From Planctomycetota bacterium (lineage in GTDB: Bacteria; Planctomycetota; Planctomycetia; Pirellulales; Pirellulaceae), in contig VGZA01000006.1 of the NCBI GenBank assembly GCA_016872775.1, positions 1 through 64,000 on the forward strand: 64,000 nucleotides of DNA, in the 5' to 3' direction. Both the position numbers and the translations under genes were made by a program. Under the pieces are notes generated by a model that saw only the letters and a program-made list of their open reading frames with translations, was not told the origin of the DNA and searched no databases. This document shows positions 1-64,000 of this stretch, in pieces. Position 1 is the stretch's first letter, and every line of letters starts with the position of its first letter.

Positions 1-424
1 TTATCCTCCCGAGGGAAAACGGGGAATTGGTGGCGAACGAGCCACCATGTTCGGGTTGCAACTCGTCGAACATACGGCCGTCGCGAACCAGCATGTGTTG
101 CTGGTCCCAATCATCGAGACCGTTCGAACACTGCAGGCGCTGCCCGCCATGTGCGACGTCCCGGGAATCGATCTGTTCTATTTTGGTCCCGCCGACTTCT
201 CGTCCACCGCCGGCTATCGCGGACAATGGGAAGGGCCTGGTGTCGCCGTACAGATTCTCGACGCGATGCGGTACCTGCGTCAGAACGGAAAGCAGTGCGG
301 AGTCATCGCCACCAGCCTGGAAAATCTCGCCGAACGCCGGACGCAGGGCTTTCGATTACTGGGATTGGGAAGCGACATCGGATTATTGGCACGGATACTC
401 CGCCAGACACTATCCGTTCGCTAA
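1..424 (+). CDS. HpcH/HpaI-family aldolase, C-terminal part (5' truncated by window edge)
   Basis: The reading frame is open from base 2 and has no start inside the family-conserved region, so the gene begins upstream of the window. The first visible residues (YPPEGKRGIGGERAT) match the conserved Pro/Gly/Arg segment of class II 2-keto-3-deoxy acid aldolases. The Glu of LVPIIET and the Asp of FYFGPADFS are the expected metal ligands. The ATG at 47 lies inside this conserved domain and is unlikely to be the true start. The family cleaves 2-keto-3-deoxy sugar acids to pyruvate (or oxaloacetate) and an aldehyde, in the cytoplasm. A second, more complete paralogue lies at 5087-5875. Substrate cannot be told from this fragment. 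Confidence 0.85.
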   Translation, partial: YPPEGKRGIGGERATMFGLQLVEHTAVANQHVLLVPIIETVRTLQALPAMCDVPGIDLFYFGPADFSSTAGYRGQWEGPGVAVQILDAMRYLRQNGKQCGVIATSLENLAERRTQGFRLLGLGSDIGLLARILRQTLSVR

Positions 425-599
425 CAGCGGCTGGAAGCCCCCGCCACGTCCTGCCGCCTTTTCTCGATGAAATTTCCTTCGCGTCTCTGCGAGATCTCTA
501 ATTCCTGGAGCAACCACGCAAAGGCGCAACGTCGATCGCCCGACCGAAGAGCGAGACGCCGAGCGACTGCAGCAGCGAAATTCAATGATTTCGCGCGAG

Positions 600-681
600 C
601 GGAGGGCAAGGGACTCGAACCCTCAACCGGTTGCCCGGCATCTGATTTCGAATCAGACTCCTCACCATTCGGATACCCTCC
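600..681 (-). tRNA. tRNA-Ser (anticodon CGA)
   Basis: On the minus strand the sequence folds as a class II tRNA. The acceptor stem GGAGGGT pairs with GCCCTCC and is followed by a G discriminator, as expected for serine. The anticodon stem TCTGA/TCAGA encloses the loop TTCGAAA, giving anticodon CGA. The variable arm has a CCGG/CCGG stem, and the T arm contains GGTTCGAGTCCC. No CCA is encoded. It would decode UCG. Confidence 0.95.
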
Positions 682-722
682 GGAAATGGCGAACCTGTGG
701 TTTCAAATTGTAGCGTGAGAAC

Positions 723-743
723 GGGGAACGGGGAACGGGGAAC
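723..743. repeat. GGGGAAC heptamer repeat, 3 units
   Basis: Three exact tandem copies of GGGGAAC lie directly after the stop codon of the DUF1552 gene. The same heptamer occurs on the opposite strand as seven GTTCCCC units at 54278-54326. No function can be read from the sequence. Confidence 0.9.
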
Positions 744-745
744 GG

Positions 746-2059
746 TTAAGTGAGGTCGGAAAGCGGGCCGGCGGCGCAGAAGTCGGGGTTTCCGAACCGG
801 TCGATCGTATGGCCCATGCCGTGGGCCAGTGAAATCAGCAGTCGGTTATGGGGTACCTTGGGCAATTTGAGTGACCGGCCCATGCGGAAGTTCAATCCGC
901 CGCCGACCAGCACAAACGGGATATTGTCCAGCGTGTGCGAATTTCCCTTGCCCAGTTCGTTGGTCCAGACGATGGTGGTGTTATCGAGCAGCGAACCGGT
1001 TCCGCCCGGTTCCGGCGTCTCCGCCAGACGCCGCGCCAGGTAGGCGAGCTGCTCGCAGAACCAATGGTTGATCCTCGTCAGCTTCGACTGCGCATCCTCG
1101 TCGCTGTCCGGTTTGTGCGACAGATCATGATGGCCTTCCTCGACGCCCAACCACCGCATCTTGGCTCCCCCAACCGAATTGGTGTGTTGCAGCGTGGCGA
1201 TCCGGGCGAAGTCCTGGGCAAAACTGTTAACCAGCAGATCGATCTGCAGTTGACTGATGCGCGGCATGTTGTCGTTTTCCTCCTTGGCGCCCGGCTCCAG
1301 CCGCGGGACGGCATGGCCGAGCGATTCGTCGGAAGCGGCCAGCTCCCGCTCCAATTCGCGCACAAACCCTTCATGCTCGTCCAGCAACTGCCGGTCTTCC
1401 ACGCTGACGACCCGCCGCAATTTCGCCAGGTCCTCGCGCAGCCCATCCATCACACTCCGCAAATGTTCGCGATCCTGCTGTTGTCCATAGAGCTTGTTAA
1501 ACATCTGGTAGGGGTCGTCGATCGGCGTCACCGGCTTGTTCGGACCGACGTACGACATCCGCGTCCAGGTATCGGCCCGCTCGGGCACCAGTACGCCGAA
1601 TTCCAAGGAACCGAAGCGGGTTGCCGTCTCCGGATTGCGCTGCAGGAAATTCCTGAGTTCCTGGTCAATCGACAGGCCGCTCGCCCAACCGGCCGGAGTA
1701 TCCGAACCGCCCTGGATGTTTCCCGGAAACAGTTCGATCCCGGTCAACAGGCAGCCGATGCCGCGCATATGACTGTCGCCGTCGCCGCGGACCTTGTCGC
1801 AGACGCCGTTCAGAATCAGCAGTTGCTCACGGAACGGCGCGAGCGGCTCGAGGCTCTTCTTGAGCGCGAACGACTCGCCTTGCTCGTCCGGCCAGAAGGT
1901 ACCGGGCACAATCCCGTTCGGGCTGAACATCACCACCAACCGCTGCTTGCGGCGCCCTTGATTGGCAAATCCGAGGCTGGGGAGGTTGGCCAGGAACGGC
2001 AGCGTCGCCGCTCCCAGGCCCAGGTCACGCAGAAAGGAACGGCGGGAAGCATCAACCAT
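746..2059 (-). CDS. DUF1552 domain protein, secreted
   Basis: The 437-residue protein begins with a twin-arginine-like signal ([20 protein letters not shown]). It continues with a block typical of planctomycete DUF1552 proteins: [20 protein letters not shown], then [17 protein letters not shown] and [21 protein letters not shown] Shine-Dalgarno lies 10 bases before the ATG. Family function is unknown; DUF1552 proteins are often found with cytochrome-bearing DUF1549/1553-type proteins, but no such partner is adjacent here. The gene follows the beta-barrel gene on the same strand but is separated from it by an intrinsic terminator at 2155-2190, so it probably has its own promoter. Confidence 0.85.
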
Positions 2060-2154
2060 GCTTCAGGCTCCGCAACAGATTTAAAGGAAGACTCGCTGGT
2101 TCTCCCGATTTCCGCCGCCAGAATCAAGTCCGCGCCCCCAATAACCCCAGTAAC

Positions 2155-2190
2155 AAAAGCGGTCCGACCGAATTCGGCCGGACCGCTTTG
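2155..2190 (-). terminator. Rho-independent terminator of the beta-barrel gene
   Basis: An 11-bp perfect inverted repeat (AAAGCGGTCCG at 2156-2166, CGGACCGCTTT at 2179-2189) has an inner CCGAATTCGG palindrome as loop. On the minus strand it is followed by TTTTGTT. It sits about 20 bases after the stop codon of the gene at 2208-3269, as expected for an intrinsic terminator. Confidence 0.8.
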
Positions 2191-2207
2191 AAGTTACCGT
2201 GGAGCCC

Positions 2208-3269
2208 TTACCAGCTTTTCTCAATCGAGGCAAAGAACCCCTGGTAGACTGCCGTGTTGCCGACGTCGACCGTCGCCGTTCCGGTGACAATATTCGACGC
2301 AAAAATCTGGTCGGACGCCAGAGCGACACCGTCCAGGAACAACACCTGGTACCCGCCGCGGATCGACCAGCAGTCATTAATCAGATAGTGGCCGAATATT
2401 CCCACGTCGCCGATGAACGCGGTTTTGGATGCGGTGCCGAAGGTCGACGCCACGGCGCCGGGAATGTTCACCATGTCGGTGTTCTGATCGGCACTGTTCT
2501 CGTAGATGCCGACCTTGCCAAACAGACTCGCAGTGAACGCGCCTCGGTCGAGGAACAACGATTCGCCGCCGAATTGAATGCCATACATATGGTTGTTGGT
2601 ATTGATTGCGTGCGTGGCATTGACGAAGTCGGTGTTCAAGTCTTCGCGCAACTCCACCCAGCGAAAGCCGACGATGCCGGTGAACCAGTCGTTCATCGAG
2701 CGCCGCATGTTCACTTCCGTGCTGTCGATCCGCGATGTGTAATTGGTGATCGCCGAAACCGGAGCACCAGGAACAAACGCCGGGACCGTGGCGAAATTGG
2801 TCACGTTGGCCGACGACGCAACCGCATCAAAGTTATTGACCCCGAAATAGGTCACTTGCAGATCCCAGCAGGAACCGAGTACGGAATTCCGGGTGGCGCT
2901 CAGCATCGGTCCGCTCTGGTAGCGGAAGTTCATGTCCGCCAGGTTGATCGGTGTCGTTCCATCCGTCAGCAGATACTGGTTGTCGTGCAAGCGCCGCAAG
3001 ATCACGGCACCCGCTTGGACGGTCCAGTTCGGGCCGCAGCCGAAATCATCCAGGCAGTCGAGACCAGCGTCCATGGGCGATCCATCCTCGTTGAGGATGA
3101 ACTCCTCCCCCTCGACGACCACCGCGGGGGGATCGTCGTTGATATAGCTTGATTCGTTGAACTGGAACCACGGGGCGTCGGAGCCACACAAGGGTGCCGC
3201 GACGAGTGCCGATCCAACGCCTATCCCGTAAACCAGTCTTCGCACCAGTTCGCGCCAACGCAGCGTCAT
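2208..3269 (-). CDS. Secreted protein, probable outer-membrane beta-barrel (family uncertain)
   Basis: I chose the ATG at 3269 because it has an ACGGAGGA Shine-Dalgarno 6-8 bases upstream; the frame is open further upstream but that stretch does not look coding. The 353-residue product starts with a basic n-region and hydrophobic stretch (LVYGIGVGSALVAAPLCG). The rest is rich in alternating aromatic/polar strands (WTVQAGAVILRR, NFRYQSGPML, WDLQVTYFGV, FTGIVGFRWVELRE, CWSIRGGYQVLFLDG) and ends in an aromatic residue (IEKSW), all typical of outer-membrane barrels. It resembles planctomycete barrel proteins such as BBP7 in style, but I do not see the clear BBP7 signature found in the protein at 34937-36286. 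Substrate or role unknown. Confidence 0.65.
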   Translation of the reverse strand: MTLRWRELVRRLVYGIGVGSALVAAPLCGSDAPWFQFNESSYINDDPPAVVVEGEEFILNEDGSPMDAGLDCLDDFGCGPNWTVQAGAVILRRLHDNQYLLTDGTTPINLADMNFRYQSGPMLSATRNSVLGSCWDLQVTYFGVNNFDAVASSANVTNFATVPAFVPGAPVSAITNYTSRIDSTEVNMRRSMNDWFTGIVGFRWVELREDLNTDFVNATHAINTNNHMYGIQFGGESLFLDRGAFTASLFGKVGIYENSADQNTDMVNIPGAVASTFGTASKTAFIGDVGIFGHYLINDCWSIRGGYQVLFLDGVALASDQIFASNIVTGTATVDVGNTAVYQGFFASIEKSW

Positions 3270-3563
3270 CCGTGTTCCTCCGTGAAATCGAAAGCGAACA
3301 AACCCAAGATCCGGGCCGCGAGTCGCAATTCTTCCGTTCGTCAGCTTTACAGCTGCCGAGGCCCAATCCGTGGTACCCGAAGCATCATCGTCGGTCGATC
3401 GGTGGTTCCATTTCAGAATTCCGGTCGCTCGGGACGACACGTTTTCGCAACAGCACCTCACGAATAGACAGAGTCTCGGTACTGCAAAAAGACCGAATTG
3501 CGCGCACAATGCGCATGGCCGATACGGTCGCTACAACCGCCGCGATGCGAACCGCAAAAGCCG

Positions 3564-5066
3564 TTAATCCGGCATAACTCCATCGCGGGTCGCCATTCGG
3601 TGCGCCAAGGCTACCCCCGATCGCAGGGCTCCTTCCATCCAACCGGTAAACGCGTAACAGGTGTGCTCGCCCGCAAAATGCAAACCGGGCCCATGCCCCG
3701 TCGACAGGATCGGACCAACCGTTGTGACCTGCCCGGGTGCCGGAAATGAGTAGGTGCCCCGTGCCCAGGGGTCGCTCACCCAGTCCACCAGCCGGCCACG
3801 CACGATTTTCTCTGCCGCGCCGGGAAACAACCGATCGATCTCGAACCGGTAACGCTGATCCCGAACACTCGCCTCCCAGCCGCGGCATTCGTCGGCCGCA
3901 CACCCGCCCGCGAACGCAACCAATACATGTTCGCCGTCGTCGCCCTGGCCGGCACTTGTTTCCCACGTCAGCTGAACCGGCCCGTCGGAGATCGCATTGG
4001 GATGACGCCCCAGTTCGCGCCAGACCGGCGATCGAAAGACCGCCAGGTACTTCGTGCTGGCCGCCATCGGCACGCTCAGCGCCGCCGGCAAGGGCGGCGC
4101 GAAACCGATCTTGTTCCAGGTCGTCGGCGGCACCGTCAACACCAAGTCGTCGACATGATAATCGGTACCGTCGGACAAGCTTAATACCAGCGACCGCCCC
4201 CGGCGGACAATCGAACGCACGGACGTCGCCAGCCGTAGACTGGCCGCCCCGCGCCGCTCCACCAGCGATGCCGCTAAGCGACTCGACAACTGATCCGCGC
4301 CCCCCACACAGTGCAGGGTGTCGGTCTCGTCCCAGAACTTCTGCAGTCCGCCCCCTCTCACGATCGCCAGCATCGCCAGCAAACTTTGCCAGGCCGGTAT
4401 CAGCCCGTTAATGCCTGTCATCTGGATCGCCATCAAAGCCCGACAGTCCGGCGATACCTCCAAACGATCGATCCAGTCCTGCAGCGACTGCCGGTCGAGC
4501 TCCTCCGCTCCCGGACTGTCCCAAGGCCGATCGGCATCGATCGGTTCCGCCAGCCCGTTCAACCGCTCCAGCGCCGATCGCATCTCACCCCACAGCGCCC
4601 GGGCCGCCTGCTCCGAAAGTAACTTGCCGTCCCACCACAGAGTGTCACAAGCCGGCCAGGGCATTTCCACGAATTGCAACCCAAACCGCCTGGCATACGC
4701 CATCCAGGTCAGTTGGTTAGGACCGATCAACTCGCCACCCGCCTCGATCACCTTCCCGGCAACAAAGTCGCGCAGCGAGCGTACCCGGCCGCCGCAGCGA
4801 TCCCGGGCTTCGAAGACCGTGACGTCGTATCCCAACGCGGCAAGTTCATCGGCGCACGCCAAGCCCGCGAATCCGGCGCCGACCACCGCCACGCGGGGCA
4901 AGTCGCGCCGTTCCGCCCCGGCGAAAAATGCCGCGCCTGCCGTCGACTCTCGCAGCGTCACTAACCCGCCCGCGCTCGCCAACGCACCCCGCAACACCGC
5001 GCGGCGATCACAACGCCCGTCCGCCGCAAACGATCGCGAGGCCCGACGATACCAGTCCATAAACAT
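3564..5066 (-). CDS. FAD-dependent amine oxidase (flavin monoamine oxidase family)
   Basis: The dinucleotide motif VVGAGFAGLACADEL (residues 61-75), the following FEARDRCGGRVRS block and the C-terminal GLHFAGEHTCYAFTGWMEGA motif are diagnostic of the amine oxidase/phytoene-desaturase-like flavoprotein family. The start is placed at the ATG at 5066, 21 bases after the upstream aldolase gene and preceded by GGGGGA; an upstream in-frame start would overlap the aldolase. The N-terminus has RRAVLRGALASAGG, a possible Tat signal, suggesting export after folding with FAD. Predicted reaction: oxidative deamination of an amine or oxidation of a related substrate. Substrate unknown; its place in the sugar-acid cluster may be fortuitous. 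Confidence 0.85.
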   Translation of the reverse strand: MFMDWYRRASRSFAADGRCDRRAVLRGALASAGGLVTLRESTAGAAFFAGAERRDLPRVAVVGAGFAGLACADELAALGYDVTVFEARDRCGGRVRSLRDFVAGKVIEAGGELIGPNQLTWMAYARRFGLQFVEMPWPACDTLWWDGKLLSEQAARALWGEMRSALERLNGLAEPIDADRPWDSPGAEELDRQSLQDWIDRLEVSPDCRALMAIQMTGINGLIPAWQSLLAMLAIVRGGGLQKFWDETDTLHCVGGADQLSSRLAASLVERRGAASLRLATSVRSIVRRGRSLVLSLSDGTDYHVDDLVLTVPPTTWNKIGFAPPLPAALSVPMAASTKYLAVFRSPVWRELGRHPNAISDGPVQLTWETSAGQGDDGEHVLVAFAGGCAADECRGWEASVRDQRYRFEIDRLFPGAAEKIVRGRLVDWVSDPWARGTYSFPAPGQVTTVGPILSTGHGPGLHFAGEHTCYAFTGWMEGALRSGVALAHRMATRDGVMPD

Positions 5067-5086
5067 GACGCGTCCCCCGGCCCAGT

Positions 5087-5875
5087 TCAGCTGCGTTTGC
5101 CCAGGGAGTTTGGCGCGAAGCTGTTCTGGAACCACTCGATGCCGCGGCGGACGATGCCGACGTCGTTGCCGATCGTCGGCATGCGGCAGCCGAGTTCGAC
5201 GGCCCGTTCGCAAAACTTCGGGTCGGGCACGACAGCTCCCCAGCCAATCCCGCGATTACGGCAGGCCGCGGCGACATGGGCGATCGCCTCCCAGAGTTTC
5301 TCGGCATGGAATTGGCCCGGTACACCCAGCGCCAGCGACAAGTCCGCCGGTCCGATGAACAGCAGGTCGACGCCGTCGATCGCCGCAATCGCGTCGGCCT
5401 CGGCGAGCGCGCCCAGCGTCTCGACCTGAATGGCGACGAAGTGGTCTCGATTTGCTTCCTGGATGAACTGCGTTGCCGGCTTATGGGTGTAGCAGGCGTC
5501 ACGACCGCTCATGTTCAACCCCCGGTTTCCGCGGGGAGCGAACTTCGTCCATTTCACGAATTCTTCCGCGTGGCTGGCCGAGTGAATCTGCGCCGCCATC
5601 ACCCCACCGATCCCGGTCTCCAGGCACTGTGTTACCGGCGAGTACCCCGTCGGTGCCAGGCGGACGAAGCAGTCCATGTCGTTGGCTTTCGCCGCCAGTC
5701 CGGCCACGACCATTTGCTCCGTGGAGACAAAGGCGTGTTCCAGATCGAGCCAGAATCCGCGATAGCCTCCGGCGAGGCCCGCCATTTCGATCATTATCGG
5801 ATGCACGATTCGCGCCAGCGCGAAGGTGGGAATCAATTCGTCGGTCGCCAGCAGTTCCTTGAAAGTACGCCGCAT
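5087..5875 (-). CDS. HpcH/HpaI aldolase/citrate lyase family protein
   Basis: Residues match class II HpaI-type aldolases: FWLDLEHAF near the N-terminus, a possible catalytic Arg in FVRLAPTGY, the metal-binding Glu in IQVETLGAL and Asp in LLFIGPADLSLALG, and a C-terminal IGNDVGIVRRGIEWF helix. The ATG at 5875 follows AAGGAG by 11 bases and is preferred to an in-frame ATG at 5911 that would add 12 residues. Such enzymes cleave 2-keto-3-deoxy acids to pyruvate and an aldehyde. In the same strand cluster lie a sugar-acid dehydratase-like enolase, a hydroxyacid dehydrogenase and myo-inositol oxygenase, which supports a role in sugar-acid breakdown. Exact substrate not determinable. Confidence 0.88.
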   Translation of the reverse strand: MRRTFKELLATDELIPTFALARIVHPIMIEMAGLAGGYRGFWLDLEHAFVSTEQMVVAGLAAKANDMDCFVRLAPTGYSPVTQCLETGIGGVMAAQIHSASHAEEFVKWTKFAPRGNRGLNMSGRDACYTHKPATQFIQEANRDHFVAIQVETLGALAEADAIAAIDGVDLLFIGPADLSLALGVPGQFHAEKLWEAIAHVAAACRNRGIGWGAVVPDPKFCERAVELGCRMPTIGNDVGIVRRGIEWFQNSFAPNSLGKRS

Positions 5876-6010
5876 CGTCGCGCAAACTCCTTGTCGCCAT
5901 GAATGGTGCAAGGCAGTTTGGCAACGATGCGGCTGCCGGTCAAGCGTCCCTCGTGCGCGAACCCAAAGTTCCTACTCGGTAAACGGGTCGTCGCGGGGCA
6001 CAAGGTGCCC

Positions 6011-6323
6011 TCATCCCAGATACTGTTCATCGAGGTTCGTATCGAGCACTTCGCGGTACAGCCAGCGATAAAGCTCCGCGACCGTTGGCGGAGACTGTTC
6101 CGCCAGACGGGCGTGGATGATCGGTCGTCGCTGGGTTTCATTGACTTCCGAATCGATCCGAAGATCGAGCAGGGCCCTTTCGATGCGGGCGCGTCGCGCG
6201 TCAGGTCGATCACCCGCGTCGACCGGTTGACACCTTCGGACGATTCTCCGCGGGTTCCGTTCCGGCTTGCTGTGCCGTGCCGTGAGCGTCGCCCGGGCCG
6301 CTGGAGCACACCAGGTCCTTCAC
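6011..6323 (-). pseudogene. Small conserved-looking protein, frame disrupted
   Basis: The gap between the permease and aldolase genes is not empty. From about 6217 to the TGA at 6011 one minus frame reads a well-formed 57-residue tail (ARIERALLDLRIDSEVNE, then RRPIIHARLAEQSPPTVAEL, YRWLYREVLDTNLDEQYLG). It has no ATG, GTG or TTG start. The natural upstream continuation, from a GTG at 6323 (VKDLVCSSGPGDAHGTAQQA, then GTEPAENRPKVSTG), is in another frame and stops at a TGA near 6202. A single extra base between about 6200 and 6235 would join them. A third frame also reads RSTRVIDLT here, so the exact joint is unclear. It is either a decayed gene, a sequencing error or programmed frameshifting. 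The family is not one I can name. Confidence 0.55.
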
Positions 6324-6362
6324 CGATTTTTCGATAACCCTCGTCTTGGAAAAATCGCACGG

Positions 6363-8030
6363 CTATTCGGCGCGGGCAATCTCTCCGCGCAGTTCCTTGC
6401 CGAGGACGCTGTTTCGCTTTCCGTAGGCAAAGTAGATCAACTGGCCGAAGGCCAGCCATCCGAACAACCGCAGCCAGTTCTCCGCCGGCAGCGAGAACAT
6501 CAACATCAGGCAAGCGCCGATTCCAAGCAACGGAATCGCCGGAACCCAGGGGCAACGGAAAGGACGCTGCGCTTCCGGATTCGTTCGACGCATGATCAGT
6601 ACGGCCGCGCAGACGACCACAAATGCGAACAGCGTTCCGATATTGGTCAGATGTAACAGCGCGGTGATTGGCAGCAGCCCGGCCAAGAACGATACGAACA
6701 CGCCGACAAGAATCGTGCTCTTCCACGGGGTGCGGAACTTTGGGTGCACGTCGGCGAAAAATGCGGACGGGATCAAGCCGTCGCGGGACATCGCCAGAAA
6801 GACGCGCGGCGCGCTAAGCATCATCACGAGCAATACCGAGGTAATCCCCGCCACGCCGGCTACCGCGATGATCACTTCCGCCCACTCAAGGCCCACCGAA
6901 GCGAATGCCTTCGACACTCCGGCATCCACATCGATATCCTTGTAACTCACCATGCCCGTCAACACGGCCACCACCAGCACATAAAGTACCGTACAGATCA
7001 ACAAAGACGCGATGATGGCGATCGGCACGTCGCGCTGCGGATTCTTGGCTTCCTCGGCGTGCGTCGACACGGAGTCGAACCCGATGTAGGCGAAGAAAAT
7101 GATCGCCGCGCCGGCAAGCATTCCGACCGGCTTATCCCCCCCTTGTTGCTGCCCAAACGGAATCCCGAAGAAACTCAACCCGGTCCAGCCATACGGGGCG
7201 AAAGGCGTCCAGTTCGACGAATTGACATAAGCCACACCGACCAGGATCACGAATAACACGGCCGCCACTTTGATGGCGACCATCAGCGAGTTAAAACCCG
7301 CACTCTCGGAAATCCCTTTCACCAGAAATGCCGTCACCAGCATCGCGACCAGGACCGCCGGCAGATTAAACAGCGCCTGCTGATGATCTTTCAGTTCTGC
7401 TTCGAATTCACGATCGCCAACGTTGGCCAATTTCGCCTTGGTTTCCCGATTGACCCAACTGATCACGCTCCTCTTTTCTTTGTCTTTCCCTTCCTCAACC
7501 GTCATCTGCGTGACTTCGGCACCCTTGTAAGTAGCAACCGTGTTGGGCAGGAAATAGCCTTGGTCGTATTTGTACGGTGCTCCGGTGAAGATGAACGGTA
7601 ACGTCAGGCCGAGCTTCGCCAGGACACTTTGCGAGTACCCCGACCATCCATTGGCGACCGTGGCGGCGCCGACGGCGTATTCCAGAACCAGATCCCAGCC
7701 GATCATCCAGGCGCACCATTCGCCCATGGTCGTGTAGGCGTAGGTATAGGCGCTGCCGGCGACCGGTGCCATCGAAGCAAATTCGGCATAACATAGCGCG
7801 GCGAAAACGCAGGTGATGCCCGCGACCATGTACGAGACCATCAAGGCGGGCCCCGCCACGTCATGGGCCGCCGCGCCGGTCGCGACGAAGATTCCCGCGC
7901 CAATTACCGCGCCGATGCCAAGACTCGTCAGCGAAATCGGGCCCAGCACCCGCCGCAGCCGATTGTCGCCCTCCATCTCCTTCAACAACTGGTGCAGCGA
8001 TTTCTTGGCGATCAACTGGTTTTGCGACAT
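6363..8030 (-). CDS. APC-superfamily amino acid permease (cationic amino acid transporter-like)
   Basis: The 555-residue protein has about 12 hydrophobic segments. Its N-terminal signature LGIGAVIGAGIFVATG (residues 37-52) and the GSAYTYAYTTMGEWCAWMIGW stretch (92-112) are typical of the APC/CAT group, and FAYIGFDSVSTHAEEAKNPQ is the conserved segment after TM6-7. A hydrophilic insertion of about 70 residues (roughly 150-218, rich in Lys/Glu) follows TM4 and is longer than usual. It is an inner-membrane secondary transporter for amino acids or related compounds. It sits between MIOX and the aldolase on the same strand; whether it imports a substrate of that pathway is inference. Confidence 0.9.
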   Translation of the reverse strand: MSQNQLIAKKSLHQLLKEMEGDNRLRRVLGPISLTSLGIGAVIGAGIFVATGAAAHDVAGPALMVSYMVAGITCVFAALCYAEFASMAPVAGSAYTYAYTTMGEWCAWMIGWDLVLEYAVGAATVANGWSGYSQSVLAKLGLTLPFIFTGAPYKYDQGYFLPNTVATYKGAEVTQMTVEEGKDKEKRSVISWVNRETKAKLANVGDREFEAELKDHQQALFNLPAVLVAMLVTAFLVKGISESAGFNSLMVAIKVAAVLFVILVGVAYVNSSNWTPFAPYGWTGLSFFGIPFGQQQGGDKPVGMLAGAAIIFFAYIGFDSVSTHAEEAKNPQRDVPIAIIASLLICTVLYVLVVAVLTGMVSYKDIDVDAGVSKAFASVGLEWAEVIIAVAGVAGITSVLLVMMLSAPRVFLAMSRDGLIPSAFFADVHPKFRTPWKSTILVGVFVSFLAGLLPITALLHLTNIGTLFAFVVVCAAVLIMRRTNPEAQRPFRCPWVPAIPLLGIGACLMLMFSLPAENWLRLFGWLAFGQLIYFAYGKRNSVLGKELRGEIARAE

Positions 8031-8293
8031 GGATGCCTCGACGAGTGCCAGGAGTTGCGGATCGAAACAGGCACGAATCTAGTTCCCGTCCGTTGCGATG
8101 GCAAGTCCTGAACAGACACTCCCCGGCGCGGCTTCCAACGGTTCCGCCCCGAGCCGCTGCCCGGCCGCCGGGTCCAACCGGGCACGGAACGGCCCAATGC
8201 GGCGTTGAGCCACCTGTCGCCCGTCTCGCTCGCCCGTCCCGTTCACGCAATTGGGACTCGATCCGCCATTTCCCAAGTCCATTTCCCGCGCCG

Positions 8294-9175
8294 TTACCAA
8301 TCGATCACCGGCGGGAAGAATTCGGCAACCAGGTCGCGGTAGAACGGCAGCAGTTCCTGGACGTCCGGAGCGCGATCGGTTTTGGTATACAAATCGTAGG
8401 GGTTGAACTTGCGCACCCAACGGAACATTTCGCGGTCCCGCTCATCCATTAAATGCTGGTATTCCCGTTCGCGATGACCCGGATAGAACGAGTGGTAACG
8501 GATCATGTACTGGGCCTCGACAGGCAGATAGTCCTTCACCACATAGTAGAGGTACTCGTCGTGTCCCCACGACATCAGCACTTTATCCAGGCCGCAACCC
8601 GGTTCATAAATGCCCGACTCGGACTGGTACTCCGGACTCTCCCAGTCGGGATTCGCGTGAAAGTACTCGTGAAAGACAATCTTCTCAGAATAACGGCAGC
8701 CGACCGGAAACGTATCGCCGGTCACCGCCCACTGCGGCTCGCCGAACAGGCAAAGTACTTTTCCCATGTCGTGCAGCAGGCCGGTAAGGATGAACCAGCG
8801 CGGGTGTCCGTCGGCGCGAATCGCTTCGGCGGTCTGCATGGCGTGAGCGATCTGCGGAAGCTGGATGTCGGGGTCGCTGTCGTCGACCAGTTGATTGAGA
8901 AACTCGACCGCTTCCCAGATCCCCATTCGGCGCGTGCGTAGCGGCAGGTACTTGTCGCGCGCGGCGCGGACGAACTCCACAGTCTGGTGCTGGTGATTGA
9001 TCCGATAGAACTCGCGCACGTGGAGCGGCACCGAATCGCCATAATCGCGGAACGCATCGGCCTTCTTGGCATGTGACGGATCGGGCTCCACGGCATAACG
9101 CCGCCTCACGTCATCGTCCCAATCGTCCAGGCTGGACAACGGATTGTTCGCGTCTTGCGGGGCATTGCGGATCAT
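8294..9175 (-). CDS. Inositol oxygenase (myo-inositol oxygenase)
   Basis: The 293-residue sequence aligns by eye with animal MIOX along its length: HQTVEFVR, DDSDPDIQLPQ, HAMQTAEAIR, GLLHDMGKVLCLFGEPQWA, GDTFPVGC, CGLDKVLMSWGHDEY, RYHSFYP and FNPYDLYTK. All six di-iron ligands are present: His111, His135, Asp136, His205, His228 and Asp261. MIOX opens myo-inositol with O2 to give D-glucuronate. AGGAG lies 10 bases before the ATG. Downstream on the same strand is a permease, and upstream are a hydroxyacid dehydrogenase and a sugar-acid dehydratase homologue. No adjacent inositol dehydrogenase (iolG) or iol operon is present in the window. Confidence 0.95.
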   Translation of the reverse strand: MIRNAPQDANNPLSSLDDWDDDVRRRYAVEPDPSHAKKADAFRDYGDSVPLHVREFYRINHQHQTVEFVRAARDKYLPLRTRRMGIWEAVEFLNQLVDDSDPDIQLPQIAHAMQTAEAIRADGHPRWFILTGLLHDMGKVLCLFGEPQWAVTGDTFPVGCRYSEKIVFHEYFHANPDWESPEYQSESGIYEPGCGLDKVLMSWGHDEYLYYVVKDYLPVEAQYMIRYHSFYPGHREREYQHLMDERDREMFRWVRKFNPYDLYTKTDRAPDVQELLPFYRDLVAEFFPPVIDW

Positions 9176-9249
9176 GGCGTGGAGACTCCTGGCTGGTGTT
9201 CGATCACGGTTAACGCCATCTTACCGTTGGTCGGCCGCCGATGGAAATA

Positions 9250-10332
9250 TCAATGATGATCGGCGGCGAATTGGGCGAGCTTCCGCTGGAAAACCGGGTT
9301 GTCGGCAACATCCGGGTTGACAAGGTTGTCCGGGATCCGGCCTTGCGCCGCGCGGAGCATGCCCCGCGCGGTGGCCTCTCCCGTGGCGCGCCAGATATCC
9401 GACGTCGACGCGCACCAGTGAGGTGTCACGATCACGTTGTCCAGTGCCAGTAATGGATCGTCGACCGGCAACGGCTCCCGTTCGAAAACATCGAGTGCGG
9501 CGCCGGCGATTCGCTTTTGCCGCAACGCGTCGACGAGCGCCGACTGGTCGACCAGTTCGCCGCGCGCCACATTCACAAAGTACGCCGACGGTTTCATCCA
9601 GGCCAATTCCGCTGCGCCGATCATGCGATGGTTTTCCGGACGCAGCCGCGCGTGCAGGCTGACAATGTCGGACGTGCTGAGCACCTGCTCCAGGCTGGTC
9701 AATTCGACGCCCAGCCGGCGAGCGATCTGCGGATCGGCGTGCGGCGAAAAAGCCCGCACGCGCATGGCGAATGGGGCAACCAGCCGCACCAGTTCCTGGC
9801 CACTCTGGCCCAACCCGACGATTCCCAGCGTCCTGCCCTGCAACTCGCCACCCATCACCTCCGCCTGCCGATCCCACCGCCCGGCCCGCGCGACCTGCTG
9901 CTGTTCCGGGAGGCGTTTGACCAGCGCCAGCATGAACAACAGCGCCGCTGAGGCCGTGGAATGGTCGAGTGCCCGAGGCACGTTGAACAGGCCGACGCCA
10001 GACTCCGTGCAGGCCGCCAGGTCAATCTTGTCGTAGCCGGCGCCGGAACGACCGATCACAACCAGGTCGCTGGCGGTCGCGATCGCCTCCCTCGGAACCC
10101 AAGGGCGCAGGACGATCAACCCGTGCACGCCCCGCAACTGGTCAGGAGTAACGCGCATCGAGTATAGATCGCGCAGATAGGACGCGTCTCCTTGTCGCGG
10201 CGCCTGTTCCATCAAGTAGTGGAAAGCAATGCCCGGCGCGGAACGCAGCAACTGTTCCGCGAACGATCCGTATGCCGGCTGGCCGGCGACGTCCAGGAAG
10301 TCCCCCGTCAACGCAACACGGAACTCAGGCAT
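9250..10332 (-). CDS. D-isomer specific 2-hydroxyacid dehydrogenase
   Basis: The start at 10332 is chosen because it overlaps the upstream dehydratase gene by 8 bases, consistent with translational coupling; the frame remains open upstream only as antisense-like sequence. The 360-residue protein has the NAD-binding motif TLGIVGLGQSGQEL (GxGxxG at 173-178), then the catalytic Arg257 in VNVARGELVD, Glu286 in FEREPLP and His305 in VTPHWCAS. These are the catalytic triad of the D-2-hydroxyacid dehydrogenase family, which interconverts 2-keto acids and D-2-hydroxyacids with NAD(P)H. The active-site His is followed by Trp-Cys rather than the common Ile/Ala-Gly. In this cluster it could reduce the aldehyde or keto-acid released by the aldolase. 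Substrate unknown. Confidence 0.9.
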   Translation of the reverse strand: MPEFRVALTGDFLDVAGQPAYGSFAEQLLRSAPGIAFHYLMEQAPRQGDASYLRDLYSMRVTPDQLRGVHGLIVLRPWVPREAIATASDLVVIGRSGAGYDKIDLAACTESGVGLFNVPRALDHSTASAALLFMLALVKRLPEQQQVARAGRWDRQAEVMGGELQGRTLGIVGLGQSGQELVRLVAPFAMRVRAFSPHADPQIARRLGVELTSLEQVLSTSDIVSLHARLRPENHRMIGAAELAWMKPSAYFVNVARGELVDQSALVDALRQKRIAGAALDVFEREPLPVDDPLLALDNVIVTPHWCASTSDIWRATGEATARGMLRAAQGRIPDNLVNPDVADNPVFQRKLAQFAADHH

Positions 10333-11509
10333 CGCGCGGCCCCGGTGGGAACGATTCCGACTGGTGAAAGTCGTCGGTCCAGCTCTTGTCCCACAGGCTG
10401 GGAAACGGGTTGGGAACGTAGGGGTGCCGCGCAATCGCTTCGTCGTCCAACTCCAGGCCCAACCCCGGCGCGTCGCTGAGTTTCAATCGGCCGCCAACTA
10501 CCGGATCGTGTCCCGCGACGAAGTCGCGCCGCCATGGAACATCGAATTCGGCGAACGACTCCTGGATCATGAAGTTGGGGGTACAAGCATCCAAGTGCAT
10601 CGCGGCCGCTAACGCCACCGGACCGATCGAACAGTGCGGTGCGAACGGAAGATCAACAGCCGCCAGGATCGCGGCGATCTTCTTGGAGACCAGGATTCCG
10701 CCGCAGTGGGCGACGTCCATCTGCGCGACGTCGACCGCGCGAAGGCCCGCCAGTCGATGAAAATCGGCGATCGTATACAGCCGCTCGCCGGCAGCAATCG
10801 GACAGCAGGTCGATCGCTTCACCTCCGCCAGCAATTCGACATTCTCCGGTGCCACCGGTTCCTCACACCAAACCGGATCAAAGCGTTCCAGTCGTCGTAA
10901 CACGCGAATCGCGCAGCCGGCTGACAGTCGACCGTGAAACTCGATCATCAACCCTACCTGTCGCCCGACGGCCTCGCGCACCGCGGCGATAATCGCCTCG
11001 GCCCGTTCCCATTCCTCCGCTGCCAGTTCCTTCCAGGCCACGCCGAACGGATCAAACTTCAGCGCCTGATAACCGCGTTGCACAACGTCCCGCGCCTGCC
11101 GGGCAAACTCCGCCGGCTCCACCGCGCCGCCATACCAGCCGTTGGCATAGGCCGGCAGCGGGTTGGCATGACATGCGCCGCCCAACAACCGGTAGATCGG
11201 CTGCCCGCAAGCCTTGCCGATAATGTCCCACATGGCGATCTCCACGCCGCTGATCGCCGTCATCACCGTCGGCCCGCCCTGGTACTGATCGCGGATCATC
11301 CCGCCGACCACCGCCTCCAGATCGAATGGATCCCGTCCCAAAATGCGGCCTTCAACCCATTCGTGACAAACCGTCTGAACCGTTTTCTCCTGCCACTCCA
11401 AAGTCGCCTCGCCCACGCCCGTGAACCCTGCGTCGGTTGTCAACCGCAGGAACAAATAATTCCGCAATCCGGCGTTGGCCAGAAACGTTTCGAATCGCGT
11501 GATTTTCAT
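10325..11509 (-). CDS. Mandelate racemase/muconate lactonizing enzyme family protein, probable sugar-acid dehydratase
   Basis: The enolase-superfamily fold is indicated by KITRFETFLANAGLRNYLF at the N-terminus and by barrel motifs. ALKFDPFG (Lys151) is on strand 2. IEFHGR gives Glu190-x-His192, CEEP gives Glu216/217, AGERL gives Glu242, and APHCSIGP gives His292. An acidic-x-His third-strand motif plus a His on strand 7 is the pattern of galactonate/mannonate-type acid sugar dehydratases rather than racemases. Here the first ligand is Glu instead of the usual Asp. The predicted reaction is dehydration of an aldonic or uronic acid to a 2-keto-3-deoxy acid, the kind of compound HpaI-family aldolases cleave. 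Start at 11509; an upstream start would add a very basic, non-conserved 30-residue leader. Confidence 0.87.
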   Translation of the reverse strand: MKITRFETFLANAGLRNYLFLRLTTDAGFTGVGEATLEWQEKTVQTVCHEWVEGRILGRDPFDLEAVVGGMIRDQYQGGPTVMTAISGVEIAMWDIIGKACGQPIYRLLGGACHANPLPAYANGWYGGAVEPAEFARQARDVVQRGYQALKFDPFGVAWKELAAEEWERAEAIIAAVREAVGRQVGLMIEFHGRLSAGCAIRVLRRLERFDPVWCEEPVAPENVELLAEVKRSTCCPIAAGERLYTIADFHRLAGLRAVDVAQMDVAHCGGILVSKKIAAILAAVDLPFAPHCSIGPVALAAAMHLDACTPNFMIQESFAEFDVPWRRDFVAGHDPVVGGRLKLSDAPGLGLELDDEAIARHPYVPNPFPSLWDKSWTDDFHQSESFPPGPRDA

Positions 11510-11703
11510 GGCGAACAACCGATGCCGAGGATGCCGGAGATGCCGGAGGCACGACCTGCAAGAATATCGCAAATCACGGACCCAGCGTCGATGCCTCATG
11601 CAATGGCAAGTGGCTTGCTTTCCGCTAGACTGGACCGTGCGACGAAGGTCGCGATGGAGTCAAGCAAGCGGCCGACGAACTACGAACCGCGAAAGGTCTT
11701 ACC

Positions 11704-12144
11704 ATGGCAGAGGAAGGGTTGGATGGCGCGTCGCATGGGGACGGGGACCGTGGCGGCCCGGCGTCGAACGTCGACCGTCCGTCCGAGGCAGGAGGGCCGT
11801 TCACGCATCATCTGTTTATCTGCTGCAACCGGCGCGAGCCTGGACATCGGCGTGGCTGTTGCAACCCGGATGGCTCCGACGCATTGCGAAACGCGTTCAA
11901 AGCGCAGCTTAAACAGCGAGGCTTGAATGCCCAGGTGCGGGCCAATTATTCCGGTTGCCTCGACCAATGCGAAATGGGCCCCACGCTCGTGATCTACCCG
12001 CAGGGGATCTGGTACGGACGCGTGACTCTGGCCGACGTCCCTCGGATCATCGAAGAAACCGTGGTGAATGGGCGTGTGATCGCGGAGTTGTTGATCTTTC
12101 CTTTGCCGCAAAGTTCGGCGGCTCGCGGCGCGGATTCAATCTAG
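11704..12144 (+). CDS. Thioredoxin-like [2Fe-2S] ferredoxin
   Basis: After a Gly/Asp-rich N-terminus of about 33 residues, the protein reads HHLFICCNRREPGHRRGCC and then NYSGCLDQCEMGPTLVIYPQGIWYGRV. The cysteines at 40/41, 52/53, 85 and 89 match the four-cysteine pattern of thioredoxin-fold [2Fe-2S] ferredoxins, which carry one cluster and act as electron carriers in the cytoplasm. It is a single gene between the divergently read sugar-acid cluster and the convergent DUF1501 gene, with which it overlaps by 4 bases at the 3' end. Its redox partner is not evident nearby. Confidence 0.85.
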   Translation: MAEEGLDGASHGDGDRGGPASNVDRPSEAGGPFTHHLFICCNRREPGHRRGCCNPDGSDALRNAFKAQLKQRGLNAQVRANYSGCLDQCEMGPTLVIYPQGIWYGRVTLADVPRIIEETVVNGRVIAELLIFPLPQSSAARGADSI

Positions 12145-13628
12145 GCCAGGATGGCGTCGATGATATTCACTTTTTCGACGCCGGCCAGTCTTTGGTCGAG
12201 CCCCTGGAACTTGAAGGTGAATCGCTGGTGGTCGAACCCCATCAGCTTGAGAATCGTGGCATGAAAATCGTGGATGTGGACCGGGTCCTTGACAATGTTG
12301 TAGGAAAAGTCGTCCGTCTCGCCGTAGATCGTTCCGGGGCGGATTCCGCCGCCGGCGGCCCAGATCGTGAAACAACGTGGGTGGTGGTCGCGGCCGTAAT
12401 TCTGGTGGGACAATCCTCCTTGGGAATAGATCGTACGGCCGAATTCGCCACCCCAGAGGATCAGAGTCTGGTCGAGTAATCCGCGCTGTTTGAGGTCCTG
12501 TACCAGGCCCCAGCAAGGTTGGTCGACATCACGGCATTGATCGGGCAGGCGACCCGCCACGTTCGCATGCGTGTCCCAGTTGTTGTGATAGACCTGGATG
12601 AATCGCACGCCTCGTTCGACCATTCGGCGCGCCAACAGTGCAGTGTTGGCGAACGTGCCGGGCTTTTTCGCTTCTTCGCCGTAGAGTTGAAACGTCGATT
12701 CGGGTTCGCTGGCGATATCGGTAAGTTCGGGCACGCTGGACTGCATGCGATAGGCCAGCTCATACTGCTGGATTCGCGTATGTGTTTCGGGGTCGCCCAC
12801 CATGCGGTAGTTCATTTCATTCAGGGCGTTGATTCCGTCGAGCGTCTTGCGGCGGATCGCGGCGGGTACACCGGGGGGATTGTTGATGTAAAGAATCGGG
12901 TCGCCCGCGGAGCGAAACGAAACACCCGCATGTTCGCCGGGCAGGTATCCCGACGACCAGAGTCGCGCGGAGATTGCCTGGACTTGTTCGACATTGGTGG
13001 AGCGCGCGACCAGCACGACGAAGGTCGGCAGGTTTTCGTTCAGCGAACCGAGTCCATAGGAGGTCCAGGCACCAAGGCACGGCCGGCTGGTCACCTGGTT
13101 TCCGGTCTGGATGTAGGTAATCGCCGGTTCATGATTGATTGCCTCGGTATGCATGCTGCGGATGAAGCACATGTCGTCGACCATCCGCGCGGTGTACGGA
13201 AGCAGTTCGCAGACCCACATCCCGCATTTTCCGTGTTGTTCGAATTTGAATTTCGACGGCGCGATCGGAAATCGGGCCTGGCCCGATGTCATGGTGGTGA
13301 GCCGTTGGCCCATGCGGACGCTGTCGGGCAGGTCCTTGTCGTACCACTCGTTCATCACCGGTTTATAATCGTAGAGGTCCAACTGTGGGGGTCCGCCAAC
13401 CATGTGCAGGTAGATAACATGTTTGGCTTTGCCGGGGAAATGCGTGCGAGTCGCTGCCGATTTCGGCTCGGACCCGGCCGCCTCTACCGCGCCGGCCAGT
13501 CCGGCCGAGCCCCGGATGCCGGTGTCGCCGAGCAGCGTGGCCAGCGCCGCGCCGCCGATTGCGTGCGAACCTCGCGCGAAGAAATACCGGCGTGTGATAT
13601 TCGTGCGAAAGTCATCTGGCATCTGCAT
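12141..13628 (-). CDS. DUF1501 domain protein (Tat-exported)
   Basis: The start at 13628 is supported by GGGAG 10 bases upstream. The N-terminus has a twin-arginine motif (NITRRYFFARG) followed by a small-residue hydrophobic run (GGAALATLLG). The body has DUF1501 landmarks: HVIYLHMVGGPPQLDLYDYK, CELLPYTARMVDDMCFIRSM, ARRMVERGVRFIQVYHNNWD, LWGGEFGRTIYS and GRDHHPRCFTIWAAGGG. DUF1501 proteins are relatives of the sulfatase/alkaline-phosphatase fold; activity is not established. It lies directly downstream of the PSD1 cytochrome gene on the same strand (65-base gap), the usual planctomycete pairing, so the two products probably work together in the cell envelope. Confidence 0.9.
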   Translation of the reverse strand: MQMPDDFRTNITRRYFFARGSHAIGGAALATLLGDTGIRGSAGLAGAVEAAGSEPKSAATRTHFPGKAKHVIYLHMVGGPPQLDLYDYKPVMNEWYDKDLPDSVRMGQRLTTMTSGQARFPIAPSKFKFEQHGKCGMWVCELLPYTARMVDDMCFIRSMHTEAINHEPAITYIQTGNQVTSRPCLGAWTSYGLGSLNENLPTFVVLVARSTNVEQVQAISARLWSSGYLPGEHAGVSFRSAGDPILYINNPPGVPAAIRRKTLDGINALNEMNYRMVGDPETHTRIQQYELAYRMQSSVPELTDIASEPESTFQLYGEEAKKPGTFANTALLARRMVERGVRFIQVYHNNWDTHANVAGRLPDQCRDVDQPCWGLVQDLKQRGLLDQTLILWGGEFGRTIYSQGGLSHQNYGRDHHPRCFTIWAAGGGIRPGTIYGETDDFSYNIVKDPVHIHDFHATILKLMGFDHQRFTFKFQGLDQRLAGVEKVNIIDAILA

Positions 13629-13693
13629 GGCGTAATCTCCCGTGCCGCGACTCGAGGGATTCCGGCGGCGTTCGTTCCGGCGGAATTGAGGGA

Positions 13694-16600
13694 TCACTTG
13701 TTAACGACTTCATCCAGGTTCAGGAGTTCATTGGCGAGCATGGTCCAGGCGGCAAGTTCGCCGGGCGGCAGGGATTCATCGGCGCGCGACTCGCCGACCG
13801 CGATCAACCGGCGAGCGTCCTCCTGGTTGGCCGCGTAGTACTCGGACAGTTCGCGGAACGAATCGAATACCACCGCCAGTTCGGCGTCGCGTAAAGGTCG
13901 ACAGAGAATCTGCCGGGCCATAAAGTCGACGCGTGATTCGACGGTCGATCCGCCCTTCTGCATGGTGCGCTGGGCAAGAAGCCGCGCGGCTTCGACAAAC
14001 TGCGGATCGTTCAAAGTCACCAGCGCCTGCAGTGGCGTATTGGTTCGTTCACGGCGGACGGCACAGGTTTCTCGATTGGGCGCGTTGAAGATGTCCAGCG
14101 ACGCCGGCGGAGCACTGCGTTTCCAGAATGTGTACATGCTGCGCCGATAGAGGTTCTCGCCGGTGTCCGGTCGATAGTCGCGCGTATTGCTGCCGATCAT
14201 CGCTACCGCCTCCCAGACTCCGTCCGGCTGGTATGGCTTCACGCTCGGTCCGCCCAGCTTGGGGACCAACAGGCCGCTCGCGGCCAGAGCGTAATCGCGC
14301 AGTACCTCCGCGTCCAATCGAAAGCGGGGCCCCCGCGAACACATCCGATTGGCCGGGTCGCGCTCCAGCTTCTCCGCCGTCGTTGCCGCCGATTGTCGGT
14401 AAGTCGCCGAACTGACCAGCAACTTGTAGAAACGCTTGATGTCCCAGCCTGACTCGCGGAACTCGACCGCCATCCAGTCCAGCAACTCCGGATGCGACGG
14501 CAATTCGCCCGCGACGCCGAAATCACCGGACGTACGCACCAGACCGACTCCGAACAGCTCCTGCCAGATGCGGTTCACAGTGACCCGCGCGGTCAAGGGA
14601 TGCTCCGGACGCAAAAGCCACCGGGCAAAACCCAGTCGGTCGAGCGGCAGGTCGTCGGACATTGATGGCAATACTAATGGAGTTCGCGGCGTTACTGGAT
14701 CCCGTCGCTTGTCATACTCGCCGCGGTGCAACATGAAAGCCCCCGGCGTTTCCGTTCGCTCCTGCATGACATGAGCAATCGTCGAACGACCGCGAATGGT
14801 CTGCTGCTCTTGTTCCAGCGCGGCAACCGCGGCGCCAAGGGAACGGAACTCGGTGTCATGGTTTTCCAGCCACCAGCGCAAGATCTCGTCCCGGTCCTTG
14901 TCCGTGCGCTGCTCGGCTTGTTTCGCCAGCAACTCGACAAGTCGCGTGGCGCTGGCCAGCGCGTTGATTTCGCCCGCTTCCAGCGTTCGACGGTAGATCC
15001 TCAGGTCCTGGATTCCCGCGGCACTCAACGGCTCCCCGTCGCTGCGCTGTCCGACTTTGAACGGGACGTCGGTGTGGATCGCGCCCGCCAGTTTATCGGC
15101 TTCGACCAGGGTCTCTTGTGGCTTGCCGTCGACGTAGATCCTCACCCCCGCGGCCTTTCCTGACCCGTCGTAACTGAACGCCACATGAACCCACTGGTTG
15201 GCGGGCAGTTGCGACCTGGTGACGACCTTTACCGCGTCTTGAGGCCAGGCACTGACGATATGGGTACCGACCTGGCGCCGCTGGGCCCAGAAGTCCCAGC
15301 CGCGGTATGCCTGGGCTCGATCCATCCGGGCGCAGATCGCCCCCGACGAATCGTTCGCCGGCAGTCGTACCCAGGCGGCGCAGGTAAATGGCTCGCCACG
15401 TTCGAAGTCGCCCACGTCGGGCAGTTCGCACGCCGCACCTTGCACCTGAATCGCCTTACGGCCGCCAACGCCGTCCTGCCAGCTGGCCGACGACTGCAAG
15501 GGGACGTCGCGAAGCTCACCACCAACTTTGACTTTAAGTGTGTTGCCTTCGCCTTCATTCAACGGTGCGTGCATCGCCAGACCTTCGGACGGTAGCTTCT
15601 CGCGGAACATGTCGGCGGTTGCGCTTGCCAGCCAGGCGTCGAACGCCGGACGAGCCTCCTCGCGGCGCGCATCGACACGAACCCGCGCCGCGGGGATCTC
15701 GGCTACAAGCGCCTCCCATCGACCTCGATCCGCCGCGCTCGGCACGACCACCGTCGGTGGCGTGTCGCGAATGTTCCCGTCCATTGCCCCCTGAGTCGTG
15801 TTATTAAAGAACGCCGACAGGGAATAAAAATCCTTCATCGTCCAGGGATCAAACTTGTGGTCGTGACAGACGGCACAGTTGAACGTCGAGCCAAGCCAGA
15901 CCTGTGCGACCGTTTCGGTGCGATCCCGCGTGTACAACACCAGGTACTCTTCGGGAATCGTGCCGCCTTCATTCGTGGTGATGTTGCAACGATTGAAACC
16001 GGACGCGATCTGCTGTTCCAGCGTCCTCTGAGGCAACAGGTCACCCGCCAGCTGCTCGATCGTGAACTGGTCAAACGGCAGGTTGCGATTGAAGGCCCCA
16101 ATCACCCAGTCCCGATAGGCCCAGATCTCGCGATAGTTGTCGAAGTGGATGCCATGGGTGTCGGCGTAACGAGCCACATCCAGCCAGTAACGGGCTCGAT
16201 GCTCGCCCCAGTGCGGCGAATCGAGCAACCGATCGACAAATTTTTCGTAGGCATTCTCCGAGTTGTCGTTGACGAATGCTTCCACTTCCGCCGGCGATGG
16301 CGGTAGACCAACGAGATCGAGGCTCAGACGCCGCGCCAAAGTACGGCGATCGGCTTGCGGCGCGGGCCGAAGCCCAATCGGCGCAAGCGACGCCAGAATG
16401 AAATGGTCGATCGGGTTCCTCGCTTCAATGCCTGGCCGCAGGCCTGGTGCCAGCGGAGGTGGATCCGGTCTGCGCGGAGAGATCAGCGACCAGTGCAATT
16501 GGTACTCCGCACCCTCCCGGATCCAGCGAGCCAGTCGCTCTTTCTGCTCCGGCGTCAGCTTCTTGCCGCTATCCGGAGGAGGCATCACCGTCTCCGCGTC

Positions 16601-16873
16601 GGACGACTGAATCCGCTCGATAAGCCCACCGCGATCGATTTGGCCCGGCACGATCGCGCCAGCTTCGATCGCCGCGTCCCGCTGGTCGATTCGCAAATCG
16701 GCCTTCCGAGATGCGCTGTCCGGTCCATGGCAGGCAAAGCAGTTGTCGGCCAATATCGGGCGGATGTCTCGGTTATATTCAAGCCGCTCCTGCGCCGTCG
16801 ACAGACCCGCCAATCCCACACCGATCGACGCGGCCAGTATCGCAACGAATACCGACTCGACTTTTTTCCGCAT
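13694..16873 (-). CDS. PSD1 protein: cytochrome (PSCyt1)-DUF1549-LamG-like-DUF1553
   Basis: The ATG at 16873 gives a signal peptide (KKVESVFVAILAASIGVGLA). Residues about 30-130 form a planctomycete cytochrome domain with a CFACH haem site (Cys45, Cys48, His49) and a candidate axial Met in ETVMPPPDSGKK. DUF1549 follows at about 145-350, containing a second Cys-x-x-Cys-His motif (NCAVCHDHKFDP). A concanavalin/LamG-like domain lies at about 465-645 (GEPFTCAAWVRL, VRIYVDGKPQE, IQDLRIYRR). DUF1553 is C-terminal (PLTARVTVNRIWQELFGVGL, PSHPELLDWMAVEF, TNTPLQALVTLNDPQFVEAA). Unlike the two homologues near 56-63 kb it carries the LamG-like insertion, which suggests glycan contact. It is probably cotranscribed with the DUF1501 gene downstream. 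Function of the family unproven. Confidence 0.92.
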   Translation of the reverse strand: MRKKVESVFVAILAASIGVGLAGLSTAQERLEYNRDIRPILADNCFACHGPDSASRKADLRIDQRDAAIEAGAIVPGQIDRGGLIERIQSSDAETVMPPPDSGKKLTPEQKERLARWIREGAEYQLHWSLISPRRPDPPPLAPGLRPGIEARNPIDHFILASLAPIGLRPAPQADRRTLARRLSLDLVGLPPSPAEVEAFVNDNSENAYEKFVDRLLDSPHWGEHRARYWLDVARYADTHGIHFDNYREIWAYRDWVIGAFNRNLPFDQFTIEQLAGDLLPQRTLEQQIASGFNRCNITTNEGGTIPEEYLVLYTRDRTETVAQVWLGSTFNCAVCHDHKFDPWTMKDFYSLSAFFNNTTQGAMDGNIRDTPPTVVVPSAADRGRWEALVAEIPAARVRVDARREEARPAFDAWLASATADMFREKLPSEGLAMHAPLNEGEGNTLKVKVGGELRDVPLQSSASWQDGVGGRKAIQVQGAACELPDVGDFERGEPFTCAAWVRLPANDSSGAICARMDRAQAYRGWDFWAQRRQVGTHIVSAWPQDAVKVVTRSQLPANQWVHVAFSYDGSGKAAGVRIYVDGKPQETLVEADKLAGAIHTDVPFKVGQRSDGEPLSAAGIQDLRIYRRTLEAGEINALASATRLVELLAKQAEQRTDKDRDEILRWWLENHDTEFRSLGAAVAALEQEQQTIRGRSTIAHVMQERTETPGAFMLHRGEYDKRRDPVTPRTPLVLPSMSDDLPLDRLGFARWLLRPEHPLTARVTVNRIWQELFGVGLVRTSGDFGVAGELPSHPELLDWMAVEFRESGWDIKRFYKLLVSSATYRQSAATTAEKLERDPANRMCSRGPRFRLDAEVLRDYALAASGLLVPKLGGPSVKPYQPDGVWEAVAMIGSNTRDYRPDTGENLYRRSMYTFWKRSAPPASLDIFNAPNRETCAVRRERTNTPLQALVTLNDPQFVEAARLLAQRTMQKGGSTVESRVDFMARQILCRPLRDAELAVVFDSFRELSEYYAANQEDARRLIAVGESRADESLPPGELAAWTMLANELLNLDEVVNK

Positions 16874-17144
16874 TGTCAGTCTTCCTTCAATCCTACACAC
16901 CCTGTTTCGTCAGCACACTTTCCGGGGATCCGGCGTTTTTGTTGACCATAAGCTGAGCAGACCCCACGATGCGCTGGGAGCCCGTTCCAACGCAGCATCA
17001 ACGTCGATACGATGCCATCTTAGTGTCCAGAAAGCGGGCTTGCAAAGCGACCTTGCGACCGTCGCTGAGCCGCTCGGTTCAATTTGCCGCGCTGTGCGTG
17101 ACGATACGCTCGAAGGTGTGCCTCAACCGCACGCGCCGCCGTGA

Positions 17145-18872
17145 TTACTCGCTGGCGGGATCGGCCATAACCGGCGCGAGGATTGCCGAGCGATACTCGC
17201 GATCATGGTGGATCGAATTGGTGGCGACGACAACATCGTCTGGAAAATCGATCGTCAACGGCATTCCAGTTTGCGGATTCGGCTCATAGAGCGGAGCGCC
17301 GCTGCTGGCAATCGTCACTCGAATCCGGTGCTCCGCGGCGAAGATCTGGCTGAGCCATCCGACGTCAAACTCGACGCGTGTCGGGCGCCCTGGTTCGAGC
17401 AGCTGCTCCCGCTCGAAGCCGTTACGATATCGTAGCCGCCAGGGATAGTCGACGATCAATATCGAGCGACCATCTGGGTAGACGTCACTGATTCGTACGA
17501 TCAGGTCGGTATCGCGCGCCGTCGATGAGACCCAGAGTTCGGCTCGCACACGCCCGGTCCATTCGACGGGACCGTCGAGCGGTGGCGTGGTGAAGGTGCG
17601 GACGTCGGACTGCCGTTCAAACGGCCGGGCATCTTTCGCGCCGGGGAAAGCAGCTCCAGGGATCTCCATCGGTCGGCGCGGGTTGGATTCGTAGCTCGTT
17701 GCCTCCGGCCCGTCGACGATCGGTTCCCTGCTCAATCGCCCGGCGCCGCCAAGGTAATATGAGATCGCGCGCACGGGAGGCGGCCAATCGCTTGCCGTGC
17801 GCCACACGTTGCCGATCGACGGTGATGTCGCTTGCTTTGGACCGACATCGTCGTCGGGTTTCCCGCCCTTGGCAGCCGGGGCAGGACCCATCACGTAGTA
17901 GCGAATCGGCGGATCATGATCCGCGCCATTTTCTTCGCCACGCAGCCAGCGATTAAACCATCGCACCATATGATCCTGTTCGGGCCAGATTGCATTTTCT
18001 GGATAGGCGAGATCGCCGACGATATTCGACTTATTAAGCCGTCCGTGTAGCCACGGGCCGATCAACAACTGCTGTCGACCACGGGACTGTTCACCACCGT
18101 GGTGTTGTCGCCCGAGAAAACTGGCGATCGATCCCTGATTCATAAAATCGTACCAGCTGCCGATCGTGAAACAGGGAACATTCATCTTGCCGAAGTGCAG
18201 GGAACAATCCTCGTCGCGCCAATAGTCGTCGTAGTGGGGATGACGAAACCATTCTTCGAGCAGCCGACGGTTGTCGAGCGGATCGCGGCAGCTCTTCTCA
18301 AGCGACTTGAATCGCTCGGGCCGCGTTGTACCGCCGATGCGATAGCCTTCCTGGAAGAGACTTAAGCCGGTGTCGACCATGTATTGGCAGGCCAGGTGCG
18401 GCGGTTGCGTCACTGCCAGGAAATTCTGCGCATAGCCGCCCTGGGAACTGCCGAAAGTGCCGACCTTTCCCGTACTCCACGGCTGTGTCGCCAGCCACTC
18501 GCATGTATCGTAGCCGTCACGAAGTTCGCCCCAGCCAAGCGCCCGGTATCCGACCCAGGTACCCTCCGACAAGTAGGTGCCGCGAAAATTGACCATCGCC
18601 ACGACAAAGCCCGACTCCGCCAATCGTGCCGCGGCGATGCGGGTGGCCGCGCCGCGCAGGTCGGCATACCGCTGTTCAAACACCACGGGCCACGGTCCGG
18701 CTCCCGGTGGAAAGTACAAGTAAGCGGAGAGACGCTTGCCATCGCGCATCGGAATCGGTTGGTGCTTCTCGGTGATTTTGCCGAGATCGACCTCGTCACA
18801 CTTCGCGGCCGGCGCCGCTCCGACGATCGACCAAAGGCCCAGAAACACGCCCATTAATGCGAGTGACCTCAT
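17145..18872 (-). CDS. CocE/NonD family hydrolase (X-Pro dipeptidyl-peptidase S15-like), secreted
   Basis: A signal peptide (LALMGVFLGLWSIVGAAPAA) precedes an alpha/beta hydrolase. The nucleophile motif GTFGSSQGGYAQNFLA places the catalytic Ser at 143, and SYLYFPPGAGPWPVV-type strands and FRGTYLSEG precede it. A C-terminal jelly-roll (from about residue 400: RTFTTPPLDGPVEWTGRVRA, LWVSSTARDTDLIVRISDVY, FEPGRPTRVEFDVGW-like) is characteristic of the CocE/PepX group. Such enzymes hydrolyse esters, amides or acyl-peptide bonds; the substrate is not inferable. The gene stands alone between repeat-containing intergenic regions. A 244-base gap separates it from the PSD1 gene start and I see no gene there. 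Confidence 0.88.
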   Translation of the reverse strand: MRSLALMGVFLGLWSIVGAAPAAKCDEVDLGKITEKHQPIPMRDGKRLSAYLYFPPGAGPWPVVFEQRYADLRGAATRIAAARLAESGFVVAMVNFRGTYLSEGTWVGYRALGWGELRDGYDTCEWLATQPWSTGKVGTFGSSQGGYAQNFLAVTQPPHLACQYMVDTGLSLFQEGYRIGGTTRPERFKSLEKSCRDPLDNRRLLEEWFRHPHYDDYWRDEDCSLHFGKMNVPCFTIGSWYDFMNQGSIASFLGRQHHGGEQSRGRQQLLIGPWLHGRLNKSNIVGDLAYPENAIWPEQDHMVRWFNRWLRGEENGADHDPPIRYYVMGPAPAAKGGKPDDDVGPKQATSPSIGNVWRTASDWPPPVRAISYYLGGAGRLSREPIVDGPEATSYESNPRRPMEIPGAAFPGAKDARPFERQSDVRTFTTPPLDGPVEWTGRVRAELWVSSTARDTDLIVRISDVYPDGRSILIVDYPWRLRYRNGFEREQLLEPGRPTRVEFDVGWLSQIFAAEHRIRVTIASSGAPLYEPNPQTGMPLTIDFPDDVVVATNSIHHDREYRSAILAPVMADPASE

Positions 18873-18909
18873 ATCGAACTCCTGTTATTGTAAACGCGCG
18901 ACATTGTCG

Positions 18910-19262
18910 TAGGGTGGGTCGAGGCACTCCGAGGCCCACCAGAATCGGTGGTGGTTACGCTGACGCCATGAAGTGCTTTTTTACAACGCCACAGGAGTCG
19001 AATTCCAGGGGTCTTGAGTAGGCGCAGCGTGGGTCGAGAGTGGCTCCAGGTACTCCGAGGCCCACCAGAATCGGTTGCGTTCACGCTGGCGGCGTTAACA
19101 AGATGGAAATGGTTTCGCGACGTGCGGGGTCGTTCCAGCTGGAATCGAGTCGAGCCGTTGTTTTCTCGAAGCTCCGCGCGCAAATGGCGGCAAGGACTAC
19201 CCGCTACTCCGAGCCCGTGCTCCTACCGTGTGCCAACGGGTGAGGTACTCCAAGCCCGTGCT
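18910..19262. repeat. Degenerate intergenic repeats (two families)
   Basis: The 492-base gap 18873-19364 holds no convincing gene. The 24-base string starting ACTCCGAGGCCCACCAGAAT is repeated exactly at 18926-18949 and 19052-19075, each within a longer degenerate unit starting (A)G(G/C)GTGGGTCGAG and ending near GTT-ACGCTG. A second pair, TACTCC(G/A)AGCCCGTGCT, lies at 19205-19221 and 19246-19262. The GGTGGG...CCCACC halves of the first unit can pair, as in REP-type elements. Confidence 0.75.
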
Positions 19263-19364
19263 GGATCGTGCGGCACGGGCCTGGGAGTACCGATCGACTC
19301 CCTTCGGGGCAGGACGAACTGGAGAATTGGCCGCAAAGTGGGGCTGTCCAACTAGAACGGCGGA

Positions 19365-21956
19365 CTATTTCTGTTGTTCAAGTTTACGCAAGCGCTCCTC
19401 TAGCGACTTGTTTTGCCGTCGGAGGTCTTCCAGTTCTTTGCGCAGTGAGGCTGCGTCCTGCTGTTTGGCGCGCAGGCGGTCGATCGATTGGTCGATTGCC
19501 AGTATGGCGGCCGGCGTTATTTCCCTGGTCCGCCGTTCCTGGAGCCATTCGAGGGCTGCCGGGTTTCCGAGTTCCACCAGGGCGTCGGCGGCAGCCCGTC
19601 GCACATTGCGTCGCTCGTTGTTCAGTTGGGTGTGCAGTAGTTCGAGGTAGCTGGCGTCGTCTGGCTTCAGGCGGGCGAGCGCCGCGATGTAGGTAATACG
19701 CCGCTCGGGTACTTGCGGCTGACGCAGTAACTCGGCGATGCGATCCGCTCCTTGCGTGGAACGCCGTTCCACCAGTCCGTCGACCGCCGCCTTGGCGATC
19801 TGATCCCGCTGGCTGCTGACCGTCAGTGCTTCGAGCAAGTCCGGTTCGCATTTCTCCCCGTCGACGCGCCGCAGCGATCGGAGCGCTTCGGCGACGACCT
19901 GGTACGATTGGTCCTGCTTGATCGCATTCCGCAGGAAACCACGTACATCGTCATGCGCGAAATTTCCCAGCGCCGCGATTGCCTCGCGCCGTACGTGGGA
20001 CCGGGCGTCGCGAGCGGCGATTTCCAGGAGCGAGGTACGGACCGATTCGGAACTCTTCTTGCCCAGCACCTGCACTGCCTCCTGCCGCACGCCCCAGAAG
20101 GCATCCGACTTCGCCGCGCGGGTCAGCGCTGCCACGACGTCATCATCCTGCGCCCAATTGGCCAGGCCCTGAACCGCCTGGACCCGGCAGATCAGGTGCG
20201 CGTCGTTCGCCAGCTGATTCAGGAACTCTTCTTTGCTCTTCTCGAATCGCAGCGTCTTCAACACCCAGTCGCGAGGATCGAAGCAGACGCGGTCCGGTCG
20301 GGACTCCAGGGGAAAGTGAAACGTTTCCTCGCTCTTTGAGACCTGCACCCGCCGCATCAAGTTGAATGTCGCGCCGGCGAGCTCGATTTCGATACTGCTG
20401 CGAAAGATCGGAGTCAGTTCATCAATCTTCTGCGTCTGTTTCACTTGTACCGTTGCGACCTTGGTAGCTTGATCCCAATCCCAGGTCACGTGGAACTCAG
20501 GATGCCCGCCATGATAGAGCCACTGGTCGAAGAACCAAGTCATTCCGATTCCGGTTGCTTCTTCGATTGCCGTTCGCAGATCGGCGGTTTCCACCGCGCG
20601 ATGCTGGTTGACGGTGACATATCGCTGCAACGCGCGCCAGAACAACTCGTCGCCCAATTCGAATCGCAGGGCGTGCAGTACGCGCGACCCTTTCGGATAG
20701 GAGTGCCGATCGAACATATTCTCCGGCGTGCTGTAGCGATAATTGACGATCGAGCGACGGACCCGGCGGTCCTCGTCCAGATAGCCGTTCGCTTCGCCAC
20801 GCCGCTGCCAGGTCGCCTCGTCCCAGCCTTCATTGTGTTCGGTCCAAAGCGAATCAAAGTAGGTGGCGAAACTCTCGTTCAGCCAGAGCTCCGCCCAGTC
20901 CTTGCACGTCACCAGATCGCCCCACCATTGATGCGCCAGCTCGTGCGCGACCAGTCCATCGCTGTCGCCATCCAGATGCGCCCGTTCGTCGTGCAAGGTG
21001 TCCAGGTTCAGCGTTGTGGCCGAAGTATGTTCCATTCCGCCCCATTCGTACTCATCGACGCAGATCTGAGCGTATTTGGGCCAAGGATATCGGAACCCGA
21101 TCTTCTCGGAAAAGAACCGCATCATCGCCGGTGTCTTCTCGAACGAACGCGGGGCGTCGGCCAGCCTCCCGCGCGGCACGTACGATGTGATCGGAATTCC
21201 GTCCCACTGCTGCTCGTAGGCCTCGAAGTCACCCACGACCACCGACATCAGATAAGGTGCATGGGATTGTTCCTGGGCCCAATGCCAGGTGACGGTGCCG
21301 TCGGCGTTCTCGCGTTTCTGCTGCAGCTTTCCATTCGACAATACAAAATAGTTGGCCGCCGCGGTTACATGGGTCTCGCTGGTGATGCGGTCGCCTGGCG
21401 CATCGAGACAGGGAAACCAGAAGCGGGCAAATTCCGGTTCGCTCTGGGTCCAGACCATCCGCGGCTGCGTCGGCTCCTCCGCGTCCGGCACGACGAAATG
21501 GGCTCCTTTGCGAGGTTGTTCGACTTCGTAGTCGATCGCCAACCGCAGTTCGGCGTTAGCCGGATACTCGCGGTTCAGCTCGATGTTCAACGTATGAGCG
21601 GCAACTTCAAACTTCAGTTCCAGCGGCGTGCTGGCGGCATCCGGTCCAAGCAGCGCGACTTTGGTGACCCGCATCTCGCCAGCGTCGAGGGTCAGATTCG
21701 ACAAGGGGCGAAAGGTAGCGATGCGGTGCGTGGCGCGTCCGGTGAATTTCTGTTTGTCGAGATCGAACGACAAATCCAGCCGTATATGTTGCTGATCGAC
21801 TTCACGTGTTCGCAGGGATCGCGGTTCACGTGTGAACGGCCCGCGGCGATCCTGCGCATCCGTCGATCGAGCGACGACAAGCAGAATCGCGGTACTGAAA
21901 CAGGCAAGCAGCAGACCGTGATTCCACGGCCTGGGAGAATTTGTCAGCGGTTTCAT
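19365..21956 (-). CDS. M1 family metallopeptidase (aminopeptidase N-like) with HEAT-like repeats
   Basis: The 863-residue protein has a signal segment (GLLLACFSTAILLVVA), an N-terminal beta domain and the M1 catalytic core. The zinc site is HELAH (His338, Glu339, His342) with Glu361 in WLNESFATYF. The substrate-recognition motif reads GGMEH (306-310) in place of the usual GAMEN. From about residue 580 the C-terminus is a run of helical HEAT-like repeats (VQGLANWAQDDDVVAALTRA, EAVQVLGKKSSESVRTSLL, EAIAALGNFAHDD), ending in a coiled coil of about 45 residues (DLRRQNKSLEERLRKLEQQK). The predicted activity is removal of N-terminal residues from peptides outside the cytoplasm. It stands alone, 90 bases downstream of the Hsp70 operon on the same strand. 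Confidence 0.92.
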   Translation of the reverse strand: MKPLTNSPRPWNHGLLLACFSTAILLVVARSTDAQDRRGPFTREPRSLRTREVDQQHIRLDLSFDLDKQKFTGRATHRIATFRPLSNLTLDAGEMRVTKVALLGPDAASTPLELKFEVAAHTLNIELNREYPANAELRLAIDYEVEQPRKGAHFVVPDAEEPTQPRMVWTQSEPEFARFWFPCLDAPGDRITSETHVTAAANYFVLSNGKLQQKRENADGTVTWHWAQEQSHAPYLMSVVVGDFEAYEQQWDGIPITSYVPRGRLADAPRSFEKTPAMMRFFSEKIGFRYPWPKYAQICVDEYEWGGMEHTSATTLNLDTLHDERAHLDGDSDGLVAHELAHQWWGDLVTCKDWAELWLNESFATYFDSLWTEHNEGWDEATWQRRGEANGYLDEDRRVRRSIVNYRYSTPENMFDRHSYPKGSRVLHALRFELGDELFWRALQRYVTVNQHRAVETADLRTAIEEATGIGMTWFFDQWLYHGGHPEFHVTWDWDQATKVATVQVKQTQKIDELTPIFRSSIEIELAGATFNLMRRVQVSKSEETFHFPLESRPDRVCFDPRDWVLKTLRFEKSKEEFLNQLANDAHLICRVQAVQGLANWAQDDDVVAALTRAAKSDAFWGVRQEAVQVLGKKSSESVRTSLLEIAARDARSHVRREAIAALGNFAHDDVRGFLRNAIKQDQSYQVVAEALRSLRRVDGEKCEPDLLEALTVSSQRDQIAKAAVDGLVERRSTQGADRIAELLRQPQVPERRITYIAALARLKPDDASYLELLHTQLNNERRNVRRAAADALVELGNPAALEWLQERRTREITPAAILAIDQSIDRLRAKQQDAASLRKELEDLRRQNKSLEERLRKLEQQK

Positions 21957-22046
21957 GCGTGGTGCCGAAATCGGCCTCCAGGGTGAATGACGCGGATCGC
22001 CGGGGGAACCAGCAAGCCGAATCCCAAGCCTAATTGCGATCGGGCG

Positions 22047-24911
22047 TCAAGGGAAGCCGCTGCCGGCGGTCATCAGCCTCAAACCTCGCGGCAACGATTC
22101 GCCAAACGCGCGACTTTGTTCTTCGCTGTCCAGCGCGCCGCCGTTCTCAACCAGGTCTCGAAAGTGGGGCGGGGCGTCCGCAACCGCGCTTAGCCAGTCC
22201 ACGACTCTTGCGCGAAGCGGATCGGGAATGTCCCGGTACCGGTCCCGCGTGCGACGGGCCAGCAGCATCATGACAAATGCCAATTGCGTGTCGAACGGTT
22301 CCTCCAGCAGCCGTTCGATCCAACAGGAGACGACATCCACCGGCACAATCGTGTTCAGTGGTCCATAAGTCGGAACGCGGGCTCCCACGCGACCAATCGT
22401 CCAGAAAATGGCGGAACGCTTCGCCTCCAGTCTCTTTCGGGCGACCAGATCGAGGAGCATCCGGCCGAGTTCGTTCTTCAGACCGAGTGGCAGGAGTTCG
22501 AGCGAGCCCAGCAGCCGCAGTACCTCGTTCGCCTCGTGCGGACTCAGCGCGGGATCGGCACCTGCCTTGCCGGCGTGGTACCGGCGATGGATCGCGCGTA
22601 CCGCACCCAGCAACGGTTCGGCCAGCGCCCGCTGTTGACCGGCGGTCAACCCACCGGCGACGCGCCGCCAGAGGATCAGCGATTCGGTGCGGCAGTGGGG
22701 CGAGGAATGCAACAATTTGCCTTGCAACAACCGCCACGTTTCCTTGACGCGCCAATCGTCGACCGCCACGCCATATCCCGGGCGAAGCGCATAGCCGAGC
22801 AGATTGAGCCAACGGGCTTCATGAATCGCCGATCGTTTGCGGCCCGCTTCGAGTTCAAAAAGTTCCGCCCAAATCCGCCGCAACAGCGTCGGCGGCCAGT
22901 CGTCGCGCATCAAGCCGCTGGCGGCGACAAGTTCCTTGACAATCGCATCGGGCGCGCATCGCCCCTCGACGGAGAACAGACTGCGCAATGCCTGCCGGAT
23001 CGCGTTCCAGGTCTCTTCTTCCAGGACACCGGATCGCTCCGCCGTCGATTCCGTCGCTTCCAGTTCGGTCTGCGTCGCGGAGCGAATATCAAAGTCCAGC
23101 CGCCAGGCTCGGTCCGCATCGACTTGCCTGCAATACAGTTCCAAGGTGCCGATTTCAGAGAGTCGCGCGTGAATCCGCACGCGGACCAAATCACGTTCGT
23201 TGCGGCTGCGGGTTTTGAGCGCCGTTCGGATCGGCGGCAGCGGCCTGATCTGCGCGGGATCGAGCGGCACGAAGTCGCCGGGAAGATCGGTCAGTCGTAC
23301 ACTCGATACATAGAGCGGAAACTCGACCGGCTGCGCCAGGCGCAATAGAAAAGTGCGTTCCGGCGCGACGATTTCCGTCCCTGGCTCGGCGTTTCCTGGC
23401 ACGAGGCAGAGCAGCGGATGTTGTTGTGTGTCCGGATCGACGGAGGTGGGCGAGTCGTGTTCGACGCCGATGTAATACGAGCGAGCCAGGCTGGCGACGA
23501 TCCGCACTCCGGCACCGCGACGCACCATGCCGTAATAGGCCGCGCCGCGGGCGACGGCCAGATCGAGGCGGTCGTTGTCGAGCAGCGTTGGGGACCAGTT
23601 GGAGCCGGGTCGGGAGAACCACTGGCCGATCAGTTCCAGCAACCGATGTCGAACCCTTGGCGATTCAAACATTCCTCCATTCAGCAACACAATGTCGGGA
23701 CGGGCTGGGTCGGCCGTTGCTTCGAATCGAGTGGCCTCAAGCGACACATGGCGGTGCGCGGTGAGGAATTCGGCCAGGTGCCGGGTCACTGCCGGGTCGG
23801 CGGCGAACGGCAGCCCGAACTCTTGAAAACCCGATTGCCGCGCCCGGAGTCGATCCGATAAGGCGACCGCCGGAAAAAACCCGTCGAGAAGCAACGACTC
23901 CACTTCGGCACGGGTCACGACACACTGTACGCCGCCGCCGATCAGTTTCGCACCCGATCCAGGAATGTGGACCGTGACGCTTTCCGGCGGGGTGGCCCCA
24001 AGCAGTTCCTCTTTCACGCGGCGGCTGGAGCGCAGCAGCGCGTCCCATTGCCGGGTGTCGACGGTGCCACCGAGCCGCGATTCCAGGAAGCGGGCCAGCG
24101 CGAGATCGAGATTGTCGCCGCCCAGAACCAGATGGTCGCCTACCGCCACGCGGTGAAACTGCACGCGATCGTGGTCGCCTTGCCGAACGCGAATCAGCGT
24201 AAAGTCGGTCGTCCCGCCGCCAATATCACAGACCAGGATCTTCTGACCCAGGTCAACCCGTTCCTGCCAGTCACGAGCGTGTTTGTGAATCCAGGCGTAG
24301 AACGCCGCCTGCGGCTCTTCGATCAGTGTAATCCGAGGAAGGCCGGCTTTGTTCGCGGCTTCGACGGTCAATTCTCTCGCCACTTCATCGAACGATGCCG
24401 GAAGGGTGAGCACGACGTCCTGGTTCTGCAACGGCTCCCCGGGGTGAGAGGCGTCCCAGGCTTCGCGCAGGTGACGCAGGAATCGGGAGCTGACTTCCAC
24501 CGGACTAAGTCGTTCCACATTTTCCGCCGGGTGCCAGGGGAGAATCTCCCCGCGCCGGTCGACACCCGCGTGGCATAACCAGGACTTCGCCGACGCGATC
24601 TGCCATCCGGGGAGCTGCGTGCCGGCGTCGCGAGCATATTTGCCGACGGAGTAATTCGGGCAGTCACGTTGCCAGGGAAGTCGCACCGCTCCCGCTGCGA
24701 TCTCGGCCGGAGTGGCCTGCAGATGAAACGAAGGAAGAATCTCCAGCGATTCAACCTGTCCCGCCGCCGTCAGCTGGGGAACCGGAAGGATCTCCACATT
24801 CCAGTCGGTCCGCGACGTATCCACCGATGCGATCGCGGAATTGGTAGTGCCCAGGTCGATGCCGACGACGTAGCGGCTGGGAATCGGTTCCGTTGCGTCG
24901 TCGTGGTTCAC
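22047..24911 (-). CDS. Hsp70 family protein with long C-terminal region (DUF3731-type)
   Basis: The actin-like ATPase domain occupies roughly residues 14-480: phosphate-1 VVGIDLGTTNSAIASV (15-30), phosphate-2 LVCDIGGGTTDFTLI and the adenosine-site-like IVLLNGGMFESPRV. After it there is no canonical DnaK linker or substrate-binding domain. Instead a region of about 450 residues, largely helical in appearance, follows (VSVEGRCAPD, RWLNLLGYALRPGYGVAVDD, ESLILWRRVAGGLTAGQQRA), which I associate with DUF3731. It starts 3 bases after the second Hsp70 gene, so the two are surely cotranscribed. It probably acts as a non-canonical ATP-dependent chaperone on unknown clients in the cytoplasm. No DnaJ or GrpE gene is nearby. 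Confidence 0.88.
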   Translation of the reverse strand: MNHDDATEPIPSRYVVGIDLGTTNSAIASVDTSRTDWNVEILPVPQLTAAGQVESLEILPSFHLQATPAEIAAGAVRLPWQRDCPNYSVGKYARDAGTQLPGWQIASAKSWLCHAGVDRRGEILPWHPAENVERLSPVEVSSRFLRHLREAWDASHPGEPLQNQDVVLTLPASFDEVARELTVEAANKAGLPRITLIEEPQAAFYAWIHKHARDWQERVDLGQKILVCDIGGGTTDFTLIRVRQGDHDRVQFHRVAVGDHLVLGGDNLDLALARFLESRLGGTVDTRQWDALLRSSRRVKEELLGATPPESVTVHIPGSGAKLIGGGVQCVVTRAEVESLLLDGFFPAVALSDRLRARQSGFQEFGLPFAADPAVTRHLAEFLTAHRHVSLEATRFEATADPARPDIVLLNGGMFESPRVRHRLLELIGQWFSRPGSNWSPTLLDNDRLDLAVARGAAYYGMVRRGAGVRIVASLARSYYIGVEHDSPTSVDPDTQQHPLLCLVPGNAEPGTEIVAPERTFLLRLAQPVEFPLYVSSVRLTDLPGDFVPLDPAQIRPLPPIRTALKTRSRNERDLVRVRIHARLSEIGTLELYCRQVDADRAWRLDFDIRSATQTELEATESTAERSGVLEEETWNAIRQALRSLFSVEGRCAPDAIVKELVAASGLMRDDWPPTLLRRIWAELFELEAGRKRSAIHEARWLNLLGYALRPGYGVAVDDWRVKETWRLLQGKLLHSSPHCRTESLILWRRVAGGLTAGQQRALAEPLLGAVRAIHRRYHAGKAGADPALSPHEANEVLRLLGSLELLPLGLKNELGRMLLDLVARKRLEAKRSAIFWTIGRVGARVPTYGPLNTIVPVDVVSCWIERLLEEPFDTQLAFVMMLLARRTRDRYRDIPDPLRARVVDWLSAVADAPPHFRDLVENGGALDSEEQSRAFGESLPRGLRLMTAGSGFP

Positions 24912-24914
24912 AGC

Positions 24915-26717
24915 TCAAGCCTCGGAATCCGGACGAACGCTGAATTCCAGTTTCCAGCGCCGATCATCCCGGACACTGACGCACCACAATTCCAGCACGC
25001 CAAGTTCCGTGATCCGCGACTCAAATCGTACCGGCAAATACTGTTCTTCCTGATCGTCGGCGGCGGGCAACGTCGCTTCCATCGAATCGGTTTCGACCAG
25101 CTCGTCATCGCTCCAGCGGTCCAGCAGATCGCCGGGCCGGTCCTGGGCGCGCGTCGAGGAACTGAAAAACCGGAACTGGGCCGGCTCGCCCACCACCAAC
25201 CCGATTTCGGCGGAGGGGACGCTGCTTTGAGTCCCTTCTTCCATGCCGCGTGGTACCACGCATAACGCGCGCAAAGGTCGTGCCAGTCCGGGGATTGCCA
25301 ATCCGGACGTTTCGATGCCGATATAATAGGACCGCGCCGTGCCGCCACGAATGCGGACGCCGCCATGTTCGCGGGTCCAGCCGTACCACGCCGCGCCCCG
25401 AGCGACGGCATAATCAAGGTCCTGTTCGGCATCCAGTTCGCGTACCGGGTCACGCTCCGACCAGCTCGATACAACTTCCATCAGTCGCTGACGCAAAACC
25501 GGCGCCTTGAAGACACCGCCGTTGAAAAGCAGATGGGTGATCGGCATCGATTCGCCCTGGGTCTGGGCGCGCACGAACGACGCCACATGCCGCGTGATCG
25601 CCGGATCGGATTCGAACGGGAGCCCCATTTCCTGGAATCCCGAACCGCGCCGACGCTGCGGCTTGTCGAGAAACTGACAGCGCGGAAAGAACCCGTCGAC
25701 CAGAAGCTGCTCGACCTGTTTCCTTTGCAACGGCACCGTAACCGTACCACCAATCAGTCGACTGCCTCGACCCAGAACCGTGACCGGTAACGAATCGGGG
25801 CCGGCCGACTGCAATAAGGACTCTTTCGCATTGCGGCAGGCATGCCAGAGGGAAACGGACTGCCAGGCGTCGAGCTGCAGCCCCTGCTGGGCAAATAATT
25901 GCGCTGCGAAATGGGCGAGTGCCAGGTCCATATTGTCGCCGCCGACCAACAGGTGATCGCCGACCGCAAGCCGGCGCAGTTGCAGTTCGCCGGATTCCTC
26001 GCCCACGCCGATCATTGTCAAGTCGCTGGTGCCACCTCCGACGTCGCAAACCAGCATCGTATCGCCCAATTCCAGCGACTTGCGCCATCGATCGCCTGAC
26101 TTCGCCAGCCAGGCATGGATGGCGGCCTGCGGTTCCTCCAGCAACAGCAAGCCTTCGGCCAGTCCGGCGGCTATCGCCGCTTCGCGAGTGATTTCTCTTG
26201 CCGCCGCATCGAACGAGGCCGGAACGGTCAACACCACGCGCTGCTCCGCTAACGGCGCATTGGGAAACGCCTGGTTCCAAGCCGCCACCAGATGTTCCAG
26301 GTATCGCTGCGATGCGCCGACCGGTGAAATCCGACCGCCCATCGACGCGTCAGGCGCATGCCCGGGACTCCAGGGCAGCAAGGGTTGTCGGCGGTCGACC
26401 TTGGGATGGCAGAGCCACGACTTGGCCCCAGACACGGTCCGCTCCGGGACCGTCGCAGCATTGGCCCGCGCCCATTCGCCGATAGCAAAATCGTTCCGTG
26501 AGGCCCACGGCAAATCAAATTGACCACGACCTTTCTCATGGTCGCCCGCCAGATAGATAAACGACGGCAATTGGAGGCGCGCGTCGATGGTGTTCGCACC
26601 GACGAGCTGTGGAATCGGGAGGAGCTCGATTCGCGCATCCTCCGCGCTTAGATCACAATAGGCCACGACACTGTTGGTCGTGCCCAGATCGATCCCTACA
26701 GAAAACCGTGCCGTCAT
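24915..26717 (-). CDS. Hsp70 family protein (DnaK-like ATPase)
   Basis: The 600-residue protein has a full Hsp70-type nucleotide-binding domain: FSVGIDLGTTNSVVAYCD (6-23), ALVC-type MLVCDVGGGTSDLTMIG and THLLFNGGVFKAPVLRQRL. A C-terminal beta-rich segment of about 120 residues includes EIGLVVGEPAQFRFFSSSTR and ends RRWKLEFSVRPDSEA. It lacks the long helical tail of its neighbour. Both proteins share LCHPKVDRR/LCHAGVDRR and PWxPG/E motifs, so they are paralogues of one lineage. Its ATG overlaps the stop of the DUF2760 gene (4 bases, ATGA type), and the next Hsp70 begins 3 bases after its stop. It is probably part of a three-protein chaperone unit. Confidence 0.9.
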   Translation of the reverse strand: MTARFSVGIDLGTTNSVVAYCDLSAEDARIELLPIPQLVGANTIDARLQLPSFIYLAGDHEKGRGQFDLPWASRNDFAIGEWARANAATVPERTVSGAKSWLCHPKVDRRQPLLPWSPGHAPDASMGGRISPVGASQRYLEHLVAAWNQAFPNAPLAEQRVVLTVPASFDAAAREITREAAIAAGLAEGLLLLEEPQAAIHAWLAKSGDRWRKSLELGDTMLVCDVGGGTSDLTMIGVGEESGELQLRRLAVGDHLLVGGDNMDLALAHFAAQLFAQQGLQLDAWQSVSLWHACRNAKESLLQSAGPDSLPVTVLGRGSRLIGGTVTVPLQRKQVEQLLVDGFFPRCQFLDKPQRRRGSGFQEMGLPFESDPAITRHVASFVRAQTQGESMPITHLLFNGGVFKAPVLRQRLMEVVSSWSERDPVRELDAEQDLDYAVARGAAWYGWTREHGGVRIRGGTARSYYIGIETSGLAIPGLARPLRALCVVPRGMEEGTQSSVPSAEIGLVVGEPAQFRFFSSSTRAQDRPGDLLDRWSDDELVETDSMEATLPAADDQEEQYLPVRFESRITELGVLELWCVSVRDDRRWKLEFSVRPDSEA

Positions 26718-27367
26718 CGCTTATTGCACACCTCAACTTCCGCGGCCGCAATTACCGCCGCGGCGTCGAGGCTCCCGGACCAGGCAGGGAGCTGGCACTG
26801 CTGGACCTTCCAACCACGGTGAACCACCTTTCCCGGATACGCTTTTCCGCCGGCGGGTGATCCGTCCGCGCCTTCCAGGCTGGCTACTTTGCCCACCAGG
26901 CGGAACACTCCAGGGTCGTAACCGGCCTGAACCGCGTGGGAATCGCCTTCTGGGGTTTCGCAGACCGGGCCGATGTTGAAACAGTGATCAAGTACTTTGC
27001 GGCAATCCCGCAGCACTTCCCGAGCCGCCGCACCGATCTGCGCATCGGCATAGCCCTCCAGCGACTCGTGAACCAGATCAACAAACCGAGCCTCCCGCTG
27101 CAGCGTTGCCAGCAGAGTTACCGCTTCACTCCGTACCGCCTTCGGCGGCCCGACGGGAACGTGATCCGCTCGGGGTGAGCCGGCCGGTCGAGCTCCCTGC
27201 TGCATTGGCGACGTGGCACTGCCGGGCCGTTGATCCGTAAGACGTTCGGCGTTTGCACGACCCGTTCCAGCGTCGCTGGCCGCTAAAGCACTGGCAACCC
27301 GGTCCGCCGTTTCGCGATTGGCCAAAACCCGGAAAAAGACGGCAAACGCCAATTGCACTCGGCCCAT
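26714..27367 (-). CDS. DUF2760 domain protein
   Basis: The 217-residue protein starts with a conserved-looking helix (VQLAFAVFFRVLANRETADR), has a low-complexity spacer (about 35-75) and then a domain with LLATLQREARFVDLVHESLE and GPVCETPEGDSHAVQAGYDP. It closes with PGKVVHRGWKVQQCQLPAWS, an ending I recognise from DUF2760 proteins, which are commonly encoded next to Hsp70-type genes. No transmembrane segment is evident. It is first in the operon and overlaps the following Hsp70 gene by 4 bases, so the products are likely made in fixed ratio. A client-binding or cochaperone role is inference; the family has no established function known to me. Confidence 0.8.
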   Translation of the reverse strand: MGRVQLAFAVFFRVLANRETADRVASALAASDAGTGRANAERLTDQRPGSATSPMQQGARPAGSPRADHVPVGPPKAVRSEAVTLLATLQREARFVDLVHESLEGYADAQIGAAAREVLRDCRKVLDHCFNIGPVCETPEGDSHAVQAGYDPGVFRLVGKVASLEGADGSPAGGKAYPGKVVHRGWKVQQCQLPAWSGSLDAAAVIAAAEVEVCNKR

Positions 27368-27402
27368 ATTTGGTTGACTCGCATTTTTTCAAGAAGTCGC
27401 AC

Positions 27403-27474
27403 GTAGCTCGAAACCTGTTTCGAGAGCGGTAGCTCGAAACTTGTTTCGATCTACAAACAAGTTTCGAGTTACGG
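27403..27474. repeat. GTAGCTCGAAAC palindromic repeat cluster
   Basis: Within the 512-base gap 27368-27879 the unit GTAGCTCGAAAC(C/T)TGTTTCGA occurs twice in direct orientation (27403-27424 and 27429-27449) and once inverted (AACAAGTTTCGAGTTAC, 27456-27472). Each unit is itself near-palindromic (CGAAAC/GTTTCG). Later in the gap an imperfect inverted pair CTGTCAAT/ATTGACAG lies at about 27629-27689, and the odd palindrome TGCGGAATCCGCA at 27752-27764 could be an operator for the surface-protein gene. No gene is seen in the gap. Confidence 0.75.
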
Positions 27475-27879
27475 GTCTGGACTGTCAAGGAAGGTAGCAT
27501 CGCCTCAGGCGGTTGATTTTCTGCAACCGTTGCGAAAAATAATCAATGGTCGGCCGAACCGGAGGCGCGGGGGTGGTGCGATCAACGCTTCGCGCGCTGG
27601 AGATTCTGCGTCGGATTGTGACAGATCGGCTGTCAATACGGCCTTACGCATGGGAAGGCGTGCGATAACCGATTCGGCAGGAATTGACAGTCGCTAAAAG
27701 GCCGATTTGGCTGTCCGTTTTGCGACTGGCCGGCAATTTGCACTGATTGCGTGCGGAATCCGCATTCTTGGTTAGGATGAATAGTTGCGGGACTTCCCGA
27801 GCATCGCTGCGAAGCCGGCCTGCTCGGTCAAAGCACACGATTCCCTTTTCAGGTCCCCTCGTCGCGAGGCATTCGATTT

Positions 27880-30800
27880 ATGAAAAAGTCGGCACGTGCA
27901 TGGTCCCAGTTTCGTCGGCTATTCGCGGGTAAGCAGATCGCTCGATCTCCTCGACAAAAACGCCGCGAACGGGTCCGTTTCGAGCTGCTGGAACCGCGGC
28001 TGGCGCTGGCGCTTTCCCCCACCGATCATATCCACCCCTACTTTTCGATATTCCTTGATGGCCAACAGGTTACGATCCCAAACAACCTGGGAATCACGGA
28101 CACACAGACGTTCAATCCCCACACGCACGATTCGACCGGAAAGATCCACGTCGGCGAAGATGGGCTTACGGCGGGAACGAGTGGTATTGTGCGGCTCGTG
28201 ACAATGAAAGATTTCTTCGACGTATGGCGCACCCAGGGAGTCGGGACGACCTGGAACAATCCCAATGCGTTCTTCGATTCCACGCACCTCATGGACAGGA
28301 CGGCCAACGCCAGCCATGTCGTCCGCATGTATGTCAACGGGGTTCCGAACACTCAATTTGAGAATTTCGTCCCGAACGACGGCGATCGTGTGGTGCTGAG
28401 TTACGAGTCCGTCGTTGCGGCCGGCACCCCGCTCTTCGCGCCGATTGAGACGCAGAATGTGCTCGGCGGCTCGCCGCTGTTTCTGCCCGTAGACGGGTTT
28501 GACGCCGAAGGAAACAGCCTCATTTACACGATTTCCACGACGAATCCGAATTTGCTGGGGCTATCGCAGGCGACCGGCAATCAAAGTCTGAAGCTGTCGA
28601 TCCAGCAGCAGGAGTCGGACAATACCACGGAAAACCTGGGCGATATGGTGTTCCAGCTCTTCCAGGATCTAGCGCCGCGACCGGCAAACCGTGTTGCCCA
28701 ACTGGCCGGTTCCGGATTCTACAACGGCACGATCTTTCACCGAGTGATCGACAACTTTGTCATCCAGGGCGGTGACCCGACGGGCACGGGCAGCGGTGGA
28801 TCCCCATTGGGCAATTTTGATGATCAATTCCATGTCGATCTGCAGCACAATCGCACAGGATTGCTCTCGTATGCAAAATCGTCGGATGACACGAACAATT
28901 CCCAGTTCTTTGTGACCGAAGGCCCGCAGCGCCACCTCGACTTCAATCACTCGATTTTTGGAATCCTGACCGAGGGCGAAAACGTCCGGGATCGCATCAG
29001 TAACGTTACCGTGACGAATTCCAAGCCCGTCGAGCCGGTTGTGATCAGCGCGGCGGCCGTTTTCAGCGACAATCAAAACACTGTTTTCAAGCTCAAAGCG
29101 GCCGAAGGCGCCACCGGATCGGCCGACGTGACGATCACCGCGACCGACTCGACCGGCAAGTCGTTCAGCCGTACGTTTCGCGTGAACGTCACGCCCGACA
29201 CGTCGAATGGCGGACCATTTCTCAACGATATCGCGCCGGTTCGAACCACGATCAACCAGCCAGTGACGTTCCAACTTGTGTCTCAGGATGTCGAAGGCAA
29301 CGCCGTCGCCTTCACAGCCACGTCGACCAATTCCTCGGCGACGGTTTCCGTTTCGCCCACGGGGCTGGTCAGCGTGACGCCACCCACCGGATTTACAGGG
29401 ACGCTGCCGGTCACGGTTTCGGTAAAGGCAGGTACCGGTGTCCCGAACAACACCGGGGATGCGTCCGATGTGCAGCTTGTGAACGTCACGGTGGCACCTG
29501 CGACCCCCGGTGTGCCGGACCTGGCGAACGCCTTCGATTCCGGGGCCAGCAATTCCGACAACCGCACGAACCTCAAGAATGGACTTCAGTTCCTGGTTTC
29601 CGGTGTTGCCAATGGTGCGACGGTCGAACTGCGTGAAGGCAGTACCGTGCTCGGTTCGGCCATCGCGGGCGCGACGGGAACTGTGGCGATTACGACGAAC
29701 GTCGCGTTGAGCGACGGAGCACACAACATTACGGCGATACAAACACTCTCTGGAGCGGCCAGCAACGCGGGCAGCGCACTGACGGTGAATGTCGACTCGA
29801 CAGCTCCCACGTTCAGTTCCACCGCGCCGACGCAGGCGACGGTCGGAACGTTGTTGAGCTACGACGCAAACGTGAATGAAACGGTAACGTTCAGTCTGGT
29901 GAATCCACCCTCGGGCGCCACGATCGACGCCAACACCGGGATCGTCATATGGACACCCGGCTCGGGGCAGTCGGGCACCCAGTCTTTCGGGATCCTGGCG
30001 ACCGACACGGCGGGTAATGGTACGACCCAGGCGGTAACTCTCTCGGTTGCCGACGGCAAACCGGTTCAGTTCCGGCTGGAGATCACCAACACCAGCGGCA
30101 ATCCGCTCACCGGCCCGATTGACGTTGGCACGGTCTTCGACGTACGGATGTTCGCTCAAGATCTGCGGACCACCCCCAACATCGATCTGGGGGTATTCAG
30201 CGCGTACATGGATATCACCTTCGATCCCTTGAAGGCGGAACGCACCACGGATCCGCTCGTGCACTCCTCGACCTACGGTGTCGCGCCGTCTCCGATTCCG
30301 GAAACGGCCACTTCGGGCTTGCTCGATGAATTCGGCGGCACGGCGGGAAGTCTGTCGCCGTTAGGCGGCGATGAATTTCTGGTAGGGACGGCCCGATTCC
30401 GCGCCAAAGGCTCCGGACTTCTGGCCTTCGAGGGCAACCCGGCCGACAACCAGGAGCAACGTGGAGTCCTGCTGTATGGGCTCGGTACGTTTTTCCCGAA
30501 TGATCAGGTGCGATACGGTACCGCCACGATCCAGGTGCAGTCGGCGATCGGCGCGAACGCCGACACATTCTCCGTGGACGAGGACTCCAGCAACAACTCG
30601 TTGAATGTTCTGGCGAACGACAAATCGGGTTCGAACGGAGTGCTGACGATCACGGGCGTTTCCGCTACCAGCAAAGGCGGCGTGGTCGCGGTCACCAGCG
30701 GTGGAAAAGCGGTCACTTTTACTCCAGCGCCCAACTTCACCGGCACCGACCAATTCAGCTACACCGTGCAGGAGGGCAGCGACACGACAACGGCCACCGT

Positions 30801-32802
30801 CGATGTCCAGGTCTTCAATGTCAACGATGCGCCGGTGGGCAAGGACGACAATTTCACCTTCCAGGAAGATTCGCCCAGCCAGACGCTGGATGTATTGGGG
30901 AACGATACCGATATCGATCCTGCCGATTCGTTGCGCGTGTTGTCCTTTACGGCGCCGAGCAAAGGTGGCAACGTATCGTTGGGAAATAACGGCCTGCACC
31001 TCAGTTATCGCCCCGCGCCCAACTTTTTTGGCACAGAGACATTCACCTACACGCTGGCCGACCGCGCCAACCTCGTTTCCACCGCCACGGTGACCTTGAC
31101 GATCACCGAGCGCAACGATCCTCCTAACGCGTTGAATGACGTTGTCACGGTCGACGAGGACAGCCAGAGCAATACGCTCAATGTGCTCGCCAACGACACC
31201 GACGCCGAAAACAACCCGATCACCATTTCCAGCGTCGGCAGCTCAACGAATTCAACGATTGCGGTCTCGGCCGACAAGAAATCGCTGGTCTATACTCCCA
31301 ACAAGGACTTCGCCGGTGCCGATTCGTTCACGTATACGGCGACCGATGGAAACAGCACCGGCCAGGGAACGGTGTTCGTTACGGTCAAGAACGCGAACGA
31401 CCCGCCGACCGCGACAAACGATACTTTGGAATCGCGCAAGAATGCGGCGGCACAGTCATTGAATTTGCTTGCCAACGACAGCAGTTCCCCGGACGCCAAC
31501 GAAACGTTGACGATTACCTCGGTGAGCGTCCCGAGCGCTGGGGGCAGTTTGACGATCGCCGATAACAAACTGACGGTGAGCTACGCTCCCGCCAAGGACT
31601 TCGTTGGCCAGGAGACCTTCACTTACACGATTTCCGATGGTAACGGCGGCACGGCGACCGCGACCGCCACGGTCAAGGTGCTCGACTTCATCCCTAGTTC
31701 GCTCGCTGGCAACGTCTTCCTCGACCGGAACAACAACGGCATCCAGGACGCCGAAGAAGCGCCGATTGCGGGTGTCAAAATCACGCTTGACGGTATCGAT
31801 TCGGTTACCAACAAGACGGTGCAGCGAGAAGCATTCACCAACAGCAATGGTGTCTACCAGTTCGCCGACCTGGCGCCTGGGACGTACAGCTTGATCCAGA
31901 CCCAGCCTGCGTTTATTAACGATGGCCTGGATCGGGTGGGGACCCATGGCGGTACGATCGACCAGAATGACCGGATCCGCGTCACGCTTCCGGAGAATGT
32001 GGCCGCCAATAACTACTCGTTTGCCGAACGAGGCCGGCCGGCGCGATTCCTTACACTGGCCGATTTCACTGCTCGCAACAATACCGGACTGGTTTACGCG
32101 GCCGTTTCCAACGACGCGGTTCTCTGGAGGTCGTCGTCCATGAATACGACTCCTCAAATCACCGGATTAGCCGTCAACAGCACCGGATTGGAACTCAACG
32201 CGTTGCAGCCGCAAGGGAACAGTTCCACAGCCGTGCGTGCCATCCTGCCATTCACCGATAACAGGGTGAGAACACTGGCGCACGATGGCAACAGCATTCT
32301 TTATGCGATTTCCGGCAATGCTCAGGACCTGAATTTCCAGCCGATCACCAACGGCGGTTCCGGCACCAACGGCGGTTCCGGTGAAGGCGAATCGTCGGCC
32401 TTGCCACCGCAGGGCATTTCCACAATGCCGATGGTCACCCCCGCCGCCCGTTCGACATTTACGCTTGACGTCACGCCGGAAATCCCCGCGCTTGCCGCGA
32501 GTTCGCCACCCGCCGCATCGAATCTGAACGGCCTGTTTCCGATTTCACAGATCACGATGCCTGTCGCGGGATCGAACAGCGGCTCGGATCTTGTCGACGC
32601 AGCCCATCGTCAAAGCAGACTCTCCGGCAATTCGGGTCTGGCACCGTCGGTCGTTGATGCGGTGATGGCCGAATCCGACGCCGTTTCTCCAGCGATTGCG
32701 GAGTCGTCCGAACCGCACGACCACACGCACGATTCGCTGGACGCCGATGCCGGCCACCTGGCGCTCGAGCAGTTCTTCGCATCGTGGTACGGAAACGGTT
32801 AG
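27880..32802 (+). CDS. Giant surface protein: His-rich domain, cyclophilin, cohesin-like, cadherin-like repeats, SdrD-B-like
   Basis: The basic leader ends in FELLEPRLALALS (about 34-46), the LE-x-R-x-L motif of planctomycete surface proteins. Residues 47-178 form a His-bearing domain (DHIHPYFSIFLDG, NPHTHDSTGKIHVGEDG). Residues 252-390 are a cyclophilin-type peptidyl-prolyl isomerase (GDMVFQLFQDLAPR, FYNGTIFHRVIDNFVIQGGD, TNNSQFFVTEG). Ig-like regions follow to about 725. A cohesin-like domain occupies about 726-880 (VQFRLEITNTSGNPL, LGVFSAYMDITFDPLKAE, FLVGTARFRA). Four cadherin-like repeats with N-V-L-A-N-D cores run to about 1270, then an SdrD-B/Cna-B-like domain (GNVFLDRNNNGIQDAEEAPI). 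The C-terminus has a GEGES linker and a His cluster (HDHTHDSLDADAGH). It is probably exported and cell-surface bound; partners unknown. Confidence 0.85.
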   Translation: MKKSARAWSQFRRLFAGKQIARSPRQKRRERVRFELLEPRLALALSPTDHIHPYFSIFLDGQQVTIPNNLGITDTQTFNPHTHDSTGKIHVGEDGLTAGTSGIVRLVTMKDFFDVWRTQGVGTTWNNPNAFFDSTHLMDRTANASHVVRMYVNGVPNTQFENFVPNDGDRVVLSYESVVAAGTPLFAPIETQNVLGGSPLFLPVDGFDAEGNSLIYTISTTNPNLLGLSQATGNQSLKLSIQQQESDNTTENLGDMVFQLFQDLAPRPANRVAQLAGSGFYNGTIFHRVIDNFVIQGGDPTGTGSGGSPLGNFDDQFHVDLQHNRTGLLSYAKSSDDTNNSQFFVTEGPQRHLDFNHSIFGILTEGENVRDRISNVTVTNSKPVEPVVISAAAVFSDNQNTVFKLKAAEGATGSADVTITATDSTGKSFSRTFRVNVTPDTSNGGPFLNDIAPVRTTINQPVTFQLVSQDVEGNAVAFTATSTNSSATVSVSPTGLVSVTPPTGFTGTLPVTVSVKAGTGVPNNTGDASDVQLVNVTVAPATPGVPDLANAFDSGASNSDNRTNLKNGLQFLVSGVANGATVELREGSTVLGSAIAGATGTVAITTNVALSDGAHNITAIQTLSGAASNAGSALTVNVDSTAPTFSSTAPTQATVGTLLSYDANVNETVTFSLVNPPSGATIDANTGIVIWTPGSGQSGTQSFGILATDTAGNGTTQAVTLSVADGKPVQFRLEITNTSGNPLTGPIDVGTVFDVRMFAQDLRTTPNIDLGVFSAYMDITFDPLKAERTTDPLVHSSTYGVAPSPIPETATSGLLDEFGGTAGSLSPLGGDEFLVGTARFRAKGSGLLAFEGNPADNQEQRGVLLYGLGTFFPNDQVRYGTATIQVQSAIGANADTFSVDEDSSNNSLNVLANDKSGSNGVLTITGVSATSKGGVVAVTSGGKAVTFTPAPNFTGTDQFSYTVQEGSDTTTATVDVQVFNVNDAPVGKDDNFTFQEDSPSQTLDVLGNDTDIDPADSLRVLSFTAPSKGGNVSLGNNGLHLSYRPAPNFFGTETFTYTLADRANLVSTATVTLTITERNDPPNALNDVVTVDEDSQSNTLNVLANDTDAENNPITISSVGSSTNSTIAVSADKKSLVYTPNKDFAGADSFTYTATDGNSTGQGTVFVTVKNANDPPTATNDTLESRKNAAAQSLNLLANDSSSPDANETLTITSVSVPSAGGSLTIADNKLTVSYAPAKDFVGQETFTYTISDGNGGTATATATVKVLDFIPSSLAGNVFLDRNNNGIQDAEEAPIAGVKITLDGIDSVTNKTVQREAFTNSNGVYQFADLAPGTYSLIQTQPAFINDGLDRVGTHGGTIDQNDRIRVTLPENVAANNYSFAERGRPARFLTLADFTARNNTGLVYAAVSNDAVLWRSSSMNTTPQITGLAVNSTGLELNALQPQGNSSTAVRAILPFTDNRVRTLAHDGNSILYAISGNAQDLNFQPITNGGSGTNGGSGEGESSALPPQGISTMPMVTPAARSTFTLDVTPEIPALAASSPPAASNLNGLFPISQITMPVAGSNSGSDLVDAAHRQSRLSGNSGLAPSVVDAVMAESDAVSPAIAESSEPHDHTHDSLDADAGHLALEQFFASWYGNG

Positions 32803-33046
32803 ACTAAGTGGCCCCGTTCCTACCCTGGGTTCTACCAGCACCCATCCGAGTTCTCGGTCGAGCGCCACGGCCACCGGCACCAACCGACGTCGCGCTTTGA
32901 GACGACGTCCGTTCGCAGTTCGGGAGACCTTCGGTCGGCGGGCTGTGCGGGGTCAGAGACCCGCGCACAGCGAGACAGGATGTCGTCACCACTGTCGCTA
33001 ACTCGGCCCGCACGAGTCGCACGATTCGCGATTCAACGTAAAGGGG

Positions 33047-33117
33047 GACGGGAGTCTTTGGCGGCGGCGTCTTCTCGCATGGTGTGTTGATTGGCGCCAA
33101 AGACTCCCGACCCCGAC
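33047..33117. repeat. Inverted-repeat element, copy 1 (GGGAGTCTTTGGCG family)
   Basis: GGGAGTCTTTGGCG (33050-33063) is repeated as its exact complement CGCCAAAGACTCCC (33095-33108) with a 31-base spacer. A second copy with a 17-bp arm is at 50301-50365; spacers differ between copies. The arrangement resembles a small non-autonomous (MITE/REP-like) element. The rest of the 470-base gap 32803-33272 shows no convincing gene. Confidence 0.85.
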
Positions 33118-33272
33118 CCCGTCCATCGTCGAAAACGCGCGCTTCGACGCGATGATTGAACGATGAAGTGAAACCGCGAGCGTCTCCATGAGGTCGGTCG
33201 TCATTAGCGAACTGTTGCCCGCCTTGAACAGTAACTCGAGCTCGTCACGGATACCGATTCTCGGACGGGCCA

Positions 33273-34709
33273 CTACCTTGTAAGTTGCGTGAACTCGAAG
33301 AGTTCCGCCTGCGGGACCGTGGCTGACTTCCGGCGTTGTTCGGCAAACTGGAAGAAGCGAACCGAATCGCAGTTCAATACGGGATCGTCGCCATCCGGGA
33401 GTCCCGATTCGACAATCACGTCGCCCGACTTATCCCGGGTAAACGTCCATTGGCCGCCGCCAGGGCCGGTCAGATTGAAGCCTAACGACAGGATTTGCCG
33501 GCGCGGTTCGCCGTGCGTTGCCAGGAACGAGCCGACGATTTCGCGTGCGAGCGACGTAATCTCCGCGTCGCCCCATCCTGGGATCGACGGTTCCGCCGGC
33601 TTCCGACGCCCCCAGCGATCCTCTTCCCCGAACTTCAGGAACCGATGCAACATTGCTTCGTCAATGCGCGGACAGGGCAAGTCGGGCGCCATCCGCTGCA
33701 GGTTGGTCGTATCGAATTCGGGATCGGAATGCTCGTACGCTTCGTACATCGTTTTGTTGTCGTAGGTTGCCCGTTCGGCTCGCGAGATGGCGTCATCCGC
33801 GTCGTGCTCGGGTCCGCAGAATTCCACGCCACAGGAATTGAAGAACCTGTAACCGGCTTCGATGATCTGCCGTGGAGTGATGGGATCAATGGGACTCAAA
33901 TGATAGGTCAGACCGTGGGATTCCTCACGGGCCAGCAAATGGGCGATCACCGATGCGACCCAATCGACGGGCACGATATTGCGCGGTTCATCCCCCGACA
34001 TATTCAAGCGAATATTGGTGTGCCGCACGCCATGCTCATCCGGTTCCGTGTTGCGATTCAGAACCGCCATTAACTGCAGATACATGTACAGGCCATGGTA
34101 GGTGCTGGTGTAGCCGGTACGCGAATCTCCAGCGATGACCGCCGGTCGATAAACGGTCAGGCTGTCGAAGATTCTGGTTTCCCGCATCGCGATTTCCGCC
34201 AGCATCTTGCTCTGTTCGTACTCGTTGCGGAATTCCTGCCCGCAGTCGAGCTCGCTCTCCATGATTCGACCGTCGCGGGATCCGCAGACGTAGGCGGTTG
34301 AAACGTAGTGCGCCTTGCGAATTCCGATTTGTTCGCAGAAATTTTTCAGGTTCAGCGTTCCCGTCAGATTGGTACGCCACGGATCGGCCGACCGATCCGC
34401 GCCGTGAAATGTCAGGGATGCGGCATTATGCAGAACGGTATCACAATGGCTTTCCACCCATTGCCGCTCGGTGCGGTTCAGGCCCAGCCCGTCCTCGCAA
34501 ACATCTCCGCCCAGCACCACCGGCCGTGGCAAGGAATTGCCTAATTCGTTTTCCCAGGTTTGCAGAATTTGCTCGACCCGCTCGCGGACCGTCTGCTTTC
34601 CCGACTGCCGAATTACCAGTGCCAGCCGATGGCCATCCAGAAGCAGATCGCGAACGAGATAGCGCCCGACAAGGCCCGTGGCGCCGGTCATCAGGACGTA
34701 TTTTGTCAC
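33273..34709 (-). CDS. SDR-family NAD-dependent epimerase/reductase (Male-sterility/thioester-reductase-like)
   Basis: I place the start at the GTG at 34709, which follows AGGGGAG by 8 bases; the frame also extends upstream to an in-frame start at 34781 without a good ribosome site. The N-terminus has the NAD(P) motif VLMTGATGLVGRYL (residues 5-18). The catalytic set is Ser137, Tyr164 and Lys168 (HYVSTAYV, YEQSK). The AHYVSTAYVCG and VPVDWVASVIAHLL segments match the extended-SDR group that includes fatty acyl-CoA reductases and carboxylic acid reductase R domains. The last 120 residues (LSLGFNLTGPGGGQWTFTRD, LNCDSVRFFQFAEQR) resemble an SCP2/sterol-carrier-like lipid-binding domain. A role in acyl-thioester or lipid reduction is plausible but unproven. 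Confidence 0.8.
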   Translation of the reverse strand: MTKYVLMTGATGLVGRYLVRDLLLDGHRLALVIRQSGKQTVRERVEQILQTWENELGNSLPRPVVLGGDVCEDGLGLNRTERQWVESHCDTVLHNAASLTFHGADRSADPWRTNLTGTLNLKNFCEQIGIRKAHYVSTAYVCGSRDGRIMESELDCGQEFRNEYEQSKMLAEIAMRETRIFDSLTVYRPAVIAGDSRTGYTSTYHGLYMYLQLMAVLNRNTEPDEHGVRHTNIRLNMSGDEPRNIVPVDWVASVIAHLLAREESHGLTYHLSPIDPITPRQIIEAGYRFFNSCGVEFCGPEHDADDAISRAERATYDNKTMYEAYEHSDPEFDTTNLQRMAPDLPCPRIDEAMLHRFLKFGEEDRWGRRKPAEPSIPGWGDAEITSLAREIVGSFLATHGEPRRQILSLGFNLTGPGGGQWTFTRDKSGDVIVESGLPDGDDPVLNCDSVRFFQFAEQRRKSATVPQAELFEFTQLTR

Positions 34710-34936
34710 GCAGGCGGCTCCCCTTGATCGTCTGAACGGGGCCGGTCCGGCGGATGGCAACTTGACGAAGCATCCCCGCAACCGACTTAAACCCGGTGAT
34801 TTTAGTATCCTCGGGGGGCCGCCGCAATGGGCGCGATCTTCGTTGAGGCAGTCGAGACGAAGAGAACAGGTAACGATTTTTTCGTGGAGAGCTTAGGAAA
34901 GCTGTGCGGGCGCGGCGGCGGCGTGATCCGAGGTGA

Positions 34937-36286
34937 TCAATAGCGCCAGACAACACCCAGGTTGAGTCCATGCACCCAGTAGCCGCCGTCTTCGAGCACG
35001 CGGGCGGGACGTTGAACGATCGGCGGCACCGCCAGATTCACCGCCAGGCTGGGATCGATCGTGTTGCCAGGTTGCAGAACCTGATTCCAATAAATGTACG
35101 TGTAGCCCAGTGACAGGTCGATCGAAGGAGTCAGGTGAAAAACTCCCGTGAGATTTAACTCGGGCACCGCGGCGAACGTGTTGCGGCTGAACAGCCCGCG
35201 ATTCGTCGACTGAACGAGCAATCCCGTGTCGGAGACGACCGGTGCATTCACGCCATCGTCGATAATCTGTTCGCCGCTCAAACGGGCTGACTGGTGCATG
35301 TTGCCCAAACCGACCTTAACGAGCGCGCGACACGACCACCAGGCATCGTCCACGGTATACGCCAGGCCCAATGTTGCACCGTGAAATTCGTTGCGTGTTT
35401 GAAACTGATCGAACACCCGCAGCTCCGCCGCCAGGTCCAGCGCGTTGGTCTCGCTGCGAACCGTCAGGCTTTCCGCGATCCGGGAGAACTGATAACCGTA
35501 TTGCAGTTCCACGCGCAATCGTCCATTGTCGGAGATCAATCGCCGCAGATAGGCGTCGCCGGCGATCACTTCCGAGGTTGTGTCCACAATCACCGTTCCT
35601 GTGCGAACGCCAGGAAACGCGACGACCAGCGCGTCTTGCTGAATCACCTGATTGTCGGTCACATTGAGAAACGGCCGGCCAAGGGTGGTGGTGTCCGCAC
35701 TGGAAAGTTGAAAGTGGGAATCGCTCGACCCGAGAAAAGCGAATCGCCCCCCGACGCTCCAGATGCGACAGGGATCGCACCAGGCCCCCATGGAAAACCG
35801 GCCCCCAGGTCGGCTCGTATCACCAACATCGGAATTCCCATAAAGCAACGTCGTCGGCGGCAGGCCCAGGACTCCCGCGTCGGTAAATGCCGTTCCCTGT
35901 GAACTGGTGGTCACCATAGGGGGCAGACCGATCCCCTTCCGCCACCAGAGCAGGTAATCGAGTTCCATCCAGTAGTCCCGTTCGTAGGGATCAAAACAGC
36001 CGGCGTCGCTCCAGCATGGGTCGTCACCGAATTCGCCGAACTGCAACTCGGTTGGTTCCGCAAGCGGATGGACGCTCGGGTCCTCGACCGGTTCCTCCGC
36101 GGAGGCACGGGCAATCGTTCGGGAACCGGCATGAAATCGATACTCGCCGCCCAACGCCAGGTTGGTCGTCGCCAGCAGCATGCCGATCCAGCCGGCGGCG
36201 ATCGTTGCGGTCAGCCGTCTTGCCAGCCGCATCGCCAGAATCAGGCTTCGCTCCCGGCCCGTTGTTCCGTCGCCACGCTTCACCAT
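34937..36286 (-). CDS. BBP7-family outer membrane beta-barrel protein
   Basis: The start at 36286 has GGAG 7 bases upstream. A long basic n-region precedes the signal core (TATIAAGWIGMLLATTNLAL). The mature part has the BBP7 signature: ERDYWMELDYLLWWRKGIGLPPMVTTS, with LGLPPTTLLYGNSDVGD and RPGGRFSMGAWCDPC shortly after. The remainder is alternating beta strands (ELQYGYQFSRIAESL, GATLGLAYTVDDAWWSCR, SLGYTYIYWNQVLQPGN) and it ends in GVVWRY, an aromatic C-terminus fit for BamA-mediated insertion. Predicted location is the outer membrane. It lies between the two giant surface-protein genes, on the opposite strand. Function of the family is unknown. Confidence 0.88.
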   Translation of the reverse strand: MVKRGDGTTGRERSLILAMRLARRLTATIAAGWIGMLLATTNLALGGEYRFHAGSRTIARASAEEPVEDPSVHPLAEPTELQFGEFGDDPCWSDAGCFDPYERDYWMELDYLLWWRKGIGLPPMVTTSSQGTAFTDAGVLGLPPTTLLYGNSDVGDTSRPGGRFSMGAWCDPCRIWSVGGRFAFLGSSDSHFQLSSADTTTLGRPFLNVTDNQVIQQDALVVAFPGVRTGTVIVDTTSEVIAGDAYLRRLISDNGRLRVELQYGYQFSRIAESLTVRSETNALDLAAELRVFDQFQTRNEFHGATLGLAYTVDDAWWSCRALVKVGLGNMHQSARLSGEQIIDDGVNAPVVSDTGLLVQSTNRGLFSRNTFAAVPELNLTGVFHLTPSIDLSLGYTYIYWNQVLQPGNTIDPSLAVNLAVPPIVQRPARVLEDGGYWVHGLNLGVVWRY

Positions 36287-36473
36287 TGCCGTACTCCGCC
36301 TTCGCGCCCGAATCGAACCGACCGGAGACTGGTTCGGCGGACCGGATCGCGATCCGCACCATGTTTGTCGGTTACAAGGGCTTTGACGGTTGAGAAAACC
36401 TGGCGATTTAGGCTGACTTTTCCAGCGAGGCTTGGCGTGAATTCTATAAAGGTCAGAAAGATCACGAGATTTG

Positions 36474-36502
36474 TTGATAATCCGATTTTGCCGTGTTAGT
36501 AT
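36474..36502 (+). promoter_or_regulatory. Candidate sigma-70-type promoter for the dockerin surface protein
   Basis: TTGATA (36474-36479) and TAGTAT (36497-36502) are separated by 17 bases, with one and two mismatches to the TTGACA/TATAAT consensus. Transcription would begin near 36509, about 54 bases before the GTG start at 36563. Prediction by eye only. Confidence 0.4.
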
Positions 36503-36562
36503 GATTTTCCGGTTGTAACCTCAGTAAGACCCGTTCCTTACGATCGCTGCAGAGGGGCCGTT

Positions 36563-39500
36563 GTGTTTGGAAAACTCCCCCATGCTCGCCGTGTCGAATC
36601 ACGGCGGGATCACCGTATCCGTTCGTCCCGCCGGCTGTTTCTCGAATCATTGGAAAACCGCCAGCTTCTGGCCGCTTTCACCCCTGGGAACATCCTGGTA
36701 AGCAGCGCCCCGTTTGACCAGCCGGCAATGCTCTTGGAGTACACGCCAACGGGAGAGCTGGTGCAGTCGGTCGTGGTGCCGCATCCGACCAATTCCAGCA
36801 TCGACAAGGCGCGCGATATCGTCGTGGATCGTTCGGGCAAGGTGGAGATTTACAACGGTTCGTACAATCCGCGTCTGACCACCTTCGACCCGGTTTCCGG
36901 CAGTTTTTCCCACACCAACTTCCCGACGTGGGATACCAGCAGTCACGTGACCTATGGCGGGATTGCGGCTTTGAATGAATTTGTGTTCACCACGGACCAG
37001 CAGGTGCGGGGCGAGCCGGACAGTTCGCGCGGGTTGGTGCGATTCAACGTCGAGAATCTCAATTCGGGGTGGACGCTGAACCCGGCGCCGGACATTGGCG
37101 ACAGCATCGTCAATACGTCGACGTTCATTCCCCATTTGACGGTGCATGGGACGGGGAACGGCAGCGTGGACTATTATTCGTTCACGGTTTCACAAGTTCC
37201 CGCGCGTGGGATATTCGACATCGATCGGGGCGATACCGGGACAACGGACGGATTTCGTTCCGGGCTGCGATTGTTCAACAGTGAGGGGGTGTTGCTGGCG
37301 CAAAACAACGGGGATGTGCCGATCAATGTTGGCGGACTCGGCAGCACCGGCACCGGAGATGCTTACCTGGAATACGAGTTCAGTAAGCTTGGTGATTATC
37401 GAATCCAGGTCGGCAGTTGCTGCCCGTTCGCGGGCGTACCGGTCGGAAGCAGCTACGATCTGCAGTTGTCGCTCGAGCATCATTCGCTGTTCATACCGGC
37501 GGGCAATGGCGAGTTGAACGAGGTCGAACCGAACGATACGTTCTTCACGCCGCAGAACACGGACTCCGCGGAACGGTTTGCGTCGGCGGACGGGAGCGTG
37601 CTGGACGTTGCGGTCGGTCTGGACGGGCTTGTCTACACGTTGATTTACTCCAATTCGCCGACCAGCGGCGGGAACGTCGTCAACGTTTACGATCCGGGAA
37701 CACTGCAGCGGCTTCGTACGATGACATTGGTGGGCGAACACCGAGCGATTGCCGTCGACGCCAGCGGTCTGCTGTATGCGGCCAACCCGGGCCTTGCGCG
37801 TTACGACGCCTCCGGGAACCTGCTTTACCAGATTTCCAGTCCGATCACCGGAATCCTGGCGGATCTCGACATTCGATCCGATGGCACCTTGCTCGTGGCT
37901 TCCAATACCGGGAATATTGCCCTGACGAATACTCGACTGGATGGCGTCGATTTCTTTTCGGCGCGCCCGTCGAATGGCACGACGTTCGCCGCGTTTGTGC
38001 AGGATCCAACGCGTGTACCGCGTGCCACGGATGACATCTTTCGCGTTGCTGAGGATACCAACAATTCGATCCTCAGTGTTCTGATCAACGATCTGGTCGA
38101 CTCGCGCGGTCTGTTGGTGATCGAATCCCTGTCAACGCCCGACCATGGCGGATCGGTGTCCATTGTGGGAGGACGCAGCGTCCGCTATACACCGGCCGCC
38201 GATTTCGTGGGCACGGAGTCATTCCACTATACGGTGCGCGATGGTCTGGGCAGTTTTGCGACCGGGCGTGTGCAGGTTCTGGTTTCGAACGTGAACGAAC
38301 CGCCGGTCGCCAACGGCGATTCGTTTTCCGTGCTGGAAGATTCCGCCGCCATGACTTTCAGCGTTCTGGAGAACGACTCGTTCGCTCCCGATATCGACGA
38401 GGTTTTGACGATCACCGAGGTGAGTGCGGGTTCGAACGGCGCCGAGCTGAAGATTGTCGACGACGGGACGCGGGTCTCGTATCGACCTCGTGCCAACTTT
38501 GCCGGTCTGGATAAGTTCACGTACACCATCAGCGATGGCAATGGCGGCAGGGCCGAGGGAACGGTCACCGTATCGGTCGTGAATACGAACGATAATCCAA
38601 CGGCGGTCGCCGATAACTTGAATGTGCTGCCCGGCAGCGTCAACAACGGGCTGAACGTTCTTGCCAACGACTCCGCGGCGCCGGATTCCGGCGAGACCTT
38701 GACCATCATCCAGGTCACAACGCCTTTGCACGGTACCGCCAAAATTGACAAGAATCGCATTGCCTATACGCCGACGGCGGGCTACATCGGGACCGATTCA
38801 TTCACCTATCGCATCAGCGACGGCAACGGTGGTTTCGCCGAAGCCAGGGCCAATCTCACCGTCGACCTGATCAACAATCCCCCGGTGGCCGACGATGACG
38901 TCTTTAATGTGCGGATCAACAGCAGCGGCCACAATTTCGCCGTTCTCAAGAATGACTCGACCGAACCCGACGCCAACGAAACTCTGACGATCACCGATGT
39001 CACTGTTCCGTCCGCGAACGGCGTTGTCGAGATCGTCAATAATTCGGTCTTGCGTTATTCGCCGGCGATTGCCTTTGCCGGCCTGGAGACGTTCCAATAC
39101 ACGGTTACCGACGGACGTGGCGGGGCCTCGTCGGCCACCGTGTTCGTCAATGTCGGCGACTTCAACAGCGATCCCGCCGCCAATGACGATAATATCGTCG
39201 TGCGGCAAAACGTCGTGCAACTTCAACTCGACGTGCTCGCCAATGACCGCGACCCGGACGGCGACACCATTCGAATCAGTGAGGCGCCGGGGACGTCGCT
39301 GCGCGGAGGCAGTGTGGCGATTACCGAGGATGGCGGCGCCCTGCTGTATACCGCCCCCAGCCCGTTCCTCGGCTCCGACGTTGTCACCTATACCATCTCT
39401 GACGGGCTTGGCGGAAAGGGCTCCGCAACCGTGGCAATTCGAGTCATCGGCTGGCAGAACCCCATCAATCCCCTGGATGTCAACGGCGATACCTGCGTCA

Positions 39501-39976
39501 GCGCCATCGATGTCTCGATCCTGATCAACGAACTGAACCGCCCCTTCATCACCGACGGTCGAGGCAACCTCCCGACACCTCCCCCGGTAGTGACAACGTT
39601 CTACGATGTGAGTGGCGAGGGCTTTCTTACGGCACTCGACCCACTCAAGATCATCAACGAGCTGAATCGTAATCGATCAACATGTGGCCCGAACCTCGGT
39701 TCGGGCGGGGAGGGGGAGTCGTTCGTAGCCCCGGTCGCAACTCCCTCGGTTTCATCCCGTTCACCCTCCGTTCCCGACATCGGCGTGGCAAAGTCGTGGA
39801 ATCCACAGCGTAAAACCGGGCCGCTCGCCGACTACGTATTGCCGCAGCTGTCGAACCCCACAACACGTTCGATCGCAGTTCCCGCCGTCAATCCGCAGCT
39901 CGACGCGGCCCTGAACGACGTCATCGATGCCCTCGCCCGCGATCTGCTGACGCACCGCCGGAAAAACCGGGGGTAG
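36563..39976 (+). CDS. Giant surface protein with PPC-like domain, cadherin-like repeats and type I dockerin
   Basis: A GTG start is preceded by AGAGGGG. The leader carries the planctomycete motif LFLESLENRQLLA (25-37). After a beta-rich, NHL/beta-propeller-like part (DIVVDRSGKVEIYNG, GGIAALNEFVFTTD), residues about 190-315 resemble a pre-peptidase C-terminal (PPC) domain (VDYYSFTVSQVPARGIFDID, GDYRIQVGS). Five cadherin-like repeats follow (about 490-960), each with a core like FSVLEDSAAMTFSVLENDS. Two Ca-binding dockerin repeats are next (NPLDVNGDTCVSAIDVSILI and TFYDVSGEGFLTALDPLKII), each with its NELNR end. The tail has a SGGEGES linker. It is probably secreted and anchored through dockerin-cohesin contact. 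A cohesin-like partner is encoded at 27880-32802. Confidence 0.87.
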   Translation: MFGKLPHARRVESRRDHRIRSSRRLFLESLENRQLLAAFTPGNILVSSAPFDQPAMLLEYTPTGELVQSVVVPHPTNSSIDKARDIVVDRSGKVEIYNGSYNPRLTTFDPVSGSFSHTNFPTWDTSSHVTYGGIAALNEFVFTTDQQVRGEPDSSRGLVRFNVENLNSGWTLNPAPDIGDSIVNTSTFIPHLTVHGTGNGSVDYYSFTVSQVPARGIFDIDRGDTGTTDGFRSGLRLFNSEGVLLAQNNGDVPINVGGLGSTGTGDAYLEYEFSKLGDYRIQVGSCCPFAGVPVGSSYDLQLSLEHHSLFIPAGNGELNEVEPNDTFFTPQNTDSAERFASADGSVLDVAVGLDGLVYTLIYSNSPTSGGNVVNVYDPGTLQRLRTMTLVGEHRAIAVDASGLLYAANPGLARYDASGNLLYQISSPITGILADLDIRSDGTLLVASNTGNIALTNTRLDGVDFFSARPSNGTTFAAFVQDPTRVPRATDDIFRVAEDTNNSILSVLINDLVDSRGLLVIESLSTPDHGGSVSIVGGRSVRYTPAADFVGTESFHYTVRDGLGSFATGRVQVLVSNVNEPPVANGDSFSVLEDSAAMTFSVLENDSFAPDIDEVLTITEVSAGSNGAELKIVDDGTRVSYRPRANFAGLDKFTYTISDGNGGRAEGTVTVSVVNTNDNPTAVADNLNVLPGSVNNGLNVLANDSAAPDSGETLTIIQVTTPLHGTAKIDKNRIAYTPTAGYIGTDSFTYRISDGNGGFAEARANLTVDLINNPPVADDDVFNVRINSSGHNFAVLKNDSTEPDANETLTITDVTVPSANGVVEIVNNSVLRYSPAIAFAGLETFQYTVTDGRGGASSATVFVNVGDFNSDPAANDDNIVVRQNVVQLQLDVLANDRDPDGDTIRISEAPGTSLRGGSVAITEDGGALLYTAPSPFLGSDVVTYTISDGLGGKGSATVAIRVIGWQNPINPLDVNGDTCVSAIDVSILINELNRPFITDGRGNLPTPPPVVTTFYDVSGEGFLTALDPLKIINELNRNRSTCGPNLGSGGEGESFVAPVATPSVSSRSPSVPDIGVAKSWNPQRKTGPLADYVLPQLSNPTTRSIAVPAVNPQLDAALNDVIDALARDLLTHRRKNRG

Positions 39977-40199
39977 TTGCGTCGGGCTCGACGCCGATCC
40001 CGCACTTTTCTGTCGCCCATCGAGAACTGACTCGTTTCTCCGCGCCTTTGCGCCTCCGCGCGAAAACCCATCCTCTCCTCCGTGCGCGAGGATACTCTGC
40101 GCAATAGGCCCCCTGCGAGTGCGGTTGGCGGCGGCGAGACTCGTAACACATAATGTACGTCGCCCGACCCAAAGAAATCGCAACAGGAGCTGTTCCAGG

Positions 40200-40562
40200 A
40201 TGGATGTCAGGAATCTGAACACCGTGCCGGCTTTCACCACCAAAGACGGGTCGGAGATTCGCGAGTTATTAGCGCACCGCAATTCGCTGATCCGCCATCA
40301 AAGTCTGGCGGAAGCGCGGGTCGAACCGGGCTGTACCACCGTGCTGCACTATCACATTCGCACCGAGGAAATTTATTACCTGCTTGCGGGCACCGGCAAG
40401 GTTCGTGTTGGTGAGGAATCGCGTGACGTTGGACCTGGAGACGCGATCGCAATACCGGCCGGACAAATTCACCAGATTACGAATACCGGTGCAAACCCCC
40501 TGGTTTTCCTCTGTTGTTGCGTTCCGGCCTACGAGCACGACGATACGGTACTGATAAGCTAG
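40200..40562 (+). CDS. Cupin domain protein
   Basis: The start ATG at 40200 follows CAGGAG by 10 bases; an upstream in-frame start adds a basic, non-conserved leader. The 120-residue protein is a single cupin. Motif 1 is VLHYHIRTEEIYYLLAGTGKV, giving the H-x-H...E metal ligands and the G-x-G turn. Motif 2 is GDAIAIPAGQIHQITNTGAN, which gives the last His. It likely binds one metal ion; an enzymatic or sugar-isomerase/oxalate-type role cannot be assigned. It is monocistronic and followed by a 12-bp-stem hairpin at 40628-40682. Confidence 0.9.
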   Translation: MDVRNLNTVPAFTTKDGSEIRELLAHRNSLIRHQSLAEARVEPGCTTVLHYHIRTEEIYYLLAGTGKVRVGEESRDVGPGDAIAIPAGQIHQITNTGANPLVFLCCCVPAYEHDDTVLIS

Positions 40563-40627
40563 GAAAAGTGCGGTTATCTCGGATTTCCTATTCTATTTCT
40601 ATGTCCGCAGCCACCGATCATTTCTAG

Positions 40628-40682
40628 GACGAGCGCGCTTGATGAGGGCGCTTGATTAACGCGGTTCATGAGCGCGCTCGTC
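40628..40682. repeat. 12-bp perfect inverted repeat downstream of the cupin gene
   Basis: GACGAGCGCGCT (40628-40639) and AGCGCGCTCGTC (40671-40682) are exact complements with a 31-base loop that itself contains GGGCGC-like strings. No T-run follows, so it is a REP-like element or a factor-dependent processing hairpin rather than a standard intrinsic terminator. Confidence 0.7.
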
Positions 40683-40735
40683 GATGCGTCGTGCATGGAT
40701 TGAGGGTGCCGTCGAGGGAATCACCGAGGGTCGGG

Positions 40736-43183
40736 ATGAGCCATTACTACTTTCGAATTCCCGGTTGGCCTGTGCCAGTGCTGGCAGTCTGCCTGGTCGT
40801 GCTTTCGGTCGTGGCTCCTCGCGAGTGGTGGGCGCACTATGCTCTATTGCGTGAGCAGATGGTGGTAGCACTTCCCGTTCCGGAAGCGGTTGCGGAGCAG
40901 CCGGATCCGCGCGTCTGGGAGCTGGCGGCGCTCGAATCTCCACCCGAATTCGCCAGGGTCGCGCCGCCGGTTTCGGAACGCATCGTTCTCGACCCGTCGA
41001 TCCTGGAGACGCCCGCATTACCGACGCACACTCCCCAGCGGCCCGAATTGCCGATTGAGGACGAGATGCCACCGTCGGACGAAGTGATCAAGCCGCAGCG
41101 ATTGTTGGCTCAGGATTCGGAACCGATCCCGACTTCGCCGGGCTGGCCGCTGCCGATCGCGTTGATCCGGATACTGGAACCGTTAAAAGCCGAACCGGAA
41201 ACGGAAGCCTGGGCGAATGAGCTTGATGGTTTGTTGGAGCGGATGTCGAAGCTGGAATCGTTGACCGATCCTGAATCGGGGCCGATTCTCGATCACCTGG
41301 CGGAGATGACGGTGGGGGCGGAGCAGATGGCAGGTCGCCTGGAGGATCTCCCGCGCTCCCAGTTGTTGCGGGCATCGTATTCCACGACGCGGCGCGTCGC
41401 TCTGTGGCGTTCGATTCATCAGCTTGCGGCATTGGAAGGTCCGCCCGCGGAGCCGGCTCTGCGGCCGGAAGCGCTTCGTCGCGCTGTGGCTCGCGTGGAT
41501 GGACACCTGCGCCAGATCGCGCAGACGAACGTCTGGCGCGAATTTCTGTTGCTGGATCAGGTATCCGCGATCATCAAGGCACCGCAAGTCGACGCGCCGC
41601 GATTTCGCGCCCTCGCTCGCCGCATCCTCTCGCGAATGGATGATCCGGGACTGACGACACAGCAGATCGAGTTTCTGCAGGGGGAGCCGTATCGCGGATT
41701 CACCATGGAGCTGAAACGCTGGGCGATTGAACCGGTCGATTACCGCAGCATGTTGGTCGACCTGGAACGCTATGAACTCGATTTCAACAGCCGCGATGGC
41801 GAACGGGTGGCCCGCAATTATCAGATTCTTCGCTGGTCCAGCGACCCGCATGTCGTGCGTGTCGCCGACCAGTTGAATGCGTTGTACCGCAACGCCAATG
41901 TCCGCATCGCCCTGGCCGGTTCGCTGATCAACCGGCTGCTTCCTCCGCCTCAACAGACGAATGAGGAATCGTACGACAATATTCTGGACGCCGACGTCCA
42001 CAGCTACAGCCAGGCGACGACGAAGTTGCGAGTGACGCTGTTTCCGGACCGGCGGCAATGGCGTTTGAGTCTTGAAGCCAACGGCGAAGTCTACTCCGAT
42101 AGTGAAAGCCGCAAGGGCGTAGCGGCATTCTTCAATCAGGCATTTGGCCGCTTTCAGGCCCGCAAGACGTTGCTGGTCGATCGCCGCGGTGTACGCGTCA
42201 GTGAAGCCGAGGCCGACGCCTCATCGGATTCTTCGCTGCTGGGGTTGGAAACCGATTTTGACGGCGTGCCGTTTCTAAACATGTTGGCACGCTCGATTGC
42301 CAAGCAGCAGTACCACGAGCAATCCGGACAGGCTCGACGGGAAGTCGAAAGCCGCATGGCGTCCCGCGCCAGTGAACGGTTTGATCAGGAAGTGCATCAG
42401 CGCATCGAAAGGGCGGAGAAGGAGTTCAAGAGCAAGGTTCTCAAGCCCTTGCGGGAACTCGACCTCAAGCCGACGGCCGTCGACATGGAGACGACCGACA
42501 AGCGATTGATTGTGCGCGAGCGTCTGGCCGGCGACTTTCAACTCGCCGCCCACACACCGCGTCCGCAAGCCCCCGGTGACAGCCTGCTCAGCATGCAGAT
42601 CCACGAATCGGCCATGAATAACGCACTCGAACATCTTCATCTCGAGCAGCGGTGCACCGATCTGCGCAGCCTTTATCGCGAACTGGCCGACCGCTTCGAA
42701 CGCAAGAGCGTCCCGATTCCTGACGACGTGCCCGACGACGTGGTGGTGCAGTTCGCCGACGAAAACGCGGTGCGCGTGCGTTGCACCGACGGCCGGATCA
42801 CACTCACGATCCAGTTAGCCGAACTGGTCCACGGAAAATCGGAAAAATGGAAGAATTTCGCCGTGCGAGCTCACTATGTCCCGACGGCCAATCAGGTCGA
42901 GGCCAATCTGGTACGGGATGGTGTGATCGAACTGGCGGGTGAGCGATTGAGTCTGCGCGATCAGGTTGCCTTGCGTGCGATCTTCTCCCGTATTCTGTCG
43001 CGCAATCGAACGGTGAGCGTCGTCAACAAGCGGCTCCAAGAGAATCCCCAACTGGCACACCTGATCGTTGGCCAGTTCATCGTTCAGGACGGCTGGATCG
43101 GTGTCGCCATGGTGGGCGATCGGCAGTTCCACGTCGAGGAGCAAACAGCGACGCACGCCAAGCCAAGTCTCTTCCGTAAATAG
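40736..43183 (+). CDS. Large membrane-anchored protein of unknown function
   Basis: The ATG at 40736 (MSHYYFRIPGWPVPVLAVC) gives an 815-residue protein; upstream in-frame starts lie in or near the preceding hairpin. One transmembrane segment (about 9-28) is followed by a Pro-rich linker (about 55-120). The large soluble part has helical stretches (RRAVARVDGHLRQIAQTNVW, RMASRASERFDQEVHQRIER) and mixed alpha/beta regions (TTKLRVTLFPDRRQWRLSLE, VVVQFADENAVRVRCTDGRI). It ends near FRK. I do not recognise a family; the protein reads as authentic and likely conserved in planctomycetes. The topology suggests a cytoplasmic stub and a large periplasmic domain. Neighbours give no clue. Confidence 0.75.
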   Translation: MSHYYFRIPGWPVPVLAVCLVVLSVVAPREWWAHYALLREQMVVALPVPEAVAEQPDPRVWELAALESPPEFARVAPPVSERIVLDPSILETPALPTHTPQRPELPIEDEMPPSDEVIKPQRLLAQDSEPIPTSPGWPLPIALIRILEPLKAEPETEAWANELDGLLERMSKLESLTDPESGPILDHLAEMTVGAEQMAGRLEDLPRSQLLRASYSTTRRVALWRSIHQLAALEGPPAEPALRPEALRRAVARVDGHLRQIAQTNVWREFLLLDQVSAIIKAPQVDAPRFRALARRILSRMDDPGLTTQQIEFLQGEPYRGFTMELKRWAIEPVDYRSMLVDLERYELDFNSRDGERVARNYQILRWSSDPHVVRVADQLNALYRNANVRIALAGSLINRLLPPPQQTNEESYDNILDADVHSYSQATTKLRVTLFPDRRQWRLSLEANGEVYSDSESRKGVAAFFNQAFGRFQARKTLLVDRRGVRVSEAEADASSDSSLLGLETDFDGVPFLNMLARSIAKQQYHEQSGQARREVESRMASRASERFDQEVHQRIERAEKEFKSKVLKPLRELDLKPTAVDMETTDKRLIVRERLAGDFQLAAHTPRPQAPGDSLLSMQIHESAMNNALEHLHLEQRCTDLRSLYRELADRFERKSVPIPDDVPDDVVVQFADENAVRVRCTDGRITLTIQLAELVHGKSEKWKNFAVRAHYVPTANQVEANLVRDGVIELAGERLSLRDQVALRAIFSRILSRNRTVSVVNKRLQENPQLAHLIVGQFIVQDGWIGVAMVGDRQFHVEEQTATHAKPSLFRK

Positions 43184-43271
43184 GCCCCAAAAAAAAACTC
43201 CGTCTCGTACCCGTACCCGGACCGAAGGCGGTTTCAATCCAGAGTACGAGTACGATCGGGAGAAAGCACTC

Positions 43272-45044
43272 CTACTTGCCGTTCGAGAATTCGGGGTAAC
43301 CCAAGGCACCCATTTCCGGGATATCCAGGCCTTGCAACTCGTCTTCGCGGGAGACGCGAAGCGGCACGATCAGGTTACTGACCTTGAACCAGACGAGCGC
43401 CATCAAGCCACCGAAAAGCAGGACGGTCCCGGCACCGGCCAACTGCGCCATGAGCTGCGATGCGTCGCCGTAGAGCAGTCCACGAACACCGTCGGAACCG
43501 TACTTTGCGACGTAATCCTCCCGGATGACGCCGTTCCAGCCGGCACCGTATTTTCCATTGGCGAACAAACCGAGCGCGATCACTCCCCAGGTCCCGTTCA
43601 CGCCATGCACCGAAACCGCGCCCACCGGATCATCGATTCCGACACGATCCCAGAAGAAGACGCTTAAAACCGCCAGGACGCCAGCCACGCCGCCGACGAC
43701 CAGCGCCGCCCAGCTGTCGATGAAGGCGCAAGGCGCGGTGACGCCAACCAGGCCGGCCAGCATGCCGTTGCAGAGCATCGACGGATCGGGCTTCATTCCT
43801 TTGATCATCAATGTCGCCAACGTTGCGATCGCCCCGGCGATCCCAGCCAGCATCGTATTGACAACGACCACACTGATCCGCAGATCGGTGCCGGAGAGGG
43901 TCGATCCGGGGTTAAATCCGAACCAGCCAAAGGCCAGGATGAACGTGCCGACCACCACCATCGGCACGTGGTGGCCCGGAATGGCCTGTGGCTTGCCGTT
44001 GACATATTTGCCGAGCCGCGGGCCGAGGCACCATGCTCCCACCAGCCCGATGATCCCGCCCATCGCGTGGACCACGCCCGATCCCGCGAAATCGACCATG
44101 CCGTGTCCCAGGCTCCAGTTCTTGCCTGCCTGCGCCAACCAGCCGCCGCCCCAGACCCAATTGGCAAACAGACAGTAAGGCAGCGCGATCCAAAGGCTGT
44201 AGAGGCAGAAGTTCTTCCAACTCCAGCGCTCGCACATGCTGCCGGTCGGGATGGTCGCGGTGGTATCCATGAAGACCATCATGAAGAAGAACATTGCCAT
44301 CACGCTTACATCGTCCAAGCCGTTCAGAAAGAATCCCTTCGTACCCATCAAGCCGTAGCTGAAAACGCCGGGAGTCGAAGGGTCGCCGCCGATTCCAATT
44401 CCCTCATTCAAAAGCGACAGCCCTGGACCCAGCGACGCGTACCAGCCTGGCGCTACCGGACCGTTGAACCAGTTACCCCATCCCAGGGCAAAGCCATAGA
44501 CATAGAAAGCAATGCAGCCGAGCGGATAGACCATGAAGTTCATCGCCACGGTGTGTGCCGCGTTCTTCGAGCGTACCAGGCCCGTTTCAACCATTGCGAA
44601 TCCGGCCTGCATGAACATCACCAGAAATCCGGCGATCAACACCCAGACCATATTGATCGAGAAAAGGTTGTGCGCGACCCGATCGTAGACATCCGAAAGC
44701 GACATCGATTGCGGCAGGTCACCTTTGCCATCTCCGGCGGGCGTGGCCCAGGCACCGGCGGCCGCGCCGGTCGCATCGGGCCAGACAGGTTTCGTTGGAT
44801 CAGGATTGGTCCCCGAGAAGTAGGGAGGCAAAACCGGTGGGGGCACCGCGGTCTCCGCCGCGGCGGCCGATTCGGGCGCCGTCGCCGGTGCATCGGTTGT
44901 CGCCGGTGCATCGGTTGTCGCCGCGGGCGCGTTGGATTGCGGCACCGCCGAATCCTGCCCCAACACGAATCCAACCCATCCTAAAAAAAAGAGCCCTAGA
45001 AAGATCTGCCGAACGCGCCGCCGCTTGTTGAGATCCAACAACAT
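43272..45044 (-). CDS. amt: Ammonium transporter (Amt family)
   Basis: The ATG at 45044 has AAGGTGA 8 bases upstream. The 590-residue protein has a cleavable-looking leader (QIFLGLFFLGWVGFVLGQ), then a linker of about 85 residues with Ala/Pro/Thr repeats (TTDAPATTDAPATAPESAAA). The Amt channel domain follows with about 11 membrane helices. Landmarks are MQAGFAMVETGLVRSKNAAHT, the pore His in VDFAGSGVVHAMGGIIGL and the second His in DDPVGAVSVHGVNGTWGV. It carries ammonium across the inner membrane. The P-II gene is divergent at 45651, and each gene has a sigma-54-like site upstream, as expected for nitrogen-starvation control. Confidence 0.95.
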   Translation of the reverse strand: MLLDLNKRRRVRQIFLGLFFLGWVGFVLGQDSAVPQSNAPAATTDAPATTDAPATAPESAAAAETAVPPPVLPPYFSGTNPDPTKPVWPDATGAAAGAWATPAGDGKGDLPQSMSLSDVYDRVAHNLFSINMVWVLIAGFLVMFMQAGFAMVETGLVRSKNAAHTVAMNFMVYPLGCIAFYVYGFALGWGNWFNGPVAPGWYASLGPGLSLLNEGIGIGGDPSTPGVFSYGLMGTKGFFLNGLDDVSVMAMFFFMMVFMDTTATIPTGSMCERWSWKNFCLYSLWIALPYCLFANWVWGGGWLAQAGKNWSLGHGMVDFAGSGVVHAMGGIIGLVGAWCLGPRLGKYVNGKPQAIPGHHVPMVVVGTFILAFGWFGFNPGSTLSGTDLRISVVVVNTMLAGIAGAIATLATLMIKGMKPDPSMLCNGMLAGLVGVTAPCAFIDSWAALVVGGVAGVLAVLSVFFWDRVGIDDPVGAVSVHGVNGTWGVIALGLFANGKYGAGWNGVIREDYVAKYGSDGVRGLLYGDASQLMAQLAGAGTVLLFGGLMALVWFKVSNLIVPLRVSREDELQGLDIPEMGALGYPEFSNGK

Positions 45045-45154
45045 CGTTAGGTCACCTTATCCTCAGCCAAAAAACGTCGCCCATGGACGAACTCACTCCG
45101 CCACGATCGCAAACATACGACCGACCATGAACAACAACACGGTCAGGCTGACAA

Positions 45155-45170
45155 TGCACGGCTCATGCCA
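45155..45170 (-). promoter_or_regulatory. Candidate sigma-54 promoter for amt
   Basis: On the minus strand the sequence TGGCATGAGCCGTGCA matches the -24/-12 consensus TGGCACG-N4-TTGCW with two mismatches and keeps the essential GG and GC 12 bases apart. A transcript would start near 45143, about 100 bases before the amt ATG. Confidence 0.45.
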
Positions 45171-45540
45171 ACCGCACGGCGCTCCGCGCAGGTTGTCCGT
45201 CCAATCCATGCTCCATACATGAGTTAACGCTGCCGCGCGGAAACCGAAAATTCTTCGCCGTTGTAATCGCTTTCGCAGACTGCCTGCCCTCTAAGCAGTC
45301 ATTGACCGATTCGGCAGCAAACGACGCATGCAGATCGGCGAAGTGCTGGTCCGCTGAATTTTTCCTTCGACGCCAGCGCGAGGGCGCCGACGGCGAAGGG
45401 CGAACTTTCGCTGGTACGAATTTGCGGGAAAACCGGCGGAAAACAGCGGAATTCCAGCGGCATCCGCCGCCCGTTGAAGGATTGTCCGTCCTCGGTGCCT
45501 CCGCACCATGGTCCGAATTTGCGGCCGGGATCGCGGTCGA

Positions 45541-45556
45541 CGGCACGATTGCTGCA
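45541..45556 (+). promoter_or_regulatory. Candidate sigma-54 promoter for the P-II gene
   Basis: CGGCACGATTGCTGCA matches the consensus TGGCACG-N4-TTGCW at all positions except the first and one T of the -12 element, with GG and GC correctly spaced. The start would be near 45568, about 83 bases before the P-II ATG. The rest of the 606-base amt/P-II gap shows no convincing gene. Confidence 0.5.
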
Positions 45557-45614
45557 TATTAGGCCCCGACTGCATTTTGCTGGCTTGTCGAGCGGCAGAG
45601 TGAACTGCCAATAA

Positions 45615-45989
<375 letters not shown>

Positions 45990-46067
45990 CCTGGGAGAGT
46001 CCGACGCATCGCGCGAACCTGATGGCGAGGCACGCAAAGCCTCGACGTGGGTCCCGCTCCGTTTCCC

Positions 46068-47669
46068 TCAGGCCGTGCTGGTACGCGGCAGACCGTGGGG
46101 GCTCGTTTTTTCCTCCGCCACAATTCGTCGTCCGAGTTGCGCGCTGAGTTCGGCAAGTCGTTTCTGAGCGGCGAACCGTTCTTGCTCGATTTGTCGGTGG
46201 AGGTCAGCGACGATCTGGTCGGCGCGTCCCAGCCGTTCTTCACGGACGGCGATGCGTGTTTCCCGTTCGTGCAGGTCTTGATTGCGGCGTGCCAGCCATT
46301 CCTGAATCTCCGTGCGCTGCCGACGCAACCGCGATTGCTGTTCGGTCAACCGTCGCGCGACTTCGTCGACTTCCTTGCGTTGCTCAGCCAGAGTTTGTCC
46401 CGCCAGGCGATATTCATCCGCCAGTCGGGCTCGTCCAGCGGCAACGGCGCGGCTCAATTCCGCGGCTCCGAGGCGATCGCAGAGTTGTCCCCAGAGCTGT
46501 TCGAGCACCAGCCGTATATCCAGCGTTCCCTGGTGGACGCGCATCAGATCGGCTCGAATCTGTTCCACGGCGGCCGCGCGTTTGGCGAGCGACTCCTCCT
46601 GGGTCCGCGCACGAAGATCTGCTTGCTGCTGGGCGTCTTCGAGCTGGCGTCGTTCCAGGTTCAGCAGCCTCCTGAGTTCCTGGAACTCCTCCTCGTTCTT
46701 TCTCTGTTTCGCCTCCAGTTCCCGCCGCTGTCGTTCGCACGATTCCCAACTTTCCTTCAGCAGTGCCTCGCAGCCGTCAAAGCGTTCGACCCGGGTGCGG
46801 AACTCGTCCTGTTCGGCGCGCAGCGTTTCCCACCCCGCGGCCAACTCGGCATGAATGCGCGCTGTGGCGGATTCGGACTCTTCCCGGCAGCGCGCATCAA
46901 ACTGTCGGCGGTCGTTTTCCAGATTCGTCACCAGTTCGGCAAACTCACGGTCCTGGCTCTGTCGAGTTGCCTCCAATTCCCGCTGCTGCTCGTCCCAATA
47001 CGCTTTGGTTCCGTCGACCAGTTGCGCGAACGATTGTCGCTCGGCGGCGAGTTCCGATTCACGTTGGGTCAGCTCACGCATGCGCTTTTCGATCGCGCGC
47101 TGTTGTTCGGCCAACTCGTTCCGCCACGACAGCATGTTCGACTCGACCGCCGCCTGATCATGGGAAACAGACATTTCGGCGGCGTTCAGGTCGGCGATGC
47201 GGGTGTCGAGTTCCTTGCCGCGCGCGTCGAGTGCGGCGGCGCGCTGGCGGAGTTCCTCTTCGCGTTCGCGCAGTTGCAGTCGCTGCGCACGGCGTTGTTT
47301 GTCCAGTTGGGAAAGGGCGGCGTTCAGCGCCGCTTCCCGCTGGTCGAGATCGCGCTGCTTCGTCTGCAGGATCTCGGCGAGTTGACTGGCCTGCAGCCGA
47401 ACCTGAGGATCGACGGCGGTACCGCCGTCGGAAAACCGGGCTGCCCAGTCGTCCAGGCTTGTCCCCAGGTCGTCGTCGGAGTCGTCCCGAATCGAAGCGT
47501 TTTCTGGCGCGGCGGAAGCGGGGACCGAAGGCGAAACGAACGATTCTGCGACAAACTCCGGCTGCGTCCCGGGTAAGACGTGGGGTGCGTCGAATCGCGT
47601 CGAGACGAACGGGCCGGGTTCTCCAGCCGGCTTGGCGTCGATCGCATCCTGTTTTGTGATACTGGCCAT
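46068..47669 (-). CDS. Long coiled-coil protein of unknown function
   Basis: A disordered N-terminus of about 90 residues (FVSPSVPASAAPENASIRDD) leads into almost 400 residues of heptad-rich coiled coil, dense in Glu, Arg, Gln and Leu (KQRDLDQREAALNAALSQLD, QRRELEAKQRKNEEEFQELR). There is no membrane segment or signal peptide. The length and lack of Walker motifs exclude an SMC ATPase. It may be a cytoskeletal, scaffold or chromosome-organising protein. The antisense strand of this repetitive region is open over much of its length but reads as a shadow. Similar proteins appear to be common in planctomycetes, but I cannot name a family. Confidence 0.75.
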   Translation of the reverse strand: MASITKQDAIDAKPAGEPGPFVSTRFDAPHVLPGTQPEFVAESFVSPSVPASAAPENASIRDDSDDDLGTSLDDWAARFSDGGTAVDPQVRLQASQLAEILQTKQRDLDQREAALNAALSQLDKQRRAQRLQLREREEELRQRAAALDARGKELDTRIADLNAAEMSVSHDQAAVESNMLSWRNELAEQQRAIEKRMRELTQRESELAAERQSFAQLVDGTKAYWDEQQRELEATRQSQDREFAELVTNLENDRRQFDARCREESESATARIHAELAAGWETLRAEQDEFRTRVERFDGCEALLKESWESCERQRRELEAKQRKNEEEFQELRRLLNLERRQLEDAQQQADLRARTQEESLAKRAAAVEQIRADLMRVHQGTLDIRLVLEQLWGQLCDRLGAAELSRAVAAGRARLADEYRLAGQTLAEQRKEVDEVARRLTEQQSRLRRQRTEIQEWLARRNQDLHERETRIAVREERLGRADQIVADLHRQIEQERFAAQKRLAELSAQLGRRIVAEEKTSPHGLPRTSTA

Positions 47670-47967
47670 GGCCGTTATTAATGCCGGTCTGCCGGGTTCG
47701 CAGTGCCTGCTGCTTCCGTGGACGATCCGCGGACCAGCCCTTTTATCGGCAAACTCCGCCCAGAGGTTAGAGTTTTCCCCACCTGTTTTGTCGAACTTGC
47801 CGGATTCGTCGAAACGACCGTGCCTTCCACCCAGGCTATGGACCAGGTCGCTCGGGAGCCGTCCCTTGTAGTCCGCAACCGGCCGTGCGACAATCGAGGC
47901 GATTCCGCCGCGAGCGGATATGTTTAATTCGCTCTGGATCCAGCCTCTTTTCCGAGTTCAGTGACCC

Positions 47968-48255
47968 ATGAAAGTTGAACCGATCGGTGACAAAATCGTC
48001 GTCAAGCGATTGGAGGCAGAGGAGCGAACGGCGGGCGGACTCCTGCTGCCCGACTCCGCGCGCGAAAAACCCCAGCAAGGCCGCGTACTCTCCATCGGCG
48101 ATGGACGCCTTTTGAAGAACGGGACCCGGGTAAGACCTCTGGTCCAGGAGGGGGACCGCGTGGTGTTTTCCAGCTGGTCAGGCGCGGAAGTTGTCGTCGA
48201 TGATCAGCCGCTGCTGATCATGAACGAAGAGGACATTTTGGCGATCCTTGAGTAG
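47968..48255 (+). CDS. groES: Co-chaperonin GroES
   Basis: The 95-residue protein matches GroES: VEPIGDKIVVKRLEAEERTA at the N-terminus, the mobile-loop region RTAGGLLLPDSAREKPQQGRV, and the barrel strands EGDRVVFSSWSGAEVVVDDQ ending in EEDILAILE. It caps the GroEL cavity. No groEL gene follows; the next gene at 48421 encodes a secreted repeat protein. It may therefore be a lone paralogue or a gene separated from its GroEL. No strong Shine-Dalgarno is visible before the ATG, and no CIRCE element was seen upstream. Confidence 0.95.
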   Translation: MKVEPIGDKIVVKRLEAEERTAGGLLLPDSAREKPQQGRVLSIGDGRLLKNGTRVRPLVQEGDRVVFSSWSGAEVVVDDQPLLIMNEEDILAILE

Positions 48256-48420
48256 AATGTTCCGACGCACTGAAACGGCGCGCGTCGCGTCCAGGTCTGG
48301 CTGCCTGCGCAGGGCATGCCTGAGGATTGGTGGAGAGGGCGCTGCCGGATTCGAAACCGGCGTTACAATGCGTTTCACGACCTTGTTCGTGACCGATTTC
48401 TAATGCGTAAGAGGGGGAGT

Positions 48421-49536
48421 ATGTTCACAAGGTGTGGAGTTGCCCTGGGTTGCCTGCTCGTCCTGACGGTGGCCGTCGGGTCGGTTTGCGGTCAGGATAT
48501 CGAAGAGGTACGCGTCTACGAAAAGGCCGTTGCGCGGGCGATCGACTATTTACGACAAAAAGGCCAGAGTCCGGACGGTTCGTACAGCCCGCAGGCCAGT
48601 CCGGCAATTACCGCCCTGGTCACGACCGCCGTCTTGCAACATGGTCGCCGCCCTGAGGATCCCCTGGTAGCCAAGAGCTTGAAATACCTGGAACAGTTTG
48701 TTCGCGACGACGGGGGGATCTATAAAGGCGAATCGCTGCACCCCAACTACGAAACGGCGGTGGCTGTGCTCTGTCTTACCGAAGCAAACAAGGATGGCCG
48801 GTACACCACAGCCCTGAAGAAGGCCGATGCGTTCCTGAAGAACTTGCAGTGGGATGAAAGCGAAGACAAGGACCGATCCGACTTCGCTTACGGAGGCGCG
48901 GGTTACGGAAACAGCAAACGTCCCGACCTTTCGAATACCTCGTTCTTGATCGACGCTCTCAAGGCCACCGGCAACGACGCCAACAGCGAGGCAATCCAGA
49001 AGGCATTGTTTTTTGTCTCGCGATGTCAGAACCTGGAATCCAAGCACAATACGACGCCGTTCTCGGCGAAGAACCCGGACGGCGGTTTCTACTACACCCC
49101 CGCCGGCGGCGGTAACAGCCAGGCGGGAAATACCGACGAGGGCGGTCTGCGAAGCTACGCATCGATGACCTATGCCGGCCTGAAGTCGATGATCTTTGCC
49201 GGCGTGTCCGCCGACGACCCGCGCGTCAAAGCGGCCATGAAATGGCTGCAATCGCATTACGATCTCAAAGAAAATCCAGGGATGGGCGACAGCGGTCTCT
49301 TTTACTATTACCACACCTTCGCCAAGGCGCTGGACGCCAGCAAGCTCGAGGAATTTGTCGACGACAAGGGTGTGGCGCATCGCTGGCGCAGTGAGTTACT
49401 TCAAGAACTGGTCGCTCGACAAAACCCGGATGGTTCCTGGGTCAACCCCAACAAGCGTTGGCTGGAAGGGGACGCCAACCTAGTCACCGGGTACGCACTG
49501 CTCGCGATCAAGTACTGCAAACCGAAATCAAAATGA
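48421..49536 (+). CDS. Secreted prenyltransferase/squalene-cyclase-like repeat protein
   Basis: The ATG at 48421, right after a purine-rich AGAGGGGGAG tract, gives a signal peptide (GVALGCLLVLTVAVGSVCGQ). The 371-residue product has alpha/alpha-toroid repeats with helix pairs capped by PDGSYSPQASPAITALVTTA, DDGGIYKGESLHPNYETAVA, NPDGGFYYTPAGGG and NPDGSWVNPNKRWLEGDANL. These resemble the QW-like repeats of terpene cyclase/prenyltransferase folds, but no DxDD or DDxxD catalytic motif is seen, so an enzymatic terpene role is doubtful. Such proteins are common in planctomycete envelopes. Partners are unknown. Confidence 0.8.
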   Translation: MFTRCGVALGCLLVLTVAVGSVCGQDIEEVRVYEKAVARAIDYLRQKGQSPDGSYSPQASPAITALVTTAVLQHGRRPEDPLVAKSLKYLEQFVRDDGGIYKGESLHPNYETAVAVLCLTEANKDGRYTTALKKADAFLKNLQWDESEDKDRSDFAYGGAGYGNSKRPDLSNTSFLIDALKATGNDANSEAIQKALFFVSRCQNLESKHNTTPFSAKNPDGGFYYTPAGGGNSQAGNTDEGGLRSYASMTYAGLKSMIFAGVSADDPRVKAAMKWLQSHYDLKENPGMGDSGLFYYYHTFAKALDASKLEEFVDDKGVAHRWRSELLQELVARQNPDGSWVNPNKRWLEGDANLVTGYALLAIKYCKPKSK

Positions 49537-49759
49537 TCGGGGCGTCATCGATTTGATGACGCAGCAGCGACATTCTTTTTGGGGTTCCACCGTGGCGCGG
49601 CCCCGCCGAATTGGCGTGGGACAAGCGTTTTTCTCGATCCTGCGCTGGGCTCCTATTCAGCCCATTTCCACGGGCATTCCCGTTGTGGCATTCCAGTTGC
49701 AATGGAATGGCCCGGAGTCGGCAGGTTGTTCAAAGACTGAAGCAACGGGGGGGACGAAC

Positions 49760-50224
49760 ATGAGACTTATGGCATTGATCCTGGCGGCAGGATTGGGATT
49801 CGGAATTTCGGCGCAGGCAGCGCGGGCCGACCATTTTCGAGAGGCGAACCGGATCCTCGATCGGCTGGAACGTCTCTCCGATGACCTGGTGGACGATATC
49901 CGCGGCCATTTTCGCGGCGTGCCGCATTTTGTACGATTACTTACGGAGGCGAGCCGGCTGCACCAGCGCGTCTGCGGCCTGCGCCATCAACTGTTTCGTG
50001 GGCCGGGATGGTCGGTAGAGCGGGAATTATCGCAACTTGACCGCTCGCTCCATTCTCTGGAAGATCTGCTGGAGGACGTCGACGATTGGCAGGCCCGGAA
50101 TCGAAACCGCTCCTGTCCACGCGTCAATGTGCGTCCCGCGGCGCGTCTCTTGGTGCAACTCCATGATCAGATTGAGGACTTGCAGGACGAGCTTCGCGAG
50201 AACTGCCGTTTTGATCGGCGGTAA
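49760..50224 (+). CDS. Small secreted helical protein of unknown function
   Basis: The ATG at 49760 is preceded by a GGGGGG-containing tract and starts a clear signal peptide (MALILAAGLGFGISAQAARA). The frame is open further upstream but that part reads as non-coding. The mature part of about 130 residues is charged and helical (HFREANRILDRLERLSDDLV, WSVERELSQLDRSLHSLEDL, QLHDQIEDLQDELREN), perhaps a coiled coil, with Cys in VCGLRHQL, SCPRVN and ENCRF. I recognise no family. Function unknown. Confidence 0.7.
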   Translation: MRLMALILAAGLGFGISAQAARADHFREANRILDRLERLSDDLVDDIRGHFRGVPHFVRLLTEASRLHQRVCGLRHQLFRGPGWSVERELSQLDRSLHSLEDLLEDVDDWQARNRNRSCPRVNVRPAARLLVQLHDQIEDLQDELRENCRFDRR

Positions 50225-50300
50225 TCAACGCCGATCGTTGTTTATCTCGCAGAGGCGCAAAGGAATCCTCTTGCGAAAAGGCGGCAGGAAGCTTCAGGGG

Positions 50301-50365
50301 GTCGGGAGTCTTTGGCGCGTATCCGCAGACCATTTGAATAAGCGTTACCGCCAAAGACTCCCGAC
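50301..50365. repeat. Inverted-repeat element, copy 2 (GGGAGTCTTTGGCG family)
   Basis: GTCGGGAGTCTTTGGCG (50301-50317) and its exact complement CGCCAAAGACTCCCGAC (50349-50365) form a 17-bp stem with a 31-base loop. The core arm is the same as in the copy at 33047-33117, while the loops differ. It lies between the small secreted protein gene and the BtuF-like gene. Confidence 0.9.
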
Positions 50366-50459
50366 CACGGAACTGCTAGACTGTGCGGATCGTGATGGCG
50401 GTCAAAGGCGTGACCTGACCGTTGGCTCGCAGTCTTCCCTTCCGTGAACCGGCATATCG

Positions 50460-51266
50460 ATGCGATTCCCAAAACGCATTATTTGTTTGTCGGCCGAGTC
50501 CGCGGATTGGCTGGCCCGACTCGGCGCCTGGGAACGGGTCGTGGGCGTGACCTCTTTTTACGAGCCGCCCCGCGAGTTGGCACCTCGTCCACGAATCGCG
50601 GGTTTTTCCACGGCGCAACTCGATGCGATCGTGGCGCTGCATCCCGATCTGGTTCTGGGGTTTTCGGACGTGCAAGCCGCCGTCGCGGCGGAATTGGTGC
50701 GCCGGGGCCTGACGGTCGTCGTCACCAACCAGCGCACGATCGATGAACTGTTCGACGCGCTGGAATTGATCGCTCGTGCTGTCGACCGGGCGGCCGCGGC
50801 CGAGCCGTTGCTGGTACAGCTTCGGGCCGATTTGGCCGCCGTTGAACCGCCGCCGCGACGGCCGCGTGTCTACTTCGAGGAATGGCACGATCCGCCAGTG
50901 AGTGGCATCTGCTGGGTAAGCGAATTGATCGAGCGAGCGGGCGGCGAAGATGTATTCGCCGAGTTTCGAAATCGCGCAGCGGCCGCCGATCGGGCTGTCA
51001 CGACATCCGCGATCGTCGCCGCCGCGCCTGAAATCATGATCGCCTCGTGGTGCGGCAAACCGGTCGATTGGCAGCGCGTTCGCAAACGGCCTGGCTGGAA
51101 CAGCCTGTCCTGCGTCCAGGCTGGCCAGCTGTACGAAATCCCCAGTAATCAGATTCTGCAACCCGGTTTTGGCTTGGCGGCGGGCTACGCCCAGATCCGA
51201 TCGATCGTGGGCGGGGGCGCCACCGCCATCGCAACAGCTACAGTGCGGCAACTTTCGTTATCGTAA
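50460..51266 (+). CDS. BtuF-like cobalamin/iron-siderophore binding protein without signal peptide
   Basis: The 268-residue protein has the two-lobe helical-backbone (TroA/BtuF-like) fold pattern: RIICLSAESADWLARLGAWE, VVGVTSFYEPP, DAIVALHPDLVLGFSDVQ, RRGLTVVVTNQRTIDELFDA, YFEEWHDPPVSGICWVSELI and RAGGEDVF. This is like ABC-transporter binding proteins for vitamin B12. No signal peptide precedes the first strand, so it would remain in the cytoplasm unless the true start lies elsewhere. No ABC permease or ATPase gene is adjacent. Lone BtuF-like proteins of this type occur in several bacteria; their ligand is often presumed to be a corrinoid, which I cannot confirm here. Confidence 0.8.
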   Translation: MRFPKRIICLSAESADWLARLGAWERVVGVTSFYEPPRELAPRPRIAGFSTAQLDAIVALHPDLVLGFSDVQAAVAAELVRRGLTVVVTNQRTIDELFDALELIARAVDRAAAAEPLLVQLRADLAAVEPPPRRPRVYFEEWHDPPVSGICWVSELIERAGGEDVFAEFRNRAAAADRAVTTSAIVAAAPEIMIASWCGKPVDWQRVRKRPGWNSLSCVQAGQLYEIPSNQILQPGFGLAAGYAQIRSIVGGGATAIATATVRQLSLS

Positions 51267-52612
51267 TCAACAGTGCCACGGTGGATTTGCCTTTTGCACC
51301 TTCCGGATCCAAGCAATAGACCAGGTGGGATTCTCCGGATCTTGAATTCAAAGCGAGTCGGATTCGGATGGCGACAATTTCTGGGATCTGTACCTCTTGG
51401 TGTTGTCCGTTGACTTTGATCGGTAATTTCACATTGTTGATCGACTTGATCTGTTCGAGATCGACCTACAAGTCCACGCGAACCTGATCCTCGCCTGTTT
51501 GCGTTGGGCGCAGCTGAATCGTGGTTCCTTCTCGCACGACCCTTACCTGAGGTTCATAAGTGGGAACTTGTTCGCCGCCGCGCCGACAACCTACAACCAA
51601 TGCGCGCTCCGCCGCATCCTGGATCGTTGCGGATTGAGAGTCCAACATTGTCACTTTGGGCGCCAAGATCATGTTGACAGTTCGCTGTGCCTGTAATTCA
51701 GAGCAAAACCGCTGGGTGGCATCATTATCTAATACGGCGCAACAAATCGGCAGCCGCTTCTCCACGTTGGATGTCGCCGCCAGCGGCGCGACACGCGGCG
51801 ATTCATGGTCCCAAGGCAGCAGCGTGGGCTGAATCACACTGGAACCCGGAGTTTGATCGTGATCCACAGTGACAGAGTCGGCATTCCAGTTCTTTGACGC
51901 GTTCATGTACCGCCGCAGTCGCAACCACGACCATATTGTCGCCCTGGCAGAAGGTGGTTGAGGGCGGATCCACCGCGTCGCGTCGCGACGGGTTGAATTG
52001 AATTTCGCTGGAAACGAATCTCGCAAAATCGCGTCGTGCCACGCTCTCATCTTCGATGCCAAGAGCGTCGGCAAACCGCTTGATGACTTCGGCTGCTTCG
52101 TAAATGCGCGTCGTCGTCGCCTCGTTCGCCTCCGCTGACGCCGGCACGACGTACGAGCCGAGTCGTTGGGGCGTGACGATATTCGCAAGCACCTCCGCGG
52201 ATTGGGAGGCGCGAGCGGAATGACGATCGTCGGACGAGTCAACCCGTATACAGCCGGGCCTACCGGTCGGTCGGTGACTCATACGTCGACGCGTTGGCGC
52301 ACAGTCGTCGCGCCAGATTCGCAGCCAGCTCTCGGAGCCGATGCGATGGCAGTGTATCTGCTGCGTCCATCGATCGAAGAAAATGCCGCTGGGACTGGTC
52401 CAAATGGGAGGTGTTACCGACTTCAGCAGCACGACGATCCAGAGCGCGTAGGCCAGGTGCGGATGACGTCGCGACAGGAGTCGCCCGGCGATCGCAACCG
52501 CCACGATGAGCAGCGACAGTTGCCAGACCTGCGTGACGATGGCCAGACAGGTAGCACTTTAGACGTACAGTTGTCCTTGATTCAATGCCAATTTTCAAAG
52601 GTCGGAATTCAT
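51238..52612 (-). pseudogene. Decayed M56 (BlaR1-type)/secretin-like gene
   Basis: From an ATG at 52612 the minus frame reads MNSDL, TGA, KLALNQGQLYV, TAA, then CLAIVTQVWQLSLLIVAVAI and RHPHLAYALWIVVLLKSVTP, the membrane start typical of M56/BlaR1 sensors. The expected HExxH peptidase domain is absent. After a helical part ending VVVATAAVHERVKELE the frame shifts near 51870-51890. The new frame gives VEKRLPICCAVLDNDATQR and MILAPKVTMLDSQSATIQD, a secretin/FecR-like end. An in-frame TAG at 51466-51468 then interrupts it before VDLEQIKSINNVKLPIKVNG, which runs to 51238. At least three stops, one frameshift and a missing domain make it non-functional. It overlaps the BtuF-like gene end by 29 bases. 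Confidence 0.75.
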
Positions 52613-52792
52613 TTCGAGCCTGGTTGCCACTTCCTCTCTGACGGTCGTCTGCCAAGCAGGGTGGTCGCCTGCTCTTCGTTATCTTGCAACCCGCCTTGCA
52701 ACCGGGAACAATGTTGCGTCTATAGTCTTTTTTGACCCCTGTCCCCCATCCCCCGTCCCCCTTGGGAATGAACTTAAGAAAGGAACCAAGTT

Positions 52793-53374
52793 ATGCGTCG
52801 ATCGCTGCCAGTGATGATCGGGTCCTTGTTGGTGGTGTTTGTCTGGAGTTTCGCGAGTTTGGCGCGCGCCGCCGACGAATACACCTACGATGCCGTGCAC
52901 TCTTCCGTGAGCTTCAAGGCGCGGCATCTTGACATCAGCTGGATTCACGGCCGATTCAATGAGGTCAGCGGAAAATTCTCGCTGGACCGTACCGATCCCA
53001 CCAAGTCGAGCTTTCAATTGTCGATCAAGGCCGACAGTGTCGACACGAACAACAAGGCCCGTGACGAACACCTGAGACAGCCCGATTACTTTGATACCAA
53101 GCAATTCCCGACAATCGATTTCAAGAGCACGAACGTCAAGGTGGTCGAGGGCGGTTTCGAGGTGACGGGCGATTTCACGATGCACGGCAAGACCAAGTCG
53201 ATCACTTTCGTGCTGCACGGCGGCAAGGAGATCACATTCCGCGACTCGAAAATTGTTGCCTTCTCCACCGAGTTGTCATTGAAACGGAGCGATTTCGGTT
53301 TTGACAAGAATGCGATCGGCTTGATCGGCGATGAAGCCCGGATCCTCATCGACTGCGAAGGCGTGCGCAAATAG
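52793..53374 (+). CDS. YceI family protein
   Basis: A signal peptide (LPVMIGSLLVVFVWSFASLARAA) precedes a complete YceI beta barrel: YTYDAVHSSVSFKARHLDIS, GRFNEVSGKFSLDRTDPTKS, DSVDTNNKARDEHLRQPDYF, FPTIDFKSTNVK, VTGDFTMHGKTKSITF and AFSTELSLKRSDFGFD. YceI proteins are lipocalin-like and bind polyisoprenoids or related amphiphiles in the periplasm. AAGGA lies 9 bases before the ATG. The membrane protein gene follows after three bases, so the two are probably cotranscribed. Confidence 0.95.
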   Translation: MRRSLPVMIGSLLVVFVWSFASLARAADEYTYDAVHSSVSFKARHLDISWIHGRFNEVSGKFSLDRTDPTKSSFQLSIKADSVDTNNKARDEHLRQPDYFDTKQFPTIDFKSTNVKVVEGGFEVTGDFTMHGKTKSITFVLHGGKEITFRDSKIVAFSTELSLKRSDFGFDKNAIGLIGDEARILIDCEGVRK

Positions 53375-53377
53375 CCG

Positions 53378-54271
53378 ATGCCTGACTGGGGAATGTACAT
53401 GCAGGCGTCGATCGGCAGTCTGATCGTCAGCGCCTGCGTTGCGCTCGGCGGCGGCTGGCTGGGTCGGCCGGCCGCCTCCTGGCGGGTCGTCGCCAGCGGC
53501 ATCGGCGCCGTCGGCGCGGGACTGGCGAGCGGCTATCTGTTATTGGGCTTCGGCTGGGTGTGGCCGCCGGCCAAAGCGCTCGATCGACTGCTCGAACTCA
53601 TTTTGCCGGCTGCCCTGGTGATCGAATTCGCGGCGGGAATGCCGAGAATTTCTCCGCAGTTGGCCTGGGGTTTGCGCATCGGTCTCGCCGCCGCAACCAG
53701 TCCCGTCTTGTTGTATGGCTCCGTCTATTTGCGCCAGGAACTGCCGGAATGGAATACGCTCGCCACGCCGACCACCCTGCTGGCCTGCGGCGTGTTGCTG
53801 GCGCTCTACTGGCTGCTGCTGGTTTGGCTCGCGCAGCGACGCTCTGGAGTTTCGATCGCCATCGCCATCAGCATGGCGACGCAATGCGCGGGAGCGACGA
53901 TCATGCTGGCCGGCTACATCAAAGGCGGCATGGCCGCCGGGCCGCTCGCAGTCACGATTGCCACCACGGCGATCGTGGCGAACCTGACAAGAAACCGCGC
54001 GGCAACGCAGAGCATCCTTGGCGTCGGCATCCTCGGACTGTTCGGCCTGTTGTTCATCGGACGGTTCTACGGAGGATTGCGGACCCCCGCTGCTCTGCTG
54101 ACATTCCTTACTCCCCTGCTCTGCTGGGTGACCGAAATACGAGCGGTACGCGACTGGAAAGATTGGCAATTGTCCGCGTTGCGACTCACCCTGATCACGC
54201 TCGCGCTGGCCCTGCTCCTGGCCCTCGCCAAGCGAGATTTTGATCGCGACTTCGCACCCTTGCTAAGATAA
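53378..54271 (+). CDS. Integral membrane protein of unknown function
   Basis: The 297-residue protein has about 8-9 hydrophobic segments (SLIVSACVALGGGWL, ASGYLLLGFGWVWPP, TLLACGVLLALYWLLLVWLA, TIMLAGYIKGGMAAGPLAVT, GVGILGLFGLLFIGRFYGGL, LRLTLITLALALLLALA) and short loops. No motif I recognise is present. Its start is three bases after the YceI stop, with no separate ribosome site, so translation is probably coupled. A role linked to YceI is inference. It ends just before the GTTCCCC tandem repeat. Confidence 0.8.
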   Translation: MPDWGMYMQASIGSLIVSACVALGGGWLGRPAASWRVVASGIGAVGAGLASGYLLLGFGWVWPPAKALDRLLELILPAALVIEFAAGMPRISPQLAWGLRIGLAAATSPVLLYGSVYLRQELPEWNTLATPTTLLACGVLLALYWLLLVWLAQRRSGVSIAIAISMATQCAGATIMLAGYIKGGMAAGPLAVTIATTAIVANLTRNRAATQSILGVGILGLFGLLFIGRFYGGLRTPAALLTFLTPLLCWVTEIRAVRDWKDWQLSALRLTLITLALALLLALAKRDFDRDFAPLLR

Positions 54272-54277
54272 GGTGAC

Positions 54278-54326
54278 GTTCCCCGTTCCCCGTTCCCCGT
54301 TCCCCGTTCCCCGTTCCCCGTTCCCC
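54278..54326. repeat. GTTCCCC heptamer repeat, 7 units
   Basis: Seven exact tandem copies of GTTCCCC lie between the membrane protein stop and the DUF1501 start. The complement GGGGAAC is repeated three times at 723-743. The copy number is likely variable by slippage. Confidence 0.95.
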
Positions 54327-54343
54327 GTAACCCCCTCCTCACC

Positions 54344-55777
54344 ATGTCCCTTACTCGGCGAGATTTTCTTCAATCGATCGGCGGCGGCTTCGGCGCCGTG
54401 GCACTTGCGGGATTGCTTGGACAATCGGGTTGGTTGACGCAATTGGACGCGGCCGAAGTTTCTCCGCGCGCTGATACTCTGGCGCCACGACAAGGCCACT
54501 TTCCGGCGAAGGCGAAGGCCATTATTCAGCTCTGCCAGAATGGTGGCCCGTCGCAGATGGATTTATTTGATCATAAACCGGAGCTCTCCAAGCGCAACGG
54601 GCAGCCGCACCCCGAGCAAGTCGAAACCTTTCAACTGGGCAACAAGAATGTTTTGATGGGGACGCCTTTTCAGTTTTCGAGACATGGACAGAGCGGGATG
54701 GAGTTCTCGGAACTGATTCCGCATCTCGGTTCAGTCGCCGACGATTTATGCCTCATCCGCTCGATGTACACGGAGAACAACAACCATCCTTTCGCGTTGA
54801 ACATGCTGCAGACGGGGAAGACGTTTGCTGGCCGCCCGGCGATGGGTTCATGGATCGGGTACGCGCTGGGAACCGAGAACGGCGATCTTCCCAGCTACAT
54901 CGTGTTGCGCGATCCGGCTGGCTACAATACGTCGGGCAAGATGGTCTGGTCCAGCGGCTGGCTTCCCGCGGTCTATCAGGGGACGGAGTTCAGTTCCAGC
55001 GGGACTCCGGTGCTGCATCTTGATCCCGCCCGACCGGTCTCCAAAGAATCGCGGGCCCGCGCGCGCCGCTTCCTGCAGGAGCTCAACGCGACGCACCTCG
55101 ACAATCATCCGCGTGAATCGGAACTGGAGGCCCGCATCCAGAATTTTGAACTGGCGGCCCGCATGCAGTTGAGCGCTTCCCAGGTGCTCGACCTGTCCCA
55201 GGAGACCGAGGCGACTCGCAAGCTGTACGGTCTCGACAACCCGGCGACCGCGGGGTATGCCACGCGTTGTTTGATGGCGAGGCGGCTGGTCGAATCGGGC
55301 GTACGGTTCGTGCAAGTCTTCCCGCCGCTCGATCCTTCCTTCCAGCCTTGGGACAACCACGGGAACTTAAAGAAAGACCTGCGCAAGATCTGCGGATATG
55401 TCGACCAGCCGAGCGCCGCGCTGATCACCGATTTGAAGCAGCGCGGGCTGCTCGACGATGTGATCGTAATGTGGACCGGTGAATTTGGACGGTTACCGAT
55501 CACGGAAGGGACCGACGGACGCGATCACAATCGGCATGCCTTCAGCACCTTGATGGCCGGTGGTGGATTCAAGGCGGGACACATTCACGGAGCGACCGAC
55601 GAATTCGGCTACAAGTCCGAGGAGCAACGGGTCAGTGTTCCCGACCTGCACGCGACGATTCTGAACCAGTTGGGTATCGACCATCGCCGGCTCACTTATC
55701 ATCATAATGGAAGGCCGGAACGTCTGACCGACCCCGATGTGACTGGGGCCAGGGTGGTTGAGGAACTTTTGGCATGA
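54344..55777 (+). CDS. DUF1501 domain protein, first of the tandem array (Tat-exported)
   Basis: The 477-residue protein starts with a Tat motif (SLTRRDFLQSIGGGFGAVAL). Family landmarks are IIQLCQNGGPSQMDLFDHKP, ELIPHLGSVADDLCLIRSMY, ARRLVESGVRFVQVFPP, DDVIVMWTGEFGRLPITEG, GRDHNRHAFSTLMAGGGFK and VPDLHATILNQLGIDHRRLT. It overlaps the following PSD1 gene by 4 bases (ATGA), so the two are translationally coupled. The family is related to sulfatase-like phosphatase folds; activity unproven. Unlike the 12-17 kb pair, here the DUF1501 gene comes first. Confidence 0.92.
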   Translation: MSLTRRDFLQSIGGGFGAVALAGLLGQSGWLTQLDAAEVSPRADTLAPRQGHFPAKAKAIIQLCQNGGPSQMDLFDHKPELSKRNGQPHPEQVETFQLGNKNVLMGTPFQFSRHGQSGMEFSELIPHLGSVADDLCLIRSMYTENNNHPFALNMLQTGKTFAGRPAMGSWIGYALGTENGDLPSYIVLRDPAGYNTSGKMVWSSGWLPAVYQGTEFSSSGTPVLHLDPARPVSKESRARARRFLQELNATHLDNHPRESELEARIQNFELAARMQLSASQVLDLSQETEATRKLYGLDNPATAGYATRCLMARRLVESGVRFVQVFPPLDPSFQPWDNHGNLKKDLRKICGYVDQPSAALITDLKQRGLLDDVIVMWTGEFGRLPITEGTDGRDHNRHAFSTLMAGGGFKAGHIHGATDEFGYKSEEQRVSVPDLHATILNQLGIDHRRLTYHHNGRPERLTDPDVTGARVVEELLA

Positions 55778-58700
55778 CGGAATCCGAACGGAATTCGATC
55801 GTTCAACTGCCATTCGACCAGGGAACCTTTGGAATCCCCGGGTACGCTCAGCTTCGCGGTCGCATTCCACTCGTTTTTCTGTTGACGGCATTGATGGTGA
55901 CCGCGGGTTTCGCGCGCGCGGAGGAGCAGGCGGAGTTTTTTCATGGCAAGGTCGAGCCGATTCTCCGGCGACACTGCTATGAATGCCACTCGCATGCGGC
56001 GAACCATATGGAGAATGGTCTTGCCCTCGACTGGAAGAGCGGCTGGGTCGCCGGCGGTGACCGCGGTCCGGCGATCGTTCCGGGCAAGCCCGAGCAGAGT
56101 CTTTTGATTCGCGCGGTGGGACATGGCGATCCCGATCTAAAGATGCCGGAAAAGAAGCTCGATGCCGCGGAGATCGATCTACTCGTCGAATGGGTGCGGC
56201 GAGGCGCTTTCGATGACCGTGTCGTCTCGCCCAGGTCCAAAGACGCGGAGATCTGGTGGTCGCTGAAACTTCTTGCCGCTCCTCCGATACCGGCCAGCCA
56301 GCCGTCGGCGGCGAATAACGGACCGCATCCGGTCGACGCCTTCGTGCAATCACGGCTTGCCGCGATCGGACTTTCGCCGTCTCCGGCGGCTTCCCCGCGC
56401 GATCTGATTCGTCGCATCCACTTCGATCTCGTGGGACTGCCACCGTCGCCCAAGGAGGTCGCGCAATTCGAGGCGGATCCCAGCGAGGTCGCGTATCGGA
56501 AGATCGTGGAATCGTTGCTCGCGTCTCCGCGCTACGGCGAGCGATGGGCGCGGCACTGGTTTGACACAATCCACTTCGCGGACTCGCACGGATATGAACA
56601 CGACGTGGGACGCGATCATGCCTGGCCGTATCGTGATTACGTGATCGACGCGCTGAACTCGGACCGACCCTGGCCGACGTTCATTCGGCAGCAACTGGCG
56701 GTCGACCACTTCGAGCCGGAATCGGGCCACTTGATTCCCGCCTTGGGGTTCCTTGGCGCGGGCACTTTCGATTTCAGCACCTATTCGACCGGTCCTGTCA
56801 CCTTCGACTACCTTGACCGCGATGACATGTTGACCCAGACGATGGCGACGTTCGTCAGCACGACCGCGAATTGTGCCCGTTGTCATGCTCACAAATTCGA
56901 TCCGATAACTCAGGAGGACTACTACGCGCTTCAAGCGGTCTTCTCGGGCGTACTCAAGGGCGACATCCAATATGACTCGGACGCCCGCACTGCCGCCGAA
57001 CGTCACCGCCTGAACTTGTTGCTCGACGCATCTAAGCGCAGCGACGCCACCGTTCTGCAATCGGAATTCAGTCAAGGACTTGTCGCGAAATGGCTGAGCC
57101 TTCGCGGCGAAGGGGCGGACTGGAAACCGGTCGATATGCGATCGTTCATTTCGACCGAGGGAGCCAAATTGACCCGCGAGGCCGATGACAGCATTCTCGC
57201 CAGTGGACCCGCGCCGCAGACGGATACCTATGTGCTGACGCTGACGAGTCCCCTGCCCCGCATCACCGCTCTGCGGCTCGATCTGTTTCCGCACGATTCG
57301 TTGCCGATGAAAGGACCGGGCCGCTGCAACAACGGGAATCTGCACCTGTCCGAGGTGGTGTTGACGGCTTTTCCGCCAGGAGAGAAGGCAGGCAATCCTG
57401 TTCCGATCTCGCGGGCGTCCGCCGACTTTAACCAGGAAGGGTGGGCAGTCGACCGCGCGCTGGACGGTGACCCCAAAACGGCCTGGGGCATTCACCCCGC
57501 CGTCGGGCAGCCGCATCACGCCGTCTTCGAGCTGGCCCAACCGCTTGACATGCCGGCGGGCACCTCGTTGACGGTAACGCTCAAGCAATTGCACGGCGGA
57601 TCTCACCTGATCGGAGCGTTTCGGCTGTCGGTCACGGATCGCCCCGTGGCGCAGGCAGTCGCACTGCCGCGGGAAGTGGAGGAGGCGCTGAATGTCGCCC
57701 TGCCGCAACGGACCGCCACCCAGAGTCAAACCATCGCGGGTTACGTGGTCCGACTGGCCGTCGAGTCCGAGCTGGCTCGACTGCCACAGCCAGCAAGCGT
57801 GTACGCGGTGGCGCGTTCGGTGAAGATTCCAACGGGAAACGGTAACTCGCAGCCGGCGAGCATCGCTGCTCCGAAGGTCGTCAACCTGCTGCAGCGCGGC
57901 GACATCAGCAAGCCGCGGGCGGAAGTACCTCCGGGCGCGCTCTCCGTGTTGACGCATCGGCCATCGCGATTCACCGACATCGCTCCGCAAAACGAACCCG
58001 CCCGGCGGGCAGCACTTGCCGACTGGATTGCGCATCCGGACAACGTACTGACCTGGCGCAGCGTGGTCAATCGCGTCTGGCACTATCATTTCGGTCGCGG
58101 GTTGTGCGATACGCCCAGCGACTTTGGCCGGATGGGCGGCGTACCTTCCCATCCCGAATTGATCGACTGGCTCGCCGTCTGGTTTCGCGACGATGCTGGA
58201 GGCTCACTAAAAAAACTGCACCATTTGATCGTCACCAGCCATGCCTATCGACAGTCATCCGACACACGCAACGAAGCAGCCGCGATCGATTCCGACAATC
58301 GCCTGCTGTGGCGGCAGAACCGTCTGCGGCTCGATGCGGACGCCTACCGCGATTTTGTCTTGGCGGTGTCGGGGCGAATCGACTTCACGATGGCCGGTCC
58401 GGCGATCCAGCATTTCCAGCAATCGCCGGGAGCTCAACTGACACCCAAACTTGATTACGCGGTGTACGACTGGGCGTCGCCCGGCTCCAATCGCCGCAGT
58501 ATTTATCGCTATGTCTGGCGGGGGATTCCCGATCCCTTGATGTCGGCGCTTGACTTTCCCGACCTCGGCCTCCTCGCGCCGACTCGCAGTAACTCCATTT
58601 CTCCGCTGCAGGCGCTCGCGCTGTTCAACAACAATTTCGTGTTGTTCCACAGTCAGGCGATGGCGCGGCAGATTGGTGAACAAACGACCGACATCGATCA

Positions 58701-58848
58701 ACAGATCGTCGAGGCCTTGCAGCGTGCTTTCCAACGGATGCCATCGGCGGTGGAGCAGGAGCAGTTTCGGTCCTACGTACGGCAACACGGCCTAGCCGCG
58801 CTCTGTCGACTGCTGCCGAATTCAAGCGAGTTTCTGTTTGTCCCCTGA
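55774..58848 (+). CDS. PSD1 protein: cytochrome (PSCyt1)-DUF1549-DUF1553
   Basis: The start overlaps the DUF1501 stop. A long n-region is followed by the signal core (IPLVFLLTALMVTAGFARA). The cytochrome domain has CYECH (Cys68, Cys71, His72) and a candidate axial Met in DLKMPEKKLDAAEI. DUF1549 follows (PHPVDAFVQSRLAAIGLSPS, DLVGLPPSPKEV, ARHWFDTIHFADSHGYEHDV) with a second NCARCHAHKFDP motif. A beta-sandwich-like middle region (RITALRLDLFPHDSLP, GPGRCNNGNLHLSEVVLTAF) replaces the LamG domain of the 13.7-kb homologue. DUF1553 is C-terminal (VLTWRSVVNRVWHYHFGRGL, PSHPELIDWLAVWF, SISPLQALALFNNNFVLFHS). Envelope haem protein, function unknown. Confidence 0.93.
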   Translation: MTESERNSIVQLPFDQGTFGIPGYAQLRGRIPLVFLLTALMVTAGFARAEEQAEFFHGKVEPILRRHCYECHSHAANHMENGLALDWKSGWVAGGDRGPAIVPGKPEQSLLIRAVGHGDPDLKMPEKKLDAAEIDLLVEWVRRGAFDDRVVSPRSKDAEIWWSLKLLAAPPIPASQPSAANNGPHPVDAFVQSRLAAIGLSPSPAASPRDLIRRIHFDLVGLPPSPKEVAQFEADPSEVAYRKIVESLLASPRYGERWARHWFDTIHFADSHGYEHDVGRDHAWPYRDYVIDALNSDRPWPTFIRQQLAVDHFEPESGHLIPALGFLGAGTFDFSTYSTGPVTFDYLDRDDMLTQTMATFVSTTANCARCHAHKFDPITQEDYYALQAVFSGVLKGDIQYDSDARTAAERHRLNLLLDASKRSDATVLQSEFSQGLVAKWLSLRGEGADWKPVDMRSFISTEGAKLTREADDSILASGPAPQTDTYVLTLTSPLPRITALRLDLFPHDSLPMKGPGRCNNGNLHLSEVVLTAFPPGEKAGNPVPISRASADFNQEGWAVDRALDGDPKTAWGIHPAVGQPHHAVFELAQPLDMPAGTSLTVTLKQLHGGSHLIGAFRLSVTDRPVAQAVALPREVEEALNVALPQRTATQSQTIAGYVVRLAVESELARLPQPASVYAVARSVKIPTGNGNSQPASIAAPKVVNLLQRGDISKPRAEVPPGALSVLTHRPSRFTDIAPQNEPARRAALADWIAHPDNVLTWRSVVNRVWHYHFGRGLCDTPSDFGRMGGVPSHPELIDWLAVWFRDDAGGSLKKLHHLIVTSHAYRQSSDTRNEAAAIDSDNRLLWRQNRLRLDADAYRDFVLAVSGRIDFTMAGPAIQHFQQSPGAQLTPKLDYAVYDWASPGSNRRSIYRYVWRGIPDPLMSALDFPDLGLLAPTRSNSISPLQALALFNNNFVLFHSQAMARQIGEQTTDIDQQIVEALQRAFQRMPSAVEQEQFRSYVRQHGLAALCRLLPNSSEFLFVP

Positions 58849-58866
58849 TTGTCCTGGAGAATTCGC

Positions 58867-60300
58867 ATGCAGGACTCGATTTCGACGCGACGGCAGCTGC
58901 TGTTACAGAGCGGCGGTGGATTCGCACTGCTCGCGCTTAGCCAACTGCTGGAACGCGATTCGACCGTGCGAGGCGCGGAGGGAAGTCAGTACGCAAGGGG
59001 CTTTCCTGTCCAGCATCACCCGCCCCGAGTGAAGCGGATCATCCAGCTGTTCATGACAGGCGGCGCTAGTCCGATGGACACCTATGATTATAAACCCGAG
59101 CTGGAGCGGCTGCATGGACAAATGCTGGGGCCGAAGGAGAAGCCCGAGGGATTTACATCTCCGGCCGGCGCGATCATGAAGAGTCCGTTTTCGTTTGCGC
59201 AGCATGGCCAATCGGGGCGCTGGGTGAGCAGCGTTTTCCCGGAACAGGCGAAGCTCGTCGACGAGATGGCGTTCCTGATGGCGATGACCACCAAGACCAA
59301 CGTGCACGGCCCCGGCACTTACATGATGAACAGTGGGTTCCTGTTGCCAGGGTTTCCTTGCATGGGCGCTTGGATTTCGTATGCGATGGGGAATCTGACC
59401 GACGATCTGCCGACGTTTGTGGTGCTGCCCGATTCGCGTGGCCTTCCCTACAATCAGAAAGGCTGTTTCAGTTCGGGGTTCCTGCCACCCGTGCATGAGG
59501 GAATCGTGATCGATGCCACGGCGAAGCCGCCGATCCCCGATCTCTTTCCCTCCGACCGTTTCGCTTTCGCCAGCCGATCCGCCGATCATGACGGACTCGA
59601 ACTGCTGGCGCGAATCAACCAACAATATGCCGAAGCGCATCGCGGCGATGATCGACTCGATGCACGCATCGCCAGCTACGAACTTGCGGCCAAGATGCAG
59701 CTTTCCGCGCCGCCCGCGTTCGACCTGTCGCAGGAATCGGAGCTTACCCATTCCAGCTACGGGCTGGCTCAACCGGAAACGGCTGATTTCGGGCGACGCT
59801 GCCTGCTGGCGCGTCGATTAATCGAGCGTGGAGTCCGTTTTGTCCAGGTCTGGAGCGGGCCGCAGGGCGCCGTCAACAACTGGGATAACCATGGCAACAT
59901 CGAGAAGGAACTGCCGCCGATGGCCGTCAGTGTTGACCGACCGATCGCCGCGCTGCTGCGCGACTTGAAGGCACGGGGACTCGATCAGGACACTTTGGTG
60001 ATCTGGTCGACGGAGTTTGGCCGCACGCCGTTCGCACAGGGGAGCGTGGGCCGCGATCACAATGGCGGTTCGTTTGTGACTTGGCTTTGGGGCGCGGGGA
60101 TTAAGCCAGGCGTAGCACACGGCCAGAGCGACGACTGGGGTTATCAGGCGGTCGAAAACAAGACTTGGTGCTACGACTTGCATGCGACCGTGCTGCACCT
60201 GCTGGGAATCGATCACACGCAGCTTTCCGTGCGGCAAGATGGAATTGACCGACGCCTCACCGACGTGCACGGGCACGTCGTGAAGGAGATCCTGGCGTGA
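58867..60300 (+). CDS. DUF1501 domain protein, second of the tandem array (Tat-exported)
   Basis: The ATG at 58867 has GGAG 8 bases upstream. A Tat-like motif (STRRQLLLQSGGGFALLALS) is followed by the DUF1501 landmarks IIQLFMTGGASPMDTYDYKP, KLVDEMAFLMAMTTKTNVHG, ARRLIERGVRFVQVWSGPQ, LVIWSTEFGRTPFAQGS, GRDHNGGSFVTWLWGAGIKP and CYDLHATVLHLLGIDHTQLS. It is 18 bases after the preceding PSD1 gene and overlaps the next by a GTGA. It is closer to the third-copy style than to the first (shorter, different N-terminus), so the array arose by old duplications, not recent ones. Confidence 0.92.
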   Translation: MQDSISTRRQLLLQSGGGFALLALSQLLERDSTVRGAEGSQYARGFPVQHHPPRVKRIIQLFMTGGASPMDTYDYKPELERLHGQMLGPKEKPEGFTSPAGAIMKSPFSFAQHGQSGRWVSSVFPEQAKLVDEMAFLMAMTTKTNVHGPGTYMMNSGFLLPGFPCMGAWISYAMGNLTDDLPTFVVLPDSRGLPYNQKGCFSSGFLPPVHEGIVIDATAKPPIPDLFPSDRFAFASRSADHDGLELLARINQQYAEAHRGDDRLDARIASYELAAKMQLSAPPAFDLSQESELTHSSYGLAQPETADFGRRCLLARRLIERGVRFVQVWSGPQGAVNNWDNHGNIEKELPPMAVSVDRPIAALLRDLKARGLDQDTLVIWSTEFGRTPFAQGSVGRDHNGGSFVTWLWGAGIKPGVAHGQSDDWGYQAVENKTWCYDLHATVLHLLGIDHTQLSVRQDGIDRRLTDVHGHVVKEILA

Positions 60301-63209
60301 AAGATAGGCTACCGCAACTGTTGATTCCGCTGGCCCTGCTCGGCGGTTTGTCTTGGCTCTCTTCAGCGATGGTTGAGGCGGATGAGTTTTCCGCCCGGCA
60401 ATTGGAACAATTTGAAAAGCAGATTCGACCGCTGTTGTTGGAACAATGCGCCAAGTGCCATGGACGCGACAAGCAAGAAGGCGGATTGAGTCTGTCGACG
60501 CGCGAGTCGCTGTTGAAGGGAGGCGATTCCGGACCGGCGTTGGTGCCGGGCAAGCCGGCAGAAAGCCTTTTGATCAAGGCGGTTGACTATCTGGACGAAC
60601 CTAAGATGCCGCCAACCGGCAAACTGCCGCCCGAAAAAATCGCTCTGCTGCGCCAATGGATCGAATCCGGCGCTGCATGGCCGCAAAACTCGTCACTTGG
60701 CGGCGGGGAGCAATCGCCGGGAGACTTTCGAGTCACCGAAAAACAGAAACAATGGTGGGCGTTTCAACCGATTCAGGACCCGGCGGTTCCCGCTGTCAGG
60801 AACGTCGACTGGCCACGCAATGAGCTCGACCGTTTCATTCTCGGCAAGCTGGAATCGGCGGGACTGTCGCCGGCCCCCGCCGCGGACCGCATCGCCTGGT
60901 TGCGGCGGGTGACCTACGACTTGACCGGACTGCCTCCGACTCCGGAAGAAGTTGACGCGTTTGTGTCCGACCGAACGGAACGGGCCGCTGAGGCCGTGGT
61001 CGAACGACTTCTGAATTCGCAGGCCTATGGGCAGCACTGGGCGCGGCACTGGCTCGACGTCGTGCGGTATGCCGACTATCACGACTTCAATCCAAAACTA
61101 CGGGTGGCCAGCTGCGAAATTACCGAAGCCTGGCGGTATCGCGACTGGGTTGTCGACGCTTTCAACCGCGACCTGCCGTTCGATCAGTTCATCGTCCATC
61201 AGATCGCCGGTGATCGGCTTCCCAGTCCCTCGGGCGAGGAAATCTACCCGGACGGCTTGATCGCTACGACATTTCTCTCGAACGGCGTCTGGGATCGCGG
61301 CGATGCCGACAAGGAGAAAATCGTCAGCGACATGGCCGACGACAATATCGCTGTCATTGGTAAAGCGTTCCTGGGCCTGACACTCGAATGCGCCCGTTGC
61401 CACGATCATAAATTCGATCCGATCGCCACGGAAGACTATTACGGCCTGGCAGGGATCTTCTACAGTTCACATATCCTCAAGGAACTTGGCACCAAGGGTG
61501 GCGAATACAACGTCAACCGTGTCCCGCTGATCGGGCCAACGGCGCTGGCAAAGCGAGCCGAGCAGGAAAAGCGGCTTGCCGATATCAACGCGGCGCTGGC
61601 GGAACAGGATCGACTGCACCGGCTGCAGGAATTGACCGCCGGGGGCAGCCCGCTTGTTCCTTCCGCTGTCAAGAGCGAAGCAGGAGCAGTGGCGATGGTC
61701 GGCGATGACGCTGCGATCCTGTTCAGTGGGAACCTAGCTAAGGACACATATCTCCTCGAGGCTGTAGTCCCCGATTCGATTCGAGTTCGATATCTGCGGC
61801 TGGAAGCGTTGCCCGACGCGGTGCTGCCTGCCGGCGGTCCCGGGCGCGCCGACGATGGGAACTTTGTCGTCAGCCGATTCAGCGCCTCGTTTGTTCCGCC
61901 TGACGGCAAGACCGAATCGACACCGATCAAGTTCGTCGCCGCGCAAGCCGACTTTGAGCAGGCGAACTTTGCCGCCAAGAGCAGTTTGGACGACGACCCG
62001 AAGGATGGTTGGGCCGTGTCGCCGCAAATCGGAAAGCCGCATGTGGCGGTTTTCGAGATTGCGTCGGATACCGCCATCCCCGCCGGCTCTCGCTTGATCG
62101 TGTCGATTGAACAGCGACACGCCGACAAGCACGCACTGGGCAAGCTGCGATTGTCGGTCGCGGAGACGCTGCCGACATCCGCGCCGCCGGACACGCCGCA
62201 GCGACGAGACCTCATCGCGAATCGCGACAGACTGCAGCAGGAATTATCCGTCCCTGTGCCGCTCGCCATGGCGGTGACCGATGGAGGAACACCGGGCGGC
62301 CTGTTCCCCGGAATCCAGGATGTTCCGATCCATATCCGCGGCAGTTATGCGCGGCTTGGTCCGGTGGTGCCGCGGCGATTGCCGCAATTCCTGGCCGGTG
62401 AAAATCAAACCGCGATCGCACGTGGCAGTGGTCGGCCGGAGTTGGCGGCATGGGTGGCCTCGCCACATAACCCGCTGACGGCGCGGGTGATCGTCAACCG
62501 CGTCTGGCACTGGCACTTCGGCGAAGGGCTCGTGCGCACCCCCAGCAACTTCGGGATGCTGTCGGAGCCACCATCACACCCCGAACTGCTCGACTGGTTG
62601 ACGACCCGTTTCATCGAGGACGGCTGGTCGTTGAAAAAGCTTCATCAGCGTATCGTCAGCTCGGCGACATACCGGCAGTCCAGTCGAGTTTCGCAACAGG
62701 CATTCGACGTTGATCCCGAAAACAAGTTGATCGGTCGATTTGCGCCGCGGCGGCTTGAAGCGGAAGCGATTCGGGACACGATCCTGCTGGCGAATGGTCA
62801 GCTCGATCCCGCGTGCGGCGGCCCGGCTGGCGATGATTTTACGATTCGCCGCCGCTCGCTCTACGTCCAGACCGCTCGCTGGCAGCGGGACAGCTACGCC
62901 AATCTGTTCGACGCGGCGAATCCCGACGCGTCGACGGAAAGGCGTGTGACGAGCACGGTCGCGCCGCAGGCACTCTTGCTGCTGAATCATCCCTGGGTAC
63001 ATGAGCAGGCGCGGCACTTCGCAGAACGATTGGAACGCGATGTTCCGCAGAACGACGCGGAACGAATCGGTCGCGCCTATCAGTTGCTCTTCGGTCGCCG
63101 CCCAAACGACGTGGAACTGGCCATCGCGCAAGCGGTCGTCGCGAGTGGTGGATGGCATGATCTCGCGCATGTCCTGCTCTGCAGTAACGAACTGATTTAC
63201 ATCGATTGA
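60297..63209 (+). CDS. PSD1 protein: cytochrome (PSCyt1)-DUF1549-DUF1553
   Basis: The GTG start overlaps the DUF1501 stop (GTGA). A signal peptide (QLLIPLALLGGLSWLSSAMV) is followed by a cytochrome domain with CAKCH (Cys51, Cys54, His55), the block GGDSGPALVPGKPAESLLIK and a candidate axial Met in DEPKMPPTGKLPPEKI. DUF1549 contains LRRVTYDLTGLPPTPEEVDA and a second ECARCHDHKFDPI motif. A beta-rich middle (VRYLRLEALPDAVLPAGGPG) precedes DUF1553 (PLTARVIVNRVWHWHFGEGL, VRTPSNFGMLSEPPSHPELL, VAPQALLLLNHPWVHEQ). It is probably exported, haem-loaded and paired with DUF1501 proteins. The operon likely ends here, since two REP-like units follow. Confidence 0.93.
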   Translation: MKDRLPQLLIPLALLGGLSWLSSAMVEADEFSARQLEQFEKQIRPLLLEQCAKCHGRDKQEGGLSLSTRESLLKGGDSGPALVPGKPAESLLIKAVDYLDEPKMPPTGKLPPEKIALLRQWIESGAAWPQNSSLGGGEQSPGDFRVTEKQKQWWAFQPIQDPAVPAVRNVDWPRNELDRFILGKLESAGLSPAPAADRIAWLRRVTYDLTGLPPTPEEVDAFVSDRTERAAEAVVERLLNSQAYGQHWARHWLDVVRYADYHDFNPKLRVASCEITEAWRYRDWVVDAFNRDLPFDQFIVHQIAGDRLPSPSGEEIYPDGLIATTFLSNGVWDRGDADKEKIVSDMADDNIAVIGKAFLGLTLECARCHDHKFDPIATEDYYGLAGIFYSSHILKELGTKGGEYNVNRVPLIGPTALAKRAEQEKRLADINAALAEQDRLHRLQELTAGGSPLVPSAVKSEAGAVAMVGDDAAILFSGNLAKDTYLLEAVVPDSIRVRYLRLEALPDAVLPAGGPGRADDGNFVVSRFSASFVPPDGKTESTPIKFVAAQADFEQANFAAKSSLDDDPKDGWAVSPQIGKPHVAVFEIASDTAIPAGSRLIVSIEQRHADKHALGKLRLSVAETLPTSAPPDTPQRRDLIANRDRLQQELSVPVPLAMAVTDGGTPGGLFPGIQDVPIHIRGSYARLGPVVPRRLPQFLAGENQTAIARGSGRPELAAWVASPHNPLTARVIVNRVWHWHFGEGLVRTPSNFGMLSEPPSHPELLDWLTTRFIEDGWSLKKLHQRIVSSATYRQSSRVSQQAFDVDPENKLIGRFAPRRLEAEAIRDTILLANGQLDPACGGPAGDDFTIRRRSLYVQTARWQRDSYANLFDAANPDASTERRVTSTVAPQALLLLNHPWVHEQARHFAERLERDVPQNDAERIGRAYQLLFGRRPNDVELAIAQAVVASGGWHDLAHVLLCSNELIYID

Positions 63210-63223
63210 CTCTGCGGTTCAAC

Positions 63224-63440
63224 GTAGGATGGGCCTCCTGGCCCGTCCGGAACTGTGAATCGACGTCGAGAAAAAGGAGCACGCATGCGCGGTCCAGCGT
63301 GAGAGACGGGTCAGGAGACCCGTCCTACAATACGTCAAGCGTTCATCGTAGGATGGGGCCCGTCCGGAAGTGTGAATCGACGAGAAAAAGTGCTCGCCTT
63401 GGCGAACCAGCGTGAGAGACGGGTCGGAGACCCGTCCTAC
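63224..63440. repeat. Two tandem REP-like units with GTAGGAYGGG terminal inverted repeats
   Basis: Unit A (63224-63328) and unit B (63348-63440) both begin GTAGGATGGG and end CCCGTCCTAC. Both share internal strings TGTGAATCGACG, GAGAAAAAG and CCAGCGTGAGAGACGGGTC. Unit B is shorter by about 12 bases. They fill the gap between the fourth and fifth genes of the array. Confidence 0.85.
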
Positions 63441-63469
63441 GCGCGAATAGGCTAACGAGAGGAAAGTTG

Positions 63470-64000
63470 ATGAAGACGAATGCCGGTTCATCCCGTCGTC
63501 AGTGGCTGCGGCAATTTGGCTGTGGGTTCGGGACTTTGGCGCTGGCGGACCTGCTGGCGCGGGAGTCGGTCGCTGCGAACAGCTCCGATCGCGCCGCCAA
63601 CCCGTTCGCCGTTCTACCCCCACACTTCGTCCCCAAGGCCAGGCGGATCATATTTTTGTATATGCCTGGTGGACCGTCCCATGTCGACCTGCTCGATCCG
63701 AAACCGAGGCTGGAAGTCGACAACGGCAAACCGTTACCGTTTGAAAAGCCCAAACTGGAACGAACCAAGACAGGTAACTTGCTCGCCTCACCCTGGAAGT
63801 TTGCCCGCCACGGGGAATCGGGGACCGAGGTCAGCGAGTTGCTGCCCGGGCTTGCGTCGCGGATTGACGACGTTTGCGTGATCCGCTCGATGGTCGCCGA
63901 CAATATCAATCACTCCGGTGCCGCGCTTCAGATGTGTACTGGCGAGCAGGCGTTCTCGCGACCCAGTATGGGGTCATGGCTCACGTACGGTCTGGGAACC
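63470..64000 (+). CDS. DUF1501 domain protein, third of the tandem array (3' truncated by window edge)
   Basis: The ATG at 63470 follows AGAGGA by about 6 bases, and the frame is open for 177 codons to the window end. The N-terminus SSRRQWLRQFGCGFGTLALA is Tat-like. Then come RRIIFLYMPGGPSHVDLLDP, LLPGLASRIDDVCVIRSMVA, MCTGEQAFSRPSMGSWLTYG. It matches the other DUF1501 proteins here in its first third. A further PSD1 gene may follow outside the window. Confidence 0.92.
   Translation, partial: MKTNAGSSRRQWLRQFGCGFGTLALADLLARESVAANSSDRAANPFAVLPPHFVPKARRIIFLYMPGGPSHVDLLDPKPRLEVDNGKPLPFEKPKLERTKTGNLLASPWKFARHGESGTEVSELLPGLASRIDDVCVIRSMVADNINHSGAALQMCTGEQAFSRPSMGSWLTYGLGT

Follow-up and report, generated by a model that had tools for sequence, protein, structure and literature searches.

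A predicted cohesin-fold foldase and a dockerin protein as candidate members of a non-cellulosomal surface system in a planctomycete

Two giant proteins encoded in a genome of the Pirellulaceae, A and B, are read here as part of a non-cellulosomal surface system of cohesins and dockerins that extends across the genome and in which A would be a docking foldase, a reading to which we assign a probability of roughly 0.55. The window, i.e., the whole analysed stretch of 64,000 nucleotides (contig VGZA01000006.1, positions 1 to 64,000), had been given a preliminary description, and the open reading frames of both proteins were recovered at the positions assigned there (Table 1). In the proposed arrangement, cohesin-like modules on A and on three other proteins would act as sockets for about 20 dockerin proteins, including B, which would plug in through calcium-bound loop-helix repeats. 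The carriers would be giant, leader-bearing, cadherin-repeat proteins, and those bearing both a module and a dockerin would be adaptors through which units are joined in larger arrays. The N-terminal half of A, with its cyclophilin and, in most relatives, a thioredoxin-like domain, would be a folding enzyme outside the cytoplasm, held by the socket of A beside dockerin-tagged surface proteins. Dockerin binding by A, and which of the dockerins it would bind, we infer.

Table 1. Features of proteins A and B and of the genes between them (positions within the window)
Feature	Position	Strand	Basis
Protein A, 1640 aa: leader, His-rich domain, cyclophilin, Ig-like, cohesin-like module, Big_9 repeats, SdrD_B, C-terminal domain, GEGES, tail	27880..32802	+	ORF, Pfam
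Degenerate LEPR-type leader of A (LEPRLALALS)	27988..28017	+	sequence
His-rich domain of A, about residues 45-190	28012..28449	+	poor model, weak matches
Cyclophilin-type peptidyl-prolyl isomerase domain of A (residues 249-392)	28624..29055	+	PF00160, E 2.2e-36
Cohesin-like module of A (residues 724-889)	30049..30546	+	AlphaFold2 model and structure matches
Tandem Big_9/cadherin-like repeats of A, approximate limits	30562..31686	+	PF17963, E 1.8e-79 (entire protein)
SdrD_B-like domain of A (residues 1277-1347)	31708..31920	+	PF17210, E 1.1e-14
GEGES motif of A, then 135-residue tail	32380..32394	+	sequence
NAD_binding_4 (male-sterility type) reductase between A and B	33273..34781	-	Pfam, E 6.3e-42
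BBP7 putative outer-membrane beta barrel	34937..36286	-	PF07585, E 9.3e-99
Protein B, 1137 aa: leader, N-terminal region, five Big_9 repeats, dockerin, GEGES, tail	36563..39976	+	ORF, Pfam
Planctomycete extracellular leader of B	36626..36676	+	PF07595 over cut-off
Two-repeat type I dockerin of B (residues 972-1035)	39476..39667	+	PF00404 over cut-off
GEGES motif 3' of B dockerin, then 84-residue tail	39707..39721	+	sequence

The module of A is predicted with high confidence to have a cohesin fold, which is cryptic by sequence. The AlphaFold2 model (pLDDT 94.3, pTM 0.90) has nine strand elements, numbered here in their order within the model, and so agrees with the nine-strand jelly roll of about 140-170 residues by which we defined the cohesin fold. 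The top ten Foldseek rows against the PDB are all cohesins or cohesin-containing constructs, and rows 1-24 of VIA-align are cohesins, with 2vo8 as the best solved match (Z 14.1, rmsd 2.4, 134/135 residues) and the Ig domains of PrgB as the first non-cohesin row (Z 11.0). The earlier claim of a cohesin-like region at about residues 726-880, for which comparison of a predicted structure with cohesins had been proposed as a check, is thereby borne out. Pfam Cohesin (PF00963) has no match in the module of A or, at E<=10, in any other part of the genome, and no cohesin was retrieved when PDB sequences were searched with the module, either by itself or as profiles; the sole match, an adiponectin construct at E 0.026, was judged to be due to chance. 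Two of 26 modules from relatives match PF00963 weakly (best E 0.0012), the A-type module of G010 matches it at 0.0059, below the cut-off, and a profile-profile comparison with 12 planctomycete Pfam cohesins aligned 47 columns with probabilities of 51% and 71%. On the strength of the model, we take the module of A to be a predicted cohesin-fold module rather than a PF00963 member. Plasmid records searched at E 1e-5 held no copy of the module.

One alternative, doubtful in our view though the one to be taken most seriously, is that the modules are Ig-like structural spacers that have kept the jelly roll and do not bind dockerins, while the dockerins bind something else or are calcium-stabilised caps before the sorting tail. 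The silence of Pfam Cohesin on the module of A would agree with this, as would the position of the modules within strings of Ig-like repeats and the similarity of adhesin jelly rolls (PrgB and AgI/II rows, Z 10 to 11). The pattern of conservation speaks to both sides. In known cohesins, as given in the part of the source available, the dockerin-binding face is made of strands 8-3-6-5 (PMC5429695). Within the module family, strands 3 and 5 have mean entropies of 1.29 and 0.94 bits versus 1.94 to 2.35 for the remaining strands, and they are again lowest in a wider module set; conservation so concentrated on strands of the dockerin sheet would be unexpected in a spacer. Strands 6 and 8 of the same sheet, unlike 3 and 5, are without conservation, as a spacer would allow. 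The existence of a protein with four modules in tandem, described below, argues in turn for sockets.

The distribution of the modules, found in 62 of the 98 genomes searched (source genome counted), also bears on the spacer alternative. Among 60 genomes of the family, for which the per-genome counts of dockerins and leaders are minimum values, dockerins number 4 or more in each of the 49 with modules and 0 to 3 in the 11 that lack them. Such joint presence and absence would be unexpected of spacers, but it is confounded, as the 11 module-free genomes are also leader-poor (1 to 7 leaders). Because the leader-poor genomes are the same ones that lack modules, the co-occurrence is weak evidence, and we rejected it as strong proof of a functional link, given that these genomes are without most of the leader system; the entire surface system may have been lost together, which would explain the co-absence of modules and dockerins. 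Within the 49 module-bearing genomes, the rank correlation between modules and dockerins is 0.59, or 0.42 with leader counts held fixed, in each case with kinship ignored. Outside this family but within the order, genomes with at least 50 dockerins (G065, G067, G082, G084) had no module detected, which favours spacers.

The inventory of the source genome points to a shared system. It holds eight cohesin-like modules in four proteins, one in A and four, two and one in the others, and a dockerin search gave 26 rows. Of these, 19 are loci above the cut-off, L029 and L030 represent the second repeats of L027 and L028, and L031 to L035 fall below it. Since 19 dockerin loci stand beside eight modules in four proteins, the partnership between modules and dockerins in this genome is likely many-to-many, as far as sequence can tell. 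The contig 1 protein is scaffoldin-like, with four modules and its own dockerin, and three of the four module-bearing open reading frames (contigs 1, 36 and 100) have a dockerin of their own. It is conceivable, if unlikely, that the main partnership is among these dual proteins, in chains or by folding back, and that A docks on such adaptors rather than on B. In the contig 36 protein, the last module runs to residue 1555 and the dockerin starts at 1571, 16 residues apart, and a similarly close module-then-dockerin order in G023:C3, G038:C90 and G006:C1 would suit this arrangement. The same contig 36 protein contains HEAGHFFGNFH, which we take to be a metzincin-type motif. Against a partnership centred on dual proteins, A has no dockerin itself, and no module is present in 17 of the 20 dockerin open reading frames examined (which include L032, below the cut-off and the sole one kept of L031 to L035).

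The preliminary description had paired A with B, and a dedicated pair, co-located through mutual binding, now appears very unlikely. The two genes lie 3.8 kb apart, and L104 and L150, which have one arrangement in common, likewise bring together an A-type gene with dockerin genes and BBP7. Within 5 kb of the A-type gene, nevertheless, a separate dockerin gene is found at only three loci out of 34 (the window's own, L104 and L150), as sought with the source-genome dockerin profile, by which divergent dockerins may be missed. The 34 are those with 5 kb on both sides once L089, L094, L096 and L099, taken as duplicates because their contigs match others in length, were dropped. In one locus set the best 80 of 312 were kept. 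The conservation of the gene pair that was to be looked for in relatives likewise finds no support, in that none of 59 relatives has a full-length homologue of B or of its N-terminal region, to which 10 of them have partial matches. The 19 dockerin loci, moreover, would be in competition for A.

The dockerin of B is a type I dockerin by Pfam (PF00404, E 4.2e-9, 36.9 bits versus a cut-off of 22.9), with calcium loops that read DVNGDTCVSAID and DVSGEGFLTALD; phmmer at E<=1 found no match for it among solved chains. That B carries a two-repeat type I dockerin thus stands, but B does not end in it, because 102 residues including GEGES come after. The LE-x-R-x-L leader described as common to both proteins is recognised in B by PF07595, whereas A has LEPRL at residues 37-41 with no PF07595 match at E<=1. 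The GEGES motif is indeed present near the C-terminus of both, and its place behind the dockerin is not due to chance. Within 60 residues downstream of the dockerin, GEGE occurs in 12/20 and EGE in 16/20 of the dockerin open reading frames, against 3 GEGE and 13 EGE in the 66,994 residues that make up 135 other open frames of more than 300 aa from the same stretches (open frames of unchecked gene status). The GEGE DNA pattern has 93 sites in the whole genome versus 65 for the reversed pattern, a count that is uninformative alone; the striking feature of GEGE is only its place downstream of dockerins.

Between A and B, the BBP7 barrel lies where it had been reported, together with a second minus-strand gene, for the reductase. 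Among the matches listed, to which G008, G018, G020 and others with unlisted matches do not belong, BBP7 is within 10 kb of 8 of 67 module loci versus 0.82 expected; this count has the contig 100 locus of the source genome added, and the expectation comes from full BBP7 counts. With the source genome excluded, the figures are 6 of 63 and 0.77 (P 1.5e-4). Module genes thus have BBP7 in their vicinity more often than expected by chance, as the suggested association implied. BBP7 is a plausible outer-membrane partner, any role of it being putative.

The socket of A is joined to what appears to be a folding enzyme. PF00160 places residues 249-392 in the cyclophilin family (125.9 bits versus a cut-off of 21.7), and Pfam also reports Big_13 and He_PIG in A besides the Big_9/cadherin-like repeats and SdrD_B. 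The cyclophilin had gone unmentioned in the preliminary description. The His-rich domain (pLDDT 67) has weak beta-grasp or transcobalamin beta-domain-like matches, none below E 0.001 in Foldseek, and its profile found no convincing match among PDB sequences. At the position of this domain, 36 of 46 named A-type open reading frames have a WCxxC thioredoxin-like motif beside the cyclophilin, and a profile of six such domains finds VKOR-fused thioredoxin (4.4e-18 and 4e-17). The thioredoxin reading is drawn from these relatives, as the A of the window has no Pfam thioredoxin match; no VKOR domain was reported in the A-type proteins L112 and L158. Because the thioredoxin-like motif stands beside the cyclophilin in 36 of 46 relatives, the most fitting reading of A is that of a surface foldase equipped with a docking socket, within a conserved family of predicted protein-folding enzymes. 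Neorhodopirellula pilleata (L131) and Rhodopirellula solitaria (L141) are among the relatives that have an A-type protein. Its secretion to the surface and its foldase activity are both presumed.

It may even be that A-type proteins are docking foldases that combine, outside the cytoplasm, a VKOR-type thioredoxin with a cyclophilin and use their cohesin to bring in dockerin-tagged giant proteins as clients for oxidative folding and display, and that the EGE motif and tail are a processing, attachment or sorting signal of a leader-defined export system; we regard this fuller scheme as speculative and, taken as a whole, quite improbable. A search of the open full-text literature found no paper on the docking-foldase combination. 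Planctomycete genomes may hold dozens of dockerins and, to our knowledge, none of their partners is established. The cohesin-fold module, mostly missed by Pfam, is a concrete candidate receptor for them, and its conserved cyclophilin/thioredoxin carrier suggests a use of cohesin-dockerin pairing beyond polymer degradation. An unexplained abundance of dockerins thus becomes a question open to binding experiments.

Among known systems, the closest solved structures are the non-cellulosomal cohesins of Clostridium perfringens (2vo8, 2jh2 and 2w1n; Z 14.1, 13.6 and 13.0), which according to their entry titles are on glycoside hydrolases, whereas the carrier of the module described here is a cyclophilin protein that has a leader and Big_9 repeats. 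The thioredoxin part of the VKOR-thioredoxin fusion (3kp8, 3kp9, 4nv2) is matched by the six-domain A-type profile, but in A-type proteins the thioredoxin-like domain has a cyclophilin and a cohesin-like module as its fusion partners. As in cellulosomes, with their scaffoldin and type I dockerins, the contig 1 protein combines module repeats with a dockerin and the dockerins have two repeats; unlike in cellulosomes, no carbohydrate-binding or carbohydrate-active domain was reported in the five proteins scanned (A, B and those of contigs 1, 36 and 100), which supports the non-cellulosomal setting suggested earlier. The planctosome of freshwater Nemodlikiaceae, a hypothetical model, is also a planctomycete system and, in the portion of its account available, shares non-cellulosomal cohesins and dockerins on large secreted proteins and a dual-module adaptor (PMC6461901), i.e., a cohesin and a dockerin on one protein, as in the contig 1, 36 and 100 proteins. 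The metzincin-type motif of the contig 36 protein is a further point of resemblance. A lamin-tail anchor, P-domains, a HYR adaptor and dockerin peptidases are, in that same portion, the planctosome's own (PMC6461901); the scan of the five proteins here gave no lamin-tail domain, so that the lamin-tail/P-domain anchor was not recovered in them. Features that set the present system apart, as far as that portion goes, are a different lineage, a divergent cohesin missed by Pfam, the cyclophilin/thioredoxin carrier, a four-module protein, the BBP7 linkage and the EGE tails. With the planctosome as its precedent, the system is best described as a variant form of cohesin-dockerin assembly outside cellulosomes.

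The cohesin identity of the module in protein A comes from its predicted structure and would not be evident from sequence alone. The Pfam Cohesin family matched neither this module nor anything else in the genome at E≤10, and sequence searches of the PDB found no cohesin for it. A model built from an alignment of 45 modules (mean pLDDT 94.3, pTM 0.90) had cohesins as its closest solved structures, which supports the cohesin-like domain proposed in the preliminary description. Foldseek returned cohesins in rows 1-10 (best E 6e-6) and PrgB in row 11. In VIA-align the top 24 rows were all cohesins, three non-cellulosomal ones from Clostridium perfringens scoring highest (Z 14.1, 13.6 and 13.0); the first non-cohesin row was the Ig domains of PrgB (Z 11.0). 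Pfam Cohesin was reached weakly by 2 of 26 modules; the A-type module (i.e., one sharing an ORF with a cyclophilin) of the relative G010 gave E 0.0059, under the cut-off. The module profile aligned with 12 planctomycete Pfam cohesins over 47 columns, with probabilities of 51% and 71%. Module conservation peaks at strands 3 and 5, with 1.29 and 0.94 bits of entropy versus 1.94 to 2.35 for the remaining strands, as it does in a wider module set (1.43 and 1.21 bits; others 1.85 to 2.23). In solved complexes, the 8-3-6-5 sheet forms the dockerin-binding plateau of cohesins, according to PMC5429695. Strands 3 and 5 both fall in this sheet, while its strands 6 and 8 are not conspicuous for conservation.

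The leader of protein A is of a degenerate LEPR type. It is followed by a His-rich domain, the cyclophilin isomerase domain and Ig-like domains (Big_13, He_PIG) up to the module, beyond which lie tandem repeats of Big_9/cadherin-like type, an SdrD_B domain and a C-terminal domain, then GEGES and a tail. In protein B a leader clearly of the planctomycete type (PF07595) precedes ~450 N-terminal residues that have no Pfam match and look propeller-like; next come five Big_9 repeats and the two-repeat dockerin, with GEGES and a tail after it. The BBP7 barrel earlier placed between them is present, as is a reductase gene. Directly upstream of A lie two Hsp70-like genes, of which one has DUF3731, together with a DUF2760 gene, and one of three DUF1501 proteins in the window adjoins a PSCyt1/PSCyt2/PSD1 cytochrome-type protein.

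Features of the window and of related loci (L-numbers) in the same genome
Feature	Position	Strand	Basis
Protein A, 1640 aa	27880-32802	+	ORF reading
His-rich domain of A	28012-28449		
NAD_binding_4 reductase, between A and B	33273-34781	-	Pfam
BBP7 barrel, between A and B	34937-36286	-	Pfam
Protein B, 1137 aa	36563-39976	+	ORF reading
Hsp70-like genes, DUF2760 gene	22047-27367	-	
Second BBP7-like protein, weak (E 4.6e-6)	2208-3509	-	
DUF1501 protein	12141-16900	-	
DUF1501 protein	54344-55777	+	
DUF1501 protein	58849-60300	+	
Contig 1 protein: four modules, dockerin, GEGE	L036:3464-6658	+	sequence + Pfam scan
FKBP-type isomerase-like gene preceding it	L036:2265-3341		judged from sequence
Contig 36 protein: two modules, dockerin	L037:2763-7922	-	sequence + Pfam scan
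Contig 100 protein: dockerin, module, Big_9 repeats, SdrD_B, GEGE; adjoins BBP7 gene	L038		
Short dockerin protein, contig 53	L042, ORF 2-748	-	

The 5.85 Mb assembly, of which the window is contig 6, holds eight modules in four ORFs (the search gave nine rows, two on contig 100 being the two halves of a single module that carries an insertion). It is taken to come from a planctomycete because of its relatives and of the planctomycete leader, PSCyt and BBP7 families that it encodes. The contig 1 protein is scaffoldin-like, with three modules, two Big_9-type repeats, the fourth module, a dockerin and GEGE. The contig 36 protein contains HEAGHFFGNFH, which we take to be a metzincin-type motif, although a Pfam scan of the protein reported no peptidase. 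Since there are also 19 dockerin loci above the Pfam cut-off, and 17 of the 20 dockerin ORFs examined lack a module, A and B as neighbours are probably one instance of a repertoire in which many sockets serve many plugs.

The pair itself is not conserved in relatives. Among the 34 of 59 A-type ORFs flanked on each side by 5 kb of sequence, a separate dockerin ORF lies within 5 kb at three loci (the window, L104 and L150) and BBP7 at five (these three, L086 and L163). L104 and L150 have one common arrangement, so this clustering of all three genes represents at most two lineages. The N-terminal 452 residues of B had no full-length match in 59 relatives and partial matches in 10, the best extending ~215 residues. 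Four BBP7 genes occur in the genome at E≤1e-10, and two adjoin module genes. Among the matches listed, and with shared ancestry ignored, BBP7 lies within 10 kb of 8 of 67 module loci in 31 genomes, against 0.82 expected (Poisson P 2.4e-6), or 6 of 63 against 0.77 (P 1.5e-4) without the genome in which the link was first noticed. This makes BBP7 no more than a candidate outer-membrane partner.

Counting the genome itself, the module occurs in 62 of 98 genomes, dockerins in 76 and Pfam cohesins in 23. Within the family (60 genomes), each of the 49 genomes with a module (E≤0.001) has at least 4 dockerins, and the 11 that lack it have 0 to 3 apiece. This co-occurrence is weaker than it looks because the 11 also have few leader matches (1 to 7, versus a median of 21 in the others). 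Within the 49, module and dockerin counts correlate by rank at 0.59, or 0.42 with leaders held fixed; dockerin and leader counts are lower bounds, and the statistics ignore shared ancestry. Four genomes from other families of the order (G065, G067, G082 and G084) have at least 50 dockerins and no detected module, and many dockerins have been published for kelp planctomycetes (PMC5264255).

EGE follows the dockerin within 60 residues in 16 of 20 ORFs of the genome (GEGE in 12), whereas 66,994 residues from other open frames contain 13 EGE and 3 GEGE; elsewhere it does so in 4/5 dockerin ORFs from stretches of other relatives and 7/12 in named loci. Among 36 A-type ORFs with a WCxxC motif, some ending at contig ends, EGE precedes WCxxC within 60 residues in 33 and lies in the last 220 residues in 28 (both in 27). 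EGE looks like a mark of the leader-bearing export system. In the contig 53 protein, a long GGGELG/GSGELG repeat running to the contig end replaces this tail.

A search of named genomes with the surface cyclophilin matched 312 loci; the best 80 are all planctomycetes by label (Pirellula, Rhodopirellula, Rubripirellula and others) except L181 ('bacterium'). These include 46 ORFs with cyclophilin and module together; 44 have a single copy of each, and in 42 of those the two are 320 to 360 residues apart. WCxxC lies ahead of the cyclophilin in 36 of the 46. Of the remaining ten ORFs, at least three start at a contig edge (L109, L115, L118). The WCxxC-bearing domains match Pfam thioredoxin weakly, and a profile of six matches the thioredoxin part of VKOR-thioredoxin fusions (4.4e-18). 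Where most relatives have this domain, A has its His-rich domain, which has no Pfam family and modelled poorly (weakly beta-grasp-like, with weak matches to transcobalamin beta-domain and Urm1-like folds). The same domain is present in a further seven ORFs (L086, L092, L118 in part, L121, L138, L147 and L165), all but L092 with a detected cyclophilin. Searches of the open literature returned nothing joining dockerin and cohesin with peptidyl-prolyl and thioredoxin, nothing on extracellular thioredoxin and cyclophilin in planctomycetes, and nothing linking Pirellula, peptidyl-prolyl and surface protein.

The best reading, in which we infer binding, localisation and enzyme activity alike, is that A and B belong to a non-cellulosomal cohesin-dockerin surface assembly, as first proposed. 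A would be its foldase-bearing socket and B one among many plugs. Among published proposals the planctosome (PMC6461901) comes closest: the two systems are alike in principle but differ in their anchor domains and carriers.
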